Shown here: piece by piece, positions 1-52,598 of the stretch
Numbering within the stretch: position 1 is the stretch's first letter
How the letters are laid out: each line of letters starts with the position of its first letter
From: Desulfobacteraceae bacterium CG2_30_51_40
GTDB taxonomy: Bacteria; Desulfobacterota; DSM-4660; Desulfatiglandales; Desulfatiglandaceae
Direction of reading: 5' to 3'
DNA: 52,598 bases
Assembly (NCBI GenBank): GCA_001874005.1
Contig: MNYJ01000009.1
Location: forward strand, 1-52,598
The notes under the pieces: generated by a model
Told to the model about the DNA's origin: nothing
Databases searched by the model: none
What the model saw: the letters and a program-made list of their open reading frames with translations, nothing else
Program-made: the position numbers and the translations under genes

Positions 1-284
1 AAAGCCTATTTTCGCAATCAACCCGCACCATCACTACTCCCCGATTCATCTTAACCATACTCCACCTGTTCAGGGTCTATCCGCTCAGTTTTCCTCTACC
101 AGATAGATCACATCTTGTGGTATAGGTTTACCGTTGCGTCTCACCAATAACTTATGGATGAAATGAGCAGCGCCCCTGAGCGATTACAAACCTCCAATGT
201 CAATCTGGACCAAATACGATTGAGCTTGAGGAGGATGCTCTACACCCGTGAACGGTTACCAAATAATTACGCTAAATTCTCTTT
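1..284. other. No intact gene; upstream region of the brnT-like gene
   Basis: No open frame that I can defend lies here. On the minus strand a short frame reads in part LVRRNGKPIPQDVIYLVEEN before a stop near 92, but it is interrupted by another stop further upstream and I do not recognise it, so it is at most a gene remnant. The 14-mer CCGTGAACGGTTAC at 246-259 recurs upstream of the RhuM-family gene near 40772. The brnT start at 285 has no clear Shine-Dalgarno sequence. Confidence 0.5.
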
Positions 285-605
285 ATGATTAAACCTGATG
301 AGAATCTTGTACCTGATTGGGACGAAGATAATATCAGTCATATTGCTAAGCATGGGTTGACCCCCGAGCAGGTTGAAGAGGTATATTACAGCGAGGGGCC
401 GTTTCCGATCTTGGCTGTTAAGGAGAAGAAAAAGTATATAAAATCAGCTGAATATCGATATCGACTGTGGGGCACACACGCTTCGGGCACATGTATCGAG
501 GTGATCGTTGCCTCTTATCCACATTATGGCGTATGGCGTTGCGTGACGGCGTTCCCCATGTCGAACACCACCCAAAAGGCCTATTTCAAGAGGGTAAGGA
601 AATGA
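285..605 (+). CDS. BrnT-like toxin of a type II toxin-antitoxin pair
   Basis: A 106-residue protein with the BrnT-type opening: an acidic WDEDNISHIAKHGLT segment near residues 12-26, matching the W-D/E-x-K/N...H-G pattern of BrnT family ribonuclease toxins. This is followed by a beta-rich core with RYRLWGTHASG and a C-terminal R-x-V-T-A-F stretch. Known BrnT proteins fold like RelE and cleave RNA. The length fits (about 90-105 residues). The stop codon overlaps the start of the next gene in an ATGA arrangement, typical of translationally coupled toxin-antitoxin pairs. No Shine-Dalgarno is obvious before the ATG at 285. Family assignment rests on the N-terminal motif and the partner gene; activity is inferred. 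Confidence 0.65.
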   Translation: MIKPDENLVPDWDEDNISHIAKHGLTPEQVEEVYYSEGPFPILAVKEKKKYIKSAEYRYRLWGTHASGTCIEVIVASYPHYGVWRCVTAFPMSNTTQKAYFKRVRK

Positions 606-892
606 GCATGATTCCAGAAAAAGCAAGAAAAGACCTTAAAAAGGAGGCTGTCCGGTGGGAGAAGGAGATTTTGAGAGAGACTCCCGATCAAATTCAGGGA
701 TTGCTGAATGATGCCGAGCCGTTTCAGGTTCCCCGTCCTCCCCGTCAGCCCGTCTCCCTCCGAATGGATCCCTTTGATCTTTCGATGATCAAGCGCTTCG
801 CCCGAAAGAAAGGTGTTCCCCACACACAGCTCATGGCGATATGGCTTCGCGAACGGATCGAAAAAGAAAAGAGGCTTGATGCCTCGGAATGA
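602..892 (+). CDS. BrnA/CopG-like antitoxin
   Basis: A 96-residue protein starting at the ATG that overlaps the brnT stop (ATGA at 602-605). The N-terminal half is charged and probably flexible, where such antitoxins bind the toxin. The C-terminal half, PVSLRMDPFDLSMIKRFARKK followed by a helix ending RERIEKEKR, resembles the ribbon-helix-helix DNA-binding domain of BrnA/CopG-type antitoxins (beta strand then two helices). Pairs of this kind normally repress their own promoter. A longer in-frame reading from 467 exists but runs through the toxin gene, so the coupled ATG at 602 is preferred. Confidence 0.65.
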   Translation: MSMIPEKARKDLKKEAVRWEKEILRETPDQIQGLLNDAEPFQVPRPPRQPVSLRMDPFDLSMIKRFARKKGVPHTQLMAIWLRERIEKEKRLDASE

Positions 893-901
893 GATAAGTG
901 A

Positions 902-1312
902 TTGTCTGTCGCAGAGCCCGCGGAGGCGCAGCGGGTTATGGCCCTGAACCGCAAGACCGTCGAGATCGTCTATTACACCATGAGCAGGAAGAAACAGACT
1001 CGGCGAAGGGTGGTCCCTTACCGGGTCTGGTCCTTCAACGGAAGTTCTTACCTGATCGGCCTCTGCCACATGAGAAACGAGGTGAGTATCTTCTCCCTGG
1101 ACCGGATCAAGATGCTCCACCAGACAAGAGAGGCTTTTGTAATCCCTGAGGATTTCAACCTGGATAATTTCATGCGATCGAGCTTCGGGGTGTATCAGGG
1201 GCCGCCTATCCATATAAAGGTACGGTTCCATCCCGATGTCACCGGGTACATCAAAGAGAAGATCTGGCATGAGTCCCAGAAAATCTTTGTCCAACCTGAC
1301 GGCTCCATATGA
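902..1312 (+). pseudogene. WYL-domain regulator fragment
   Basis: The translation from about residue 15 (VEIVYYTMSRKKQTRRRVVP, then PYRVWSFNGSSYLIGLCH and FSLDRIKML) matches the WYL domain of YafY/DeoR-like transcription regulators, which sense ligands or nucleic acids and often control defence or DNA-damage genes. The N-terminal winged-helix DNA-binding domain is absent. The C-terminal WCX part is cut short: the frame stops at QPDGSI where relatives continue for about 50 residues. Starts are a TTG at 902 or an ATG at 938. I read this as a decayed remnant rather than a working regulator. Confidence 0.55.
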
Positions 1313-1493
1313 AACTCCCATTGCGGCCGAAGAAAGCCTTGCATATAGCCCCACAAGAGATCATCCTTTACAGCACCGTTAGACGGCTTGGTCGGGCATA
1401 TCACCTCATGGGGTCATGGCTAGACTTTAAGACTATCCCCTAGCTTTTGACGATTGCCGTTAATCCTTATCCGTCGCATCAGGGCGTTAACAG

Positions 1494-1520
1494 CGTGTTG
1501 AAAACCGCTGTTGTCAGGCA
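1494..1520 (+). repeat. Short recurrent motif GTTGAAAA(A)CCGCTG
   Basis: GTGTTGAAAACCGCTGTTG followed by TCAGGC. The same string, GTTGAAAAACCGCTGTTG then TCAGGC, occurs on the minus strand at about 12184-12207 next to ftsZ. A shorter match (GTGTTGAAAAACCGCTG) lies at 35239-35255 after ilvD, and a degenerate one at about 30822 after dctP. All are intergenic. Function unknown. Confidence 0.5.
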
Positions 1521-1572
1521 GAAGAAAAATGCCCACAGTGCAGCATGTGCCGGCAGTCACCGGCAAGGAGGA

Positions 1573-2753
1573 ATGAAGATGTCTGAAAAAGCTTTTATAA
1601 GTGCAATCCTAATTTCGATCTTTTTCTTCGCCACATCAGGCATGGTTTCGGGAGCGGAGCTTTCATTTTCGGGGGATGTGGACATAGAAGGCGACGTGAG
1701 CATCACAAAGGCGGATAAAGGGATAACATATCCGAACGGGACAAGACAGACCGGGTGGTATTCAAGGACGGTCATGGTAAGCCCGCTGGGAAGCCCTACG
1801 GAAAACGGAACACAGCTACTCGATAAGATGGACGGCATAACCGCCTCCAGCGCGAATCCCTGGCTCCTTAAATTGGAGCCAGGGACTTACGACATCGGGG
1901 CCAACACCCTGACGGTCAAGCCCTATGTTCACGTGGAGGGATCGGGAACGGGCATAACCGTCATAAGGGGAAACCCAGCGTCAACCCCACAAAGCCTAAC
2001 CGGTGTTATTTCCTGCGGCGATGGGACCGAGCTGAGGCGCCTTACCGTGGAAAACTACGGGGCATCGGGCGATTCCAATGCAGTTTACATGGAAAATGCC
2101 AGCAATGTCAGCTTGATAGAGATAACTGCCCGCGCTACTGCCGTGGGAAACAACGCAGTTGCCATCTACCTTAATAAATCAGGCACGGATTTGTTCCGCG
2201 TAAACGCCCAGGCCTCAAGCAACGGCACGTTTTCAGCCGGGATTTACAGTTTGAGTACCGGTTTCAGCGCGACTCTATGCACTATCAGCGCTTCCCAGCC
2301 TGTCGGAGCGACCGGAGACAGCTACGGCGTTCATACGGATACGGCTGCCCAATTTCACGGATGTACGATCCAGGCGGGAGGCGGAGGAAGTTATACCTAT
2401 GGGATTTTGAACGGCACGTCAGGCTATGTGTCTGTGGTGGGAGGTATTGTGACCGGATCAAACGGCTCGGTGTGGAATCACGCCATCTGGAGTGCGGGCT
2501 CACTCCATTGCCGCGGCACTGAGCTTAGCTCACAAGGGTCAGACCAGTCCTTTGGCATCCTGAATGCAAACGATGCATCCTCGGCCTTCTTCGAGGGAGG
2601 GAAGGGGGATCCAATAAGGCTGTGAGAAACGACAGCTCCAAGGGGATCGTCTTTATTGCCGCAAGCCAGCTCTACAACGGGGTGGGAGGGACCGTCACAT
2701 GTGCCGGGGTATATGATGCGAACTTCGCATTTTACCCGAGCACATGCCCCTGA
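1573..2753 (+). pseudogene. Secreted right-handed beta-helix protein, frameshifted near its C terminus
   Basis: The start is the ATG at 1573, preceded by AAGGAGG (1565-1571). Residues 1-28 form a signal peptide (MKMSEKAFISAILISIFFFA, cut near VSG-AE). Then comes a glycine/serine-rich repetitive protein with short beta-strand rungs (for example AVYMENASNVSLIEITARAT and GTFSAGIYSLSTGFSATL), as in right-handed beta-helix or pectate-lyase-like folds. The frame ends at 2625 in a poor tail (GDPIRL). A -1 shift at the G-run near 2604-2608 instead restores a good ending (NKAVRNDSSKGIVFIAA ... CAGVYDANFAFYPSTCP) that stops at 2753. Either the gene carries a frameshift or the base call is wrong. The protein is probably secreted or surface-exposed; substrate unknown. 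Confidence 0.65.
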
Positions 2754-2833
2754 TGCCCTGGGAGCCGCGCCGGCCCTGTCGAATTCATGGATGTTCTTTC
2801 ACCGTCAGGACCGGTTTCGTTGTTCCGCGGCTG

Positions 2834-3331
2834 TCAATATAATCTGAGATCATAGACGACTTTGAGATAATCCTGAATGGATTTCCCCCATTGGCATGGT
2901 TTACCAAGCTCGTCAGGCGCCATAGCAGACTTGAGGGTGCGATAGAACTCTTCATCCAAGTTTGGTGATCGCATAGTCGTAAGCGCTGAGGGTATAAATC
3001 TCGAGGCAGGAAAAATCGCCCACCTTTTCCAGGCGATTTTCATAGTCGGGATGCAGTGTCAGAAGACTTTCGCTCACGATGTGAAAGCCATGGATGGCCA
3101 TTAAATTTCCAACTGCCTGCAGCGAGCCTCTTACCCTGGAAATTGATTCCAGAACCTCAATATCCCCCGTGGCGCGTTTGAGAGACCATATCTCAGAATC
3201 AGGCCTGCGCCTCCTATGAGAACCACATGGAGCTTTGATCCAAGCTTCTCCGGGGCCTTGTAAGTTTCAAGATCGGCATTCAAGGCCCCAAGTTTCCGGA
3301 GGACGCCTTCCTTTTCATGAAAATCCAACAA
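2834..3331 (-). pseudogene. Nucleotidyltransferase-fold protein remnant (DUF6036-like)
   Basis: Three successive reading frames on the minus strand join into one protein-like text. The N-terminal frame gives KLHVVLIGGAGLILRYG. A shift near 3180 continues as KRATGDIEVLESISRVRGSL and on through GNLMAIHGFHIVSESLLTLH to AYDYAITKLG with a stop at 2952. A third frame follows (LDEEFYRTLKSAMAPDELGK ... YLKVVYDLRLY). The GGAGL...TGDIEVL and YDYAITKLGR-like parts match the DUF6036 family of minimal nucleotidyltransferase proteins, often found with toxin-antitoxin-like genes. The last segment may come from a different gene. With at least two frameshifts it cannot make a normal product. Confidence 0.6.
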
Positions 3332-3429
3332 TTATTCCCCCATTTCTCACGACTTGCTGATATCTTAATATGTTACACATGGTCAGTTTCGAAGTCGACT
3401 CAAGTTCATACGGAGATTGCATCAAAGTG

Positions 3430-4227
3430 TCACGTTTTAGTCGCTCCCTTGTATTGTCTGGTTCTTTCTGCAAGTATTTCAGCAAGGTTTGATCTTCCGA
3501 TATTTTCTTCGATCAGCCGAGCAAAGGCGCTACCAATTATTACGCCGTCGGCCGACCTTGATACCCCGGCCACATCATCAACGCTGGAGATGCCGAATCC
3601 TACACATAACGGTAGCGCGGTGTAACGCCGCACCCTCCGGCAGAGCCTGTGAACTTCTGACAGGTTAAGCCCGCTTCCACCGGTGACCCCTGTCATGGAG
3701 ACAATATAGAGAAACCCGGACACGGATGCCGATATGGCTGCGATGCGCTCCTCAGACATGTCAGGTACTATGAGGCGGATCAAAGAAAAATTCTCGTCTT
3801 TACAGCAGGAGGAGAGTTCATCTGATCCCTCGGGCGGCAGGTCCACAACCAGAACTCCGTCTGCCCCTGCTTTTTTCGAGTCACGACAGAAGGCCGCTAC
3901 TCCATATAGATAGATCGGCTTGTAGTAGGAACACACAATGACGGGCCCCTGAAAGCTCCTGCGCAGGGAGGCGGTCATCTCGAAAACGGTTTGCAGCGTG
4001 GTTCCGTTAGAAAGGGCCCTCCGGTAGGAGCGCCGTATGACCTGCCCGTCCGCCGTGGGGTCTGAAAACGGTACCCCGATTTCCAGCATATCCAGGCCGG
4101 AAGCGCACATGGCGCAGACGATCTCCCGGGAGCATTCGATGCTCGGGTCTCCCGCGGTCACAAATCCCACCAGGGCCTTTCCCTTTTTCGGGGCCGTACG
4201 GGAAAAGATTCCGGCAATCCGGTTCAT
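3430..4227 (-). CDS. trpA: Tryptophan synthase alpha chain TrpA
   Basis: 265 residues, full length for TrpA, which splits indole-3-glycerol phosphate into indole and glyceraldehyde 3-phosphate. Both catalytic acids are present at the classical positions: Glu49 in LEIGVPFSDP and Asp60 in DPTADG. The phosphate-binding region is also present (FGISSVDDVAG, then GVIIGSAF near the C terminus). The ATG at 4227 has a good Shine-Dalgarno (AAGGAGAAATAGAATAATG). It is the last gene of the trp operon and follows trpF directly. The usual trpB between them is absent, so the alpha subunit must pair with a beta chain encoded elsewhere. Confidence 0.97.
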   Translation of the reverse strand: MNRIAGIFSRTAPKKGKALVGFVTAGDPSIECSREIVCAMCASGLDMLEIGVPFSDPTADGQVIRRSYRRALSNGTTLQTVFEMTASLRRSFQGPVIVCSYYKPIYLYGVAAFCRDSKKAGADGVLVVDLPPEGSDELSSCCKDENFSLIRLIVPDMSEERIAAISASVSGFLYIVSMTGVTGGSGLNLSEVHRLCRRVRRYTALPLCVGFGISSVDDVAGVSRSADGVIIGSAFARLIEENIGRSNLAEILAERTRQYKGATKT

Positions 4228-4241
4228 TATTCTATTTCTCC

Positions 4242-4946
4242 TTAAAATATCTTTTTTAAAGGCCTGCCGTTAGTTGTTCCGGAAAATGCTCCCCGCAGGT
4301 TTGCTATAAAAGAGGCAACCTTGCTCATGTCTTTTTTCCCGGATGATGTTTCCACCCCGGAACTCACGTCCACGGCATCGGGCAAGGCCGCGGAAACAGC
4401 CTGGACAACGTTGTCCGGGGTCAGACCTCCGGCCAGCACCAGAGCCGCATGCCGCGCCATCGGTCTTGCATCCGCCCAATGCCAGTCTTGGGCGTTTCCG
4501 CCGGGAAGACTTCCTGTGCCGCATTCGGCCAGCAGGGCCGAGGATGCTGCGTATCGCCGGGCGGCTTCAAGTTTGGGAATTCTTTTAGAAAACAGGGTCT
4601 TTATGACCAAAAGCCCCATGCCCCGCAGCGCAGCAATCAGCTCCGGTGACTCATTGCCGTGAAGCTGCACCCCGGTCAGACCGCAGCGCTCAACCTTCTT
4701 TAAGATCGTATCTCTGTCCGCGTCAACAAACACCCCCACGCACGAGGTCTTTCCGCCCAGAGCTGAACCTATCTCCTTTGCCTGCGCATCACTGACATCA
4801 CGTGGGCTTTTTGTAAAAAACACGCACCCAATGGCATCAGCGCCCAGGGCGACGCACTGTTCAGCCTGCTCCGGCAAGGTAATGCCGCATATCTTGATCT
4901 GGGGTATATCGCCTTTGAGTTTCATTTTGATAAGCTGCCGTCCCAC
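4242..4946 (-). CDS. trpF: Phosphoribosylanthranilate isomerase TrpF
   Basis: A TIM-barrel enzyme that converts phosphoribosylanthranilate to the carboxyphenylamino-deoxyribulose phosphate. The family opening IPQIKICGIT has the catalytic Cys. Further signatures are GADAIGCVFFTKSPRDV, VGVFVDAD, GVQLHGNES (with the catalytic Asp replaced by its usual neighbourhood QLHGNE) and LAGGLTPDNV near the end, followed by DVSSGVE. The start is uncertain. The frame is open to 5000; a GTG at 4946 has AAGGGG upstream and is used here, and an ATG at 4925 is closest to the family length. It lies between trpC and trpA with 14 bases to trpA. A 15-residue C-terminal tail beyond the barrel is unusual but harmless. 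Confidence 0.93.
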   Translation of the reverse strand: MGRQLIKMKLKGDIPQIKICGITLPEQAEQCVALGADAIGCVFFTKSPRDVSDAQAKEIGSALGGKTSCVGVFVDADRDTILKKVERCGLTGVQLHGNESPELIAALRGMGLLVIKTLFSKRIPKLEAARRYAASSALLAECGTGSLPGGNAQDWHWADARPMARHAALVLAGGLTPDNVVQAVSAALPDAVDVSSGVETSSGKKDMSKVASFIANLRGAFSGTTNGRPLKKIF

Positions 4947-5019
4947 CCTTCCGTCGGATCCCCTTAAGAGCATGCCCTGCAAACAGCCGTTTTCCCTCAT
5001 CCTGTGGACAGCGGATTTT

Positions 5020-5811
5020 TCAGCACTCTGTTAAGAGGTATCTTAGAAATGCCACAGTGTGCTTGGCCCTGACGAGGCTTTCACCGATCAGAAAGTTATT
5101 GATCCCCGCATTCTTTGTCCGCTTCACGTCATCGCGTGTGACGATACCGCTCGCGGCTATCGGGATTTGGGTCGGTTCAAGCAGGGAGACCAGCCGGGTT
5201 GCAACGCTTATGTCGGTTTTAAAGCTTTTCAGGTCCCGGTTGTTGATGCAGATAAGCTTGGCTCCTGAGGCTGTAGCCGTATCAAGGTCCTTTTCATCGT
5301 GAATTTCCACAAGAGCTTCAAGGCCCACCACATCACAAAGACTTATGAAGTAGGAAAGCACGGCCTCTTTCAGTATCCTCGCTATCAAGAGCACTGCGTC
5401 TGCCCCGGCGGCAGCCGACTCATAAATCTGGTAGGGGCTTATGATGAATTCCTTTCGGAGCACGGGCAGCAGGCATGCCCTGCGGGCCTGCTTCAGGTCG
5501 GAGAGGTTTCCCTTGAAATAGGAGGCATCCGTAAGTACAGATACGGCCGCAGCACCGCCCGCCTCATACCTTGCGGCATAGTCGGCAGCGTCAAGGTCTG
5601 CGCAAATGATTCCCCTGGAGGGGGAGGCCCGCTTTATCTCAGCGATTATGCCTGTGCCGTGCCGGTTCACGCGCAACAGGTTTTCGGCAAACGGGCGCAT
5701 GGGGTCTCGCTCGGCCGCCAGTTCTTTTAATTTAGCCTCCGGCATACGGCGTTTTGCCGCCTCTATTTCTCCGACTTTCGTCTCTACAATGTGCTGCAGT
5801 ATGTCGGTCAT
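5020..5811 (-). CDS. trpC: Indole-3-glycerol phosphate synthase TrpC
   Basis: Closes the indole ring to give indole-3-glycerol phosphate. The start chosen is the ATG at 5811 (MTDILQHIVETK), which has GGAAGGAA upstream and matches the family N terminus, giving 263 residues. Signature stretches: GIIAEIKRASPSRGII (catalytic Lys and the SPS motif), VSVLTDASYFKGN, PVLRKEFII (catalytic Lys), CINNRDLKSFKTDI and AASGIVTRDDV. The reading frame stays open upstream to 5943, overlapping the end of trpD. That 44-residue extension has no family likeness, leaving a 128-base trpD-trpC gap, the largest inside this operon. Confidence 0.95.
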   Translation of the reverse strand: MTDILQHIVETKVGEIEAAKRRMPEAKLKELAAERDPMRPFAENLLRVNRHGTGIIAEIKRASPSRGIICADLDAADYAARYEAGGAAAVSVLTDASYFKGNLSDLKQARRACLLPVLRKEFIISPYQIYESAAAGADAVLLIARILKEAVLSYFISLCDVVGLEALVEIHDEKDLDTATASGAKLICINNRDLKSFKTDISVATRLVSLLEPTQIPIAASGIVTRDDVKRTKNAGINNFLIGESLVRAKHTVAFLRYLLTEC

Positions 5812-5939
5812 CGGCTGATTCCTTCCTTTCAACGTAAAAAATTCACCCACCCAGACCCGCCTACAGGAAAAGGGAGGGAAAACTTCAGTCCGGGCCGCGG
5901 GAAAACGGACTTTAACGCGCGGGGACCGCGATGGCCCCA

Positions 5940-6956
5940 TCATGATTGTCTGGTGAACTCAATCAGTGCATCCAGTTTTTCCATGGCCTTACCGCTCTCG
6001 ATGATATCATCGGCAAGGGTTACGCCCGCGGAGAGATCTTCCGCCTTTCCCCCGGCCACAAGGGCCGCCCCTGCGTTTATGGAAACTATGTTTCTTTTGG
6101 CCCCATTTTCTTTTCCCGAAAGAATCCGACGGATGATCACTGCGTTTTCATCAGGCGTGCCGCCGGCAAGCTCTTCGGGTCGCGCGCGGTCTTCAAAAAA
6201 CTGTTCAGGGGAAATATCATAGGTATGCACGCGCTTGTCGCGAAGTTCGGAGACGCGGGTGGGTGCGCACACGGAGATCTCGTCAAGGCCGTCATGGCCG
6301 TGTACCACAAAGGCCCTCCGGCAGCCAAGCAGATTGAGGGCGTCGGCAAACATCTCCGTGAGCCTCGGGGAAAAGACCCCCAGCACCTGGCAGTTTGCCG
6401 CGGCAGGGTTTGTCAGGGGACCCAGCATGTTGAAGATGGTCCTCACACCAAGCTCCTTTCTTGGTCCAAGGGCATATTTCATGGCGCCATGAAAGAGCGG
6501 GGCAAAAAGAAAGCCTATGCCGATCTCATTGACTGCCTCCTCGGCCACCTCCTGCGCGGTGTTGAGATTTACTCCAAGGGCTTCCAGCACATCGGCGCTC
6601 CCGCAGCGGCTTGAAACCGAACGATTGCCGTGCTTGGCCACGGTGAGCCCTGATCCGGCCACTACAAAGGCCGCAGTGGTGGAGATGTTGAACGTGTGGG
6701 CTCCATCCCCGCCAGTGCCGCAGGTATCCACCACTACGGGCGAAGCAGCCTGTATGCGCACGGCCTTTCGGCGCATGGCCTCTGCAGCGCCGGCAAGCTC
6801 TTCAAAGGTCTCACCCTTGGTGGCCAGGGCAGCCATGAAGGCACCGATCCGGGCGTCGGTCAGGGTTCCGGAAAATATCGCGGAGAAAACCCAGCCGATT
6901 TCCTCCCGAGCAAGGTCTTTACCATTGATGATCTTTGAAAGTATCTGTGAAAACAT
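5940..6956 (-). CDS. trpD: Anthranilate phosphoribosyltransferase TrpD
   Basis: 338 residues, normal length. It transfers phosphoribose from PRPP to anthranilate. The PRPP and magnesium-binding glycine motif DTCGTGGDGAHTFNIST is present, followed by AKHGNRSVSSRCGSADVLEALG, both diagnostic of TrpD, and by RTIFNMLGPLTNPA. There is no fusion with TrpG; the amidotransferase is the separate gene just upstream, 27 bases away. The ATG at 6956 has GGAGGAG upstream. Confidence 0.97.
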   Translation of the reverse strand: MFSQILSKIINGKDLAREEIGWVFSAIFSGTLTDARIGAFMAALATKGETFEELAGAAEAMRRKAVRIQAASPVVVDTCGTGGDGAHTFNISTTAAFVVAGSGLTVAKHGNRSVSSRCGSADVLEALGVNLNTAQEVAEEAVNEIGIGFLFAPLFHGAMKYALGPRKELGVRTIFNMLGPLTNPAAANCQVLGVFSPRLTEMFADALNLLGCRRAFVVHGHDGLDEISVCAPTRVSELRDKRVHTYDISPEQFFEDRARPEELAGGTPDENAVIIRRILSGKENGAKRNIVSINAGAALVAGGKAEDLSAGVTLADDIIESGKAMEKLDALIEFTRQS

Positions 6957-6983
6957 GTCTCCTCCAATCTGGTGTGTGGTTAA

Positions 6984-7547
6984 TCAAAGGGAGAGAAAGT
7001 TCTTCAATATACGTTTACCTTTGGGGGTCATGATGGATTCCGGATGAAACTGAATCCCCCAGGTGTGGTGTTCCCTGTGGCGAAGGCCCATGATCTCACC
7101 GTCCTCAGACTCGGCGCAGATTTCAAGGCATGCAGGCAGAGTGTCCCGTTCCACTGCCAGCGAGTGGTACCGCATGGCGGTAAAGGGAGAAGGGATGCCT
7201 GCGAAGAGCTCACTCCGATCTGTGGTCACGGCCGATGTCTTGCCGTGCATGAGTTGTTTGGCCGGCACAATGGTGCCGCCGAACGCCCGGCCTATGGCCT
7301 GGTGGCCCAGACATACCCCGAGGATGGGAACCCGGCCCGAGGCGCGGCGGACCAGCTCAAGGGATATGCCTGCATCCTCGGGTCGTCCCGGACCCGGGGA
7401 GATGACTATGTGGGAGGGCGCCATGCCTTCGACCTCCGCTATTGTTATAACGTCGTTTCTTGCCACATGAACCTCGGCGCTCAGCATGAGCAGGTACTGA
7501 ACCAGGTTGTAGGTAAATGAGTCGTAGTTGTCTATCATGAGAATCAT
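6984..7547 (-). CDS. trpG: Anthranilate synthase glutamine amidotransferase subunit TrpG
   Basis: 187 residues, a class I glutamine amidotransferase that supplies ammonia to TrpE. The nucleophile Cys79 lies in GVCLGHQAIG, and the catalytic His168 and Glu170 lie in IQFHPESIMT. The oxyanion region is ISPGPGRPEDAG. It begins MILMIDNYDSFTYNLVQYL, the family N terminus. It sits 15 bases after trpE. Its position in the trp operon argues for anthranilate synthase, although a PabA role cannot be excluded, since such subunits are sometimes shared. Confidence 0.96.
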   Translation of the reverse strand: MILMIDNYDSFTYNLVQYLLMLSAEVHVARNDVITIAEVEGMAPSHIVISPGPGRPEDAGISLELVRRASGRVPILGVCLGHQAIGRAFGGTIVPAKQLMHGKTSAVTTDRSELFAGIPSPFTAMRYHSLAVERDTLPACLEICAESEDGEIMGLRHREHHTWGIQFHPESIMTPKGKRILKNFLSL

Positions 7548-7562
7548 GGTCTGCCTCGTGTC

Positions 7563-9050
7563 TTAAGAGTTGTATTGACGGCCGGCCAACTCCAGGGCCT
7601 TCTGTATGGACATGGCCTTGTGCACTGTTTCGACGCGCTCTTTTTCCGGGTCCGAGTCGGCCACGATACCGGCACCTGCCCGCACCGTCAGCCTTTCTGC
7701 TTCAATACAGGCGGTACGGATGGTGATGGCCATGTCCATGTTGCCGCTGAAGGAGATATATCCCACGGCCCCGCCGTACGGTCCCCGGGGCTCGTTTTCC
7801 AGTTTGTCAATGATTTGCATGGCCCGTATCTTGGGAGCACCGGAAAGGGTCCCCGCCGGAAAAGTGGCCGCCAGCAGGTCCCAGGCATCCAACTCCCGGC
7901 GAAGGTCGCAGCGCACGTTGGAGACCAGATGCATCACATGGGAGTAACGCTCGACCATCATCAGTTCCGTCACCTGCACCGTGCCTGTGACGGCGACCCG
8001 ACCCAGGTCGTTTCTCCCCAGATCCACCAACATGAGATGCTCTGCCCTTTCTTTTTCGTCTTTGAGCATCTCGTCGGCCAATGCCCGGTCCTCCTGCTCG
8101 GTTTTTCCCCTGGGCCTGGTACCGGCGATGGGCCGAAGGGTTGCGATCCTGTTTTCAAGGCGCACCATGGTCTCCGGCGATGATCCCACAAGGGCCGTCT
8201 CCCCCATGCGGAGAAGATAAAGATAGGGAGAAGGATTGATGTAACGCTGAGCGCGGTACAGGGTCCGGAGGTCAGGGGCAGGGGCGCAGGAGAAAGGCTG
8301 GGATACGACCGCCTGGATGATTTCACCCTGACGGATATAGGTCTTGGCCTTATCAACCATTTTCCTGTAATCCGCATCCGCCTTTTGGGGTAAAAGTATG
8401 CAGGGAACCTGCGGACGGACGGGAGGTTCAGCGGGCATGGGACCCTGCACGGCGGCAATGAGCTTTGCCACCCTTTCCGCTGCCTCCTCATAGGCCGCGT
8501 CAACGCTCTCCACCGAATGGGTAAAGGCAATTGCCAGGGCCACAAGGGTGTGGCGGATATTGTCAAAGATGATCAGCTCGTCTGGAATGATAAAATCGGC
8601 GATGGGTCGCTCATCGGCCAATCGGTTGGGAATCTTCTCGAAAAAGGAGACCATCTCATAGGTGAAGTAACCCACCAGCCCGCCCCAGAACCGTGGGAGC
8701 CCGGGGATATCAGCCGGCCTGAAACCGGCCATGATAGCGCGAAGGATAGGCAGGGGCCGGCCGTTGTGGCATATCCGTTTTAACGAACCCGCCTCTTCGA
8801 TCTCCACATGTGTCCGGAACAGGCGCACCCGCGCCTTTGCCGATGCGCCAAGAAAGCTGTATCGGCCCCACCGCTCTCCTCCTTCTGCACTTTCAAACAG
8901 AAAGATAGGGCCATGCACGGTGTAGAGTTTTTGCAAGATAGAAACAGGGGTCTCCGTGTCCGCCAGAATTTCAATGCACACCGGTATTATGTTGGCTGTA
9001 TGCGCCATTCGACGGAACGCCTCTTTTTCAGGAAACCGACTCAGGATCAT
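7563..9050 (-). CDS. trpE: Anthranilate synthase component I TrpE
   Basis: 495 residues, the chorismate-binding subunit that makes anthranilate in the first committed step to tryptophan. The N-terminal FLFESAEGGERWGRYSFLG corresponds to the LLES-type region that forms the tryptophan feedback site. The C-terminal catalytic part has LVGSSPETMVRLENRIATLR, PIAGTRPRG, LGRNDLGRVA, TFPAGTLSGAPKIRAMQII and RAGAGIVADSDPEKE. The ATG at 9050 is preceded by AAGGATAAAGGTC. An internal ATG 14 codons later is an alternative. It is the first structural gene of the operon, directly behind the tandem terminators and leader peptide described separately. Confidence 0.97.
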   Translation of the reverse strand: MILSRFPEKEAFRRMAHTANIIPVCIEILADTETPVSILQKLYTVHGPIFLFESAEGGERWGRYSFLGASAKARVRLFRTHVEIEEAGSLKRICHNGRPLPILRAIMAGFRPADIPGLPRFWGGLVGYFTYEMVSFFEKIPNRLADERPIADFIIPDELIIFDNIRHTLVALAIAFTHSVESVDAAYEEAAERVAKLIAAVQGPMPAEPPVRPQVPCILLPQKADADYRKMVDKAKTYIRQGEIIQAVVSQPFSCAPAPDLRTLYRAQRYINPSPYLYLLRMGETALVGSSPETMVRLENRIATLRPIAGTRPRGKTEQEDRALADEMLKDEKERAEHLMLVDLGRNDLGRVAVTGTVQVTELMMVERYSHVMHLVSNVRCDLRRELDAWDLLAATFPAGTLSGAPKIRAMQIIDKLENEPRGPYGGAVGYISFSGNMDMAITIRTACIEAERLTVRAGAGIVADSDPEKERVETVHKAMSIQKALELAGRQYNS

Positions 9051-9083
9051 GACCTTTATCCTTCCGCTGAATGTGTCATAAAA

Positions 9084-9118
9084 AAAGGCCGCAGGCTTTT
9101 TTCAAGCCTGCGGCCTTT
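9084..9118 (-). terminator. Second attenuator terminator before trpE
   Basis: A perfect 15-bp stem, AAAGGCCGCAGGCTT against AAGCCTGCGGCCTTT (as read on the minus strand), with a five-base loop and a run of T directly after it (the A-run at 9080-9086 on the plus strand). It lies 33 bases before the trpE start codon and points toward trpE, so if formed it would stop transcription before the operon. Its 5' arm, CCGCAGGC, can instead pair with the 3' arm (GCCTGCGG) of the terminator just upstream. Confidence 0.85.
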
Positions 9119-9129
9119 CAAAACAAAAA

Positions 9130-9162
9130 AACCGCAGGCGCTGGTTAAGGCCGCCTGCGGTT
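9130..9162 (-). terminator. First attenuator terminator of the trp leader
   Basis: A perfect 11-bp stem on the minus strand (AACCGCAGGCG, loop GCCTTAACCAG, CGCCTGCGGTT) followed by T-rich sequence (TTTTTTTG). It comes 25 bases after the stop of the Trp-rich leader peptide. The loop and the inner half of its 5' arm (GGCGGCCTTAA) are complementary, with one internal mismatch, to TTAGGTCCGCC inside the 3' end of the leader peptide gene. This is the expected geometry of an antiterminator in a classical trp attenuator. Confidence 0.88.
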
Positions 9163-9186
9163 GAAATTACACTATGTCTTACAGCA

Positions 9187-9288
9187 TCATGCTCCGAGGG
9201 CGGACCTAAATGACCAAGCCCGCCACCACAAGTTAATCCTGCTGATGTTGCTATTTCGTAATAACGTATCGCCTTGCATCTTTTTCAT
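9187..9288 (-). CDS. trpL: Trp leader peptide with Trp-Trp-Arg-Ala-Trp
   Basis: A 33-residue peptide beginning MKKMQGDTLL and ending SFRSALGA. Codons 21, 22 and 25 are TGG (9226-9228, 9223-9225, 9214-9216), giving W-W-R-A-W. Tryptophan is the rarest residue, so three in five next to a terminator upstream of trpE is strong evidence for a leader peptide that senses charged tRNA-Trp. The Trp codons lie in or beside the GGCGGGC segment that can pair with GTCCGCC further on (attenuator regions 1 and 2). The start context is modest (CGGAATATG), and I see no other use for this frame. Confidence 0.85.
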   Translation of the reverse strand: MKKMQGDTLLRNSNISRINLWWRAWSFRSALGA

Positions 9289-9377
9289 ATTCCGGTCAAT
9301 CTATTTTACACGTCTGCATTTAAGGGTATCAGCTCAATAATCGGGGGAATGGTTTTGCGCAGACCAGGAATCAGCTT

Positions 9378-9449
9378 CTGTAGGTGCGCCTTCAGGCGCA
9401 GGGCGCACGGTTAATGTGCGGCTGAAGCCGCACCTACCCCGGATTTTTG
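9378..9449 (-). repeat. Palindromic dispersed repeat, copy 1, inside the trp leader transcript
   Basis: An imperfect inverted repeat bounded by GTAGGTGCG at 9380 and CGCACCTAC ending at 9437. On the minus strand it reads AAAAATCCGGGGTAGGTGCG ... GCTTCAGCCGCAC ... CCTGAAGGCGCACCTACAG. A second copy with the same order and spacing lies at 42878-42949. It looks like a REP-type or small non-autonomous element. It sits between the predicted trp promoter and the leader peptide, so it would be transcribed. Confidence 0.7.
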
Positions 9450-9458
9450 AGCTTATAC

Positions 9459-9487
9459 ATTTAAGGTAGGCATAAAGCGCTTGTCAA
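9459..9487 (-). promoter_or_regulatory. Predicted trp operon promoter
   Basis: On the minus strand TTGACA (9482-9487) is followed after exactly 17 bases by TTAAAT (9459-9464), a good sigma-70-type promoter facing the leader peptide and trpE. Transcription would start about 165 bases before the leader ATG. The -35 box lies within CTTGACAAG, a short palindrome also seen at the predicted dctP promoter. The 9490-9612 stretch upstream shows nothing else I can name. Confidence 0.5.
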
Positions 9488-9612
9488 GAGAAAAATCCGG
9501 AGAAGTGCCTATATGATCCGCCTTGACCTTTGAATCCTTGTGCAAATTGCCATGGCCCCTGCAGAGAAAAACCTAAAACAGATCGGAAAGTTTTCCTTTG
9601 TCCATATTATTT

Positions 9613-10179
9613 TCAGAAAAAGGGGTTGGAAGTCCTCTCCCTTCCGATGGTGCTGGAAGGGCCGTGGCCGGGATAGAGCCTGAGATCGTCTCCGAGCGGG
9701 AATATCTTCTCTTTTACCCCCTTGATCAGGGCGCTGTGGCTTCCGCCCGGAAAATCCGTTCTGCCGATGGAGCCTGCAAAAAGCGTATCCCCTGAAAAAA
9801 CCGCGCCCGGGCCGTGGAGACAGACGCCCCCCGGGGAGTGGCCCGGGGTGTGGATGACGGTAAACTTATAAGAACCCGCCTCTATCTCCTGACCTTCCTC
9901 AAGGTATCCATCCACAGGAAACGGGATCATCCCAGCATCGAGCTTATGGATCATCAAGGCGGCTTTGGTGATGCGCTTAAGTTCCGCTGCAGCGCCCGTG
10001 TGATCAAAGTGGCCGTGGGTTAGAACTATTGCCTTTACGGCGATCTTTGCATCAGTAATGGTTTTTACTATCCTTAGAATCTCATCGCCCGGATCTATTA
10101 CCAGTCCCTCACTGGTTTTTTCACAGCCTATTATGTAGCAGTTTGCCTGATACGAACCAACTTCAAGTTTTTTAAGCAT
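9613..10179 (-). CDS. MBL-fold metallo-hydrolase (glyoxalase II-like)
   Basis: 188 residues from the ATG at 10179 (MLKKLEVGSYQANCYIIG), which follows AAGGAAAG and overlaps the previous gene by 8 bases. The metal-binding H-x-H-x-D-H motif is LTHGHFDHTG. Further ligands lie in HTPGHSPGG, FSGDTLFAGSIGRTD and YPGHGPSSTIGRE. This is the short hydrolase subfamily related to hydroxyacylglutathione hydrolase (YcbL-like), which lacks the C-terminal glutathione-binding domain of true GloB. The substrate cannot be named from sequence. The overlap with the radical-SAM gene suggests co-expression. Confidence 0.88.
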   Translation of the reverse strand: MLKKLEVGSYQANCYIIGCEKTSEGLVIDPGDEILRIVKTITDAKIAVKAIVLTHGHFDHTGAAAELKRITKAALMIHKLDAGMIPFPVDGYLEEGQEIEAGSYKFTVIHTPGHSPGGVCLHGPGAVFSGDTLFAGSIGRTDFPGGSHSALIKGVKEKIFPLGDDLRLYPGHGPSSTIGRERTSNPFF

Positions 10180-12004
10180 TTTTCTCTTTACTTTCCTTAG
10201 GATAAAGTTTGCACACACCGCATCTTACGCATGAGCCTACCTCGCAGATATCAGATTCCTTCTCCTTTACGGCCATCTCGTATTCCCTCGCTAGGTGCCT
10301 TTTTGAAAGGCCGTGATCTATGAAGTCCCAAGGCATAAGCTCATCAACGCTCTTCGGTCTCAGGACGAAAAAGTCCGGATTTATCTCAGATGATCTGAAG
10401 GCAGCCTTCCAGTCCCAGTCGAGGCGATGGGCCTTGAGCAGTATCGCCCCCACCCTTCGGTCTCCCATGCACAGGAGCGCTTGCAGGTAGGCCCACTTTG
10501 GAACGTCAAAGGTTGCCCTCACCCCTCCCACCCTGGAGAGGGCGTTTTTGAGCCACCTTTGTTTTCCCTTCAAGTTAAGCATCTCATCCAAGGGATGCCA
10601 CTGAAATGGAGTAAAAGGTTTTGGCACAAAACAGTTAACGCTCAGGCGTATCTCGGCGATCTTTCCCCGGCCTGCGGATTCCCTCACCACGCGGTGCTTT
10701 ATCTTCTTGACCAGTTCAGGGATCGCTTCGATATCCTCCTGAGTTTCCGTGGGAAGGCCGATCAGGAAATAGAGCCTCAGAGAAAACCCCCCGGCCCTTG
10801 ATATAAGGGTCGCAGAATCCAGTATCTGATCTTCCGTCAGGTGCTTGTTTATGACCCTCCGGAGTCTATCGGAACCGGCCTCAGGGGCGATGGTTACGGT
10901 CTTCTGTCCTGAAACCCGCAGGTGGTCGAGAAGACCTGCCGTAAGGGTCTCAGCCCTCAGGGAGGATACAGAAAAGCGGGCGCCTTTTCTGAGGATGCCC
11001 GCGGTGATATTTTCAATGCCCGGGACATCAGACACTGCGGCAGCGATGAGCCCTATCCGGCCGCAGTAAGAAATCGCTTCGTCCACCGCGAGGCCAAGGG
11101 TCTCTTCAGGATGCAATCTGGGAGGACGATACACAAATCCCGCCGCACAGAACCTGCACGAATGCCCGCAGCCTCTTGATGCCTCAAGCAGAACCTTATT
11201 ACCGAATTGCGTATCGGCGCTGGTGACAATAGACCGTGCGACTCCCTTAGAGGAAAAGGAAGCCTTGGCCGCTCTGACTCTCGGCGGCACCCCTTCCTCC
11301 AAAGGCTCAAAGGAGGCGAGAAGACCCTCATTATTGTAGGAAGCGCGATAAAGAGACGGCACATAGGCGCCTGTGACCTCACGGGCAAGCCCCTTTAGTA
11401 TTTCCGATTTCGTCTTTTCCATGCGGAGAAAATCAACCACTCTGTCAATGAAGGGGGAGAGAACCTCCTCTGCCTCGCCCAGCAAAAAGAGGTCCATTAT
11501 ATCGGCAAGGGGCTCAGGGTTTAGAAAGGTGGTTATGCCTCCTGCCATTATGATGGCCTGATTCCTCCCCCGATCGGCGCTTCTTGCGGAAAGGCCGCCC
11601 AGGGATAGCATGGTCAGTATATTACCGTAGTCGTTTTCAAAAGGGATGGAGAAAGCTATAATCTCAAAGGAATCCAGGGGACGCTGCGATTCAAGGGACA
11701 CGAGGCGTTGACCTGTCTGAAGGTAGAGGGACATCTCGTCACCCTCAGGCAGGAACACCCTTTCCGCCAGTACGTCCTCCCGATCATTGAGCATGCCATA
11801 GACGGTCTGAAAACCCAGATTGGACATACCCAATCCATAATGATTGGGATAGGCGAGGGCGACCGATAATCTTCCGCCCCGGTCTTTTTTTACATAGCCT
11901 CTTTCGGATGAAAGCCTCCTTCGATAGATTGAAAAAATATCTGAACTCACCCTGCAACCCGCATCCCTTCCACGCCTGAGAGGCCGTATAAAAAAACCGC
12001 CCAT
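10172..12004 (-). CDS. Radical SAM protein with N-terminal B12-binding-like domain
   Basis: 610 residues. The N-terminal third (VALAYPNHYGLGMSNLGFQT ... GGITTFLNPEPLADIMDLFLLGEAEE) is the cobalamin-binding-like fold seen in large radical-SAM proteins such as the TIGR03960 group. The radical-SAM cluster motif C-x3-C-x2-C is CGHSCRFC near residue 283, followed by VSSLRAETLT, TIAPEAGSDRLRR and LYFLIGLPTET. The C-terminal end carries an extra cysteine set (CEVGSCVRCGVCK), which could hold another metal site. In relatives the protein is sometimes linked with tRNA or tetrapyrrole chemistry, but its reaction is not established. The ATG at 12004 has no strong ribosome site; a GTG at 11950 is an alternative. 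Confidence 0.85.
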   Translation of the reverse strand: MGGFFIRPLRRGRDAGCRVSSDIFSIYRRRLSSERGYVKKDRGGRLSVALAYPNHYGLGMSNLGFQTVYGMLNDREDVLAERVFLPEGDEMSLYLQTGQRLVSLESQRPLDSFEIIAFSIPFENDYGNILTMLSLGGLSARSADRGRNQAIIMAGGITTFLNPEPLADIMDLFLLGEAEEVLSPFIDRVVDFLRMEKTKSEILKGLAREVTGAYVPSLYRASYNNEGLLASFEPLEEGVPPRVRAAKASFSSKGVARSIVTSADTQFGNKVLLEASRGCGHSCRFCAAGFVYRPPRLHPEETLGLAVDEAISYCGRIGLIAAAVSDVPGIENITAGILRKGARFSVSSLRAETLTAGLLDHLRVSGQKTVTIAPEAGSDRLRRVINKHLTEDQILDSATLISRAGGFSLRLYFLIGLPTETQEDIEAIPELVKKIKHRVVRESAGRGKIAEIRLSVNCFVPKPFTPFQWHPLDEMLNLKGKQRWLKNALSRVGGVRATFDVPKWAYLQALLCMGDRRVGAILLKAHRLDWDWKAAFRSSEINPDFFVLRPKSVDELMPWDFIDHGLSKRHLAREYEMAVKEKESDICEVGSCVRCGVCKLYPKESKEKNA

Positions 12005-12076
12005 CTACTTCGTTTTGCTAATCTTGCGCCTGCCTTTGCGTGGCACCGCAGACAGGCCACCGCGTAGCACTTCTGA

Positions 12077-12180
12077 CTAATGGTCATGCCCTGGTCTGGC
12101 ACAACGAAGCATGAAAATCACCCCCACCCCGCCCTCCCCCGTCGAGGGGGAGGAATAAAGGTAAGGGGCATTTTCCCTAA
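12077..12180 (+). repeat. ~100-bp dispersed hairpin repeat, copy 1
   Basis: Begins CTAATGGTCATGCCCTGG, continues ACAACGAAGCATGAAAATCA and the C-rich CCCCCACCCC, has the hairpin CCTCCCCC-GTCGA-GGGGGAGG, and ends GGGGCATTTTCCCTAA. Three more copies occur at 37329-37435, 48359-48470 and (inverted) 49041-49137. It sits between the radical-SAM gene and the end of ftsZ. It codes for nothing visible. Confidence 0.85.
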
Positions 12181-12210
12181 GCCTGACAACAGCGGTTTTT
12201 CAACCCGCCG

Positions 12211-13467
12211 CTAAGAGTCCATCTTAAGCCTCAAGAAAGCAGGGTAATCAAGATCGTCCTTTAGAAGCCTTCCGAAAAAGCCGCGCTTCGGAAGTCTTGT
12301 CTCCGATGCGTTAAACGCGGCGGAAAGGGCTGTTCCTTTCCGCTCAAAAGCCGGGACATCCAGATCCACCACATCAATTGCCTTGTTGCCGATTTTCGCC
12401 GACCAGGGTTCCTCCATCTCATCCTGGGAGGCGTCTCTTATCTTGGCCGAGCCGCTTAAAGATCTTCCGCCTTCAACCGCCCTCAGCTTTCTTCCCACTA
12501 TCGTCTCGGCAGTTAGCCCCGTAGCTATGACGGTAGCCTGAACCTCATCTCCCATATCATCATTGAGAACCAGCCCCCAGTAAACCTCCGCATCCTCATT
12601 TATTTGGCTCTTCACGTAGTTGGAGGCCTCGTCTATCTCATCCATGGTGATGTCGGAGGAGCCTATGAAATTCATGAGAAGTCCCTTGGCCCCCCTTATG
12701 GAGACATCTTCGAGAAGAGGGCTGTTAATAGCGTTCTGCGCCGCCTGCACGGCCCTGTTCTCTCCACTTGCCCTGCCCATGCCCATGAGGGCATTGCCGT
12801 TCTGTGACATTACCCTTTTCACATCGTTGAAATCCAGATTGACGAAACCCGTATGGAGGATTAGATCCGATACGCCCTTGACCGCATTTAGGAGCACCTC
12901 GTCGGCCTTTGCAAACAGTTCCCTGACCTTTGAACCCTTTGCTCCTACGGTCCTCAGCCTGTCGTTGGGTATCACGATGAGGCTGTCCACCTCCTTTCGG
13001 AGGGCGTCAATGCCTGCAAGGGCCTTTTTCATCCTCTTATCCCCTTCAAAACTGAAGGGCTTGGTGACTACCGCCACAGTAAGGGCCTTTTTTTCTTTGC
13101 AGAGCTTTGCGATTACAGGCGAGGCCCCGGTTCCTGTGCCGCCTCCCATGCCGGCCGCGATAAACACCATGTGTGCTCCGTCAATGGCGTCCGCCACCTC
13201 TGAGATGCTCTCTTCCGCCGCCTTCCTTCCGATCTCCTCATCGGCCCCTGTTCCAAGTCCCATGGTAGTTGTAGGCCCAATCTGAATACGACTGCTGCAT
13301 GACGATCTATCCAGGTCCTGGATATCGGTATTGGCTACCGCGAAATCCACCCCCATCAACTTATTGGCTACCATGTTGTTGATAGCGTTACCCCCGGCAC
13401 CTCCGATGCCTATCACCTTTATCCTCACACCGGAGCGATCCTGCTTTTCAACAAACTCGAATTTCAT
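12211..13467 (-). CDS. ftsZ: Cell division protein FtsZ
   Basis: 418 residues. A tubulin-like GTPase that polymerises into the division ring at midcell. The GTP-binding signature GMGGGTGTGASP lies at residues 107-118; NTDIQDL, GPTTTMGLGTGAD and NLDFNDVKRVM (T7 loop) are also present. A variable linker follows, then the conserved C-terminal peptide DYPAFLR near the end, which binds FtsA and other tethers; six residues follow it (LKMDS tail). It is the last gene of the dcw cluster, 22 bases after ftsA. Full length, no anomaly. Confidence 0.98.
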   Translation of the reverse strand: MKFEFVEKQDRSGVRIKVIGIGGAGGNAINNMVANKLMGVDFAVANTDIQDLDRSSCSSRIQIGPTTTMGLGTGADEEIGRKAAEESISEVADAIDGAHMVFIAAGMGGGTGTGASPVIAKLCKEKKALTVAVVTKPFSFEGDKRMKKALAGIDALRKEVDSLIVIPNDRLRTVGAKGSKVRELFAKADEVLLNAVKGVSDLILHTGFVNLDFNDVKRVMSQNGNALMGMGRASGENRAVQAAQNAINSPLLEDVSIRGAKGLLMNFIGSSDITMDEIDEASNYVKSQINEDAEVYWGLVLNDDMGDEVQATVIATGLTAETIVGRKLRAVEGGRSLSGSAKIRDASQDEMEEPWSAKIGNKAIDVVDLDVPAFERKGTALSAAFNASETRLPKRGFFGRLLKDDLDYPAFLRLKMDS

Positions 13468-13489
13468 GATGTCCCTCCTGCTGCCTCAA

Positions 13490-14716
13490 CTAGGTAAGAT
13501 CCTTAAACCACCTCTTCATCCTGCTCATGACACGGCTAAAGATATTGTTTGTGTCCCTTATCCTGAACTTTTTTACATTTCTGCTGGATTCGGCCCCATA
13601 GAGCACAAGTCCCACGGCGGTTGAATACATGGGCTTGTTGACCAGATCAACCAGCCCTGTTATGCCCCTTGGCCTTCCTATGCGAACAGGAGCATTGAAT
13701 ACCTTACCCGCAAGTTCCGCCACGCCCTGAAGCTCAGCAGATCCGCCTGTTACGACGATCCCGGAGGCTGTCGTGTTCTCAAGCCCGGCGTTTATGAGTT
13801 CCCCAAAGGTAAGTATGAATATCTCCTCGACCCTGGGCTCGAGAATCTCACCCAGCACCCTTCGCGGAAGCATGCGCGGCTTTACCTCTCCGACTGTAGG
13901 GACCTCCACCGTCTCATCCTTGCCTATGAGGCCGGGAAAGCAGCAACCGTACTTGATCTTGATCTTTTCAGCCTCAAGCTTAGGAGTCCTCAATCCCACC
14001 GCAAGATCATAGGTAAGGTTATCGCCGCCGAGGGCCAAAACGGACGTATGTCTTATGGAGCCTTTGGAGAAGACTGCAAGATCCGTTGTGCCTCCGCCGA
14101 AATCAATAAGGGCGACTCCAAGATTCTTCTCCTCCTTGGAGAGGACCGCACCGCTCGACGCAAGAGGTTGAAGAACTATGTCGCACACATCGAGCCCCGC
14201 CCGGTTGGCGCATCTGATTATGTTCTGAGCGGATGTGACGGCCCCTGTAACTATGTGAACCCTGACCTCAAGCCTGACCCCCGACATCCCTACCGGGTTC
14301 ACTATACCGTCCTGGTCATCAACGATATATTCCTGAACAAGGGTATGGATCACTTCTCTATCCATGGGAATAGCCCGCGCGCTCGCAACCTCCATGACCC
14401 TGTCAATATCTCTCTGGGTGATCTCCCTACCTTTGAGTGGAATGGCCCCGTGGGAGTTGAATCCCTTGACGTGGCCTCCGGCTATGCCGGCATACACGGA
14501 ACCGATCTCACAACCGGCCATGGTCTCCGCCTCTTCTATGGCCTGTTTTATGGAGTTGACGGTATTTTCGATATTGATGACGACACCTTTTCTGAGGCCT
14601 TCGGAGAGATAGCTCCCCATGCCTATTATCTCTATGGACTCTCCGGCCAGGGCCCCCACCACCGCGCATATCTTCGTGGTTCCTATGTCAAGCCCGACTA
14701 TTATCTCTTCCGACAT
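13490..14716 (-). CDS. ftsA: Cell division protein FtsA
   Basis: 408 residues, an actin-like ATPase that anchors FtsZ to the membrane. It has the phosphate-1 motif VGLDIGTTKICAVVG at the N terminus, the SHS2-type 1C domain region in the first half, phosphate-2 IDFGGGTTDLAVF, the adenosine motif GIVVTGGSAELQGV, and a C-terminal amphipathic helix (SRVMSRMKRWFKDL) that would lie on the membrane. It follows ftsQ and precedes ftsZ, the conserved order of the cluster. Confidence 0.98.
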   Translation of the reverse strand: MSEEIIVGLDIGTTKICAVVGALAGESIEIIGMGSYLSEGLRKGVVINIENTVNSIKQAIEEAETMAGCEIGSVYAGIAGGHVKGFNSHGAIPLKGREITQRDIDRVMEVASARAIPMDREVIHTLVQEYIVDDQDGIVNPVGMSGVRLEVRVHIVTGAVTSAQNIIRCANRAGLDVCDIVLQPLASSGAVLSKEEKNLGVALIDFGGGTTDLAVFSKGSIRHTSVLALGGDNLTYDLAVGLRTPKLEAEKIKIKYGCCFPGLIGKDETVEVPTVGEVKPRMLPRRVLGEILEPRVEEIFILTFGELINAGLENTTASGIVVTGGSAELQGVAELAGKVFNAPVRIGRPRGITGLVDLVNKPMYSTAVGLVLYGAESSRNVKKFRIRDTNNIFSRVMSRMKRWFKDLT

Positions 14717-14737
14717 TTCCTCAAGCCTCCCGCCGCC

Positions 14738-15556
14738 TCAGCCCTTCTTGAAAGAGACAGCCACCCCGTCTTCATAGTTAAGATCTATAGCCGCAACCTG
14801 ATCAGCCCGACCCGTTTCTTTGAGGTGGCCCAGTATGCGCTTCAACTCAGGGAGTTTTGCTGCGAAATCAGAGCCCGCGCATCGTATCTCCGCCTTAAGA
14901 TCGGTAAGATAGAGCGTCATGAGCCCGTTTGCCTTCATGTTTATCTCAGCCACCTTGTCAAAGGATAGGCTTCCCTCCTCACTTTTCAGGGCCTTTAGCA
15001 GACCGACAGCCATGGAAATCTGATTTTTTCTTATCGGATGGTCCTCGCTAAGTCCGGTCAGAATAGGATATTCCACATTGTCACCCGGCTTCAGTTCCTT
15101 GAATACCTCACCCGTTTCATCAAGAAACGAGATGATGTTCCCCGGCACAAGAGCGATGGGGGTACGTCTTTCAACCTCTATGTGAAGACTCCGGGGAAAC
15201 TGCCTCTTCAAACTCACCGATCTCACCCACGGATGTATCTCCATCCTCTGCTTGATGTCCTTCATATCCAGGTCAATAGTGCTTATCTCCACGTCAAGCC
15301 CGCCCATCTGGATGAGTTCCCTCTCTATCTCAGGTCCAGTCCCCGTAATTACAAGATTCTTCAATCTGAAATACGAACTTGTCAGGAGATACTGGTATGC
15401 AGACACGAATGCCAGACTTACCAGGGCCGCTGAGATGAGAAAGACAACCGTTACGAAGGCGGCAAAGCTGGCCTTCTGTATCCCTGTTCCTATCCTGCTC
15501 AGTAAGGAGGCCCTGCGTCTTCTAACAGGTCTGCTTTTAAGGCGCGAGGGAACCAT
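14738..15556 (-). CDS. ftsQ: Cell division protein FtsQ (POTRA domain)
   Basis: 272 residues. It has a basic cytoplasmic N terminus (LKSRPVRRRR), one membrane segment at about residues 33-55 (FAAFVTVVFLISAALVSLAF), then a POTRA domain starting near YFRLKNLVITG and reaching HPWVRSVSLKRQFPRSLHIEVE, followed by the FtsQ domain with EVFKEL and PILTGL. It links early and late divisome proteins in the periplasm. The start ATG shares one base with the murB stop (TGATG). No ddl gene separates murB and ftsQ, unlike many proteobacterial clusters. Confidence 0.95.
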   Translation of the reverse strand: MVPSRLKSRPVRRRRASLLSRIGTGIQKASFAAFVTVVFLISAALVSLAFVSAYQYLLTSSYFRLKNLVITGTGPEIERELIQMGGLDVEISTIDLDMKDIKQRMEIHPWVRSVSLKRQFPRSLHIEVERRTPIALVPGNIISFLDETGEVFKELKPGDNVEYPILTGLSEDHPIRKNQISMAVGLLKALKSEEGSLSFDKVAEINMKANGLMTLYLTDLKAEIRCAGSDFAAKLPELKRILGHLKETGRADQVAAIDLNYEDGVAVSFKKG

Positions 15557-16488
15557 CAGGACTCATCCCCCAGGATACGGATCTCAAGTTCCAGCTCTAT
15601 CCCGCTTACCTCCTTAACCCTCTCCCTGGCCGTGTTGATCAGCCCGATGATATCATCCGATCCAGCTCCACCGATATTTACTATCCAGTTTGCGTGGACC
15701 GGGGAAATCCTTGCTCCTCCCCGCTGCATCCCCTTGAGCCCCGCGGCTTCAATAAGCCTCCCCGCATAGTCTCCGGGAGGATTTTTGAATATTGATCCGG
15801 CGCTTGGAGCATCAAGCGGCTGTTTCTCATTTCGCTTCCTGATGAAATCCTTGATCCGGCCCCTTACATCTTCCTTTTCAGCGCGTTCAACGGCAAAGGC
15901 CCCTTCAACTACGATCCAACCTCTTCCAAGTGAAAGCTCCCTGTAACCGAAATGAAGATCCCTGCCTTCAATTGCTTCCACTGAGCCATCAGGCTTAACG
16001 ACCTTTATACCTGTAACCTTTCCGCCTATATCGGAGCCGAATGCGCCCGTGTTTACTGAAATGGCTCCACCCGCGCTGCCTGGAATACCGGCAAGGAACT
16101 CAAGGCCGCTTAAGCCTTCATCTGCGCAAAAACGCATGAGATCTTTTAATTGCGCCCCTGCCCCGCAGATAAGTTCATGACGGTTTACCTTTTCTTCCAA
16201 CCTCAGGCCGGCTATCTTTCGGCCGAACCTTATTACGAGCCCGCCTATGCCGGCATCCCTAACTAGTATATTGCTTCCCCTTCCTATGACCACATAGGGA
16301 AGCGAGGCTACGTTCGCAAAGGAAATAACCATTGAAAGCTCTTCGATATCTTTCGGTTCATAAAGTGCCTCGGCCCTTCCGCCTACCTTGAAGCTCGTAA
16401 AGGAAGACAGAGACACTCCAAAGCTTACCGAACCGCCGGTCAGGCTCTTTAGTCTTTCAATCTGTTCCTCTGTGAATCTCTTGATCAC
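15556..16488 (-). CDS. murB: UDP-N-acetylenolpyruvoylglucosamine reductase MurB
   Basis: 310 residues, an FAD enzyme that reduces UDP-GlcNAc-enolpyruvate to UDP-MurNAc. Motifs: [30 protein letters not shown] (FAD phosphate loop), [41 protein letters not shown] (catalytic Ser in SAGS) and VHANWIVN. The absence of the extra tyrosine loop region makes it type II, as in Gram-positives and many anaerobes. It overlaps murC by 4 bases. Confidence 0.97.
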
Positions 16489-17873
16489 TTATCCCGCTTC
16501 ATCTCCTCAAGGAGCCTTTCCCCCACTTCATATATGTCGCCCGCGCCGAGTGTCATAACCACATCGCCTTTTTTTACTGTCACCCGCAGATGGGAGAATA
16601 GTCCCTCTCTACCTTCAAAAGACCTCACATCCTTGTGGCCGTGCATCTTGACCCCCTGTGCGAGGCTATCAGAACTCACTCCTTCTATGGGCTCCTCGTG
16701 AGCGCCGTATATCTTATCGAGGAGCAGCACATCAGCTTCATTAAATGTCAGGACAAACCTTTCATAGAGAGACTTTGTCCTTGTGTATCTGTGCGGCTGG
16801 AAGGCCACCACAAGCCTTCTATCAGGCCAGCATTCCCTGGCGGTCTTCAGTGTTGCGATTATCTCGGTCGGATGATGGCCGTAATCATCAATGACCAGAA
16901 TGCCAGCCGCCTCACCCTTGATCTGAAAACGCCTCGCTACGCCGCCGAGGTTTTTCAGCCCCTCGCTTATGACCTCCATGGGAATGTCCAGTTCCAGACC
17001 GACCCCTATCGCGGCCAGCGAATTGAGCACATTGTGCTCTCCCGGTATCCCCAGAGTTACCCTTCCCATTGAACGACCCTTATAAAGTGCCTCAAAGCTG
17101 CTTTGTCTGACGTCTTTTTTCAGGTCGCCTGCCCTGAGATCGGCCTGAGAAGACATGCCGTAGGTCAGGTATCTTTTTTTGAGCCGGGGGATTATGCCCT
17201 GAATCTCCTCATTATCCAGACAAAGTATGGACGTGCCGTAGAAAGGCACCTTGTTTATGAAGGCGGCAAAGGTGTCCCTCAAATTATCCATTGTCCCGTA
17301 ATGATCAATATGCTCAAGGTCAATATTGGTGACAACCGAGATAGCCGGAGAAAGAGCCATGAATGACCCGTCGCTTTCATCCGCCTCCGCTACAAGTATA
17401 TCGCCCTGCCCGAGCTTGGCATTTGAGCCGCCCCATATATCCAGTCTTCCCCCTATCACAACGGTCGGATCAAGCCCTCCGGCGGTAAGGACGGAGGCCA
17501 CCATAGAGGTGGTAGTGGTCTTACCGTGAGCACCCGCCACGGCTACCCCGAACTTAAGACGCATCAGTTCGCTGAGCATCTCTGCGCGAGGGATGACCGG
17601 AATCGCAAGGTCCCTTGCGGCAATTATCTCCGGATTCGTGTCCGAGACCGCCGAAGAATAGACGACCACATCGGCGCCTGCGGTATTTTCCCTGTTGTGC
17701 CCCTGGGAGACCTTTGCTCCCATCGCCGCAAGCCGCCTGGTAGCGGCACTCTGCTTCAGATCCGAGCCGCTCACCTCATAGCCGAGGTTGATCAGGAGTT
17801 CGGCTATGCCGCTCATCCCGATTCCGCCGATCCCGATAAAGTGGATATGTCTGGTCTTGCCTAGCCTGTTCAT
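16485..17873 (-). CDS. murC: UDP-N-acetylmuramate--L-alanine ligase MurC
   Basis: 462 residues. Adds L-alanine to UDP-MurNAc with ATP in the cytoplasm. The N-terminal UDP-binding domain has [17 protein letters not shown]. The ATP P-loop is [14 protein letters not shown], with ESDGSFM and [11 protein letters not shown] following in the central domain. [10 protein letters not shown] and FQPHRYTRT in the C-terminal domain are MurC-specific. It overlaps murG and murB by 4 bases each, indicating translational coupling. Confidence 0.98.
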
Positions 17874-18988
17874 AAATGGGCCATCTCCATAAGGCCGTCG
17901 GCTATCGCACCGGCCGCATAAGGTCTGGCGATCCCGAGGGCCGCCCTCGACATGCTTGAAAGCAGGTCCCTGCCCGTCATATATTTCATGATAAGGTCAC
18001 AGAGAAGCTCACCGCTCAGGTCACGCTGGAGTATCATCTCAGCCGCCCCTGCCTTAACGAGGCTTCTCGCGTTGGACTCCTGATGATTGTTGGCCGCAAA
18101 CGGATAAGGAACAAGAATCGAGGGCTTCCCGGTAGCCGCGAGTTCGAATATGGTTGTTGCTCCGGCTCTTCCCACTACGAGATCCGCCTTTCGATAGGCC
18201 GCGGCCATATCGTAGATGAAGGCCGATACTTCGGCGTCCGCGTTGAATCCCTTGTAGCTCGAACTGATCCTTTCCAAATCATTCTTGCCGGTCTGATGGA
18301 TCACCCTGATGATCCTGCCCTTTCCCTTCAATATCTTTACGGCTTCAATCACCGCCTCATTTACCGCTATCGCCCCCTGGCTTCCCCCGACAACAAGCAG
18401 TGTAAAGGATTGATTCATGTCCTTTTGATTTTCAATAGTCAGGGAATCAGGCCGCCCACTTCCCTCAAGAAACTCTTCCCTCACCGGGTTTCCCGTTATC
18501 ACGATCCTGGGGCATTTAAGAAACCGGGCGCTCTCCTCAAAGCTTACAAAGCAGCAGTCAACCACCCTTGCAAGCAGGCGGTTTGTAAGGCCGGGGTAGG
18601 AGTTCTGTTCATGAACGGCGGAAGGCACCTTCATCATCCTTGCGGCAAGGCATACCGGCCCGGAAGAATAACCTCCCACCCCAAGGACAAAATGGGGTTT
18701 GAGCCGCCTTATCACATCGGAGGCCTGAGAAAGACTCCCCGGTAAACCGAAAATCACCTTCATCTTCTTGATGATAGAGCCGCCCTTGAGACCCTCCACA
18801 TCAAGGCTCCTGGATGGATAACCGTATCTGGAAAGTATTTCGGCCTCCAGGGGCCTTTTGCCCACAACAAACAATATCTCCGGCTTCTCAACCCGCTTTT
18901 CAAGCTCACGGGCGACCGCTATGCCGGGAAAGAGATGCCCTCCGGTACCTCCCCCTGCTATCACGGCTCTCAGCTCAGAAACGGCCAC
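17870..18988 (-). CDS. murG: Undecaprenyl-PP-MurNAc-pentapeptide GlcNAc transferase MurG
   Basis: 372 residues, a GT-B glycosyltransferase on the inner face of the membrane that converts lipid I to lipid II. The N-terminal glycine loop is [19 protein letters not shown], and [24 protein letters not shown]-like sequence completes the acceptor domain. The donor UDP-GlcNAc site is in [29 protein letters not shown] and [12 protein letters not shown]. It lies 11 bases after ftsW. Confidence 0.97.
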
Positions 18989-18999
18989 TTTCGATCCTC

Positions 19000-20121
19000 C
19001 TACCCCTTTTTGGCCTGAGAGGAGATGCTTAGAAGCACCCCTATCCCGAATAGAGTCATTACAAGGGATGATCCGCCATAACTCATCAAGGGCAGTGTCA
19101 GGCCCTTTGTAGGAAGGAGGCCCATCACCACAGCCATATTTATCAAGACCTGGATACCCATCATGGACGATATCCCAAGGGCCAGGTAGCAGCTGTAAAG
19201 GTCCCTCGCCTTAAGAGAAACGCTTATGCCGCGATAGACTACCAGTATGAAAAGACCCATGATGCATATAAGTCTCAGGAAACCGAGTTCCTCGGCTGCT
19301 ACCGAGAGGATGAAATCCGTGTGGGGCTCGGGCAGATAGAAAAGCTTCTGTTTTCCGTCTCCAAGGCCGGCTCCGGTAACCCCGCCGGAACCGAAGGCCA
19401 GAAAGGAGTGGATTATCTGAAAGCCTATACCCCTTGGGTCATCCCACGGATTCAGGAAGGCAAATATCCTCTTCATTCTGTAGCTCGCCCTGAGGACCAG
19501 CCATAATAAGACCGGAGCTGAGGCTATGAAGAGCAATACCAGATAACGGATGCGCACACCTCCGACAAACAGCAGCATCATGACCCAGGTTCCAAGGATC
19601 ACGGCAGTTCCGAGATCAGGCTGCACCACGACTAGCATCAGGAAAATGCCGGCCACCGCCAGGTGCGGTATGAGGCCCCGGGAAAAATAGGCCATCTCGG
19701 ATTTCTTCTCCGCCATGCTCTGGGCCAGGTAGAGCACCAGAGCGAATTTCGCAAGCTCAGAGGGCTGAAACGAAAAGAATCCCAGGCTGATCCATCTGGA
19801 AGCATGTCCTGCCTTATGGCCCAGACCAGGTATCAAGACCATTATCAGAAACATCAGGCTCAGGATCAGGAGCGGATAAACCATCTTTTCGTAAAAAGAG
19901 ACCTTTATGTTCTTTGCCGCTACCATGAATCCGATGCCGATAAGGGCGAAAACCGCCTGCCTTTTCAGATAGAAATAGCTGTCTCCGATCCTGTAGAGGG
20001 CAAGATGGGCACTTGCGCTGTAAACCACCACAAGCCCTATCACCAGAAGGGCCACGGCAGGCACAAGTATTGTGTAGTCATAATGCGGCACTTCCCTGAA
20101 TCGCCCCTCAGACATCCGCAA
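19000..20121 (-). CDS. ftsW: Lipid II polymerase FtsW (SEDS family)
   Basis: 373 residues with about ten hydrophobic segments. SEDS signatures include FFSFQPSELAKFALVLYLA, VQPDLGTAVIL, WDDPRGIGFQIIHSFLAFGSGG and the C-terminal LPTKGLTLPLMSYGGSSL. FtsW polymerises septal glycan with its partner transpeptidase FtsI, which is encoded in the same cluster. It overlaps the end of murD by 14 bases. Confidence 0.97.
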   Translation of the reverse strand: MRMSEGRFREVPHYDYTILVPAVALLVIGLVVVYSASAHLALYRIGDSYFYLKRQAVFALIGIGFMVAAKNIKVSFYEKMVYPLLILSLMFLIMVLIPGLGHKAGHASRWISLGFFSFQPSELAKFALVLYLAQSMAEKKSEMAYFSRGLIPHLAVAGIFLMLVVVQPDLGTAVILGTWVMMLLFVGGVRIRYLVLLFIASAPVLLWLVLRASYRMKRIFAFLNPWDDPRGIGFQIIHSFLAFGSGGVTGAGLGDGKQKLFYLPEPHTDFILSVAAEELGFLRLICIMGLFILVVYRGISVSLKARDLYSCYLALGISSMMGIQVLINMAVVMGLLPTKGLTLPLMSYGGSSLVMTLFGIGVLLSISSQAKKG

Positions 20122-21514
20122 TCCTCCTTGCCGCTTGGCTGAAGACAGTTCCTCTCTGGGCGTAGTCAGTGAACATGTCGAAACTTGAGCAGGCGGGCGC
20201 CAGGAGCACTACTTCGCCCGGAGCGGCCGCCTTTGAAGCGATGTAAACCGCTTCTTCCATGCTGCCTGCCATGCTGTAGGGGATGGAACCCTCAAAGGCC
20301 TCCGCGAGAAGTTCGCTCGCCTCTCCTATAAAAACGGCTTTCTTGACATTTCCCAAACAGGCGTCCACCAGGGGCTTGTAGTCTGCGCCCTTGTGCCTTC
20401 CTCCCGCAATAAGGACGATCTTTGAGTCGAAGCACTCCACCGCCTTTATTGCCGCATCAAGATTGGTGGCCTTGGAGTCATCGTAGTAGCGTATTGCCTT
20501 TATCTCTCCGACAAACTCAATGCGGTGACGGAGTCCTTTGAATTCTCTTATCCCCTCGCGGATAATCTCAGGATCAACCCCTGCGCAGAGTGCCGCAAGA
20601 ACAACTGATAGGAGGTTTGACCTGTTGTGGATACCTGGAAGGCTAAAGCCGGGAAGGGAAAATTCATGCCTCTTTTCCGGGCCGATCTCAACGATGCAGT
20701 CATCACCACCGATGAATGCGTCCCTTTTGATCTTCCCGCCTCCGGGGCCTCTGCGCTCGCGAGTCATGCCGTACCTCAGCTCCCGCACCCCTTCAGGTGC
20801 CCTGAATCCCGAAAGTACCTCATCATCGTCGTTAAGGACGGAAAATTGATCTTTGTGCTGATTCTCAAATATTCTCAGTTTGGAATTGATATATGAACTA
20901 TAGCTGTCATACCTCTCAAGATGATCAGGGGATATATTCAAACACACAGATATATAGGGAGAAAACTCCTGGATCGTATCAAGCTGAAAACTGCTTACCT
21001 CGACAACCGCATAATCGGGCACCCGCTTCTGACAGGCGAGCGCCATCAATGGTGTCCCAATGTTGCCTCCCACGAAGACATCGGCCCCCGCCTTTTTGAG
21101 CAGAAGCCCTATGAATTCCGTTACCGTGGATTTTCCGTTGGTCCCTGTTACGGCAATTATCCGAACTCCGCGCCGTTCCCTCGTTTCCCCGGAGATGATT
21201 CGGAATGCCAGCTCCATCTCCCCTATTATCGGAATCCCCTTTTCCCTGGCCTGGACAAAAAGCTCCATGTCGTGGGGAACTCCCGGGCTCAGGACTACGA
21301 GATCTGAGTTAAGGAAGAGCGACCGGCTGTGGCCGCCCGTTTCCACCCGGCCGCCGAGGCCTTCTATCTCATCGCACAATGCAGGGCCTATCTGGTTTTT
21401 CTCCCTCCTGTCGCTTACGGTAAAGACCGCCCCCTGGCCGGCAAGCCAACGTGCCGTCCATAATCCTGAAACGCCCAGACCGGCTATCACTACTTTCTTT
21501 TTGCGAACATCCAT
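20108..21514 (-). CDS. murD: UDP-N-acetylmuramoylalanine--D-glutamate ligase MurD
   Basis: 468 residues. Adds D-glutamate to UDP-MurNAc-L-Ala. It has an N-terminal Rossmann-like domain (VVIAGLGVSGLWTARWLAG), the P-loop VTGTNGKSTVTEFIG, then VEVSSFQLD, CLNISPDHLERYDS (carbamylated-lysine region follows), YYDDSKATNLDA, IAGGRHKGADY and the C-terminal SSFDMFTDYAQRGTVF, all family marks. It is located between mraY and ftsW. Confidence 0.98.
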   Translation of the reverse strand: MDVRKKKVVIAGLGVSGLWTARWLAGQGAVFTVSDRREKNQIGPALCDEIEGLGGRVETGGHSRSLFLNSDLVVLSPGVPHDMELFVQAREKGIPIIGEMELAFRIISGETRERRGVRIIAVTGTNGKSTVTEFIGLLLKKAGADVFVGGNIGTPLMALACQKRVPDYAVVEVSSFQLDTIQEFSPYISVCLNISPDHLERYDSYSSYINSKLRIFENQHKDQFSVLNDDDEVLSGFRAPEGVRELRYGMTRERRGPGGGKIKRDAFIGGDDCIVEIGPEKRHEFSLPGFSLPGIHNRSNLLSVVLAALCAGVDPEIIREGIREFKGLRHRIEFVGEIKAIRYYDDSKATNLDAAIKAVECFDSKIVLIAGGRHKGADYKPLVDACLGNVKKAVFIGEASELLAEAFEGSIPYSMAGSMEEAVYIASKAAAPGEVVLLAPACSSFDMFTDYAQRGTVFSQAARRIADV

Positions 21515-21548
21515 CGAGTGCTTCCCTAAATCCCCTTCGCGATAAATC

Positions 21549-22628
21549 TCATCTCAATTTCAGGGTGCTGAAGGCCATAAGGGCCAGTATGATTGCAATT
21601 ATCCAAAATCTGACGATCACCTTGGGCTCAGGCCAGCCCTTTAACTCGAAATGATGATGTATAGGGGCCATGCGGAATATCCTGTGCCCGCCTGTGATCT
21701 TGAAGTAACCAACTTGGAAGATGACTGAAAGAGCCTCGAATACAAAAAGCCCACCGACAAGAATAAGCATGATCTCCTGCTTGGTTATCAAGGCTACCGT
21801 TCCAAGTATGGCTCCCAGGGAAAGAGAACCCACATCCCCCATAAAGACCTCGGCAGGATATGTGTTGTACCAGAGAAAACCGAGCCCTGCTCCGACCGCT
21901 GCGCCGCACAGGACGGAAAGCTCTCCTGAGCCGGCCACATAAGGGATCTGCAGGTAGGAGGCTATCTTCACGTGTCCTGCAAGGTATGAGAAGATGAGAT
22001 ATGTTCCGAAGGCAACTATTATCGGGCTTATAGCAAGCCCGTCCAGGCCGTCTGTCAGGTTGACCGCATTGGACGTGCCCACTATTACAAAGACCGCCAT
22101 GAGGACATATCCCCATCCCAGATCAGGCGCGAGCCCCTTAAAAAATGGAAGATAAAGGCGGGAATCAAATCCTGGATAACTGTAAAGCACGACAGATGCT
22201 AAGGCCGCCACCAGAAGCTGCATAAGGAACTTGGATTTTGCTGTAAGCCCGAGGTTGTTTTTTCGCTTGATCTTGAGGTAATCGTCGGCAAAGCCGATCG
22301 CCCCGAAAAGCAAAGCAACCCCCGCGACAACCCATGTGTAGAGGTTGGCCGGATCGGCCCAGAGCAGGGAGGAGACTAATATGGCAGGGATTATAAGGCA
22401 TCCACCCATTGTGGGAGTGCCCTCCTTGGCCTTGTGACGCGCGGGGCCTTCGTCTCTTACATACTGGCCGGCCTTGAGTTGCCTCAGCAGATTGATCACA
22501 AACCTGCCGAAGACAAAGCTGATAAAAAGGGCGGTAAGGGTCGAAAGGACGCTCCTGAATGTTATATAGCGGAAGACATTAAGCCAGCTTAGATCTCCCT
22601 GAAACATATATAAGAGCCTGTAGAGCAT
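21549..22628 (-). CDS. mraY: Phospho-MurNAc-pentapeptide transferase MraY
   Basis: 359 residues, about ten membrane helices. Transfers phospho-MurNAc-pentapeptide to undecaprenyl phosphate, making lipid I. The diagnostic motifs are [28 protein letters not shown] (Asp pair), [28 protein letters not shown] and the [18 protein letters not shown] histidine loop. It lies 9 bases after murF. Confidence 0.98.
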
Positions 22629-22637
22629 ATCCCGTAG

Positions 22638-24062
22638 CTATCTCCCCTCTTGAACCGCCTTCTCAGTTAGCGAGAACGCCACCCTGTCCAGCCCGGCTTT
22701 TCTTGATGCCTTGAGCAGGATGATATCCTTGCCTGAGATATGCCGCTTTAATTTTTCGGCCATGTCTTCGGCGGAGTCACAGACAACAATCGCCTCGGGA
22801 GCCATTCCGCCCTCTGCGGCACCCTGGGCCATATCTAGGGCAAACTCCCCTACGACAAAAAAACGCACTGCTCCGATGGCGGCAACCATCCTTCCTGCCT
22901 CACGATGGGCGCTCACGGCGGCTCCACCCAGTTCCCTCATGTCTCCGAGGCCTACTACGATTGACCTTTCTTCACCGGAAGCAAACGAAGAAAGGGTATC
23001 CAGGGCGGCCTTAAGCGAAAGGGGGTTGGCATTATAGGTGTCATCTATCATTAGTGCGCCGTCCGGTAGTGCTATGGGACTGAACCTTCCCTTCAGAGAC
23101 GTGAAAAGCCTGAGGCCCCTTACTATCTCCGCAGAAGAAGCACCAAGAAGCATCGCAGCTCCGGCCGCGGCAAGGGCGTTTTTTATATTGTGCAGGCCGT
23201 GCACCGAAAGAGTCACATCCTGCTCAGCCTTATCAAAAAACATAGTAAATGTTGTGCCCTCATGGCTCTCCCTGATCCTTGACGCCCTGATCCTGTTTGA
23301 GGCCTTGAGGCCGAACGTAAGGATATTTCTGCCGTAAGGAGAGGCTGTCTTCATGAGGAGTTCGTCATCTCCGTTAAGGACAACGGTTGCGGATTTACGG
23401 ATGCCCGCAACCATCTCCGTCTTGGCCCTGGCTACCCCATTTATATCCCCGAGGCCCTCAAGATGAGCCATCCCCACATTTGTTATAACCCCCACATCCG
23501 GGTCCGCGATCTCCATAAGACGCGCTATCTCACCAACTCTATTCATTCCCATCTCAAGGACGGCAAAGTTATCTTCAGGACTCATCCCTAAGATCGTCAG
23601 GGGAAGCCCTATAAGGTTATTGAGGTTTCCCATCGTCTTAAGCGCCCTTCCCTTCAGGGAAAGAATCCCATGCAGCATCTCTTTTGTGGTGGTTTTACCG
23701 GCGCTGCCCGTAACGGCAGCGACCTTTGCGCTGCTTTCTGTTCTCCAGAGGTTTGCAAAATCCCCCAGTGCCTTAAGCGTATCTTCGACAGCAATGAGCG
23801 TCATCCCATGCATGGGGGAAAGGTGGTCAACCTTTTCCTTAATTATCACAGCCCCCGCCGCCCCGCTTCCAGATACCTTTTCCACGAAATCATGCCCGTC
23901 AAACCGTTCACCAGGGATGGCCCAGAAAAGATACCCAGGCCCTATAGACCTTGAGTCGGTGCTTATGCCTGCAAAGGGCTTTGCAGGATCTCCTTTTGCA
24001 ATAAGCCCTCTTACGGCATCGGCTACCTCTTTACCAGTAATCTCACCCCACACACAGCTCAC
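22638..24062 (-). CDS. murF: UDP-MurNAc-tripeptide--D-alanyl-D-alanine ligase MurF
   Basis: 474 residues. Adds D-Ala-D-Ala to complete the pentapeptide precursor. It shows the N-terminal GISTDSRSIGPGYLFWA, the P-loop VTGSAGKTTTKEML, then GNLNNLIGLPLTIL, EMGMNRVGEIARL, IDDTYNANPLSLKAAL and GDMRELG, all typical of MurF. It overlaps the murE stop by 4 bases. D-Ala-D-Ala ligase (ddl) is not in this cluster, so its substrate is made by a gene elsewhere. Confidence 0.98.
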   Translation of the reverse strand: MSCVWGEITGKEVADAVRGLIAKGDPAKPFAGISTDSRSIGPGYLFWAIPGERFDGHDFVEKVSGSGAAGAVIIKEKVDHLSPMHGMTLIAVEDTLKALGDFANLWRTESSAKVAAVTGSAGKTTTKEMLHGILSLKGRALKTMGNLNNLIGLPLTILGMSPEDNFAVLEMGMNRVGEIARLMEIADPDVGVITNVGMAHLEGLGDINGVARAKTEMVAGIRKSATVVLNGDDELLMKTASPYGRNILTFGLKASNRIRASRIRESHEGTTFTMFFDKAEQDVTLSVHGLHNIKNALAAAGAAMLLGASSAEIVRGLRLFTSLKGRFSPIALPDGALMIDDTYNANPLSLKAALDTLSSFASGEERSIVVGLGDMRELGGAAVSAHREAGRMVAAIGAVRFFVVGEFALDMAQGAAEGGMAPEAIVVCDSAEDMAEKLKRHISGKDIILLKASRKAGLDRVAFSLTEKAVQEGR

Positions 24063-25606
24063 TTGATATCTCCGGTTGCCGCAAGCACTGCCTCGCGGTC
24101 GTCAAAATGCCTTTTTACTCCACCTATGATCTGATAGTCCTCGTGCCCCTTTCCGGCGATAAGGACTATGTCTCCTGATTCGGCTATGCCCAGCGCCTTC
24201 TTTATGGCTGCGGCCCTGTCAATTTCCATCATGTATCCGCTTCCGGAAAAAGAGGTCTGCGTGCCTGACGGCTCGCACAAATTAAAAGGCCTCATACCGG
24301 CCTCAACGACACCTTCTTCTATCCGTCTTGCAATGGACAGGGGCTCTTCCGTCCTGGGGTTGTCAGAGGTAATCACAACCACATCACTCATTCTTGCCGC
24401 TATAGCTCCCATCTGAGGTCTCTTCCCCTTGTCTCGGTCTCCGCCGCAGCCGAAGACCGTTATGATCCTTCCGGAGGTAAGCGGCCTTAACGTATCAAGG
24501 ACATTAAAAAGCGCATCGGGGCTGTGGGCGTAATCAATAAGCACCGGAGCGGGCAATTTCGTCTCCACCTTTTCAAGCCTTCCGGGAACACCCTTCAGCT
24601 TCCTGATGCCGGCTGCTATGCTCACTGGATCAATACCTCCGGCAATACAGGCCGAGACGGCCGCGAGGATATTGTAGAGGTTGAACCTTCCTATGAGGGA
24701 TGACTCGATTTCCAATTCACACGCAGGCGTTGATATCAAGGCTCTGATGCCTTCGATACCGATGCTGTGGGACCTAGGCCTCACCATGCATCCCTCGGAA
24801 AGCCCGAAGGTTATTATTCCGGATTCAACTCCGGTTCTGCGGCTTTTTTCAAGCATCCCGATGAGTTCTTTTCCCCTTCGATCGTCTGCGTTTATCGCGG
24901 CATAAGGCGGGAGACCGCCGGCGTATTCAAATTCTTGAAAAAGTCTAGTCTTGGCCTTGAAGTAGGAATCCATCGAATCATGATAGTCCAGATGATCCCT
25001 TGAGAGGTTCGTAAATACTGCTATCCTGAAAGGGCATCCATCAACCCTCCTCTGATCCAGCGCATGCGAGGATACCTCCATCACCGCGTGTGTAACCCCC
25101 GTATCGGCCATATCGCGAAGGAGGGATGCCAGTACAATGGGATCCGGGGTGGTATTGCTCCCTCTGACAATCTTTCCCGGGTACCTGTAATTTACGGTTC
25201 CAATGACGCCAGAAATAAATCCCGCCGATGCAATAACAGATTCAATAAGATAAGCGGTGGTAGTTTTTCCGTTTGTACCAGTGACACCGATCAAGATCAT
25301 ATTCGCGGGACGAATGCGAAAGAAATTTGAAGCTAACTGAATGAGGGCCTTCCTTGAATCTGCGACCTTCACCGCTGAGACATCCCCCGGGATGATTCTG
25401 ATATCTTCGGCCACGATGCAGGAGGCCCCTGCGGCAAGCGCCGGGGTTATATAGGCATGCCCGTCCTCGCTACTGCCACGGACCGCAACAAACATATATC
25501 CGGGACGAACCGACCTGGAATCGTCCGCTATTCCTGAGATATCGTCATCGGGAGAGGCAGAGCAATAATCGAATGAAACACCTCTCAAGAGTTCACTGAG
25601 GATCAT
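24059..25606 (-). CDS. murE: UDP-MurNAc-L-Ala-D-Glu ligase MurE (probably meso-diaminopimelate)
   Basis: 515 residues. Adds the third amino acid of the stem peptide. Motifs: DDSRSVRPGYMFVAVRG, the P-loop GVTGTNGKTTTAYLIE, NTTPDPIVL, EVSSHALDQRRVDG, NLSRDHLDYHDSM, LIDYAHSPDALFNVL, FGCGGDRDKGKRPQMG and TSDNPRTEEP. The DNPR motif is the marker of meso-diaminopimelate-adding enzymes (lysine-adding ones have DNPA or similar). This fits a Gram-negative wall. It follows ftsI after a 99-base gap with no gene. Confidence 0.97.
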   Translation of the reverse strand: MILSELLRGVSFDYCSASPDDDISGIADDSRSVRPGYMFVAVRGSSEDGHAYITPALAAGASCIVAEDIRIIPGDVSAVKVADSRKALIQLASNFFRIRPANMILIGVTGTNGKTTTAYLIESVIASAGFISGVIGTVNYRYPGKIVRGSNTTPDPIVLASLLRDMADTGVTHAVMEVSSHALDQRRVDGCPFRIAVFTNLSRDHLDYHDSMDSYFKAKTRLFQEFEYAGGLPPYAAINADDRRGKELIGMLEKSRRTGVESGIITFGLSEGCMVRPRSHSIGIEGIRALISTPACELEIESSLIGRFNLYNILAAVSACIAGGIDPVSIAAGIRKLKGVPGRLEKVETKLPAPVLIDYAHSPDALFNVLDTLRPLTSGRIITVFGCGGDRDKGKRPQMGAIAARMSDVVVITSDNPRTEEPLSIARRIEEGVVEAGMRPFNLCEPSGTQTSFSGSGYMMEIDRAAAIKKALGIAESGDIVLIAGKGHEDYQIIGGVKRHFDDREAVLAATGDIK

Positions 25607-25705
25607 TAATCACTCCCCTATCAACATACGGCAAAAAAACGGCGTCTTCATTTTCAGAAAACCTCTCTTTTTCACATCCATCAAGCCTGCAGGCGCCAAG
25701 GCAGA

Positions 25706-27706
25706 CTACCTCTTCACCGCACTACGGTTTACGACCGCCTCCAGGGGAGGATTGAAGGTAAGAGTCACCACCTCGGCATCCCTTAAGTCGGTCCCCGGCT
25801 CAGGCTCCTGAGCTGCCGCAAAGCCGCTCCCCTTAAGCACCGTCTTTAATCCCAGCGAATAGGCAGTCTTAAGTGCTTCACGCATTGAAAGACCCGTGAA
25901 ATCAGGCACAGTCCCCGACCTTATTTCATCCGCCACCTCCAGAACCAGCGCCCTTTTCGGATCTACGGCCTCCTCCTTGGCAGAGGGTATGTCCTTTGCG
26001 GCTTCAGGCGCGGCAGGTGTGGGATCCATGCCAAGGTTATTGGCCGACCATCTCCCGACCTCCCTGAAAACAGGTCCGGCCACCACTCCTCCGTACGAAA
26101 CGCCTCGCGGCTCATCAATCACTACGACTACCACAAGCCTGGCCTTTTCCGTAATGATATAGCCTCCGAACACCGCCACAAACTTCCTGTCGGAATACCT
26201 TTTTGTCAGAGGATCAACCTTCTGGGCAGTGCCGGTCTTGCCGGCGACCCTGTAACCCTCTATGGCAGCCAGAGGCGCGGTTCCCTCCTTGCTTACCACC
26301 CCTTCGAGGATCATCGTTACCAGGTCGGATGTCCTTGAGGTGATTACCCTCCTGACCACAGAAGGATGGTTTTCCTTAATCGTCTCTCCATGTTCGTTTA
26401 GTATCTTCTTTACAATTATAGGCTTCATGAGCTTTCCGCCGTTGGCAAGGGCTGAAAAGGCCATCGCAAGCTGAAGAGAGGTGACCGTAATTCCCTGTCC
26501 GAAAAATACAGTTGCCTGGTCTATGAGCTTTGCCCTGGACGGATCTCTGATAAAGCCCTCCCTTTCACCGAGGAAATCGGAAGAGGTTTTCCTTCCGAAT
26601 CCAAATCTCTTTAGATAGCGGGCCAGCTTCTCATATCCGAGCCTCATGCCCATCTTTATGGCGCCAATGTTACTTGATTTGGCGACCACTTCGGCGGCAG
26701 TGAGTATCCCGTGCTTGTGTACGTCCCGGATCGTGCTTCCGCCTATGGAATAGCTTCCGTTTTCGCAGTCAAATGCGGTCTCGGGGCTTACCGCCCCCTC
26801 CTCGAGGGCCGCAGCCAGGAGGAATGCCTTAAAAACAGAGCCGGGCTCGAAGGAGTCCGTAACCGCGCGATTCCTTCGAGCCTCTGAGCTGTATGCATCA
26901 AATGAGTTAGGATTGAACTCAGGCATGACCGCCATGGCAAGTATCTCGCCGGTATCGGGATTTGCCACTATGCAGTGACCACCGGCAGCGTTTCTTTTTG
27001 TCACAGCCTCCTTCAGCGCCTGGTGCGCCTTGTATTGAAGGTCATTGTCTATGGTGAGCACTACATCGTGCGTCCCCTGCTCCAGCCGGTCAGGTCCAAG
27101 GACTGATATGGTTCTGGAATGAGCGTCGCGTATCTGCAGAAGGGTACCCTGATCCCCCCTTAGCATCTCATCGTAGCGTTTTTCAATGCCTTCAAGGGGC
27201 TGGTTTTCTCTTCCCACAAAACCTATTACATGGGCAGCAAGCTCTTTGGCAGGATAGTATCGTCCCGGTTCAGGAACCACCACAACCCCCTCAATTCCAG
27301 CTGATCTTACCGCCTCCGCAACAGAGGAGGGCACCCTCCTCCTTATCCACGCGAATTTCGTCTTGGGATCAAGGATGGTCATTATCTCGGCAGGCTTTTC
27401 GTTAATGATCGAGGCCAGTTTTTTCGCTGCCTGCTTTCTATCGGATATTTTGTCGGGATGGGCGTAGATAGACCAGACCTGAACTGAGAGGGCAAGCTCC
27501 CTGCCGTTTCGGTCATAAATGGCACCCCTCATGGGAGGCAGCTTCACCCTGCCGGTGTAGTCTTCCCTTGCCATGGCGCCGAGACGCCCACCCTCGATGA
27601 CCATAAGTTGAAAGGCACGAAAGAGCATAACTGCCATGCCGACCGCAAAGAGCGCCGACACGACATGGATTCTAAATCTCACCCATCCTTTGTCCCAGAC
27701 CTTCAT
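25706..27706 (-). CDS. ftsI: Septal transpeptidase FtsI (PBP3-like) with a C-terminal PASTA domain
   Basis: 666 residues. One membrane helix at about residues 14-35, then the PBP dimerisation domain (MRGAIYDRNGRELALS), then the transpeptidase domain: nucleophile Ser290 in SVFK, SSN at 344-346, and KTG at 490-492. Residues about 598-655 (GTVPDFTGLSMREALKTAYS ... LTFNPP) form one PASTA domain, which E. coli FtsI lacks but which occurs in division PBPs of Desulfobacterota and Gram-positives. It overlaps ftsL by 4 bases. It cross-links septal peptidoglycan with FtsW. Confidence 0.96.
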   Translation of the reverse strand: MKVWDKGWVRFRIHVVSALFAVGMAVMLFRAFQLMVIEGGRLGAMAREDYTGRVKLPPMRGAIYDRNGRELALSVQVWSIYAHPDKISDRKQAAKKLASIINEKPAEIMTILDPKTKFAWIRRRVPSSVAEAVRSAGIEGVVVVPEPGRYYPAKELAAHVIGFVGRENQPLEGIEKRYDEMLRGDQGTLLQIRDAHSRTISVLGPDRLEQGTHDVVLTIDNDLQYKAHQALKEAVTKRNAAGGHCIVANPDTGEILAMAVMPEFNPNSFDAYSSEARRNRAVTDSFEPGSVFKAFLLAAALEEGAVSPETAFDCENGSYSIGGSTIRDVHKHGILTAAEVVAKSSNIGAIKMGMRLGYEKLARYLKRFGFGRKTSSDFLGEREGFIRDPSRAKLIDQATVFFGQGITVTSLQLAMAFSALANGGKLMKPIIVKKILNEHGETIKENHPSVVRRVITSRTSDLVTMILEGVVSKEGTAPLAAIEGYRVAGKTGTAQKVDPLTKRYSDRKFVAVFGGYIITEKARLVVVVVIDEPRGVSYGGVVAGPVFREVGRWSANNLGMDPTPAAPEAAKDIPSAKEEAVDPKRALVLEVADEIRSGTVPDFTGLSMREALKTAYSLGLKTVLKGSGFAAAQEPEPGTDLRDAEVVTLTFNPPLEAVVNRSAVKR

Positions 27707-28071
27707 GGAAGAACTACGATCTGAGATGGGGAAGGCTGGTTAAGACCGAGTTTGGTCATAGCCGTGTTCTCCAGATGATGAGTTGACTTCAGAGTGGCGA
27801 GTTCGATCCTAAGCTTCTTATTGTTTTCCTTGAGAATCAGTTCGTGTTTCTTCAGCTCGCTGAGCTTATAGCTCACCTGTGTCCTTTCAAAGTTGGACCA
27901 CACATAACCGATTCCGCTTAAGGTGAAAAAGGTGAGAAGAGTAAACACCAGTAAGACCTGCCTCCTGCTGAGCAACATGCCGCGGCCTTTGGCCCTGGTG
28001 TTTTTAACCAGCACTCCCTTGACCCTGTTGCTCACACCTGCCGATGTCCCTCTCCGAGCTTTCTTGATCAT
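27703..28071 (-). CDS. ftsL: Cell division protein FtsL
   Basis: 122 residues. A basic cytoplasmic N terminus of about 38 residues, one membrane segment near residues 39-60 (VLLVFTLLTFFTLSGIGYVW), then a coiled coil (VSYKLSELKKHELILKENNK ... LRIELATLKS) and a short tail TKLGLNQPSPSQIVVL typical of FtsL. The protein would bridge FtsQ and the FtsWI synthase. Sequence conservation in this family is low; the assignment rests on topology and on position between rsmH and ftsI. Confidence 0.9.
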   Translation of the reverse strand: MIKKARRGTSAGVSNRVKGVLVKNTRAKGRGMLLSRRQVLLVFTLLTFFTLSGIGYVWSNFERTQVSYKLSELKKHELILKENNKKLRIELATLKSTHHLENTAMTKLGLNQPSPSQIVVLP

Positions 28072-28073
28072 GG

Positions 28074-29015
28074 CTATACCCTCTCGGCTACCCTGAGAAT
28101 CGCGCTTCTTGACCTTATATTTTCGCTTATTTCAGCCTGAGATGGCCTTATTGCCCGCCTGTTGACACGCAGGAAGACCGGGGTCAGCCCGCAGACGCAG
28201 GCGGGAAGATCCGGCGGACAACTGCATGGCCTCTCCCAGAGAGCCATAGTCTTTTTTATCATCCTGTCCTCAAGGGAATGATATGAAATGACCGCAAGCC
28301 TCCCCCCTGATTTTATAAGGGCGGGGGCCTTTGTCAGGAATTCTTCAAGTAATGCCAGTTCCCTGTTCACGGCTATTCTGAGGGCCTGAAAGGCCCTCGT
28401 GGCTGGATGTATAGTCTTCCTTCTTGGGTGTGGAGGCAGGACAGAGCTTATGATATCGGCAAGTTCAAGGGAGGTCTTTATGTGGGTCTTCTGCCTGGCT
28501 CCAACGATGGCTTTGGCAATCAGGCCAGCCTTCTTTTCCTCTCCATAGACTCTGAAGATCCGCGCCAGTTCGCCTTGAGAAAGGCTGTTGACCACATCTG
28601 CGGCCGTCTCCCCATCACCGGGATCCATCCTCATGTCAAGCGCTTCCTCTTTCAAGAAGCTGAACCCCCTTCCCGATAAGTCCAACTGCAGAGAGGACAT
28701 ACCAAGATCAAGGAGTATGCCTGTAACCTCCTTGATCTTCAATTGTTCCAGAACAATTTCCGCTAATGCATAATTTGCCTTTATAACGTCAACCCTGTAA
28801 GAAGAAAGCCGCTCCTTTGCTATTACCACCGCCTCAGGGTCTCTATCGAGGCACAAAAGCCTGCCTCTTTTCCCTAATAAAGCCGCGATGGCCTCGCTGT
28901 GCCCGCCGGTACCGGCTGTGCCGTCAATGTAGATGCCTTCTTTGTCGGTAATCAGGAGCGACAGGACTTCCTTTACAAGGACCGGCGTATGAGGGAATCG
29001 CATAATCGGTCTCAT
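28074..29015 (-). CDS. rsmH: 16S rRNA m4C1402 methyltransferase RsmH (MraW)
   Basis: 313 residues. SAM-dependent methylation of C1402 in 16S rRNA. The family opening FPHTPVLVKEVLSLL is followed by the SAM loop YIDGTAGTGGHSEAIA, then LLDLGMSSLQLD, GRGFSFLKEEALDMRMDP, RKTIHPATRAFQALRIAVN, VISYHSLEDRMIK and a C-terminal set with cysteines (CSCPPDLPACVCG). It shares one base with the end of mraZ and lies in second position of the cluster, as is usual. Confidence 0.97.
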   Translation of the reverse strand: MRPIMRFPHTPVLVKEVLSLLITDKEGIYIDGTAGTGGHSEAIAALLGKRGRLLCLDRDPEAVVIAKERLSSYRVDVIKANYALAEIVLEQLKIKEVTGILLDLGMSSLQLDLSGRGFSFLKEEALDMRMDPGDGETAADVVNSLSQGELARIFRVYGEEKKAGLIAKAIVGARQKTHIKTSLELADIISSVLPPHPRRKTIHPATRAFQALRIAVNRELALLEEFLTKAPALIKSGGRLAVISYHSLEDRMIKKTMALWERPCSCPPDLPACVCGLTPVFLRVNRRAIRPSQAEISENIRSRSAILRVAERV

Positions 29016-29452
29016 TACAGACCCATAGCGGCCAATTCCTTGCTGGCCCTGTCAAATTCCTCCTTTGCCCTGCTGAACGCGGCTTCCCATCTGTCTTTGT
29101 CCCAGATGGTAAACTTCTTCAATTCTCCCACCAGGACGATATCCCTCTGGAGTCCTGCGTGATCTCGGAGTTCATAGGGTATGGTGATGCGTCCGTTCTT
29201 GACAGGGCACTCCTGAGCCCCGGATATAAAGAAATCGAAGTAGGCGATTGCGGCCGTGTCATGCTCGGAGAGCTGAAGTGCCTTTTGCTCAACAACCAGC
29301 CAGTCTTTCAATGTATAGCTCCAGAGGCATTCCTTATGGCTGGTTATTATAAGGCGGTCGTCCCCGGCCTTCTCCAGGAATTCCTTGAACCTGGCAGGTA
29401 TGGCTAGACGCCCCTTCGCATCCAGGGTATGTCGCGATCGGCCTCTGAACAT
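29015..29452 (-). CDS. mraZ: Transcriptional regulator MraZ
   Basis: 145 residues, containing two AbrB/SpoVT-like domains. The first is FRGRSRHTLDAKGRLAIPAR; the second is QECPVKNGRITIPYELRDHA. Both carry the D/N-x-K/N-G-R motif of MraZ. In E. coli it represses the dcw cluster by binding short direct repeats in front of its own gene. Here the region just upstream has four AGTG repeats at 11-bp spacing. It is the first gene of the operon. Confidence 0.97.
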   Translation of the reverse strand: MFRGRSRHTLDAKGRLAIPARFKEFLEKAGDDRLIITSHKECLWSYTLKDWLVVEQKALQLSEHDTAAIAYFDFFISGAQECPVKNGRITIPYELRDHAGLQRDIVLVGELKKFTIWDKDRWEAAFSRAKEEFDRASKELAAMGL

Positions 29453-29487
29453 GGCAACTTACTCACAGTTATTGAACTGCCTTTATA

Positions 29488-29524
29488 CACTTGCATAACA
29501 CTTTATGCGCACTTTATGCGCACT
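29488..29524 (-). promoter_or_regulatory. Putative MraZ box array: four AGTG repeats, 11-bp period
   Basis: CACT occurs at 29488, 29499, 29510 and 29521 on the plus strand, so on the minus strand AGTGCGCATAA, AGTGCGCATAA, AGTGTTATGCA and AGTGTATAAAG follow each other at exactly 11 bases, about one helical turn. The boxes lie 36 to 72 bases in front of the mraZ start. MraZ proteins are known to bind arrays of GTG-containing direct repeats at this location, so self-control of the dcw operon is the natural reading. Confidence 0.7.
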
Positions 29525-29550
29525 ATGTGTCAAAAAATCCGGTCTGTCAA
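29522..29550 (-). promoter_or_regulatory. Predicted dcw (mraZ) promoter
   Basis: On the minus strand TTGACA (29545-29550), a 17-base spacer, and CATAGT (29522-29527) form a sigma-70-like promoter whose -10 box touches the first AGTG repeat. A second TTGACA lies at 29528-29533. Binding of a regulator at the repeats would block either. Confidence 0.5.
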
Positions 29551-29593
29551 GTGTAAATTTGGGCCTTGGAATTTTTTTACTTATACGCAACAA

Positions 29594-29628
29594 ATTTCTT
29601 GACAAGAAATAACTTTGTGTTGTTAACT
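29594..29628 (+). promoter_or_regulatory. Predicted dctP promoter with an overlapping palindromic operator
   Basis: TTGACA (29599-29604), 18 bases, then TTAACT (29623-29628). The -35 box sits in the centre of a perfect palindrome ATTTCTT-GAC-AAGAAAT (29594-29610). This suggests a repressor site; the XRE-cupin regulator encoded four genes on is the obvious candidate. The 12-mer CTTGACAAGAAA recurs at 35385-35396 upstream of the acyl-CoA dehydrogenase gene. The leader to dctP would be about 190 bases. Confidence 0.45.
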
Positions 29629-29822
29629 CTCCGATAGGGGGCTCAGTTGATCGTGCGGAGGCGCTTCACAGGGTTTCTCATAAAATCCAGTAAAGTCTCG
29701 GGGGTCAGGTGAGGTAGTGTCCATGAGGTAACGGGGACTCCGGTGCGGGCAATGATGAGTATGGCAGCGCCTCCGGCGCGCCGGGTTAAAAGAACAAAAA
29801 AGGGAAAGGAGCACTGAACAAA

Positions 29823-30815
29823 ATGAAAAGAATCTATTCTGCCGTCTCTATTTTGCTGTTTCTTGGTTTCTTCGTCTTTTTCCAGAGCGGAATTGTGGAA
29901 GCGAGGAAGGTCATCAAACTCGCACACGTCTGCACGGAAGAAGACATCTTCCACATCCAGTCAGTAAAGTTTAAGGAGCTGGTCGAATCCGCCACCAAGG
30001 GTGAAGTTGAGATACAGATCTTTCCGAAGGGACAGCTTGGAGGAAAAGAAACTGATCTCATCAGCATGGTCCACTCAGGGACCATAGGCCTTGCAACGAT
30101 AACCTGCGGCCCTATAACAACTTTTGATCCGATCTTCGGAATACTTGATATGCCTTTCCTTTTCAGCTCCAAGGATCAGGCCTATAAGGTCCTCGACGGG
30201 CCCATTGGGAAGGGCTTTCTGGCATCCCTTGAGAAGATCGGCATAAAGGGACTGGCATTCGGGGAAAGGGGTTTCAGAAATGTTTCCAACAACCTCCGTC
30301 CCATAAACACCCCGAAGGACATGTCGGGGATAAAGATAAGGGTCATGGAAAGCCCGGTCTATATAGATACATTCAAAGCGCTTGGAGCCAACCCGATACC
30401 GATGGGCTGGGGCGAGGTCTATACGGCCCTTCAGCAGGGAACTATTGACGCCCAGGAAAACCCGCCCTGGGTCCTCTGGGCCTTTAAGATATACGAGGTA
30501 CAGAAGTATTACTCCCTTACCGGTCACTCCTATGCCGGTAACGTCATGATGATGAATAAGAAGCTTTTTGACGGATTCGATGAGGGAACCCGGCAAATAA
30601 TACTGAAGGCGGCAAAAGAGGCAGCCGTATATGAAAGAAAGGTAAATAACGACGGCGTGGCCGATACGCTCAAGAAACTGACTGAAAAGGGTATGAAGAT
30701 AAACGAGGTGGATAGTGTACCCTTTCAGAAGGCCTGTGAAGCCGTTTATGAAAACGCCTATAAGAAGAACCCCGGATGGAAAAAGGCGATCACCGAGATT
30801 CAGGCCGTCCGATAA
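29823..30815 (+). CDS. dctP: TRAP transporter solute-binding protein DctP
   Basis: 330 residues, preceded by AAAGGAGC. Signal peptide at residues 1-27 (IYSAVSILLFLGFFVFF, cut after VEA). The mature part is a TRAP-type periplasmic binding protein: KLAHVCTEED near the N terminus, PKGQLGGKETDLISMVHSG, GIKIRVMESPVYIDTFKALG (with the conserved Arg that pairs with the substrate carboxylate), PMGWGEVYTALQQGTIDAQE, and a helical C terminus. It would deliver an organic acid to the DctQM membrane proteins encoded next. The ligand cannot be named. Confidence 0.93.
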   Translation: MKRIYSAVSILLFLGFFVFFQSGIVEARKVIKLAHVCTEEDIFHIQSVKFKELVESATKGEVEIQIFPKGQLGGKETDLISMVHSGTIGLATITCGPITTFDPIFGILDMPFLFSSKDQAYKVLDGPIGKGFLASLEKIGIKGLAFGERGFRNVSNNLRPINTPKDMSGIKIRVMESPVYIDTFKALGANPIPMGWGEVYTALQQGTIDAQENPPWVLWAFKIYEVQKYYSLTGHSYAGNVMMMNKKLFDGFDEGTRQIILKAAKEAAVYERKVNNDGVADTLKKLTEKGMKINEVDSVPFQKACEAVYENAYKKNPGWKKAITEIQAVR

Positions 30816-30934
30816 CAGGCCGTTGAAAAACGTGGCAGATGGGAATTTTCCCTGAGCCTGGACACAGCGCTTTTCTAAAACGCCGACAGACATTGACACC
30901 CGGCTCGGTGAGCCGAGAGGAGATCGGGCCGGGT

Positions 30935-31432
30935 ATGGGAGCAGTTGATTTGGTCAAAATCCTTACCAGGATTGCAAAGGCCCTCGACACCGTTACGGGC
31001 GCGGTTGTTCTCGGCCTTCTTGCAGTAATGCTTATAACGACCTCCGCAGGCGTCTTCTGGCGATATGCCTTGAATAGCGCCCTTAGCTGGTCGGAGGAGT
31101 TGGGCAGATACCTCCTTGTATGGATCTCTTTTCTTGGAGCAGCCATGGCTACCTACAGGGGAGCGCACATCGGAATAAGCGCATTCGTCAATCTGCTTCC
31201 CCGGAAAAGCAGGGTATGGATCGCGAGGACGGTTGACGCAATCATTATAGTCTTTGTAGCGGCAATCCTCTTAAACGGCATCACCATACTTCCGCAGATG
31301 TCAATAAGGGTTGCGCCGACCCTTATGGTCAGGATGGACATTGCCTACTCCGTCATACCGGTCTCCGCCGGCATCATCCTCTTTCACTTGCTCGTCAGGC
31401 TGATTGCAGGCTTCAAGGAAACTTCAGGCTGA
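30935..31432 (+). CDS. dctQ: TRAP transporter small membrane subunit DctQ
   Basis: 165 residues from the ATG at 30935. Four hydrophobic segments: about 20-40, 58-75, 95-120 and 137-158. The family mark is FWRYALNSALSWSEELGRYLLVW. DctQ forms the 4-helix scaffold beside DctM. The frame is open upstream to 30839 without family likeness, and GAGAGGAG at 30915-30922 is somewhat far from the chosen ATG, so the exact start is uncertain. dctM starts two bases after the stop. Confidence 0.9.
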   Translation: MGAVDLVKILTRIAKALDTVTGAVVLGLLAVMLITTSAGVFWRYALNSALSWSEELGRYLLVWISFLGAAMATYRGAHIGISAFVNLLPRKSRVWIARTVDAIIIVFVAAILLNGITILPQMSIRVAPTLMVRMDIAYSVIPVSAGIILFHLLVRLIAGFKETSG

Positions 31433-31434
31433 CA

Positions 31435-32712
31435 ATGAGTTATATAGTCTTCGCTCTTCTCTTCTTTTTCTTTGTTGTACGCATGCCCATCGCATTTGCG
31501 ATGGGGCTTTCAGCCTCCCTCGTGATGTTCTTCGTCTATAACGTGCCGATGACCGTCGTCGTTCAACAGATGTTCACTTCCAACGACTCCTTCCCTCTCC
31601 TGGCGGTTCCTTTTTTCATGCTGGCAGGCGCGCTCATGGAATCGGGCGGTATAAGCAGGAGGCTCGTAAATTTCGCAAGCGCCCTGGTGGGCTTTATCCA
31701 CGGGGGGCTGGCACAGGTGACCATAATAGCATCCATGTTCTTTGCAGGCATCTCCGGCGCCGCCGCGGCTGATACGGCCGCAGTGGGAACTTTGATGATC
31801 CCCGAGATGGAGAAAAGAAGATACGATAAGGGGTTTGCCGCCGCCATTCAGGCAGCCGCAGGCTCCATTGGAGTCATCATCCCCCCTTCGATACCGATGG
31901 TGATTTACGGAGTCCTTGCCTCGACATCCATAGGCGCACTCTTCCTTGGAGGTATCGGCGTCGGGCTCCTGGTAGGAATCTCCCTGATGCTTCTGTCGTA
32001 TTTCATATCCAGGAGAAGGGGTTACAGCCCGGATAATTCGTTTTCCCTGTCGGAGGTGTGGACAACTTTCAAGGAGGCCCTCTGGGCCCTCGGCACTCCG
32101 GTCATAATCGTAGGCGGCATAATGTCAGGCATCTTCACTGCTACCGAAAGTGCCGTGGTAGCGGCGGATTACTCCCTTTTAGTCGGTCTTTTCATATACA
32201 GGGAACTTAAGCTCAAGAATCTTCCAAGCATAGTCGCAAAGGCGGCAACCACAAGCGCCATAGTAATGTTCATAATAGCAAACGCTTCCGTATTCGGATG
32301 GATTCTGGCGTTTGAGCAGATTCCCCAGGCCATTACAACCTCATTCGTATCCATTACTAAAGACCCCGTATTGCTGCTGTTGATAATAAACTTGCTCCTG
32401 CTGGTGATAGGAACCTTCATAGAGACGGCAAGCGCCCTTATCATATTTGTTCCACTTCTTGTCCCTCTTATCCCCCACCTGGGAATAGATCCGGTTCAGT
32501 TCGGGGTGCTCATAGTTCTCAATCTGGCGATAGGGATGCTAACACCTCCAATGGGGATATGTCTCATAGTCTCCTGCTCGATAGCGGGCATAAGCCTTGA
32601 AAAGGTCAGCAGGGCCGTAATGCCTTTCGTTATCGTTATGATAGTTGATCTTATGATTGTATCATTTGTCCCGTTTATTACGACCTATATACCAGGGCTC
32701 TTTTTCAGATAG
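31435..32712 (+). CDS. dctM: TRAP transporter large membrane subunit DctM
   Basis: 425 residues with about 12 hydrophobic segments, the sodium-coupled transport subunit of a TRAP system. Motifs: PLLAVPFFMLAGALMESGGI, FFAGISGAAAADTAAVGTLM, AAAGSIGVIIPPSIPMVIYG, GGIMSGIFTATESAVVAADYS and the C-terminal LTPPMGICLIVSCSIAGI. It completes the dctPQM set encoded in order. Import of a carboxylate with sodium is known for the family. Confidence 0.96.
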   Translation: MSYIVFALLFFFFVVRMPIAFAMGLSASLVMFFVYNVPMTVVVQQMFTSNDSFPLLAVPFFMLAGALMESGGISRRLVNFASALVGFIHGGLAQVTIIASMFFAGISGAAAADTAAVGTLMIPEMEKRRYDKGFAAAIQAAAGSIGVIIPPSIPMVIYGVLASTSIGALFLGGIGVGLLVGISLMLLSYFISRRRGYSPDNSFSLSEVWTTFKEALWALGTPVIIVGGIMSGIFTATESAVVAADYSLLVGLFIYRELKLKNLPSIVAKAATTSAIVMFIIANASVFGWILAFEQIPQAITTSFVSITKDPVLLLLIINLLLLVIGTFIETASALIIFVPLLVPLIPHLGIDPVQFGVLIVLNLAIGMLTPPMGICLIVSCSIAGISLEKVSRAVMPFVIVMIVDLMIVSFVPFITTYIPGLFFR

Positions 32713-32755
32713 CCCATGGTGGAAGGTATCTGATTCAAGCGTCGGTGACAGTACT

Positions 32756-33334
32756 GTGTTTGAAAAGAAAATAGCAGATAAGATACGTGAGATAAGGAAG
32801 GAAAGAGGCCTCACTCTTGCCAGGCTTGCCGCGGACATAAATCTCTCGGCTCCGCTTCTGTCAAGGATAGAAAACAACCGTATCTCTCCCCCGATAGCAA
32901 CCCTTGCAAAGATAGCCGCCGGTCTTGATGTTCCCATCGGCGTCTTTTTCCAAGAAGAGGATTTTGCTCAGTCTTACGCCGTAACCACCAAGGAGGGACG
33001 AAGGCCGGTTGTGAGGCGGGGGACAACCATCGGGTTCACATACCACTCCCTTACAGGACTCAAGCGGCCGCACGCTATTGAGCCTTTTATAATCAAGTAT
33101 CCATTAACCAAGAAGGAGCCGGGAATCCTCTTTGATCACCAGGGGGAGGAATTTCTCTTTGTGCTTGAGGGACAGATTGATCTTGTTTACGGGAAAGAAA
33201 AGATAAGGCTCAAGGAGGGAGACGCGATCCATTTCGACCCCTCTGTACCGCACCGCGGACAAAACGCGGGAGAAGCGGAAAGCACTTGTCTTGTAGTGGT
33301 CGTAAACAGCCCACCTCTAAAGGGATATTCATGA
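32756..33334 (+). CDS. XRE-family regulator with C-terminal cupin domain
   Basis: 192 residues if started at the GTG at 32756; the frame is open back into dctM and the start is not fixed by a clear ribosome site. Residues about 3-62 are an HTH_XRE domain (KIADKIREIRKERGLTLARL, then INLSAPLLSRIENNRISPPIA). Residues about 110-190 are a cupin (KKEPGILFDHQGEEFLFVLE, GDAIHFDPSVPHRGQNAGE) with metal-ligand-like His and Glu. Such XRE-cupin proteins sense small metabolites and usually control the neighbouring transport or catabolic genes, here the TRAP transporter. It may be the ligand of the palindrome at 29594-29610. Confidence 0.9.
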   Translation: MFEKKIADKIREIRKERGLTLARLAADINLSAPLLSRIENNRISPPIATLAKIAAGLDVPIGVFFQEEDFAQSYAVTTKEGRRPVVRRGTTIGFTYHSLTGLKRPHAIEPFIIKYPLTKKEPGILFDHQGEEFLFVLEGQIDLVYGKEKIRLKEGDAIHFDPSVPHRGQNAGEAESTCLVVVVNSPPLKGYS

Positions 33335-33448
33335 CGGCTCTTCGCGGATTAACGTAAAAACCTCTCCCTGATCAGAAAATGATCCGGGATGAAGGTGATT
33401 GACCAAGTCAGCATCAAACGTAGAATTGGGAGCCATTCTGAGAAAGCA

Positions 33449-33481
33449 GGAATCCGGATGCTCCGCAAAACCCGGATTCCG
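33449..33481 (+). repeat. Hairpin with GGAATCCGG arms in front of ilvD
   Basis: GGAATCCGG, then CCCGGATTCCGG after a 12-base loop, forms a 9-bp stem in the 237-base gap between the XRE-cupin gene and ilvD. It is followed by a third, shorter echo (TAAGCCCGGAATGAC). It has no T-run, so it is more like an intergenic palindromic repeat than an intrinsic terminator. Confidence 0.4.
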
Positions 33482-33571
33482 GATTTAAGCCCGGAATGAC
33501 TCTGAAACCTTTCCCGTAATAATCACTTTAATCCGCAAAGAGCCGGATATCTTAAGGAGGAGAATAAAGAA

Positions 33572-35203
33572 ATGCGCTCGGATATACTTAGAAAGAGGAT
33601 TGAAACTCTACCGCACAGGGCTCTTATGATGTGCTCCGGCATTTCCCTGGAAGACATAAGATCGGATAAGCCCTTTATCGGTATAGCAAACAGCTACAAC
33701 AACATCATCCCGGGGCACATCCTTCTCAATGAACTGGTAGCTGATGTCAAGCGGGGCGTCATAGACGCGGGAGGTATCCCGTTTGAATGGGGAGTGCCCG
33801 GGATATGCGACGGCATAGCGATGTTTGCCGAGATGAGGCTCAGTCTGCCGAGCAGAGAGCATATCGCGGACAATGTGGAACTGATGGTGCTCTCCCATTC
33901 AATGGACGGATGGGTGGGAGTAACCAACTGCGACAAGATTACCCCGGGGATGCTCATGGCCGCGGCCCGCCTGAACATCCCTTCGGCTATACTGACCGGC
34001 GGGCCGATGAAGGCAAATTTAAGGGATGGGAAAAAGAGGCATCCCATAGAGGGGTTCAGGATAGTTGGAGAGGTGAAGGCGGGCAAGATGAGCGAGGCGG
34101 AGGCCGAGGCGATGCTCCCTCACCTGGCCTGCGGAGCAGGCTCCTGCGTAGGCCTTTACACGGCCAATACCATGGCCGTGGTGACTGAGGCCCTCGGGAT
34201 GTCGGTGACGGGATGCTCAACCACTCCGGCCTTAGATGAAAGGAAGCGGGCGCAGGCTTATGAGACCGGAAAAATCATAGTTGACCTTGTGAGAAAAGAC
34301 GTAAAGCCTAGAGACATTATGACCGCTCACGCCTTTGAAAACGCTATTACAGTTGATATGGCCATGGGAGGAAGCACAAACGCCGTCCTGCACATTCCGG
34401 CCATTGCGAGGGAGGCCGGCATAGAGATTAATGTCGCCCTCTTTGACGAAATATCGAGACGCACAAGAAATATCTGCTCCATCATCCCGGCAGGTGCCCA
34501 TGAGATGGCAGACCTTGACAGGGCCGGCGGTATTCCAGGTGTCTTAAATCGCCTCAGGGACGCGATAAAGGATTCCCCGACCGTTACGGGACGATCCATA
34601 AGCGAGATCGCATTAAGCGGCCGCGTAATGCACGATGAAGTAATACGCCCCCTGGAGAGGCCTTATAGGGCCGCAGGCGGTATTGCAGTTCTAAAGGGCA
34701 ACTTCGCCTCAAGCGCCGTAATCAAACAGACTGCCGTAAGAGAAGATATGGCCGTGCACAGCGGCCCTGCAAGGGTGTTTCTTGATGAAGAAGAGCTTCT
34801 GAGCGCCATAGAAGCAGGCAAGATAAATGAAGGAGACGTAATTGTGCTTCCTTTCCAGGGGCCTGCCGGGGCGCCTGGGATGCCTGAGATGCTCACCCCG
34901 ACGGATGCTATAAAGGGCGCGGGTTTTCAAAAGGTCCCCCTGATAACCGACGGCCGGTTCTCTGGCGCTACGACAGGGCCCTGTATAGGCCATGTAGAGC
35001 CTGAGGCATACGTCGGGGGGGCCATAGGAGCCATCATGGATGGCGATATTATCGAAATAGATATCCCGAACCGCAGGCTTGATGTGAGGTTATCCCATCA
35101 GGAACTTGCCGGAAGACTGGGTCTGGTCAGCCCTCCCGAAAGGCGCCTGACACCTTTTCTCAAGTCTTTCAGGGATAAGTTTGCGATGTCTCCCAAGGCA
35201 TAA
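33572..35203 (+). CDS. ilvD: Dihydroxy-acid dehydratase family protein IlvD
   Basis: 543 residues, with a strong TTAAGGAGGAG ribosome site. An IlvD/EDD-family Fe-S dehydratase. Cluster ligands: Cys in GVTNCDKITPGM, Cys in PHLACGAGSCVGLYTANTM, and an N-terminal Cys in ALMMCSGIS. The C terminus has PLITDGRFSGATTGPCIGHVEPEA, where the catalytic serine of SGAT lies. Length and motifs fit the short [2Fe-2S]-type dehydratases that include true dihydroxy-acid dehydratase. Its setting behind a TRAP carboxylate importer and its cupin regulator rather than other ilv genes means a sugar-acid dehydratase role is also possible. Confidence 0.85.
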   Translation: MRSDILRKRIETLPHRALMMCSGISLEDIRSDKPFIGIANSYNNIIPGHILLNELVADVKRGVIDAGGIPFEWGVPGICDGIAMFAEMRLSLPSREHIADNVELMVLSHSMDGWVGVTNCDKITPGMLMAAARLNIPSAILTGGPMKANLRDGKKRHPIEGFRIVGEVKAGKMSEAEAEAMLPHLACGAGSCVGLYTANTMAVVTEALGMSVTGCSTTPALDERKRAQAYETGKIIVDLVRKDVKPRDIMTAHAFENAITVDMAMGGSTNAVLHIPAIAREAGIEINVALFDEISRRTRNICSIIPAGAHEMADLDRAGGIPGVLNRLRDAIKDSPTVTGRSISEIALSGRVMHDEVIRPLERPYRAAGGIAVLKGNFASSAVIKQTAVREDMAVHSGPARVFLDEEELLSAIEAGKINEGDVIVLPFQGPAGAPGMPEMLTPTDAIKGAGFQKVPLITDGRFSGATTGPCIGHVEPEAYVGGAIGAIMDGDIIEIDIPNRRLDVRLSHQELAGRLGLVSPPERRLTPFLKSFRDKFAMSPKA

Positions 35204-35315
35204 GAGCGAAACATCCTATGGAAGGGCGCTTCACCACGTGTTGAAAAACCGCTGAAGACCATACCGCTTAATCGTGATGCTTATCTTTTCATTCTGGGAA
35301 GTTATCCATTTTGCC

Positions 35316-35344
35316 TTGACGCATAAAGCGACCCGGTGAATAAT
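35316..35344 (+). promoter_or_regulatory. Predicted promoter in the 395-base gap before the acyl-CoA dehydrogenase gene
   Basis: TTGACG (35316-35321), 17 bases, AATAAT (35339-35344). The remaining 250-base leader contains CTTGACAAGAAA (35385-35396), also found at the dctP promoter, and a G/C-rich stretch that I could not match to any riboswitch class I know. The motif GTGTTGAAAAACCGCTG lies at 35239-35255. No gene is seen in 35204-35598. Confidence 0.35.
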
Positions 35345-35598
35345 ACTAAACTTGTATAAATCTGAGGGCCGGGCCCTTTCACGGCTTGACAAGAAAGGCC
35401 GAATCCCTGGGAGCAAAACAGGACCTTTGAGGGGCCTCCAGCGGTCCCTTGGCATGTGATGCGACTCAAAGAGGCGGCTGCGTTAAACAGCCAGCCTCCG
35501 GAAGTTCTCTTGAAGGTTGAGCAGGTCAAGGATTGCCCGGGAACCGCGGTTTGCGCCCGGAGGCTTTCCACACAATATCTTTTTAGGAGGAGTGACAG

Positions 35599-37224
35599 AT
35601 GACGCAGCAGTCTAAGATGGATCCTGAGACCTTTTCCATGGTTTGCGAAACAATCGCCAAACTTGAAAAGGAAAGGCTACCTCTGGAGGTAAAGCTTGAG
35701 CTGGACAGGAAGGGAGATTTTCCCACCGAATTGATCCGTTTCATGCTGGGCCCTGAGATAGCGCTTCACCTGATATTCATACCTGAGGAATATGGAGGAC
35801 TAGGGGCAGGAACAGCCGATATCGCAGCGATTTCAGAGCGCATGGCAAAGATGGACCTTGCGATAGCTACCTCCTTTCTTGCCATCTGCCTCGGCATGGA
35901 CCCCATAAGGGTGGGCGGAACAGCCGAGCAGAAGGCAAAATACTTCGGAAGGGTGGCTGAAGAAGGTCTGGTAGTGGCCTATGGCGTCACGGAACCGGAG
36001 GCCGGCTCCAATGTCCAGTCCCTCAAGACTAAGGCCGAGAGGGTTCTTAACCCGGACGGAACCATAAAGGGATACAAGATCAACGGTCAAAAACAGTTCA
36101 TAACCAATGGTGGTGTCGCTGACCTTTATACGATCCTTGCCGATACACCTGAAGGGCCCTCCTTTTTCGCGGTCGAGGCAGGAGCACCGGGTCTTACTCC
36201 TGGAAGGCATGAGGATAAACATGGTATAAGGGCATCAGACACCTGTCCTCTGACCATTGAAGACCTTTATGTCCCGGTTGAAGACCTGATCGGGGGCGTC
36301 GAGGGGCAAGGCCTCAGGCAGGCAAACCAGGTCTTCGGCTATACCAGACTGATGGTGGCCACCTTCGGTCTTGGAGGCGGGGTAGCTTCTCTTGAAAGGG
36401 CCATAAAATATTCAAAAGAGCGTGTTCAGTTTGGAACGCTTCTGGCAGAAAAACAGGGCTATACCCATAAGCTTCTTGTTCCCAATGCGGTGCGCCTGCA
36501 GGCTGCAAGGGCTTACATAGAAGAGACGGCCAGAAGGCTCGACTCCGGCGAGGAAGACCTTCAGGTGGAGGGATCAATAGCGAAGTATTTCGCGACGGAG
36601 GCGGGTGACGCGGCGGCAAACGACGGGATACAGGCCTTCGGCGGCTACGGCTACATGAAGGAATATGAGGTGGAGAAGATAAAAAGGGATGTGAAGATCC
36701 TCACCATCTATGAAGGCACAAGTGAGATACAGAGAAACATCATATCCACCTTTAGGATTAGGACTACCGTAAGGAGTAAAGGCCAGTATTACGGGAAGAT
36801 GGCTGAAGCCCTATCTGCACTCCCTGATGAATGTGGAGGCCCGATACTGTCAAGGGCATTTGCCGCTATTAACCAGGCGGTGGCAGAGGCGAGAACGCAC
36901 AGGCTTACCAAGTCACAGCATGTACTATTTCTCCTGGCTGACATGATGACATGGTGTGAGGTGGCAGACGCCCTGTGCAGGAAGGCCGCAGACGCTGATA
37001 ACAGGGGACTGGGCTCCGCTGAATTCCTGAAGGCATCTGCCCGCCTGTTCGCCAGGGAAGCGTTGGAAAAGGCAGCTATAAGCTACATCAAGATCGCCTA
37101 CGGATGCGGAGATGCTATTGATGCGCTGGGCAAGGCCGCCGAAAATCTCAAAATCGCGGATTCAATGAAGGGTTATCTAAAGGATATGGATACGGTAGCC
37201 TCCGCGATACTTACAGGCCCTTAA
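35599..37224 (+). CDS. Acyl-CoA dehydrogenase
   Basis: 541 residues, with TTTTTAGGAGGAGTG before the ATG. FAD-dependent alpha,beta-dehydrogenation of an acyl-CoA. FAD and substrate signatures: VVAYGVTEPEAGSNVQSLKT, GQKQFITNGGVADLY, RVQFGTLLAEKQGYTHKL, GIQAFGGYGYMKEYEVEKIK and the catalytic Glu in LTIYEGTSEIQRNII. About 140 extra C-terminal residues (helical, from about position 400) place it in the longer class seen in syntrophic and fatty-acid-degrading Desulfobacterota. Its chain-length or substrate specificity cannot be read off. No etfAB gene is nearby. Confidence 0.93.
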   Translation: MTQQSKMDPETFSMVCETIAKLEKERLPLEVKLELDRKGDFPTELIRFMLGPEIALHLIFIPEEYGGLGAGTADIAAISERMAKMDLAIATSFLAICLGMDPIRVGGTAEQKAKYFGRVAEEGLVVAYGVTEPEAGSNVQSLKTKAERVLNPDGTIKGYKINGQKQFITNGGVADLYTILADTPEGPSFFAVEAGAPGLTPGRHEDKHGIRASDTCPLTIEDLYVPVEDLIGGVEGQGLRQANQVFGYTRLMVATFGLGGGVASLERAIKYSKERVQFGTLLAEKQGYTHKLLVPNAVRLQAARAYIEETARRLDSGEEDLQVEGSIAKYFATEAGDAAANDGIQAFGGYGYMKEYEVEKIKRDVKILTIYEGTSEIQRNIISTFRIRTTVRSKGQYYGKMAEALSALPDECGGPILSRAFAAINQAVAEARTHRLTKSQHVLFLLADMMTWCEVADALCRKAADADNRGLGSAEFLKASARLFAREALEKAAISYIKIAYGCGDAIDALGKAAENLKIADSMKGYLKDMDTVASAILTGP

Positions 37225-37328
37225 AAAAAGACCATCTTTCTGTTTTTGCCCATCCTTCGTCAAGAGGGTCGCTTTTAAGCGCGCCTCCTTCCTGGGGATG
37301 TCTAGGGCCTTGCGTCCGGAAATTCTTC

Positions 37329-37435
37329 CTAACCGCAATGCCCTGTTCGGGCACAACGAAACATGAAAATCACCCCCACCCCTCCCTCCCCCGTCGAGGG
37401 GGAGGAATAAAGGGAAGGGGCATTTTCATATAAAA
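37329..37435 (+). repeat. ~100-bp dispersed hairpin repeat, copy 2
   Basis: CTAACCGCAATGCCCTGTTC, then ACAACGAAACATGAAAATCA, the hairpin CCTCCCCC-GTCGA-GGGGGAGG and GGGGCATTTTCATATAAAA. Same order as the copies near 12077, 48359 and 49041. It lies between the acyl-CoA dehydrogenase and helicase genes. Confidence 0.88.
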
Positions 37436-37500
37436 CCGGAGAATAATGGTTTTCCAAAACGCTGCCAACCTACTGAAAGGGGAAGGATCCAAGGGGGTTA

Positions 37501-39579
37501 TTGAAGAGATATCATAAGAAAACGGGAAGAGGAAGCCCCCCGCGCCCTGAACGCCGCTTCCAGCCGGAAGAGGCAATCAAGGTAAGGGTGGAAAGGGGGC
37601 TTGCCCCTGTCCTGGAGACGATAGGTGCGCCTGAATCAGGCGAGTTTATCCCTGATCCCTTCCAGCTCGATGCCCTGGAGCTTGTAAAGGAGCATGATGT
37701 TCTCGTTTGCGCCCCTACCGGAAGCGGCAAAACATGGATTGCATCACAAGCGATAGATCACTTCATAAATAGCGGGAAACGCATCTGGTACGCATCCCCC
37801 CTCAAGGCTCTTTCCAATTCCATATATTCACAGTTCTGCCTCACCTTCGGATCGGACGCCTGCGGTATTCTCACTGGAGACAGAAAGGAAAACACTCAGG
37901 CCCGGATTATAGTCGGCACTACCGAGATCCTCAGAAATCAGCTCTACGACGCCATGCACCGGGGAGAAGACATTGAGACCGACATGGTTGTCCTTGATGA
38001 GGCTCACTATCTGAGCGACCCGGACAGAGGAGTGGTGTGGGAAGAGGTGCTTATCTATCTTCCCCCAAGGGTGAGGCTGCTTATGCTTTCGGCCACCATA
38101 TCCAACCCCGGAGATCTGCGCGGGTGGCTCAAGGAGATAAGGGATAGAGAGCTGGAGATAGTCTCATCAAGCGAAAGACCGGTCCCGCTCAAGATGCTGT
38201 TCCTTTTCCCCGACGGTCTTGTCGCATCCCTGGGAGGAAGAAAAGGCATCAACCGCGCGGTCAAGAAATTCTCAGAGCAAAGGCACAGAAATGCTGGAAA
38301 GACCATCCGCTACGAGGACATCCTCGCATGCCTCAAACAGTTAAGACTTCTGCCTGCCATCTTTTTTCTGAAATCAAGGGCAGACTGCGACAGGGCACTC
38401 AAACTATGCCCTGAACTTCCGCCGTCGTCCCCCTTGAGGAAGAAAATAAAAGAGGCGACCGGAACTTTTTTCACCCAGTACCCTCATCTCAAGGGAAACA
38501 GGCAGGCGCCCTATCTCCTGGAGCGGGCGGTGGGGGCACACCACGCTGGGCAGCTTCCATATTGGAAGGCATTGATTGAAGAGATGATGGGTAAGGGACT
38601 CTTAAACGCCATCTTTTCCACCTCAACAGTCGCAGCCGGCGTGAACTTTCCGGCAAGGACCGTTGTATTGATGCAAAGCGACCGTTTTAACGGAAGAGAA
38701 TTCGTGAACCTTACCTCCACTGACCTCCACCAGATGATAGGCCGAGCCGGAAGAAGGGGAAAGGATAAGATAGGATTTGCCCTGATTGTCCCCGGCAGGC
38801 ACCAGGACCCGTTCTTGCTGCAGGAACTGGAAAGCTCGGTTTCGGAGCCTCTGGTAAGCCGCATCCACATCAATTTTTCTATGACTCTCAACCTCCTTCT
38901 TTCCCATACGCCCGATCAGGTAAAGGATATGCTTGAGAGATCATTTGCGGCTTACCAGGAGAGACAAAAGGCAAGAGGTTCCAGGGCCAAGACCGGCCCT
39001 CAGCAGATGCTCTGGATGAGCTTCAAAAAACATCTCCGCTTTCTGAAGCGAACCGGCTTTGCTGAAAAGGATGACACACTGACCGGAGACGGCCTCTGGG
39101 CATCGAGACTGCGCATAGACCAGCCTCTTCTGATCGCGGAGGCAATCCGTAAAGAGGCGTTTGACGGTCTTACGCCGGCCATGATGGCGGCTGCCCTGGC
39201 GCCTTTTGTATGGGACAGACCGGTTGATATTTCGGTAACCGATTGGAAGGCCTTTGATCTTTCAGCCCCGCTCGAACTGTGGGCCAGGATAACGGACAGC
39301 ATTGGGGATATAATGAACCTTAAGACCGCTGCCGGTCTCGAAAGTCCTCCCCTCCAGTTCTGGCCTGCAGCGGCGGTGTATCTATGGGCAGGAGGGACGG
39401 GCTGGGAGACTCTGTCCAGATTCATTTCAGTTGATGAAGGTGATCTGGCCTCTCTTGTCATGAGAACGGCCGATCATCTGCGGCAGATAAAAAATCTTTC
39501 CGACACCCATCCGGCCCTTGCGCGTACGGCCGGAGAGGCCATCGCCCTCATAATGAGGGAGCCTGTTTACATAGAGTAA
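37501..39579 (+). CDS. Ski2-like DEAD/DEAH-box helicase
   Basis: 692 residues. Helicase motifs in order: Q-like PDPFQLDALEL, motif I CAPTGSGKTW, Ib GTTEILRN, motif II VLDEAHYL, motif III MLSATI, motif IV-V region AIFSTSTVAAGVNFPARTVV, and motif VI QMIGRAGRRG. The AGVNFPARTVV and QMxGRAGRRG pair is characteristic of the Ski2/Mtr4 group of superfamily 2. The C-terminal 250 residues resemble the DSHCT-type helical domain of those RNA helicases. In bacteria such proteins are less common and their targets are not well known. The start is a TTG at 37501 preceded by AAGGGGG; some downstream start is possible. Confidence 0.88.
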   Translation: MKRYHKKTGRGSPPRPERRFQPEEAIKVRVERGLAPVLETIGAPESGEFIPDPFQLDALELVKEHDVLVCAPTGSGKTWIASQAIDHFINSGKRIWYASPLKALSNSIYSQFCLTFGSDACGILTGDRKENTQARIIVGTTEILRNQLYDAMHRGEDIETDMVVLDEAHYLSDPDRGVVWEEVLIYLPPRVRLLMLSATISNPGDLRGWLKEIRDRELEIVSSSERPVPLKMLFLFPDGLVASLGGRKGINRAVKKFSEQRHRNAGKTIRYEDILACLKQLRLLPAIFFLKSRADCDRALKLCPELPPSSPLRKKIKEATGTFFTQYPHLKGNRQAPYLLERAVGAHHAGQLPYWKALIEEMMGKGLLNAIFSTSTVAAGVNFPARTVVLMQSDRFNGREFVNLTSTDLHQMIGRAGRRGKDKIGFALIVPGRHQDPFLLQELESSVSEPLVSRIHINFSMTLNLLLSHTPDQVKDMLERSFAAYQERQKARGSRAKTGPQQMLWMSFKKHLRFLKRTGFAEKDDTLTGDGLWASRLRIDQPLLIAEAIRKEAFDGLTPAMMAAALAPFVWDRPVDISVTDWKAFDLSAPLELWARITDSIGDIMNLKTAAGLESPPLQFWPAAAVYLWAGGTGWETLSRFISVDEGDLASLVMRTADHLRQIKNLSDTHPALARTAGEAIALIMREPVYIE

Positions 39580-39617
39580 AGCCCCACTAACCGCGTTGTA
39601 TCGCCATTGTATTTTGC

Positions 39618-40724
39618 TCATGACACGTCCTTCTTATCATCCGCGGATTTCAAGGATTTTCGCTGATTATCCGCCATCGCAGATTCGATCTGTTTTAACA
39701 CTTTATCGAAATCGCTCTCGAATAACCGATCCTGGACAATACGGTATTTCTCGAATTCGCATTCGGCATGAGCCTTGGCGATCTCGGTGGTAACCTTCCC
39801 GGCATCCAGGAGAATTTCGCGGTCGGTGGCTGCAATAAAGCGATTCAGGCGGGTTTCCCAGTCCTGCATGGTCATAGGAATCTTGCGCTGCGCCATATCC
39901 TCGGCGATATCCAGATAGGCATTCACCAGGCGCGCCAGTTGCGTCATCTCGTGTTCGGTCAGATAGTTTTTGGCGACACTGACATCATACTTCTGGATTT
40001 TTCCTCTCGGCGCATCCTTCCACGTGGCTAGCCCCATATTCTGCTTATCAGCATCAGCGCGGCTGACAATGATCTCCGCTGCGGTCTGACCGTGGATGGC
40101 CCAATGCAGTTTGTTTTGCACGGTTGCGAAAAAGCGCTTGGTAGCCTTGGCGGTCACATCATAGTCAATGGCTGTGGCGTAGATGTCGGTGATCTTCTGG
40201 TAGAACTTGCGCTCAGAGAGACGAATCTCGCGGATGCGCTGCAGTTGCTCTTCGAAGTACTGTTCAGTCAGGATGGAGCCGCCGCTCTTGATCCGCTCAT
40301 CATCCATGACATAGGCTTTGATGGTGTACTCCTCGATGATGGTGGTCGCCCACTTGCGGAACTGCACGGCGCGTTCGGAGTTGACCTTGTATCCTACGGC
40401 GATAATGGCGGGCAGCTCGTAGTGCTTGGTGTTGTATGTTTTACCGTCGGCGGCAGTTATTCGAAAATTTCGAATAACTGAATCCTCTTGCAGCTCACTG
40501 TCGGAGAACACCTTTTTCAGGTGATAGTTGATGGTGTGGGTTTCAACATCGTAAAGCACGCCCATCATTTTCTGGGTCAGCCAGATGCTTTCATCCGCAT
40601 AAACCGCTTCGACGCCACCACTGCCGCTTGCCGCAATAAAGGTCAGATATTCCGCCGCCGACGAGCGGACAATATAAAAATCCTTTTTCGCAGGAAGCTT
40701 CGCGTTTTTCTTTTCGCTCACCAT
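39618..40724 (-). CDS. RhuM family protein (orphan)
   Basis: 368 residues. The N-terminal half (AVYADESIWLTQKMMGVLYD, TINYHLKKVFSDSELQEDSV, TAADGKTYNTKHYELPAIIA, VQFRKWATTIIEEYTIKAYV) is the RhuM domain named after a Salmonella pathogenicity-island gene; the C-terminal half (KRFFATVQNKLHWAIHGQTA onwards) is the usual extension. Homologues are frequent next to type I restriction genes, Fic proteins or other defence genes on mobile islands, but their function is not known. Here it stands alone between housekeeping genes. The 14-mer CCGTGAACGGTTAC lies 48 bases upstream on its coding strand, as it does before the BrnT-like gene. Confidence 0.9.
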   Translation of the reverse strand: MVSEKKNAKLPAKKDFYIVRSSAAEYLTFIAASGSGGVEAVYADESIWLTQKMMGVLYDVETHTINYHLKKVFSDSELQEDSVIRNFRITAADGKTYNTKHYELPAIIAVGYKVNSERAVQFRKWATTIIEEYTIKAYVMDDERIKSGGSILTEQYFEEQLQRIREIRLSERKFYQKITDIYATAIDYDVTAKATKRFFATVQNKLHWAIHGQTAAEIIVSRADADKQNMGLATWKDAPRGKIQKYDVSVAKNYLTEHEMTQLARLVNAYLDIAEDMAQRKIPMTMQDWETRLNRFIAATDREILLDAGKVTTEIAKAHAECEFEKYRIVQDRLFESDFDKVLKQIESAMADNQRKSLKSADDKKDVS

Positions 40725-41124
40725 TGCGCCTGCTTTATCCGTTTCAAAACCCTTTTCCTGTTACGATTTTTGTAACCGTTCACGGTTTCAAAGGTTGAGA
40801 GGTTCAATGTTGCGTTTTTGACCGCTAATCCGATCTTTGGGCGGTATTTTGCGTGAGAATTCCCCGGCTCGGCCGTTTGAGACCCGGAGATGGACACCCG
40901 ATCCAGCGCTATTTGGCAAAGTTAACAGGGTTTATCAGCCGATCAAGGCTTCAATTCTATCCCTGTCCCTAACCCTGAACGTTGAACCCAGAACCTGTGA
41001 ACCCTTACCGATTTTTTTTATTCAATCGCATGCTCCCGTTTCTACCCGCTCAATCTGCGAGCTATGCGAAACCATGATGGGTTCCGGCACACAGACCCGA
41101 CCGAAGAGACAATGAGGCGGCAGG
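40725..41124. other. 400-base intergenic region without a recognised gene
   Basis: Between rhuM and gltX. It holds the GTAACCGTTCACGG motif (40772-40785) and a run of degenerate heptads of the type TGAACCC near 40973-41005. The plus-strand frames here have no family likeness. No terminator with a T-run was seen. Confidence 0.5.
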
Positions 41125-42531
41125 TTACTTTCCCTCAATAAAGGCCAGGGCCTTATCAATCCTCTTCAAGACCATTTCCTTTCCCAGCACCTCCATGACC
41201 TCAAAAAGCCCGGGGCTTGCGGTGCGACCTGTAAGGGAAACCCTCAAGGGCTGTGCTATGGCCTTAAGGGTGAGGCCCGATGCTGCCAGGAATCCCTCAA
41301 AAGCCTTTTCAAGCGCGAGCTGATCGAAGCCTTCGATCCGGCTGAGGGCCTTTTGAAGTTCGCGCATAGGAACTGCTACCTGGGAGACAAGAAACTTATC
41401 GCGGGCTGAGGACTCATAGGATATTTCATCCTGGAAATAGAAAAGCGCATCCTTTGCAAGATCAACCAGGGTCTTGCTTCTCATCTTAAGGGTTCCTACC
41501 GCCTTCACGAGGAAGGATTTGTCAGGTCTTTCAACGCCCAGTTTTTCCAGAAACGGAATGACCGCTTCGGACAGCGCCTCGACGTCTGATTCCCTCATGT
41601 ACCAAGCGTTTAGATCCAAAAGTTTCTCGAAATTAAAGACCCCGGCGGATCTCCCGACACTTTCAAGGGAGAATTTCTCAACCATCTCCTCCCTGCTGAA
41701 TTTTTCCTGATCGCCGTAAGACCATCCCAGCCTGGCAAGGGCGTTTATGAGCGCATCCGGCAGATATCCCATGTCCCGGTATGCCAGCACGCTCATAGCA
41801 CCGTGGCGCTTGCTCAGCCTGGTTTTGTCAGGGCCGAGTATCATAGGAACGTGGCCATAGTGAGGGATCTTTTCACCCAGGGCCTCATATATCTGAATCT
41901 GGCGGGGGGTATTGTTTACATGATCATCTCCCCTTATTACATGGGTTATCCCCAGGGAAACATCATCAGCCACGACCGCCATGTGATAGGTCGGACTTCC
42001 GTCTGATCTTCTAAGCACCAGGTCGTCAAGTTCATCGTTACTGACTCTTATCGGGCCTTTTATAAGGTCTTCAAAATGAGTTACTCCGCTCAGAGGGCTC
42101 TTGAGCCTGACCACGGTTCCGGGCCCGGGTCCCAGTCCCCTTTCCCTGCACCTGCCGTCATACTTGGGCTTGAGTCCCCTGGCCATGGCCTCCTTTCTTC
42201 GCCTTTCAAGGTCTTCAGGAGAGCAGTCACAGTAATAGGCCCTTCCGGAAACGATAAGCCGCTCGATCATCTCGTTATACAGAGGATACCGCCTTGACTG
42301 GAAAAAAGGCCCCTGGTCCCAGTCAAGTCCGAGCCATTTCATTGACTCAATTATAGCCTCCGTGGCCTCATTCGAAGACCTCTCACGGTCGGTATCCTCT
42401 ATACGCAGTATAAAAACGCCTCCACGCCGTCTGGCAAAAAGCCAGTTAAAAAGCGCGGTCCGCGCCCCGCCTATGTGCAGATATCCCGTGGGGCTCGGCG
42501 GAAATCTCGTAACTACCTTTTCAGAACTCAC
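41125..42531 (-). CDS. gltX: Glutamyl-tRNA synthetase
   Basis: 468 residues from the GTG at 42531, which has AGAGAGGTGAT upstream; a TTG at 42549 is a longer alternative. Class I synthetase that charges tRNA-Glu. The HIGH-type motif is SPTGYLHIGGARTAL, the KMSKS-type motif is KTRLSKRHGAMSV. RIEDTDRERS, VIRGDDHVNNTPRQI and the C-terminal anticodon-binding helical domain follow. The CYCDCSPEDLERRR stretch resembles the zinc-binding segment found in some GluRS. A GlnRS is not seen here. Confidence 0.97.
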   Translation of the reverse strand: MSSEKVVTRFPPSPTGYLHIGGARTALFNWLFARRRGGVFILRIEDTDRERSSNEATEAIIESMKWLGLDWDQGPFFQSRRYPLYNEMIERLIVSGRAYYCDCSPEDLERRRKEAMARGLKPKYDGRCRERGLGPGPGTVVRLKSPLSGVTHFEDLIKGPIRVSNDELDDLVLRRSDGSPTYHMAVVADDVSLGITHVIRGDDHVNNTPRQIQIYEALGEKIPHYGHVPMILGPDKTRLSKRHGAMSVLAYRDMGYLPDALINALARLGWSYGDQEKFSREEMVEKFSLESVGRSAGVFNFEKLLDLNAWYMRESDVEALSEAVIPFLEKLGVERPDKSFLVKAVGTLKMRSKTLVDLAKDALFYFQDEISYESSARDKFLVSQVAVPMRELQKALSRIEGFDQLALEKAFEGFLAASGLTLKAIAQPLRVSLTGRTASPGLFEVMEVLGKEMVLKRIDKALAFIEGK

Positions 42532-42729
42532 CACTATCACCTCTCTCAATGGATGTTATCGTATTACCTCGTCAAAAAAGGGCTGGAGCGTATCAACGGC
42601 GGCCTTCTCCTCAACGTTCCGGGATCGGGGCCGCAATTAAAATCCTTATTGAAATCGAAATGCGCAACGAAGAGTTTATCATGTCTGAAATCAATTTTTT
42701 CTGTTTCGATCCCCATCCCAATTTTGATC

Positions 42730-42875
42730 TAGTGTCCATCCGGAAATGAGATAGTATCGTCGAGTTCAAGGCGGGCTGTAATTTTAACCACAGGAATACA
42801 TTGACGTATTTCGAGGATTAAAATTTGAGTCCAACGCCGAAATCGGTGAAAATAGCCATTTCCGGATGGACACTA
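42730..42875 (+). mobile_element. 146-bp TA-flanked MITE-like element, copy A
   Basis: Perfect 19-bp terminal inverted repeats: TAGTGTCCATCCGGAAATG at 42730-42748 and CATTTCCGGATGGACACTA at 42857-42875. The outermost TA at each end would be the target duplication of an IS630/Tc1-type transposase. The inner part includes TTCAAGGCGGGCTGTAATTT and CATTGACGTATTTCGAGG. No transposase is encoded. A second full copy of equal length lies inverted at 52343-52488 and a truncated one at 47460-47570. Confidence 0.85.
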
Positions 42876-42877
42876 TC

Positions 42878-42949
42878 TAAAAATCCGGGGTAGGTGCAGC
42901 TTCAGCCGCACAGGTACCGTGCGAAGTGTTCCTGAAGGCACACCTACAG
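42878..42949 (+). repeat. Palindromic dispersed repeat, copy 2
   Basis: AAAAATCCGGGGTAGGTGCA, GCTTCAGCCGCAC, ACCGTGCG, CCTGAAGGCACACCTACAG: the same order as the copy in the trp leader at 9378-9449, read in opposite direction. It lies just two bases beyond the end of MITE copy A. The rest of the gap (42950-43219) shows no gene I can support. Confidence 0.7.
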
Positions 42950-43219
42950 TAGATGTTTTCCGGTCAGCTTGCCCTGATAAGCGTTAGAGCCATCTCCCCT
43001 ATTTATTGATAATGATACGATCTCGACACCGATTCGATTGTGCCGACAAGGCGGCTGATCGAGTCACCCGGGCTCCTTACAATGCCTTCAAAGAAAAAGA
43101 AGTATAGGTTGACCGACAAGGGGTGTCAAAGAAAAAGGCCTTGCATATAAGTCGCGCGCAGTTCGTTGACACATGAGGCCTCATGGGCAATAATCCCAAA
43201 AAAGATTGCGGCGGTCATT

Positions 43220-44236
43220 ATGAACAAGAAACATGTCATTGCCATAACCATGGGAGATCCTTCCGGCATAGGACCGGAGGTGATCATCAAGGCCCTTTCC
43301 GACGAGGCGATCGGAAGAATATGCCTGCCTATTGTCATAGGAGATATATCTGTTCTAGAAGCAGCCAAGAACATCTCAAAGAGTTCATTGAAGCTCCTAA
43401 AGGTGCATCAAGACAACATAGGCGAGTCTGACTCCGGGGCAATAGAAGTGATTTCGCTAAGCGATATCAAACCCGATTCCTTATGCCCGGGCACGGCCTG
43501 CCCTGAAGGCGGGAAGGCTATGGTGTCATATATATACAAGGCAGTTGAGATGTGTCTCTCAGGGAAAGCCGACGCCATGGTAACATGCCCAATAAACAAA
43601 TCCCTCATGCAGGGGGTCGGGTGTCTCTTTGAGGGGCATACCCAACTTATAGCACACCTTACCGGAACAGAGAAATTTGTCATGATGCTCGCAGGGGAAA
43701 AATTGAAGGTCTCCCTGGTCTCCATTCATTGCGCCCTGAGGGATGTTGCTCCCCTTATCCGGCGTGAGCGGATCATGACGGTAGCAGAAATCACATGGCG
43801 CGCGCTCGTAGATGATTTCGGCATTGAGCAGCCCAGGATAGCAATTGCAGCCCTTAATCCGCACGCGGGTGAGGAATGCCTGTTCGGTTCAGAGGAAAAA
43901 GATGAGATAGCTCCCGCGATTGTAGGGCTTCAAGACAGAGGAATGCAGGTCTCAGGGCCTTTCCCCGCGGACACCCTTTTTTACAGGGCTTACAGGGGGG
44001 AATTTGATGCCGTGGTGGCGATGTACCACGACCAGGGGCTAATACCGCTGAAGCTTCTTCATTTCTCGGACGGCGTCAATGTCACCCTCGGTCTTCCCAT
44101 TGTCAGAACATCCGTTGATCACGGCACCGCCTACGACATCGCAGGCAGAGGCATTGCAGATTCATCGAGCCTCAGGGCCGCGATCAAGATGGCCGCCCTC
44201 ATGGCTGTAAACAGAAGGAAGAGGCCCATCCTCTAG
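43220..44236 (+). CDS. pdxA: 4-hydroxythreonine-4-phosphate dehydrogenase PdxA
   Basis: 338 residues from the ATG at 43220 (MNKKHVIAITMGDPSGIGPE); an in-frame start 18 codons earlier lacks family likeness. NAD-dependent oxidation step of the DXP-dependent vitamin B6 pathway. Motifs: MGDPSGIGPEVI, TCPINKSLM, GHTQLIAHLTG, ALNPHAGE, GPFPADTLFYRA, AMYHDQGLIPLKLL, VNVTLGLPIVRTSVDHGTAYDIAG, which include the metal-binding His residues. PdxJ is not in the window. It is followed by uvrA on the same strand after 277 bases. Confidence 0.95.
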   Translation: MNKKHVIAITMGDPSGIGPEVIIKALSDEAIGRICLPIVIGDISVLEAAKNISKSSLKLLKVHQDNIGESDSGAIEVISLSDIKPDSLCPGTACPEGGKAMVSYIYKAVEMCLSGKADAMVTCPINKSLMQGVGCLFEGHTQLIAHLTGTEKFVMMLAGEKLKVSLVSIHCALRDVAPLIRRERIMTVAEITWRALVDDFGIEQPRIAIAALNPHAGEECLFGSEEKDEIAPAIVGLQDRGMQVSGPFPADTLFYRAYRGEFDAVVAMYHDQGLIPLKLLHFSDGVNVTLGLPIVRTSVDHGTAYDIAGRGIADSSSLRAAIKMAALMAVNRRKRPIL

Positions 44237-44513
44237 AAAATCTCTTGTGATGAAGACATGTTGAGGAGAGTAATATGACGATTTTAAAAAAAGATGTACA
44301 CTGTGAATTTTCCTGCCTGCGGGATGCGCACAGAAAAAAGGCCTAACGTGTATCTTCATTTCATCATTTTAATAGCGGCTGAGCCTTGTTCATCGGAATT
44401 TTCCCGGTTTCGTCGGGACGCTTGGCTCACCGAAAGGCTCATGATATGTGGGCGCCCTGCAAAAGCCTCTCTGTGCGGCGCCCGGGTTTTGGCCTTTTGC
44501 GAGCTTATCAGAA

Positions 44514-47339
44514 ATGGATGATGGTATTATCCGCATAAGGGGAGCAAGGCAGCATAATCTCAAGGACATCTCCCTTGATATCCCCAGAAACAGACTGATC
44601 GTAATAACCGGGCCTTCAGGTTCAGGCAAGTCATCCCTTGCCTTCGACACAATATACGCCGAGGGGCAGAGGCGTTATGTGGAATCCCTCTCAGCCTATG
44701 CCAGACAGTTCCTTGAGCAGATGGAAAAACCCGACGTTGATCTGATAGAGGGTCTGTCTCCCGCGATTGCCATCGAACAGCGAACCGCAAGCCGCAATCC
44801 CCGATCAACCGTGGGAACTATCACAGAGATTTCCGATTACCTGAGGGTGCTTTTTGCACGCGCGGGAAGGCCCTTCTGCCCGGAATGCGGCCTGGAGATA
44901 GGGAGCCAGACCATCCAGGATATCGTAGATCAAACACTCCGGATGAAGGCAGGAACAAGGCTGCAGATACTCTCACCCTTGGTGGTCGAACGTAAGGGCG
45001 AATACTCCCAGCTCTTTGATAAACTAAGGAGAGACGGCTACACCAGGGTGAAGGTGGACGGTCGCCATGTTTTCCTGGAGGAGGACATAAGGCTCGAAAA
45101 AAACAAACGCCACTCGATAAGTGCCGTAGTTGACCGTATAGCGGTAAAGCCCGATCTGGCAAGACGTTTATCCGACTCCATAGAGCTGGCCGTATCCTTG
45201 TCGGACGGATCGGTAGTGCTGGAAGACGGAGATGGAAAAGAGTCTTTTTTCAGCACAAAGGCCGTATGCAGGAACTGCGGCATGGCTATGCGCCCATTGA
45301 GTCCTCAGATGTTTTCATTCAATAATCCCGAAGGCGCGTGTCCTGATTGCGGAGGTCTCGGTGAAAAGCGCTATCCGGACCCTGACAGGGTGGCCGCATT
45401 TCCTCATCTCTCCATCAGCATGGGGGCATTAGCTCCCAGCCAGTACCAGCCTTCACGACCGGGGCAGGCCTTGCTTCAAGCCCTTTGCAGGCATTATGGA
45501 TTCGATATGGAAACCGCCTTCAAAGAACTCCCGGATAGTGCAAAGGAAGCGATCCTTTATGGAACAGGATCGGAGAAGATTGATTTTTCCTTCAATGACG
45601 GAAAAGACGGATACGGGTTTTCAAGGCCTTTTGAAGGCATCATACCGGCAATTCAAAGGCAATATGACGCAACCGATTCCGAACAGCTCCGCTCGGAGCT
45701 TGAAAGATATATGTCCGTGAGAAAATGTCCATCATGCCGTGGGGGAAGGCTCAGCCGCCAAAGCCTAGCGGTACGTCTTGGGGGCAAGAACATTGCCGAA
45801 ATTGCCGGCCTGCCCATAACGGAGGCCCATGCCTTTTTCAGGTCTCTGAACCTCTCGCTCAAAGAAAGAATGATCGCTTCAAGGCTCCTTAAGCAGATAG
45901 AGGAAAGGCTCTCTTTCCTGATAAGCGTCGGAGTGGGTTATCTGAGCCTTGACAGATCTTCTGCCACACTCTCAGGCGGAGAATCTCAGAGAATAAGGCT
46001 GGCGACCCAGATCGGTTCCGGGCTCGCAGGGGTGCTTTACGTGTTGGATGAACCCAGCATAGGACTGCACCAGAGGGACAATATAAGGCTTCTTGAAAAC
46101 CTGAGAAGACTCAAGGAACTGGGAAACACGGTGCTTGTAGTGGAACACGACCAGGAGACGATCATGGCGGCCGATCTTGTAATTGACATGGGACCAGGGG
46201 CCGGCGAGCTTGGCGGCCGAGTCGTGTTCCTGGGAAAACCCGCCGAGCTGGCCACAAGCCTGGAATCCGTCACAGGAAGATATATTTCAGGAAAGGCCCG
46301 CATTACCGTCCCGGCCACAAGGAGAAAAGGGACCGGGGAAAGGCTCTTCATACACGGGGCAAGGGAAAATAATCTCAAGGACATTCGTGTTGACATCCCT
46401 CTGGGCACCCTGACCTGCATAACCGGAGTCTCAGGATCAGGCAAGAGCACTCTTATAAACGGGATACTCCTCCCGTTTTTAAGTAACGCCATCTACGCCT
46501 CCAGAAAGAGGGTCGGAGAAGTGGACGGCATAACGGGTATCGAGGCCATTTCGAGGATAATTAGTGTTGATCAGAGCCCCATTGGAAGGACACCCAGGAG
46601 CAATCCTGCTACCTATACCGGCATATTTGGCCATATAAGGGATCTTTTCGCCATGCTTCCGGAATCGAGGGCCAGGGGATACAAGACCGGCAGATTCAGC
46701 TTCAATATCGAAGGAGGCCGCTGCGAGGTCTGCAAAGGCGACGGAATAATAAAGATAGAGATGCTCTTCCTGCCCGACGCCTATGTCACCTGCGATGCAT
46801 GCAGAGGGTTGAGATACAACAGAGACACCCTTGAGATCCGCTACAGGGGCTTGAGCATAGCCGATGTTCTGAACATGACGGTCAATGAGGCGCTGAGTTT
46901 TTTTGACAGGATACCTGCCTTGAGGTCCAAGCTCACTACGCTTGCGGATGTAGGCCTTGGTTACGTGAGGCTGGGCCAACAGGCAAACACCCTATCGGGC
47001 GGAGAGGCTCAGAGGATAAAGCTTGCAAGAGAACTGAGCAAAAAGACTCGAGGAGGGGTGATTTACCTTCTGGATGAGCCCACAACCGGCCTTCATTTTG
47101 TGGACATCCAGAAGCTTTTGGAGGTACTCGATCGCCTGGTCGCCATGAAGAATACCGTTGTAATTATCGAACATAACCTGGATATCATAAAGACCGCAGA
47201 CTACATTATTGATCTCGGGCCCGAGGGCGGCGATGAGGGTGGCTATGTGGTAGCCTCAGGAACTCCGGAGCAGATTGCGGCAAACGAGGCATCTTTTACC
47301 GGCCGTTATCTGGCCGATAAACTTAACCCAAATTCATGA
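44514..47339 (+). CDS. uvrA: Excinuclease ABC subunit A UvrA
   Basis: 941 residues from the ATG at 44514 ([18 protein letters not shown]), the family start; an upstream GTG at 44448 adds residues without likeness. A DNA-damage recognition ATPase with two ABC domains. First Walker [20 protein letters not shown] (residues 33 on), second [15 protein letters not shown]. Signature motifs [19 protein letters not shown] and [19 protein letters not shown]. Zinc modules CRNCGM ... CPDCGGLG and CEVCKG ... [10 protein letters not shown]. Additional CPECGLEIG early on. Works with UvrB and UvrC, which lie elsewhere. Confidence 0.98.
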
Positions 47340-47459
47340 AAGCAAAACACTTCTTATGGAATAACAGCATGTTAAAGACAGGATACTTCGTTTTCTGGCA
47401 CTACATCTTTGCGCGATCAGAGAATCTTTTTCACCACCCGCCCTGGCGCCGAAGCAATG

Positions 47460-47570
47460 TTCAAGGCGGGTGATAATTTTAACCACATTAATACATTGAC
47501 GTATTTCGAGGATTAAAATTTGGACTCAACGCCGAAATCGGTGAAAATAGCCATTTACGGATGGGCACTA
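47460..47570 (+). mobile_element. MITE-like element, truncated copy B
   Basis: Matches copy A from TTCAAGGCGGG through CATTGACGTATTTCGAGG to the right end CCATTTACGGATGGGCACTA. About 35 bases at the left, including the left inverted repeat, are missing. It lies in the 358-base gap between uvrA and rex, which otherwise holds no gene I can support. Confidence 0.8.
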
Positions 47571-47697
47571 AATAAGGAATCAGGGACTACGGGTCAGGTT
47601 GACGGCAGCATAGACACAAACAATGCGCCGCTGGCTCTGCTGCATTCATCATTCCATATTCATCATGCTCAGCCCCGTACCCTGCGGCCGGCAATTT

Positions 47698-48351
47698 TTA
47701 TTTTGTCGCCCTCGCCCCCCTTATCCTTGTAAGGTGATAGGCCAAGTTTTCCAGTTTTAGACCGATATCCTCGTTCTCCAAGAAACACGATGATGATATC
47801 CTTACCTGGGCGGGGGTGAAATTAAGCACGGACCTGACCCCTGCGTCAATGAGGAGGTCCGCCGCACGCTGCGCGCCCTTCTGGGACGTAGTGATAACCC
47901 CAATATCCACATGAAGTTTTGAAACAATATCTTTTATTCCGGCGACAGGCTCTATCGTGAGACCGCATGCAAGTCTTTCCCCCACCTTTCGGTTGTCAGC
48001 GTCAAAGGCAGCGACAAATATATAGCCCCTTCTCTTGAAGTTTTCATTTTCAACAAGGGCCCTGCCTAGGTTTCCCATGCCTAATATGCAGAGACTCCAG
48101 CGGCGGTCAGTGGCAAGTATTGCCCTGATGGCCTTCAGCAGTTCCTTCACTTCGTAGCCTAGACCCCTTATTCCGAACTCCCCGAAATAAGCCAGATCTT
48201 TCCTTACCTGGGCAGGGTTGACTCCGCAGAGAATTGCAAGCCGTTCCGAAGAAACTACAGGCGAACCAGCCTCCAGAAGGTCCTCAAGCGGTCTTGAATA
48301 GATGGCCAGCCTTTCAATTGTGGGCTTTGGAACCTTTGGGGATTCGCTCAT
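47698..48351 (-). CDS. rex: Redox-sensing transcriptional repressor Rex
   Basis: 217 residues from the ATG at 48351 (MSESPKVPKPTIERLAIYSR). An ATG six codons earlier falls inside the edge of a dispersed repeat and is less likely. N-terminal winged helix (SSERLAILCGVNPAQVRKDL, YFGEFGIRGLGYEV), then an NAD(H)-binding Rossmann domain with GMGNLGRALVENENF and a C-terminal helix (ENEDIGLKLENLAYHL) used for domain swapping. It senses the NADH/NAD ratio and represses fermentation, respiration and ATP-related genes. It is near the atp operon. A Rex-like palindrome lies upstream at 48499-48516. Confidence 0.95.
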   Translation of the reverse strand: MSESPKVPKPTIERLAIYSRPLEDLLEAGSPVVSSERLAILCGVNPAQVRKDLAYFGEFGIRGLGYEVKELLKAIRAILATDRRWSLCILGMGNLGRALVENENFKRRGYIFVAAFDADNRKVGERLACGLTIEPVAGIKDIVSKLHVDIGVITTSQKGAQRAADLLIDAGVRSVLNFTPAQVRISSSCFLENEDIGLKLENLAYHLTRIRGARATK

Positions 48352-48358
48352 GATCTCA

Positions 48359-48470
48359 CTAACCGCCATGCCCTGAAAGGGGCAGAACGAAGCATGAAAA
48401 TCACCCCCACCCCTCCCTCCCCCGTCGATGGGGAGGGATTAAAGGAAGGGGACATTTTCATATAAAAAAA
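48359..48470 (+). repeat. ~100-bp dispersed hairpin repeat, copy 3, in the rex leader
   Basis: CTAACCGCCATGCCCTGAAA, CAGAACGAAGCATGAAAATC, CCCTCCCCCGTCGATGGGGAGGG and GGGGACATTTTCATATAAAA. Its outer edge touches the first codons of the longer rex reading frame, so the element separates the predicted rex promoter (-10 near 48472) from the gene and would be part of its 5' leader. Confidence 0.85.
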
Positions 48471-48471
48471 C

Positions 48472-48516
48472 ATTATAGACTAATACGGCTCACACACATT
48501 GTGAAAAAAAGCACAT
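48472..48516 (-). promoter_or_regulatory. Predicted rex promoter region with a Rex-like operator
   Basis: On the minus strand TATAAT occurs at 48472-48477. About 21 bases upstream lies the imperfect palindrome TTGTGAAAAAAAGCACAT (48499-48516, plus strand), resembling the Rex consensus TTGTGAAnnnnTTCACAA with three mismatches. It covers the place of a -35 box, which itself is poor. Autoregulation by Rex is common. Confidence 0.4.
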
Positions 48517-48522
48517 TCAATC

Positions 48523-48556
48523 CAAAAAAAATGGCCTCCCGGAGGAGGCCCATTTT
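48523..48556 (-). terminator. Intrinsic terminator after atpE
   Basis: On the minus strand AAAATGGGCCTCC, loop, GGAGGCCATTTTTTTT: a stem of about 10 bp with one bulged G, followed by eight T. It lies 27 bases after the atpE stop codon and closes the hemL-atp transcript before rex. Confidence 0.85.
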
Positions 48557-48582
48557 CAAAGTCTCCTTTAACGGCTGCCCAT

Positions 48583-48951
48583 TTACTTAATAATCTGCTG
48601 AAATAAGGCGCCCATGTCGGGGATCTTGAAGACAAGAATGAAGCAGATAACCAGTGCATAGATACAAAGTGACTCAATCAGAGCAAGACCGATGATCATG
48701 GTGGTCATGATCTTGCCACCGGCTTCAGGATTCCTTGCAGTTCCCTGAAGCGCGCCGTTGATTGCGTTACCCATGCCGAGGCCGGTACCGAGGGCCGCGA
48801 CTCCAATGCCGAAGCCGCAGGCTATCGCAATACCGAAGAAAACCCAAAGTCCGGCAGACTGGACCTGGGGATCGCCGGCAGCAAACGCCATGGTAGCCGA
48901 ACTCAACAAAAGCGCCGCAGAAAAAATACCAATCAACCTTTTCCTAGACAT
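48583..48951 (-). CDS. atpE: ATP synthase F0 subunit c AtpE, with signal peptide
   Basis: 122 residues, longer than the usual 75-90 because residues 1-25 form a signal peptide (KRLIGIFSAALLLSSATMAF, cut after AFA). Then two membrane helices: the glycine-rich first (GFGIGVAALGTGLGMGNAING), the polar loop ARNPEAGG, and the second with the ion-carrying Glu in IGLALIESLCIYALVICF. Glu-Ser and the Tyr five positions on match part of the sodium-site pattern, but the Gln of sodium-type c subunits is replaced by Met in helix 1, so proton coupling is more likely. Last gene of the operon. Confidence 0.96.
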   Translation of the reverse strand: MSRKRLIGIFSAALLLSSATMAFAAGDPQVQSAGLWVFFGIAIACGFGIGVAALGTGLGMGNAINGALQGTARNPEAGGKIMTTMIIGLALIESLCIYALVICFILVFKIPDMGALFQQIIK

Positions 48952-49040
48952 AAAAAAACTCCTCCTTTTTTAGATATTATGGCCTTCCTCCATAAACTCG
49001 TTTTTCAAAAATCCTGAAATCCGGAACTCTTCCCTGCCGG

Positions 49041-49137
49041 TTATATGAAAATGCCCCTTCCCTTTATCCCTCCCCCTCGCCGAGGGGCGGGGGTGATTTC
49101 CATCCTTCGTTCTGCCCTGCCCGGGCGTGACCGTTAG
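49041..49137 (-). repeat. ~100-bp dispersed hairpin repeat, copy 4, between atpB and atpE
   Basis: Inverted relative to the other three copies. On the minus strand it reads CTAACGGTCACGCCCGGGCA, CAGAACGAAGGATGGAAATC, the hairpin with CGAGGGGGAGGG, then GGGGCATTTTCATATAA. Its left edge contains the TAA stop codon of atpB. It fills half of the 182-base gap, inside an operon whose other gaps are 0-70 bases. Confidence 0.85.
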
Positions 49138-49820
49138 TGGGCGTGCTCCATAGAGCCCACAAAGTACATTATGGAAAGCAGCATAAAAACCAGCGCCTGA
49201 ATAAAACTGACAAGGATACCCAGAAAAAGTATGGGCAGAGGCGCCAGGTAGAGCCCGGCAAGTCCGAAAAGGATGGAGAGAACCATCTCTTTTCCGAATA
49301 TGTTTCCAAAAAGCCTGACGCTCAGCGACATGATACGCGCAAAGTGCCCGATAAGCTCTATCGGAAGCATAAGGGGCGCAAGCCACCACACGGGTCCCAG
49401 AAAATGCTTTATGTATTTTACGCCGTGAAACTTGAATCCTATAATATGAGTATAAACAAACGTGCAAAGGGCCATGGACAGTGTCGTGTTCAGGTTTGCC
49501 GTCGGCGAGTTGAGGCCCGGTATGAGTCCGATAAGGTTTGAAACCAGGATATAGAGGAAGACAGTACCGATGAAAGGAAAGAAGAACCGCCCCTCAGGCC
49601 CGGTAATCTCAACCATGAACTTCTCGAGGCCTTCAACCAGCACTTCAAAGAAATTCTGCCCCTTGGTCGGGATAAGCTGGATGCCTTTTACAAACAATAC
49701 CGCGCTGATTATAAGGATCAGCATGACAAGCCATGAATGGGTGACATGCGAATAGGCCGCGGCGTTTTCGAATCCTATAGCCTTCAGAAATGAATCAATA
49801 AAGAAAATAGGGTGATGCAT
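49134..49820 (-). CDS. atpB: ATP synthase F0 subunit a AtpB
   Basis: 228 residues, five to six membrane helices. The stator arginine is in LSVRLFGNIFGKEMVL, with the preceding LPIELIGHFARIMS and the C-terminal helix IQALVFMLLSIMYF. The N-terminal part has SHVTHSWLVM and EGLEKFMVEITGPEGRFFFP. It forms the ion path against the c ring. Three bases separate it from the atpI-like gene upstream. F1 genes and the b subunits are not in the window, so the F0 and F1 parts are encoded in separate operons. Confidence 0.97.
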   Translation of the reverse strand: MHHPIFFIDSFLKAIGFENAAAYSHVTHSWLVMLILIISAVLFVKGIQLIPTKGQNFFEVLVEGLEKFMVEITGPEGRFFFPFIGTVFLYILVSNLIGLIPGLNSPTANLNTTLSMALCTFVYTHIIGFKFHGVKYIKHFLGPVWWLAPLMLPIELIGHFARIMSLSVRLFGNIFGKEMVLSILFGLAGLYLAPLPILFLGILVSFIQALVFMLLSIMYFVGSMEHAH

Positions 49821-49823
49821 GTG

Positions 49824-50216
49824 TTAAATTGCCTCCCGCGATGAAAAATTGCAAGCCCTGACAATTCCTAAAACTATAATATTTATTACCACTATGGAAA
49901 GACCGATGGCAAGTCCTATCGGATTGACAAGGGAAGTGCCCACAAGTATGAATATGAGAATGCCCACCAAGGCAAGCCTCATATAAAATTTAAAGATAAT
50001 GCTTACCTTCCCCGCCTTGTCGGCACCATAAATACCGAAAGCCGAAACCACGCTCCGTCCAAGGGCCGAAAAGTTGGCTATGCTGAGTAGTCCGCCTGCC
50101 GCAAGCCCTGCGGTAAACGCGGGGAACATGGAAAGAGAGCTTGCCGCTACAAGGATAAGGAGCAATCCCCAGTTAACTATTCTAAGCCTCTTAGAAAGTT
50201 TCTCCCAGTCGTTCAA
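49824..50216 (-). CDS. AtpI-like ATP synthase subunit I
   Basis: 130 residues, four hydrophobic segments (about 15-33, 35-55, 75-97, 98-118). A small membrane protein at the start of an F0 operon with a GLAAGGLLSIANFSALGRSV segment, as in the ATP synthase subunit I family. AtpI is thought to help assemble the c ring or carry magnesium. Conservation is low and the call leans on position: it overlaps atpZ upstream by four bases and precedes atpB. Confidence 0.8.
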   Translation of the reverse strand: MNDWEKLSKRLRIVNWGLLLILVAASSLSMFPAFTAGLAAGGLLSIANFSALGRSVVSAFGIYGADKAGKVSIIFKFYMRLALVGILIFILVGTSLVNPIGLAIGLSIVVINIIVLGIVRACNFSSREAI

Positions 50217-50431
50217 AGGTTTTTCGCCTTCTTGTAAAGGATATACAGGTTTCTAAAGGCCGCTGCTATCCCGAGCCCAAGAAATATAAATGTAAGCCAC
50301 GGGCCGGTCTCGAAATATTTGTCGAGGTAATAACCTACAGCAGCACCGATGGCCACCGACAAGGCCATGGCCATTCCCACTGTGCTAAAATAGCCCAGCG
50401 TCTTAATATTTTTCTTAAGGTCTTCGTCCAT
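50213..50431 (-). CDS. AtpZ/AtpI family small membrane protein
   Basis: 72 residues from the ATG at 50431 (MDEDLKKNIKTLGYFSTVGM); the frame is open 12 codons further. Two membrane segments: ALSVAIGAAVGYYLDKYF and PWLTFIFLGLGIAAAFRNLYIL, with a short turn, the pattern of the AtpZ family (putative F0F1-ATPase subunit, Pfam AtpZ). AtpZ with AtpI is reported to take part in calcium/magnesium movement or synthase assembly. First atp gene of the operon; only 65 bases behind hemL. Confidence 0.85.
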   Translation of the reverse strand: MDEDLKKNIKTLGYFSTVGMAMALSVAIGAAVGYYLDKYFETGPWLTFIFLGLGIAAAFRNLYILYKKAKNL

Positions 50432-50496
50432 AAAGCAAAGGGCCGTATCCGGCATGAAAACCAGCATGTGTCTCTACCACATGGCCTCGGATCAAG

Positions 50497-51792
50497 TCAA
50501 CAGATTTCTGACGCAAGTTTCCGGAAGGCCTCCCTGGCAGAACAGATTGTTTTATCGAGTAATTCTTCCGTATGCTGCAGTGAAATAAAAGCGGCCTCGA
50601 AAGCGGATGGAGCCAGATAGATGCCACTACCGAGCATTATATGATAAAATTTCTTGAAGAGCCCCATGTCGGACTTGGAGGCCGACGCAAAATCACGGAC
50701 TGGCGCGGATGTAAAGAAGAACGAACCCATTGAGCCCGAGCTGTTCACCTGAATATCAATTCCTTCAGAGGAAGCAGCCTTCCTGATTCCGGTAAAAAGC
50801 ATGTCCCCCTTTTCCTTTAGTATTCTATAGATACCCACTTTCTTGAGGATGCGCAGAGTTGCAAGGCCCGCAGCCATGGCGATGGGATTTCCGGATAGGG
50901 TCCCGGCCTGATAGATGTCACCCTGAGGTGCCACCCTCTCCATTATCTCGCGTCTTCCACCGTAGGCACCTACAGGCAGCCCTCCCCCTATGATCTTCCC
51001 GAGACATGTGAGGTCCGGACTCACCGAATAAAGCTCCTGGGCGCCTCCCGCAGAAAGCCTGAAGCCTGTCATGACCTCGTCGAATATCAGGATTGACCCG
51101 TATTGACGGGTTATATCGCGAAGCCCCGAGAGAAATCCTTCTTCCGGCAGCACCACCCCCATATTCCCCGCAACCGGTTCAACTATTACGGCAGCTATTT
51201 CAGATCCATATCTTTCAAAGGCAGTTTTAACCGATTCCAAATCATTGTAAGGGACAGAGATAGTATGCCTCGCGAGATCAGACGGAACCCCTGGGCTGCC
51301 CGGAATACCCAGGGTGGCCACCCCTGACCCGGCGGACACGAGCAGGCTGTCCGCGTGGCCGTGATAGCATCCGTCAAACTTGACTATCTTGTCCCTGCCG
51401 GTGAAGCCTCTTGCCAGCCTTATAGCGCTCATGGTTGCCTCCGTGCCGGAGTTTACCATCCTCACCATCTCGATAGACGGCACCATTGCGCAGATGGTCT
51501 CCGCCATCTCCACTTCAAGCTCTGTAGGGGCGCCGTAGCTGGTTCCTCTTGCGGCATATAGTCTTACAGCCTCAATGACTTCCTCCCGGGCATGGCCAAG
51601 TATCATCGGCCCCCAGGAGCATACATAATCAATATATTCCCTGCCGTCCGCGTCCCGGAGAAACGGCCCTGACGCAGAAGCTATGAAAAGAGGATTCAAA
51701 CCCACGGCCCTTGCAGCCCTTACAGGGCTGTTAACCCCTCCCGGTATTCTTTTTAGAGCCCTGTCAAAGAGGGCTTCTGATCTCTCAGCCAT
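50497..51792 (-). CDS. hemL: Glutamate-1-semialdehyde 2,1-aminomutase HemL
   Basis: 431 residues from the ATG at 51792 ([19 protein letters not shown]), with GGAG ten bases upstream; a longer frame to 51858 runs into the previous gene. A PLP enzyme making 5-aminolevulinate in the C5 route of tetrapyrrole synthesis. Motifs: [63 protein letters not shown] and the PLP lysine in [17 protein letters not shown]. It follows the siroheme decarboxylase-like gene, a sensible partner in heme synthesis. Confidence 0.97.
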
Positions 51793-51793
51793 A

Positions 51794-52258
51794 TCAAAAA
51801 TACTCCATGCTCGTCTTCTTGAATTCCTCTGTGCTGAAAAGAAGTATATAGTTGTCAATGCCTACCGCCCTCGACATCTTACCGGCCAATTGCCTGCACT
51901 GCTCCTCGCTTTTACCGTGCAGCATGGTGTAGAGGTTGTAAGGCCATTTCTGATGCATGACCCTCTGGTAACAGTGAGTGACCTCACGGAAGCCCGCAAG
52001 CCTTTCTCCCACCTCCGTGATCCGCTCATCGGGGACACGCCACGCGACCATCGCGTTTGCGCTGAAGCCCGCCTCCTGGTGGCGCAGCGTAGCTCCAAAA
52101 CGCCTGATTATACCCTCATCCTTGAGCCTCTTTATTCGAGCAATGACATCTGCCTCATCCATCCCGGCCGTCTCTGCCAGGTCCAAAAACGGCGTTCTTG
52201 AAAGGGGGATATCTCCCTGAATATGTCCTATGATCCTTCTGTCGTTATCATCAAGCAT
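51794..52258 (-). CDS. Siroheme decarboxylase subunit (AhbA/AhbB, Lrp/AsnC-type)
   Basis: 154 residues from the ATG at 52258 ([20 protein letters not shown]); the frame stays open to 52393 through a mobile element, which is not taken as coding. N-terminal AsnC-type winged helix ([38 protein letters not shown]) and a C-terminal ferredoxin-like domain with [20 protein letters not shown], the marker of siroheme decarboxylases AhbA/AhbB, which convert siroheme to didecarboxysiroheme for heme in sulfate reducers and for heme d1 in denitrifiers. Only one of the two subunits is in the window. AhbB is more likely, but I do not fix the name. Confidence 0.85.
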
Positions 52259-52342
52259 AATCGAACATCCATCACTTATATGGAATATCCCCTTTTTCTT
52301 TTTGGGAATATCGGATGCCCATCGCTTTGTCAAGTCTATAGA

Positions 52343-52488
52343 TAGTGTCCATCCGTAAATGGCTATTTTCACCAATTTCGGCGTTGGGCTCAAATTTTAA
52401 TCCTCGAAATACGTCAATGTATTCATGTGGTTAAAATTATCGCCCGCCTTGAACTCGACGAAACTATCTCATTTCCGGATGGACACTA
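52343..52488 (-). mobile_element. 146-bp TA-flanked MITE-like element, copy C (inverted)
   Basis: Starts TAGTGTCCATCCGTAAATGG and ends CATTTCCGGATGGACACTA with the same inner sequence as copy A read in the opposite direction (for example CCTCGAAATACGTCAATGTA). Same length as copy A, with a few substitutions. It sits 85 bases in front of the siroheme decarboxylase gene. The 110 bases after it to the window end hold nothing I recognise. Confidence 0.85.
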
Positions 52489-52598
52489 GTGAACTATTGC
52501 TCTCAGAATTTCATAAGGTGCGTCCCGCACCCTTCTTTACTGTGCCTCACCTGCTGCATCCAGCGGCAGCCGAATTCTTGTTTGCCTCTGTCAGCCTT

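Follow-up and report, generated by a model that had tools for sequence, protein, structure and literature searches.

What becomes of the alpha chain of tryptophan synthase when the gene for its beta chain is missing from the operon, and how might such a cell complete the synthesis of tryptophan? Tryptophan synthase is a textbook pair of mutually dependent subunits, with indole passed through a tunnel. The question is raised by a trp operon in the window (the whole stretch of DNA that was analysed, 52,598 nucleotides, contig C112 of genome G000), which has the gene order trpE-G-D-C-F-A at positions 3430–9050 of the minus strand, each gene being a single, full-length open frame. The first gene, trpE (anthranilate synthase component I, 7563–9050), matched TIGR00564 with 492 bits, a little under the cut-off of 518. 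It is followed by trpG (glutamine amidotransferase of anthranilate synthase, 6984–7547; TIGR00566, 248 bits versus a cut-off of 121), trpD (anthranilate phosphoribosyltransferase, 5940–6956; TIGR01245, 426 versus 199), trpC (indole-3-glycerol phosphate synthase, 5020–5943; NF001377, 287 versus 260), trpF (phosphoribosylanthranilate isomerase, 4242–5000) and trpA (tryptophan synthase alpha chain of 265 amino acids, 3430–4227; TIGR00262, 237 versus 102). The match of trpF to NF002298 (187 bits, below the strict cut-off of 215) covered residues 34–237; TrpE and TrpF are thus both strong family matches that lie slightly below strict equivalog cut-offs. The start of homology near residue 34 of TrpF suggests that the real start codon may be a later ATG. 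An Rfam search of the window detected neither a leader nor a riboswitch. The dcw (division and cell wall) cluster lies upstream of the operon on the same strand (12211–27706) and includes FtsZ, MurB, a MurG-type glycosyltransferase, a Mur ligase and a PASTA penicillin-binding protein. A second TrpD-like protein is encoded outside the operon (contig C185, L154, 239–1453; 310 bits to TIGR01245), and similar second copies are present in several relatives.

Between trpF and trpA there are 14 bases (4228–4241, minus strand), which read GGAGAAATAGAATA on the coding strand, with GGAG located 10 bases before the trpA ATG; this stretch is likely to serve as a ribosome-binding site, judging from its sequence. 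In the same-genus genome G001, trpB1 sits at this position (L056, 2814–4055). A tblastn search of the 52.6-kb window with G001 TrpB1 gave no match (best E value, 0.66). In the whole of G000 (3.44 Mb in 229 contigs, 97% complete, so that about 3% may be absent), no protein scored over the cut-off of 392 for the TrpB1 profile TIGR00263, the best score being about 143–144 bits for a TrpB2. A search of the entire genome for the PALP fold yielded only four places, corresponding to a CysM-CysS fusion, a D-cysteate sulfo-lyase-like protein, the TrpB2 and threonine synthase (ThrC). The fusion is a 770–amino acid open frame consisting of cysteine synthase B (CysM) and a complete cysteinyl-tRNA synthetase (CysS) (contig C54, L001, 690–3002). 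The TrpB1 that a canonical TrpAB1 enzyme requires was thus not found in G000. A sequence-only reading of this operon had described six intact genes, a 14-base gap where trpB normally sits, no trpB nearby and a TrpA with both catalytic acids, and the coordinates, junction sequence, family matches, window search and TrpA alignment agree with it on all of these points.

The TrpB2 gene is the only TrpB-like gene of G000 and is located on contig C151 (1303–2691, minus strand), apart from the trp operon on C112. Its product scored 638 bits with TIGR01415 and 730 bits with NF009057, both over the cut-offs, and is full length, with the motifs GSHKPN (containing the catalytic Lys), TETGAGQWG and GLRYHG. 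In the last of these, Arg takes the place of the Asp of TrpB1, as is typical of TrpB2. The best solved relative was chain B of 6hul (430 bits), which we take to be Sulfolobus solfataricus TrpA/TrpB2i; the G000 protein has additional residues compared with it. The D300 residue of TrpB1 was previously described as arginine in TrpB2 (Merkl 2007, PMC1854888), and TrpB2 enzymes have been named O-phosphoserine dependent tryptophan synthases (Busch 2014, as cited in PMC11917138). The G000 TrpB2 is of the ordinary non-operon type that is also carried by relatives with TrpB1, and its alignment gave no sign of adaptation to TrpA. In both G000 (C151, L059, 1–2691) and G001 (C2, L060, 5182–9380), trpB2 is adjoined by the gene for a small protein and then by apparent indolepyruvate:ferredoxin oxidoreductase genes, whose names here come from their sequences rather than from a family search. 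This neighbourhood hints at a role for TrpB2 in aromatic amino acid turnover.

The only other genome of the same genus, G001 (66% complete), contains trpE-G-D-C-F-B1-A, with trpB1 overlapping both of its neighbours, and has a TrpB2 that is 93.5% identical to that of G000 in the same neighbourhood. The ends of trpF and trpA that are joined in G000 can be aligned with their intact counterparts in G001. Given that this relative keeps trpF-trpB1-trpA together with the same TrpB2 locus, trpB1 was most likely lost in the lineage of G000. In the TrpA tree the two genomes are nearest neighbours, apart from the common type of the family, with partial support for the pairing (99/49). Identity between the two genomes was 54% for TrpA, 50% for TrpF, 53% for TrpC, 66% for TrpD and 67% for TrpG; set against that of TrpB2, these low values leave room for the operon of G000 or G001 having been replaced horizontally.

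We then looked at relatives in a survey of the class, which comprised 55 genomes of one order with a completeness of 85% or more; TrpA was found in 31 of these and TrpB1 in 28, with TrpA unaccompanied by TrpB1 in three (G000, G024 and G002). A survey of the phylum covered 394 genomes with a completeness of 92% or more; 343 of them encoded TrpA and 336 TrpB1, and a comparison of the two tables by hand gave nine TrpA-positive genomes without a TrpB1 match, so that the state is uncommon in the phylum. Six of the nine lie outside the family of G000, and their loci were examined individually. G274, G422 and G115 were rejected as cases given that their trpA lies at a contig edge, and G390, with a lone and very divergent trpA outside any operon, was kept apart. 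G002, of the same genus as G024, was also rejected as a clean case: the NH2-terminal part of its trpC is fused in frame to trpA (C364, L057, 1–1101) and its trpE and trpD are in pieces (C327, L165), so that its operon is either decaying or poorly assembled. In another relative, G028 (97% complete), only trpE-G-D is present, followed by unrelated genes (C401, L157, 1–2793); this genome has a TrpB2 and neither TrpA nor TrpB1.

Three further genomes (92–97% complete) share the arrangement of G000. In G024, from another genus of the same family, the order is trpE-G-D-C-F-A and trpA begins a few bases past trpF, and G200 and G292, two species of one genus in a distant family, have overlapping trpF and trpA genes; all three lack TrpB1 and carry a TrpB2 elsewhere in the genome. 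In G133, a TrpB1-bearing member of the family of G200, trpF ends in ...GTTAAGAGAGCAG and is followed by the ATG of trpB, and trpA begins with ATGAGCAGGATCGATCAT. The corresponding junction of G200 reads ...GTCAGAAAAGCGG-ATGAGCAGGATCGATCAA, with the trpA start codon in place of the trpB start codon and the GGAGG site retained. Judged against G133, the deletion in G200 and G292 thus runs from the start codon of trpB to that of trpA. Since this junction is common to both species, it suggests that trpB1 was lost before they separated. The orphan state requires five changes on the TrpA tree, at least four of which are forced by well-supported branches (G002 and G390 being counted). Apart from that of G000, no fewer than two lineages of the phylum have lost trpB1 independently.

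The TrpA of G000, whose best solved relatives are 5ey5 and other TrpA chains, retains Glu49, Asp60, the PFSDP sequence of loop 2 and the GVTG motif of loop 6, and the catalytic acids are also retained in the orphan TrpAs of G200 and G292. We aligned 80 TrpA sequences, 73 of which served for comparison. The residues Asn103 (alpha-Asn104 of Salmonella), Glu134 (Glu135) and Arg161 were invariant in all 73 comparison sequences, whereas G000 has Lys103 and Gly134. Lys at the Asn104 position is also present in G292, and so occurs twice independently among orphans. Asn104 lies at the alpha/beta contact, and it covaries with the beta chain (PMC8187860). The near-invariant Pro131 is replaced by Thr in G200 and Ser in G292, and G200 has Pro55. 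In G024, Phe54 is replaced by Cys and the acid at position 56 by Lys; the Asp56Gly substitution nearly abolished activity of Escherichia coli TrpA (PMC7008512), and the changes in G024 are likely harmful to activity. Among columns conserved at 85% or more, with the interface defined from segments in the literature and G390 left out, the four operon orphans departed from the consensus in 7 of 64 interface cells, compared with 13 of 1168 cells for the comparison sequences (Fisher 3e-5). The corresponding counts outside the interface were 4 of 112 and 62 of 2044 (p = 0.77). These cells are related by descent and so are not independent, and the excess at the interface is a lead and not proof. When G390 was added, orphan TrpAs also exceeded the comparison set at non-interface positions (p = 0.0007), so that the interface excess is a property of the four operon orphans. 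Looking for altered TrpA contact residues, as the sequence-only reading had proposed, thus yielded a signal in this excess and in the two occurrences of Lys at Asn104.

Between G200 and G292, trpA (70% identity) has a dN/dS of about 0.19 at a dS of 0.95, compared with 0.12 for trpC and 0.13 for trpF. Orphan trpA in this second lineage is under purifying selection, and, given the low ratio, the gene has been selected without trpB1 if the loss predates the split of the two species. Synonymous sites were saturated between G000 and G001, and the ratio was therefore unusable for this pair. With G096 as the outgroup, unique changes in G000 and G001 numbered 36 and 23 for TrpA, 31 and 27 for TrpC, and 23 and 24 for TrpF, respectively. 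The excess in G000 TrpA was not significant (chi-square of about 2.9, p of about 0.09), which points at most to a mild acceleration and could reflect early relaxation. All 265 residues of G000 TrpA aligned with the TrpB1-paired TrpA of G001 without a gap.

The closest known counterpart is the S2 arrangement of Thermoplasma acidophilum and T. volcanium, with a trpA2-D-F-E-G-C cluster and trpB2 elsewhere; the survey that described it found no bacterial genome with trpB2 only (Merkl 2007, PMC1854888). Our search of the literature, which covered few subscription papers, likewise returned no bacterial trp operon without trpB in which TrpB2 is the sole beta chain. G000 shares with Thermoplasma a trp cluster that contains trpA and lacks trpB, the absence of TrpB1 and a lone TrpB2 gene located away from that cluster, which are the features that define S2. 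It differs in that its gene order is bacterial, as is the organism, in that its TrpB2 is of the common bacterial non-operon type, and in that the loss is recent enough for a relative of the same genus still to have trpB1. The archaeal TrpA2 type is described as carrying two deletions and, after Pyrococcus position 125, an insertion of three residues (Merkl 2007, PMC1854888). The G000 protein is of the TrpA1 type, being gapless against its G001 counterpart and set apart from TrpA2 by that description; the absence of such insertions and deletions relative to the sister sequence, unlike in archaeal TrpA2, argues for an independent bacterial route to an S2-like state. As in Sulfolobus solfataricus, TrpB2 is the only beta-chain class, although Sulfolobus trpB2i lies inside the operon and the G000 gene elsewhere. 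Geobacter metallireducens and G. sulfurreducens are also bacteria with TrpB2, and their trpB1 and trpA lie apart (PMC2700814). The trpB1 of G. sulfurreducens is annotated as a pseudogene (PMC1854888); Geobacter still has the trpB1 sequence and has trpB2 inside the operon, whereas G000 has neither. Maize BX1 and IGL (PMC11574760) resemble G000 TrpA in that the latter would need to act without TrpB1, but BX1 coexists, as a paralogue, with a normal tryptophan synthase, whereas in G000 the only TrpA of the cell has lost its partner.

We consider the following account the probable one, with appreciable doubt. A clean deletion would have removed trpB1 from a trpEGDCFBA operon that was otherwise intact, and trpA, with a ribosome-binding site of its own, would have come to lie immediately after trpF. 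The genes through trpC would supply indole-3-glycerol phosphate, TrpA would cleave it to indole, and TrpB2, encoded on the other contig, would couple indole with O-phosphoserine (or serine) to form tryptophan, the preference for phosphoserine being proposed by analogy with published TrpB2 enzymes. With TrpB2 taking over the beta reaction in the cell, trpB1 would have become dispensable, and TrpA, presumably active without TrpB1, would have been retained for the supply of indole. Given that this TrpB2 is the common non-operon type, indole would probably reach it by way of solution or of a weak contact, not by a tunnel of the TrpB1 type, and the old contact surface of TrpA may be beginning to change. 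Against this account stand the poor catalysis of the TrpAs studied to date in the absence of TrpB1 (PMC11574760, PMC8187860), the lack of any sign of adaptation to TrpA in TrpB2, and the decayed or partial operons of G002 and G028.

The chief rival, which we regard as unlikely though to be taken seriously, is that the operon is decaying in a tryptophan auxotroph, or in an indole scavenger that relies on TrpB2, with the loss of trpB1 as an early step and the other genes to follow. The patchy distribution of trp genes favours it (24 of the 55 genomes of the class lack both TrpA and TrpB1, and TrpD is present in 41), as do the bare trpEGD of G028, the broken operon of G002 and the probable damage to TrpA in G024. 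Against decay, the six remaining genes are full length, TrpA has its catalytic residues, and the junction is clean, with a ribosome-binding site; nor would one expect decay at random to take out exactly trpB and spare trpA in three lineages. The most direct counter-evidence is the purifying selection on trpA in G200 and G292. The sequence-only reading had allowed either for a trpB elsewhere, perhaps of the TrpB2 type, or for loss of the last step of the pathway. The genome-wide search gave one TrpB2 and no TrpB1, which supports the former, and the decayed operons in the class leave the latter some probability.

That same reading would have been overturned by an assembly error dropping about 1.2 kb between 4227 and 4242. 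The division of G000 into 229 contigs is compatible with such an assembly or binning artefact, but the same gene is absent at the same place, with clean junctions, in three unrelated lineages, both gene ends align with those of G001 across a gap that is a plausible ribosome-binding site, and no fragment of TrpB1 was found in G000; we consider an artefact very improbable. It is similarly improbable, if a little less so, that trpB1 was relocated to an unassembled part of the genome, as might be imagined from the 3% that may be missing and from the separation of trpB1 from trpA in Geobacter (PMC2700814): the 97% that is present gave no TrpB1 match, and chance absence from G024, G200 and G292 as well would be unlikely. 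Hardly credible in our view is a TrpA that makes indole on its own for signalling or export, as plant BX1 and IGL do, with tryptophan imported or made otherwise. The altered contact residues of orphan TrpAs and the indolepyruvate:ferredoxin oxidoreductase genes near trpB2 would fit such a role, but trpA still lies in an operon with all of the upstream trp genes, its loop 6 keeps the GVTG of the TrpA type, and a TrpB2 able to use indole is present.

If trpB1 was indeed lost cleanly and TrpB2 supplies the beta reaction, annotation pipelines that score genomes lacking trpB as tryptophan auxotrophs would need correction, and genomes of the G000 type would provide a test of the widespread and poorly understood TrpB2 as a working bacterial tryptophan synthase. 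Several losses of the beta chain with the alpha chain kept under selection would mean that the coupling of the two can be undone, and would identify the residues that change. As a tentative extension, for which we hold less than even confidence, bacterial TrpAs may repeatedly have been freed from TrpB1, to become stand-alone indole-3-glycerol phosphate lyases or to enter a new, weak partnership with TrpB2, with convergent changes at the contact surface such as that of Asn104 to Lys. Should this be true, these proteins would represent naturally occurring stages between tight coupling, as in the bacterial enzyme, and the uncoupled state of its archaeal counterpart.
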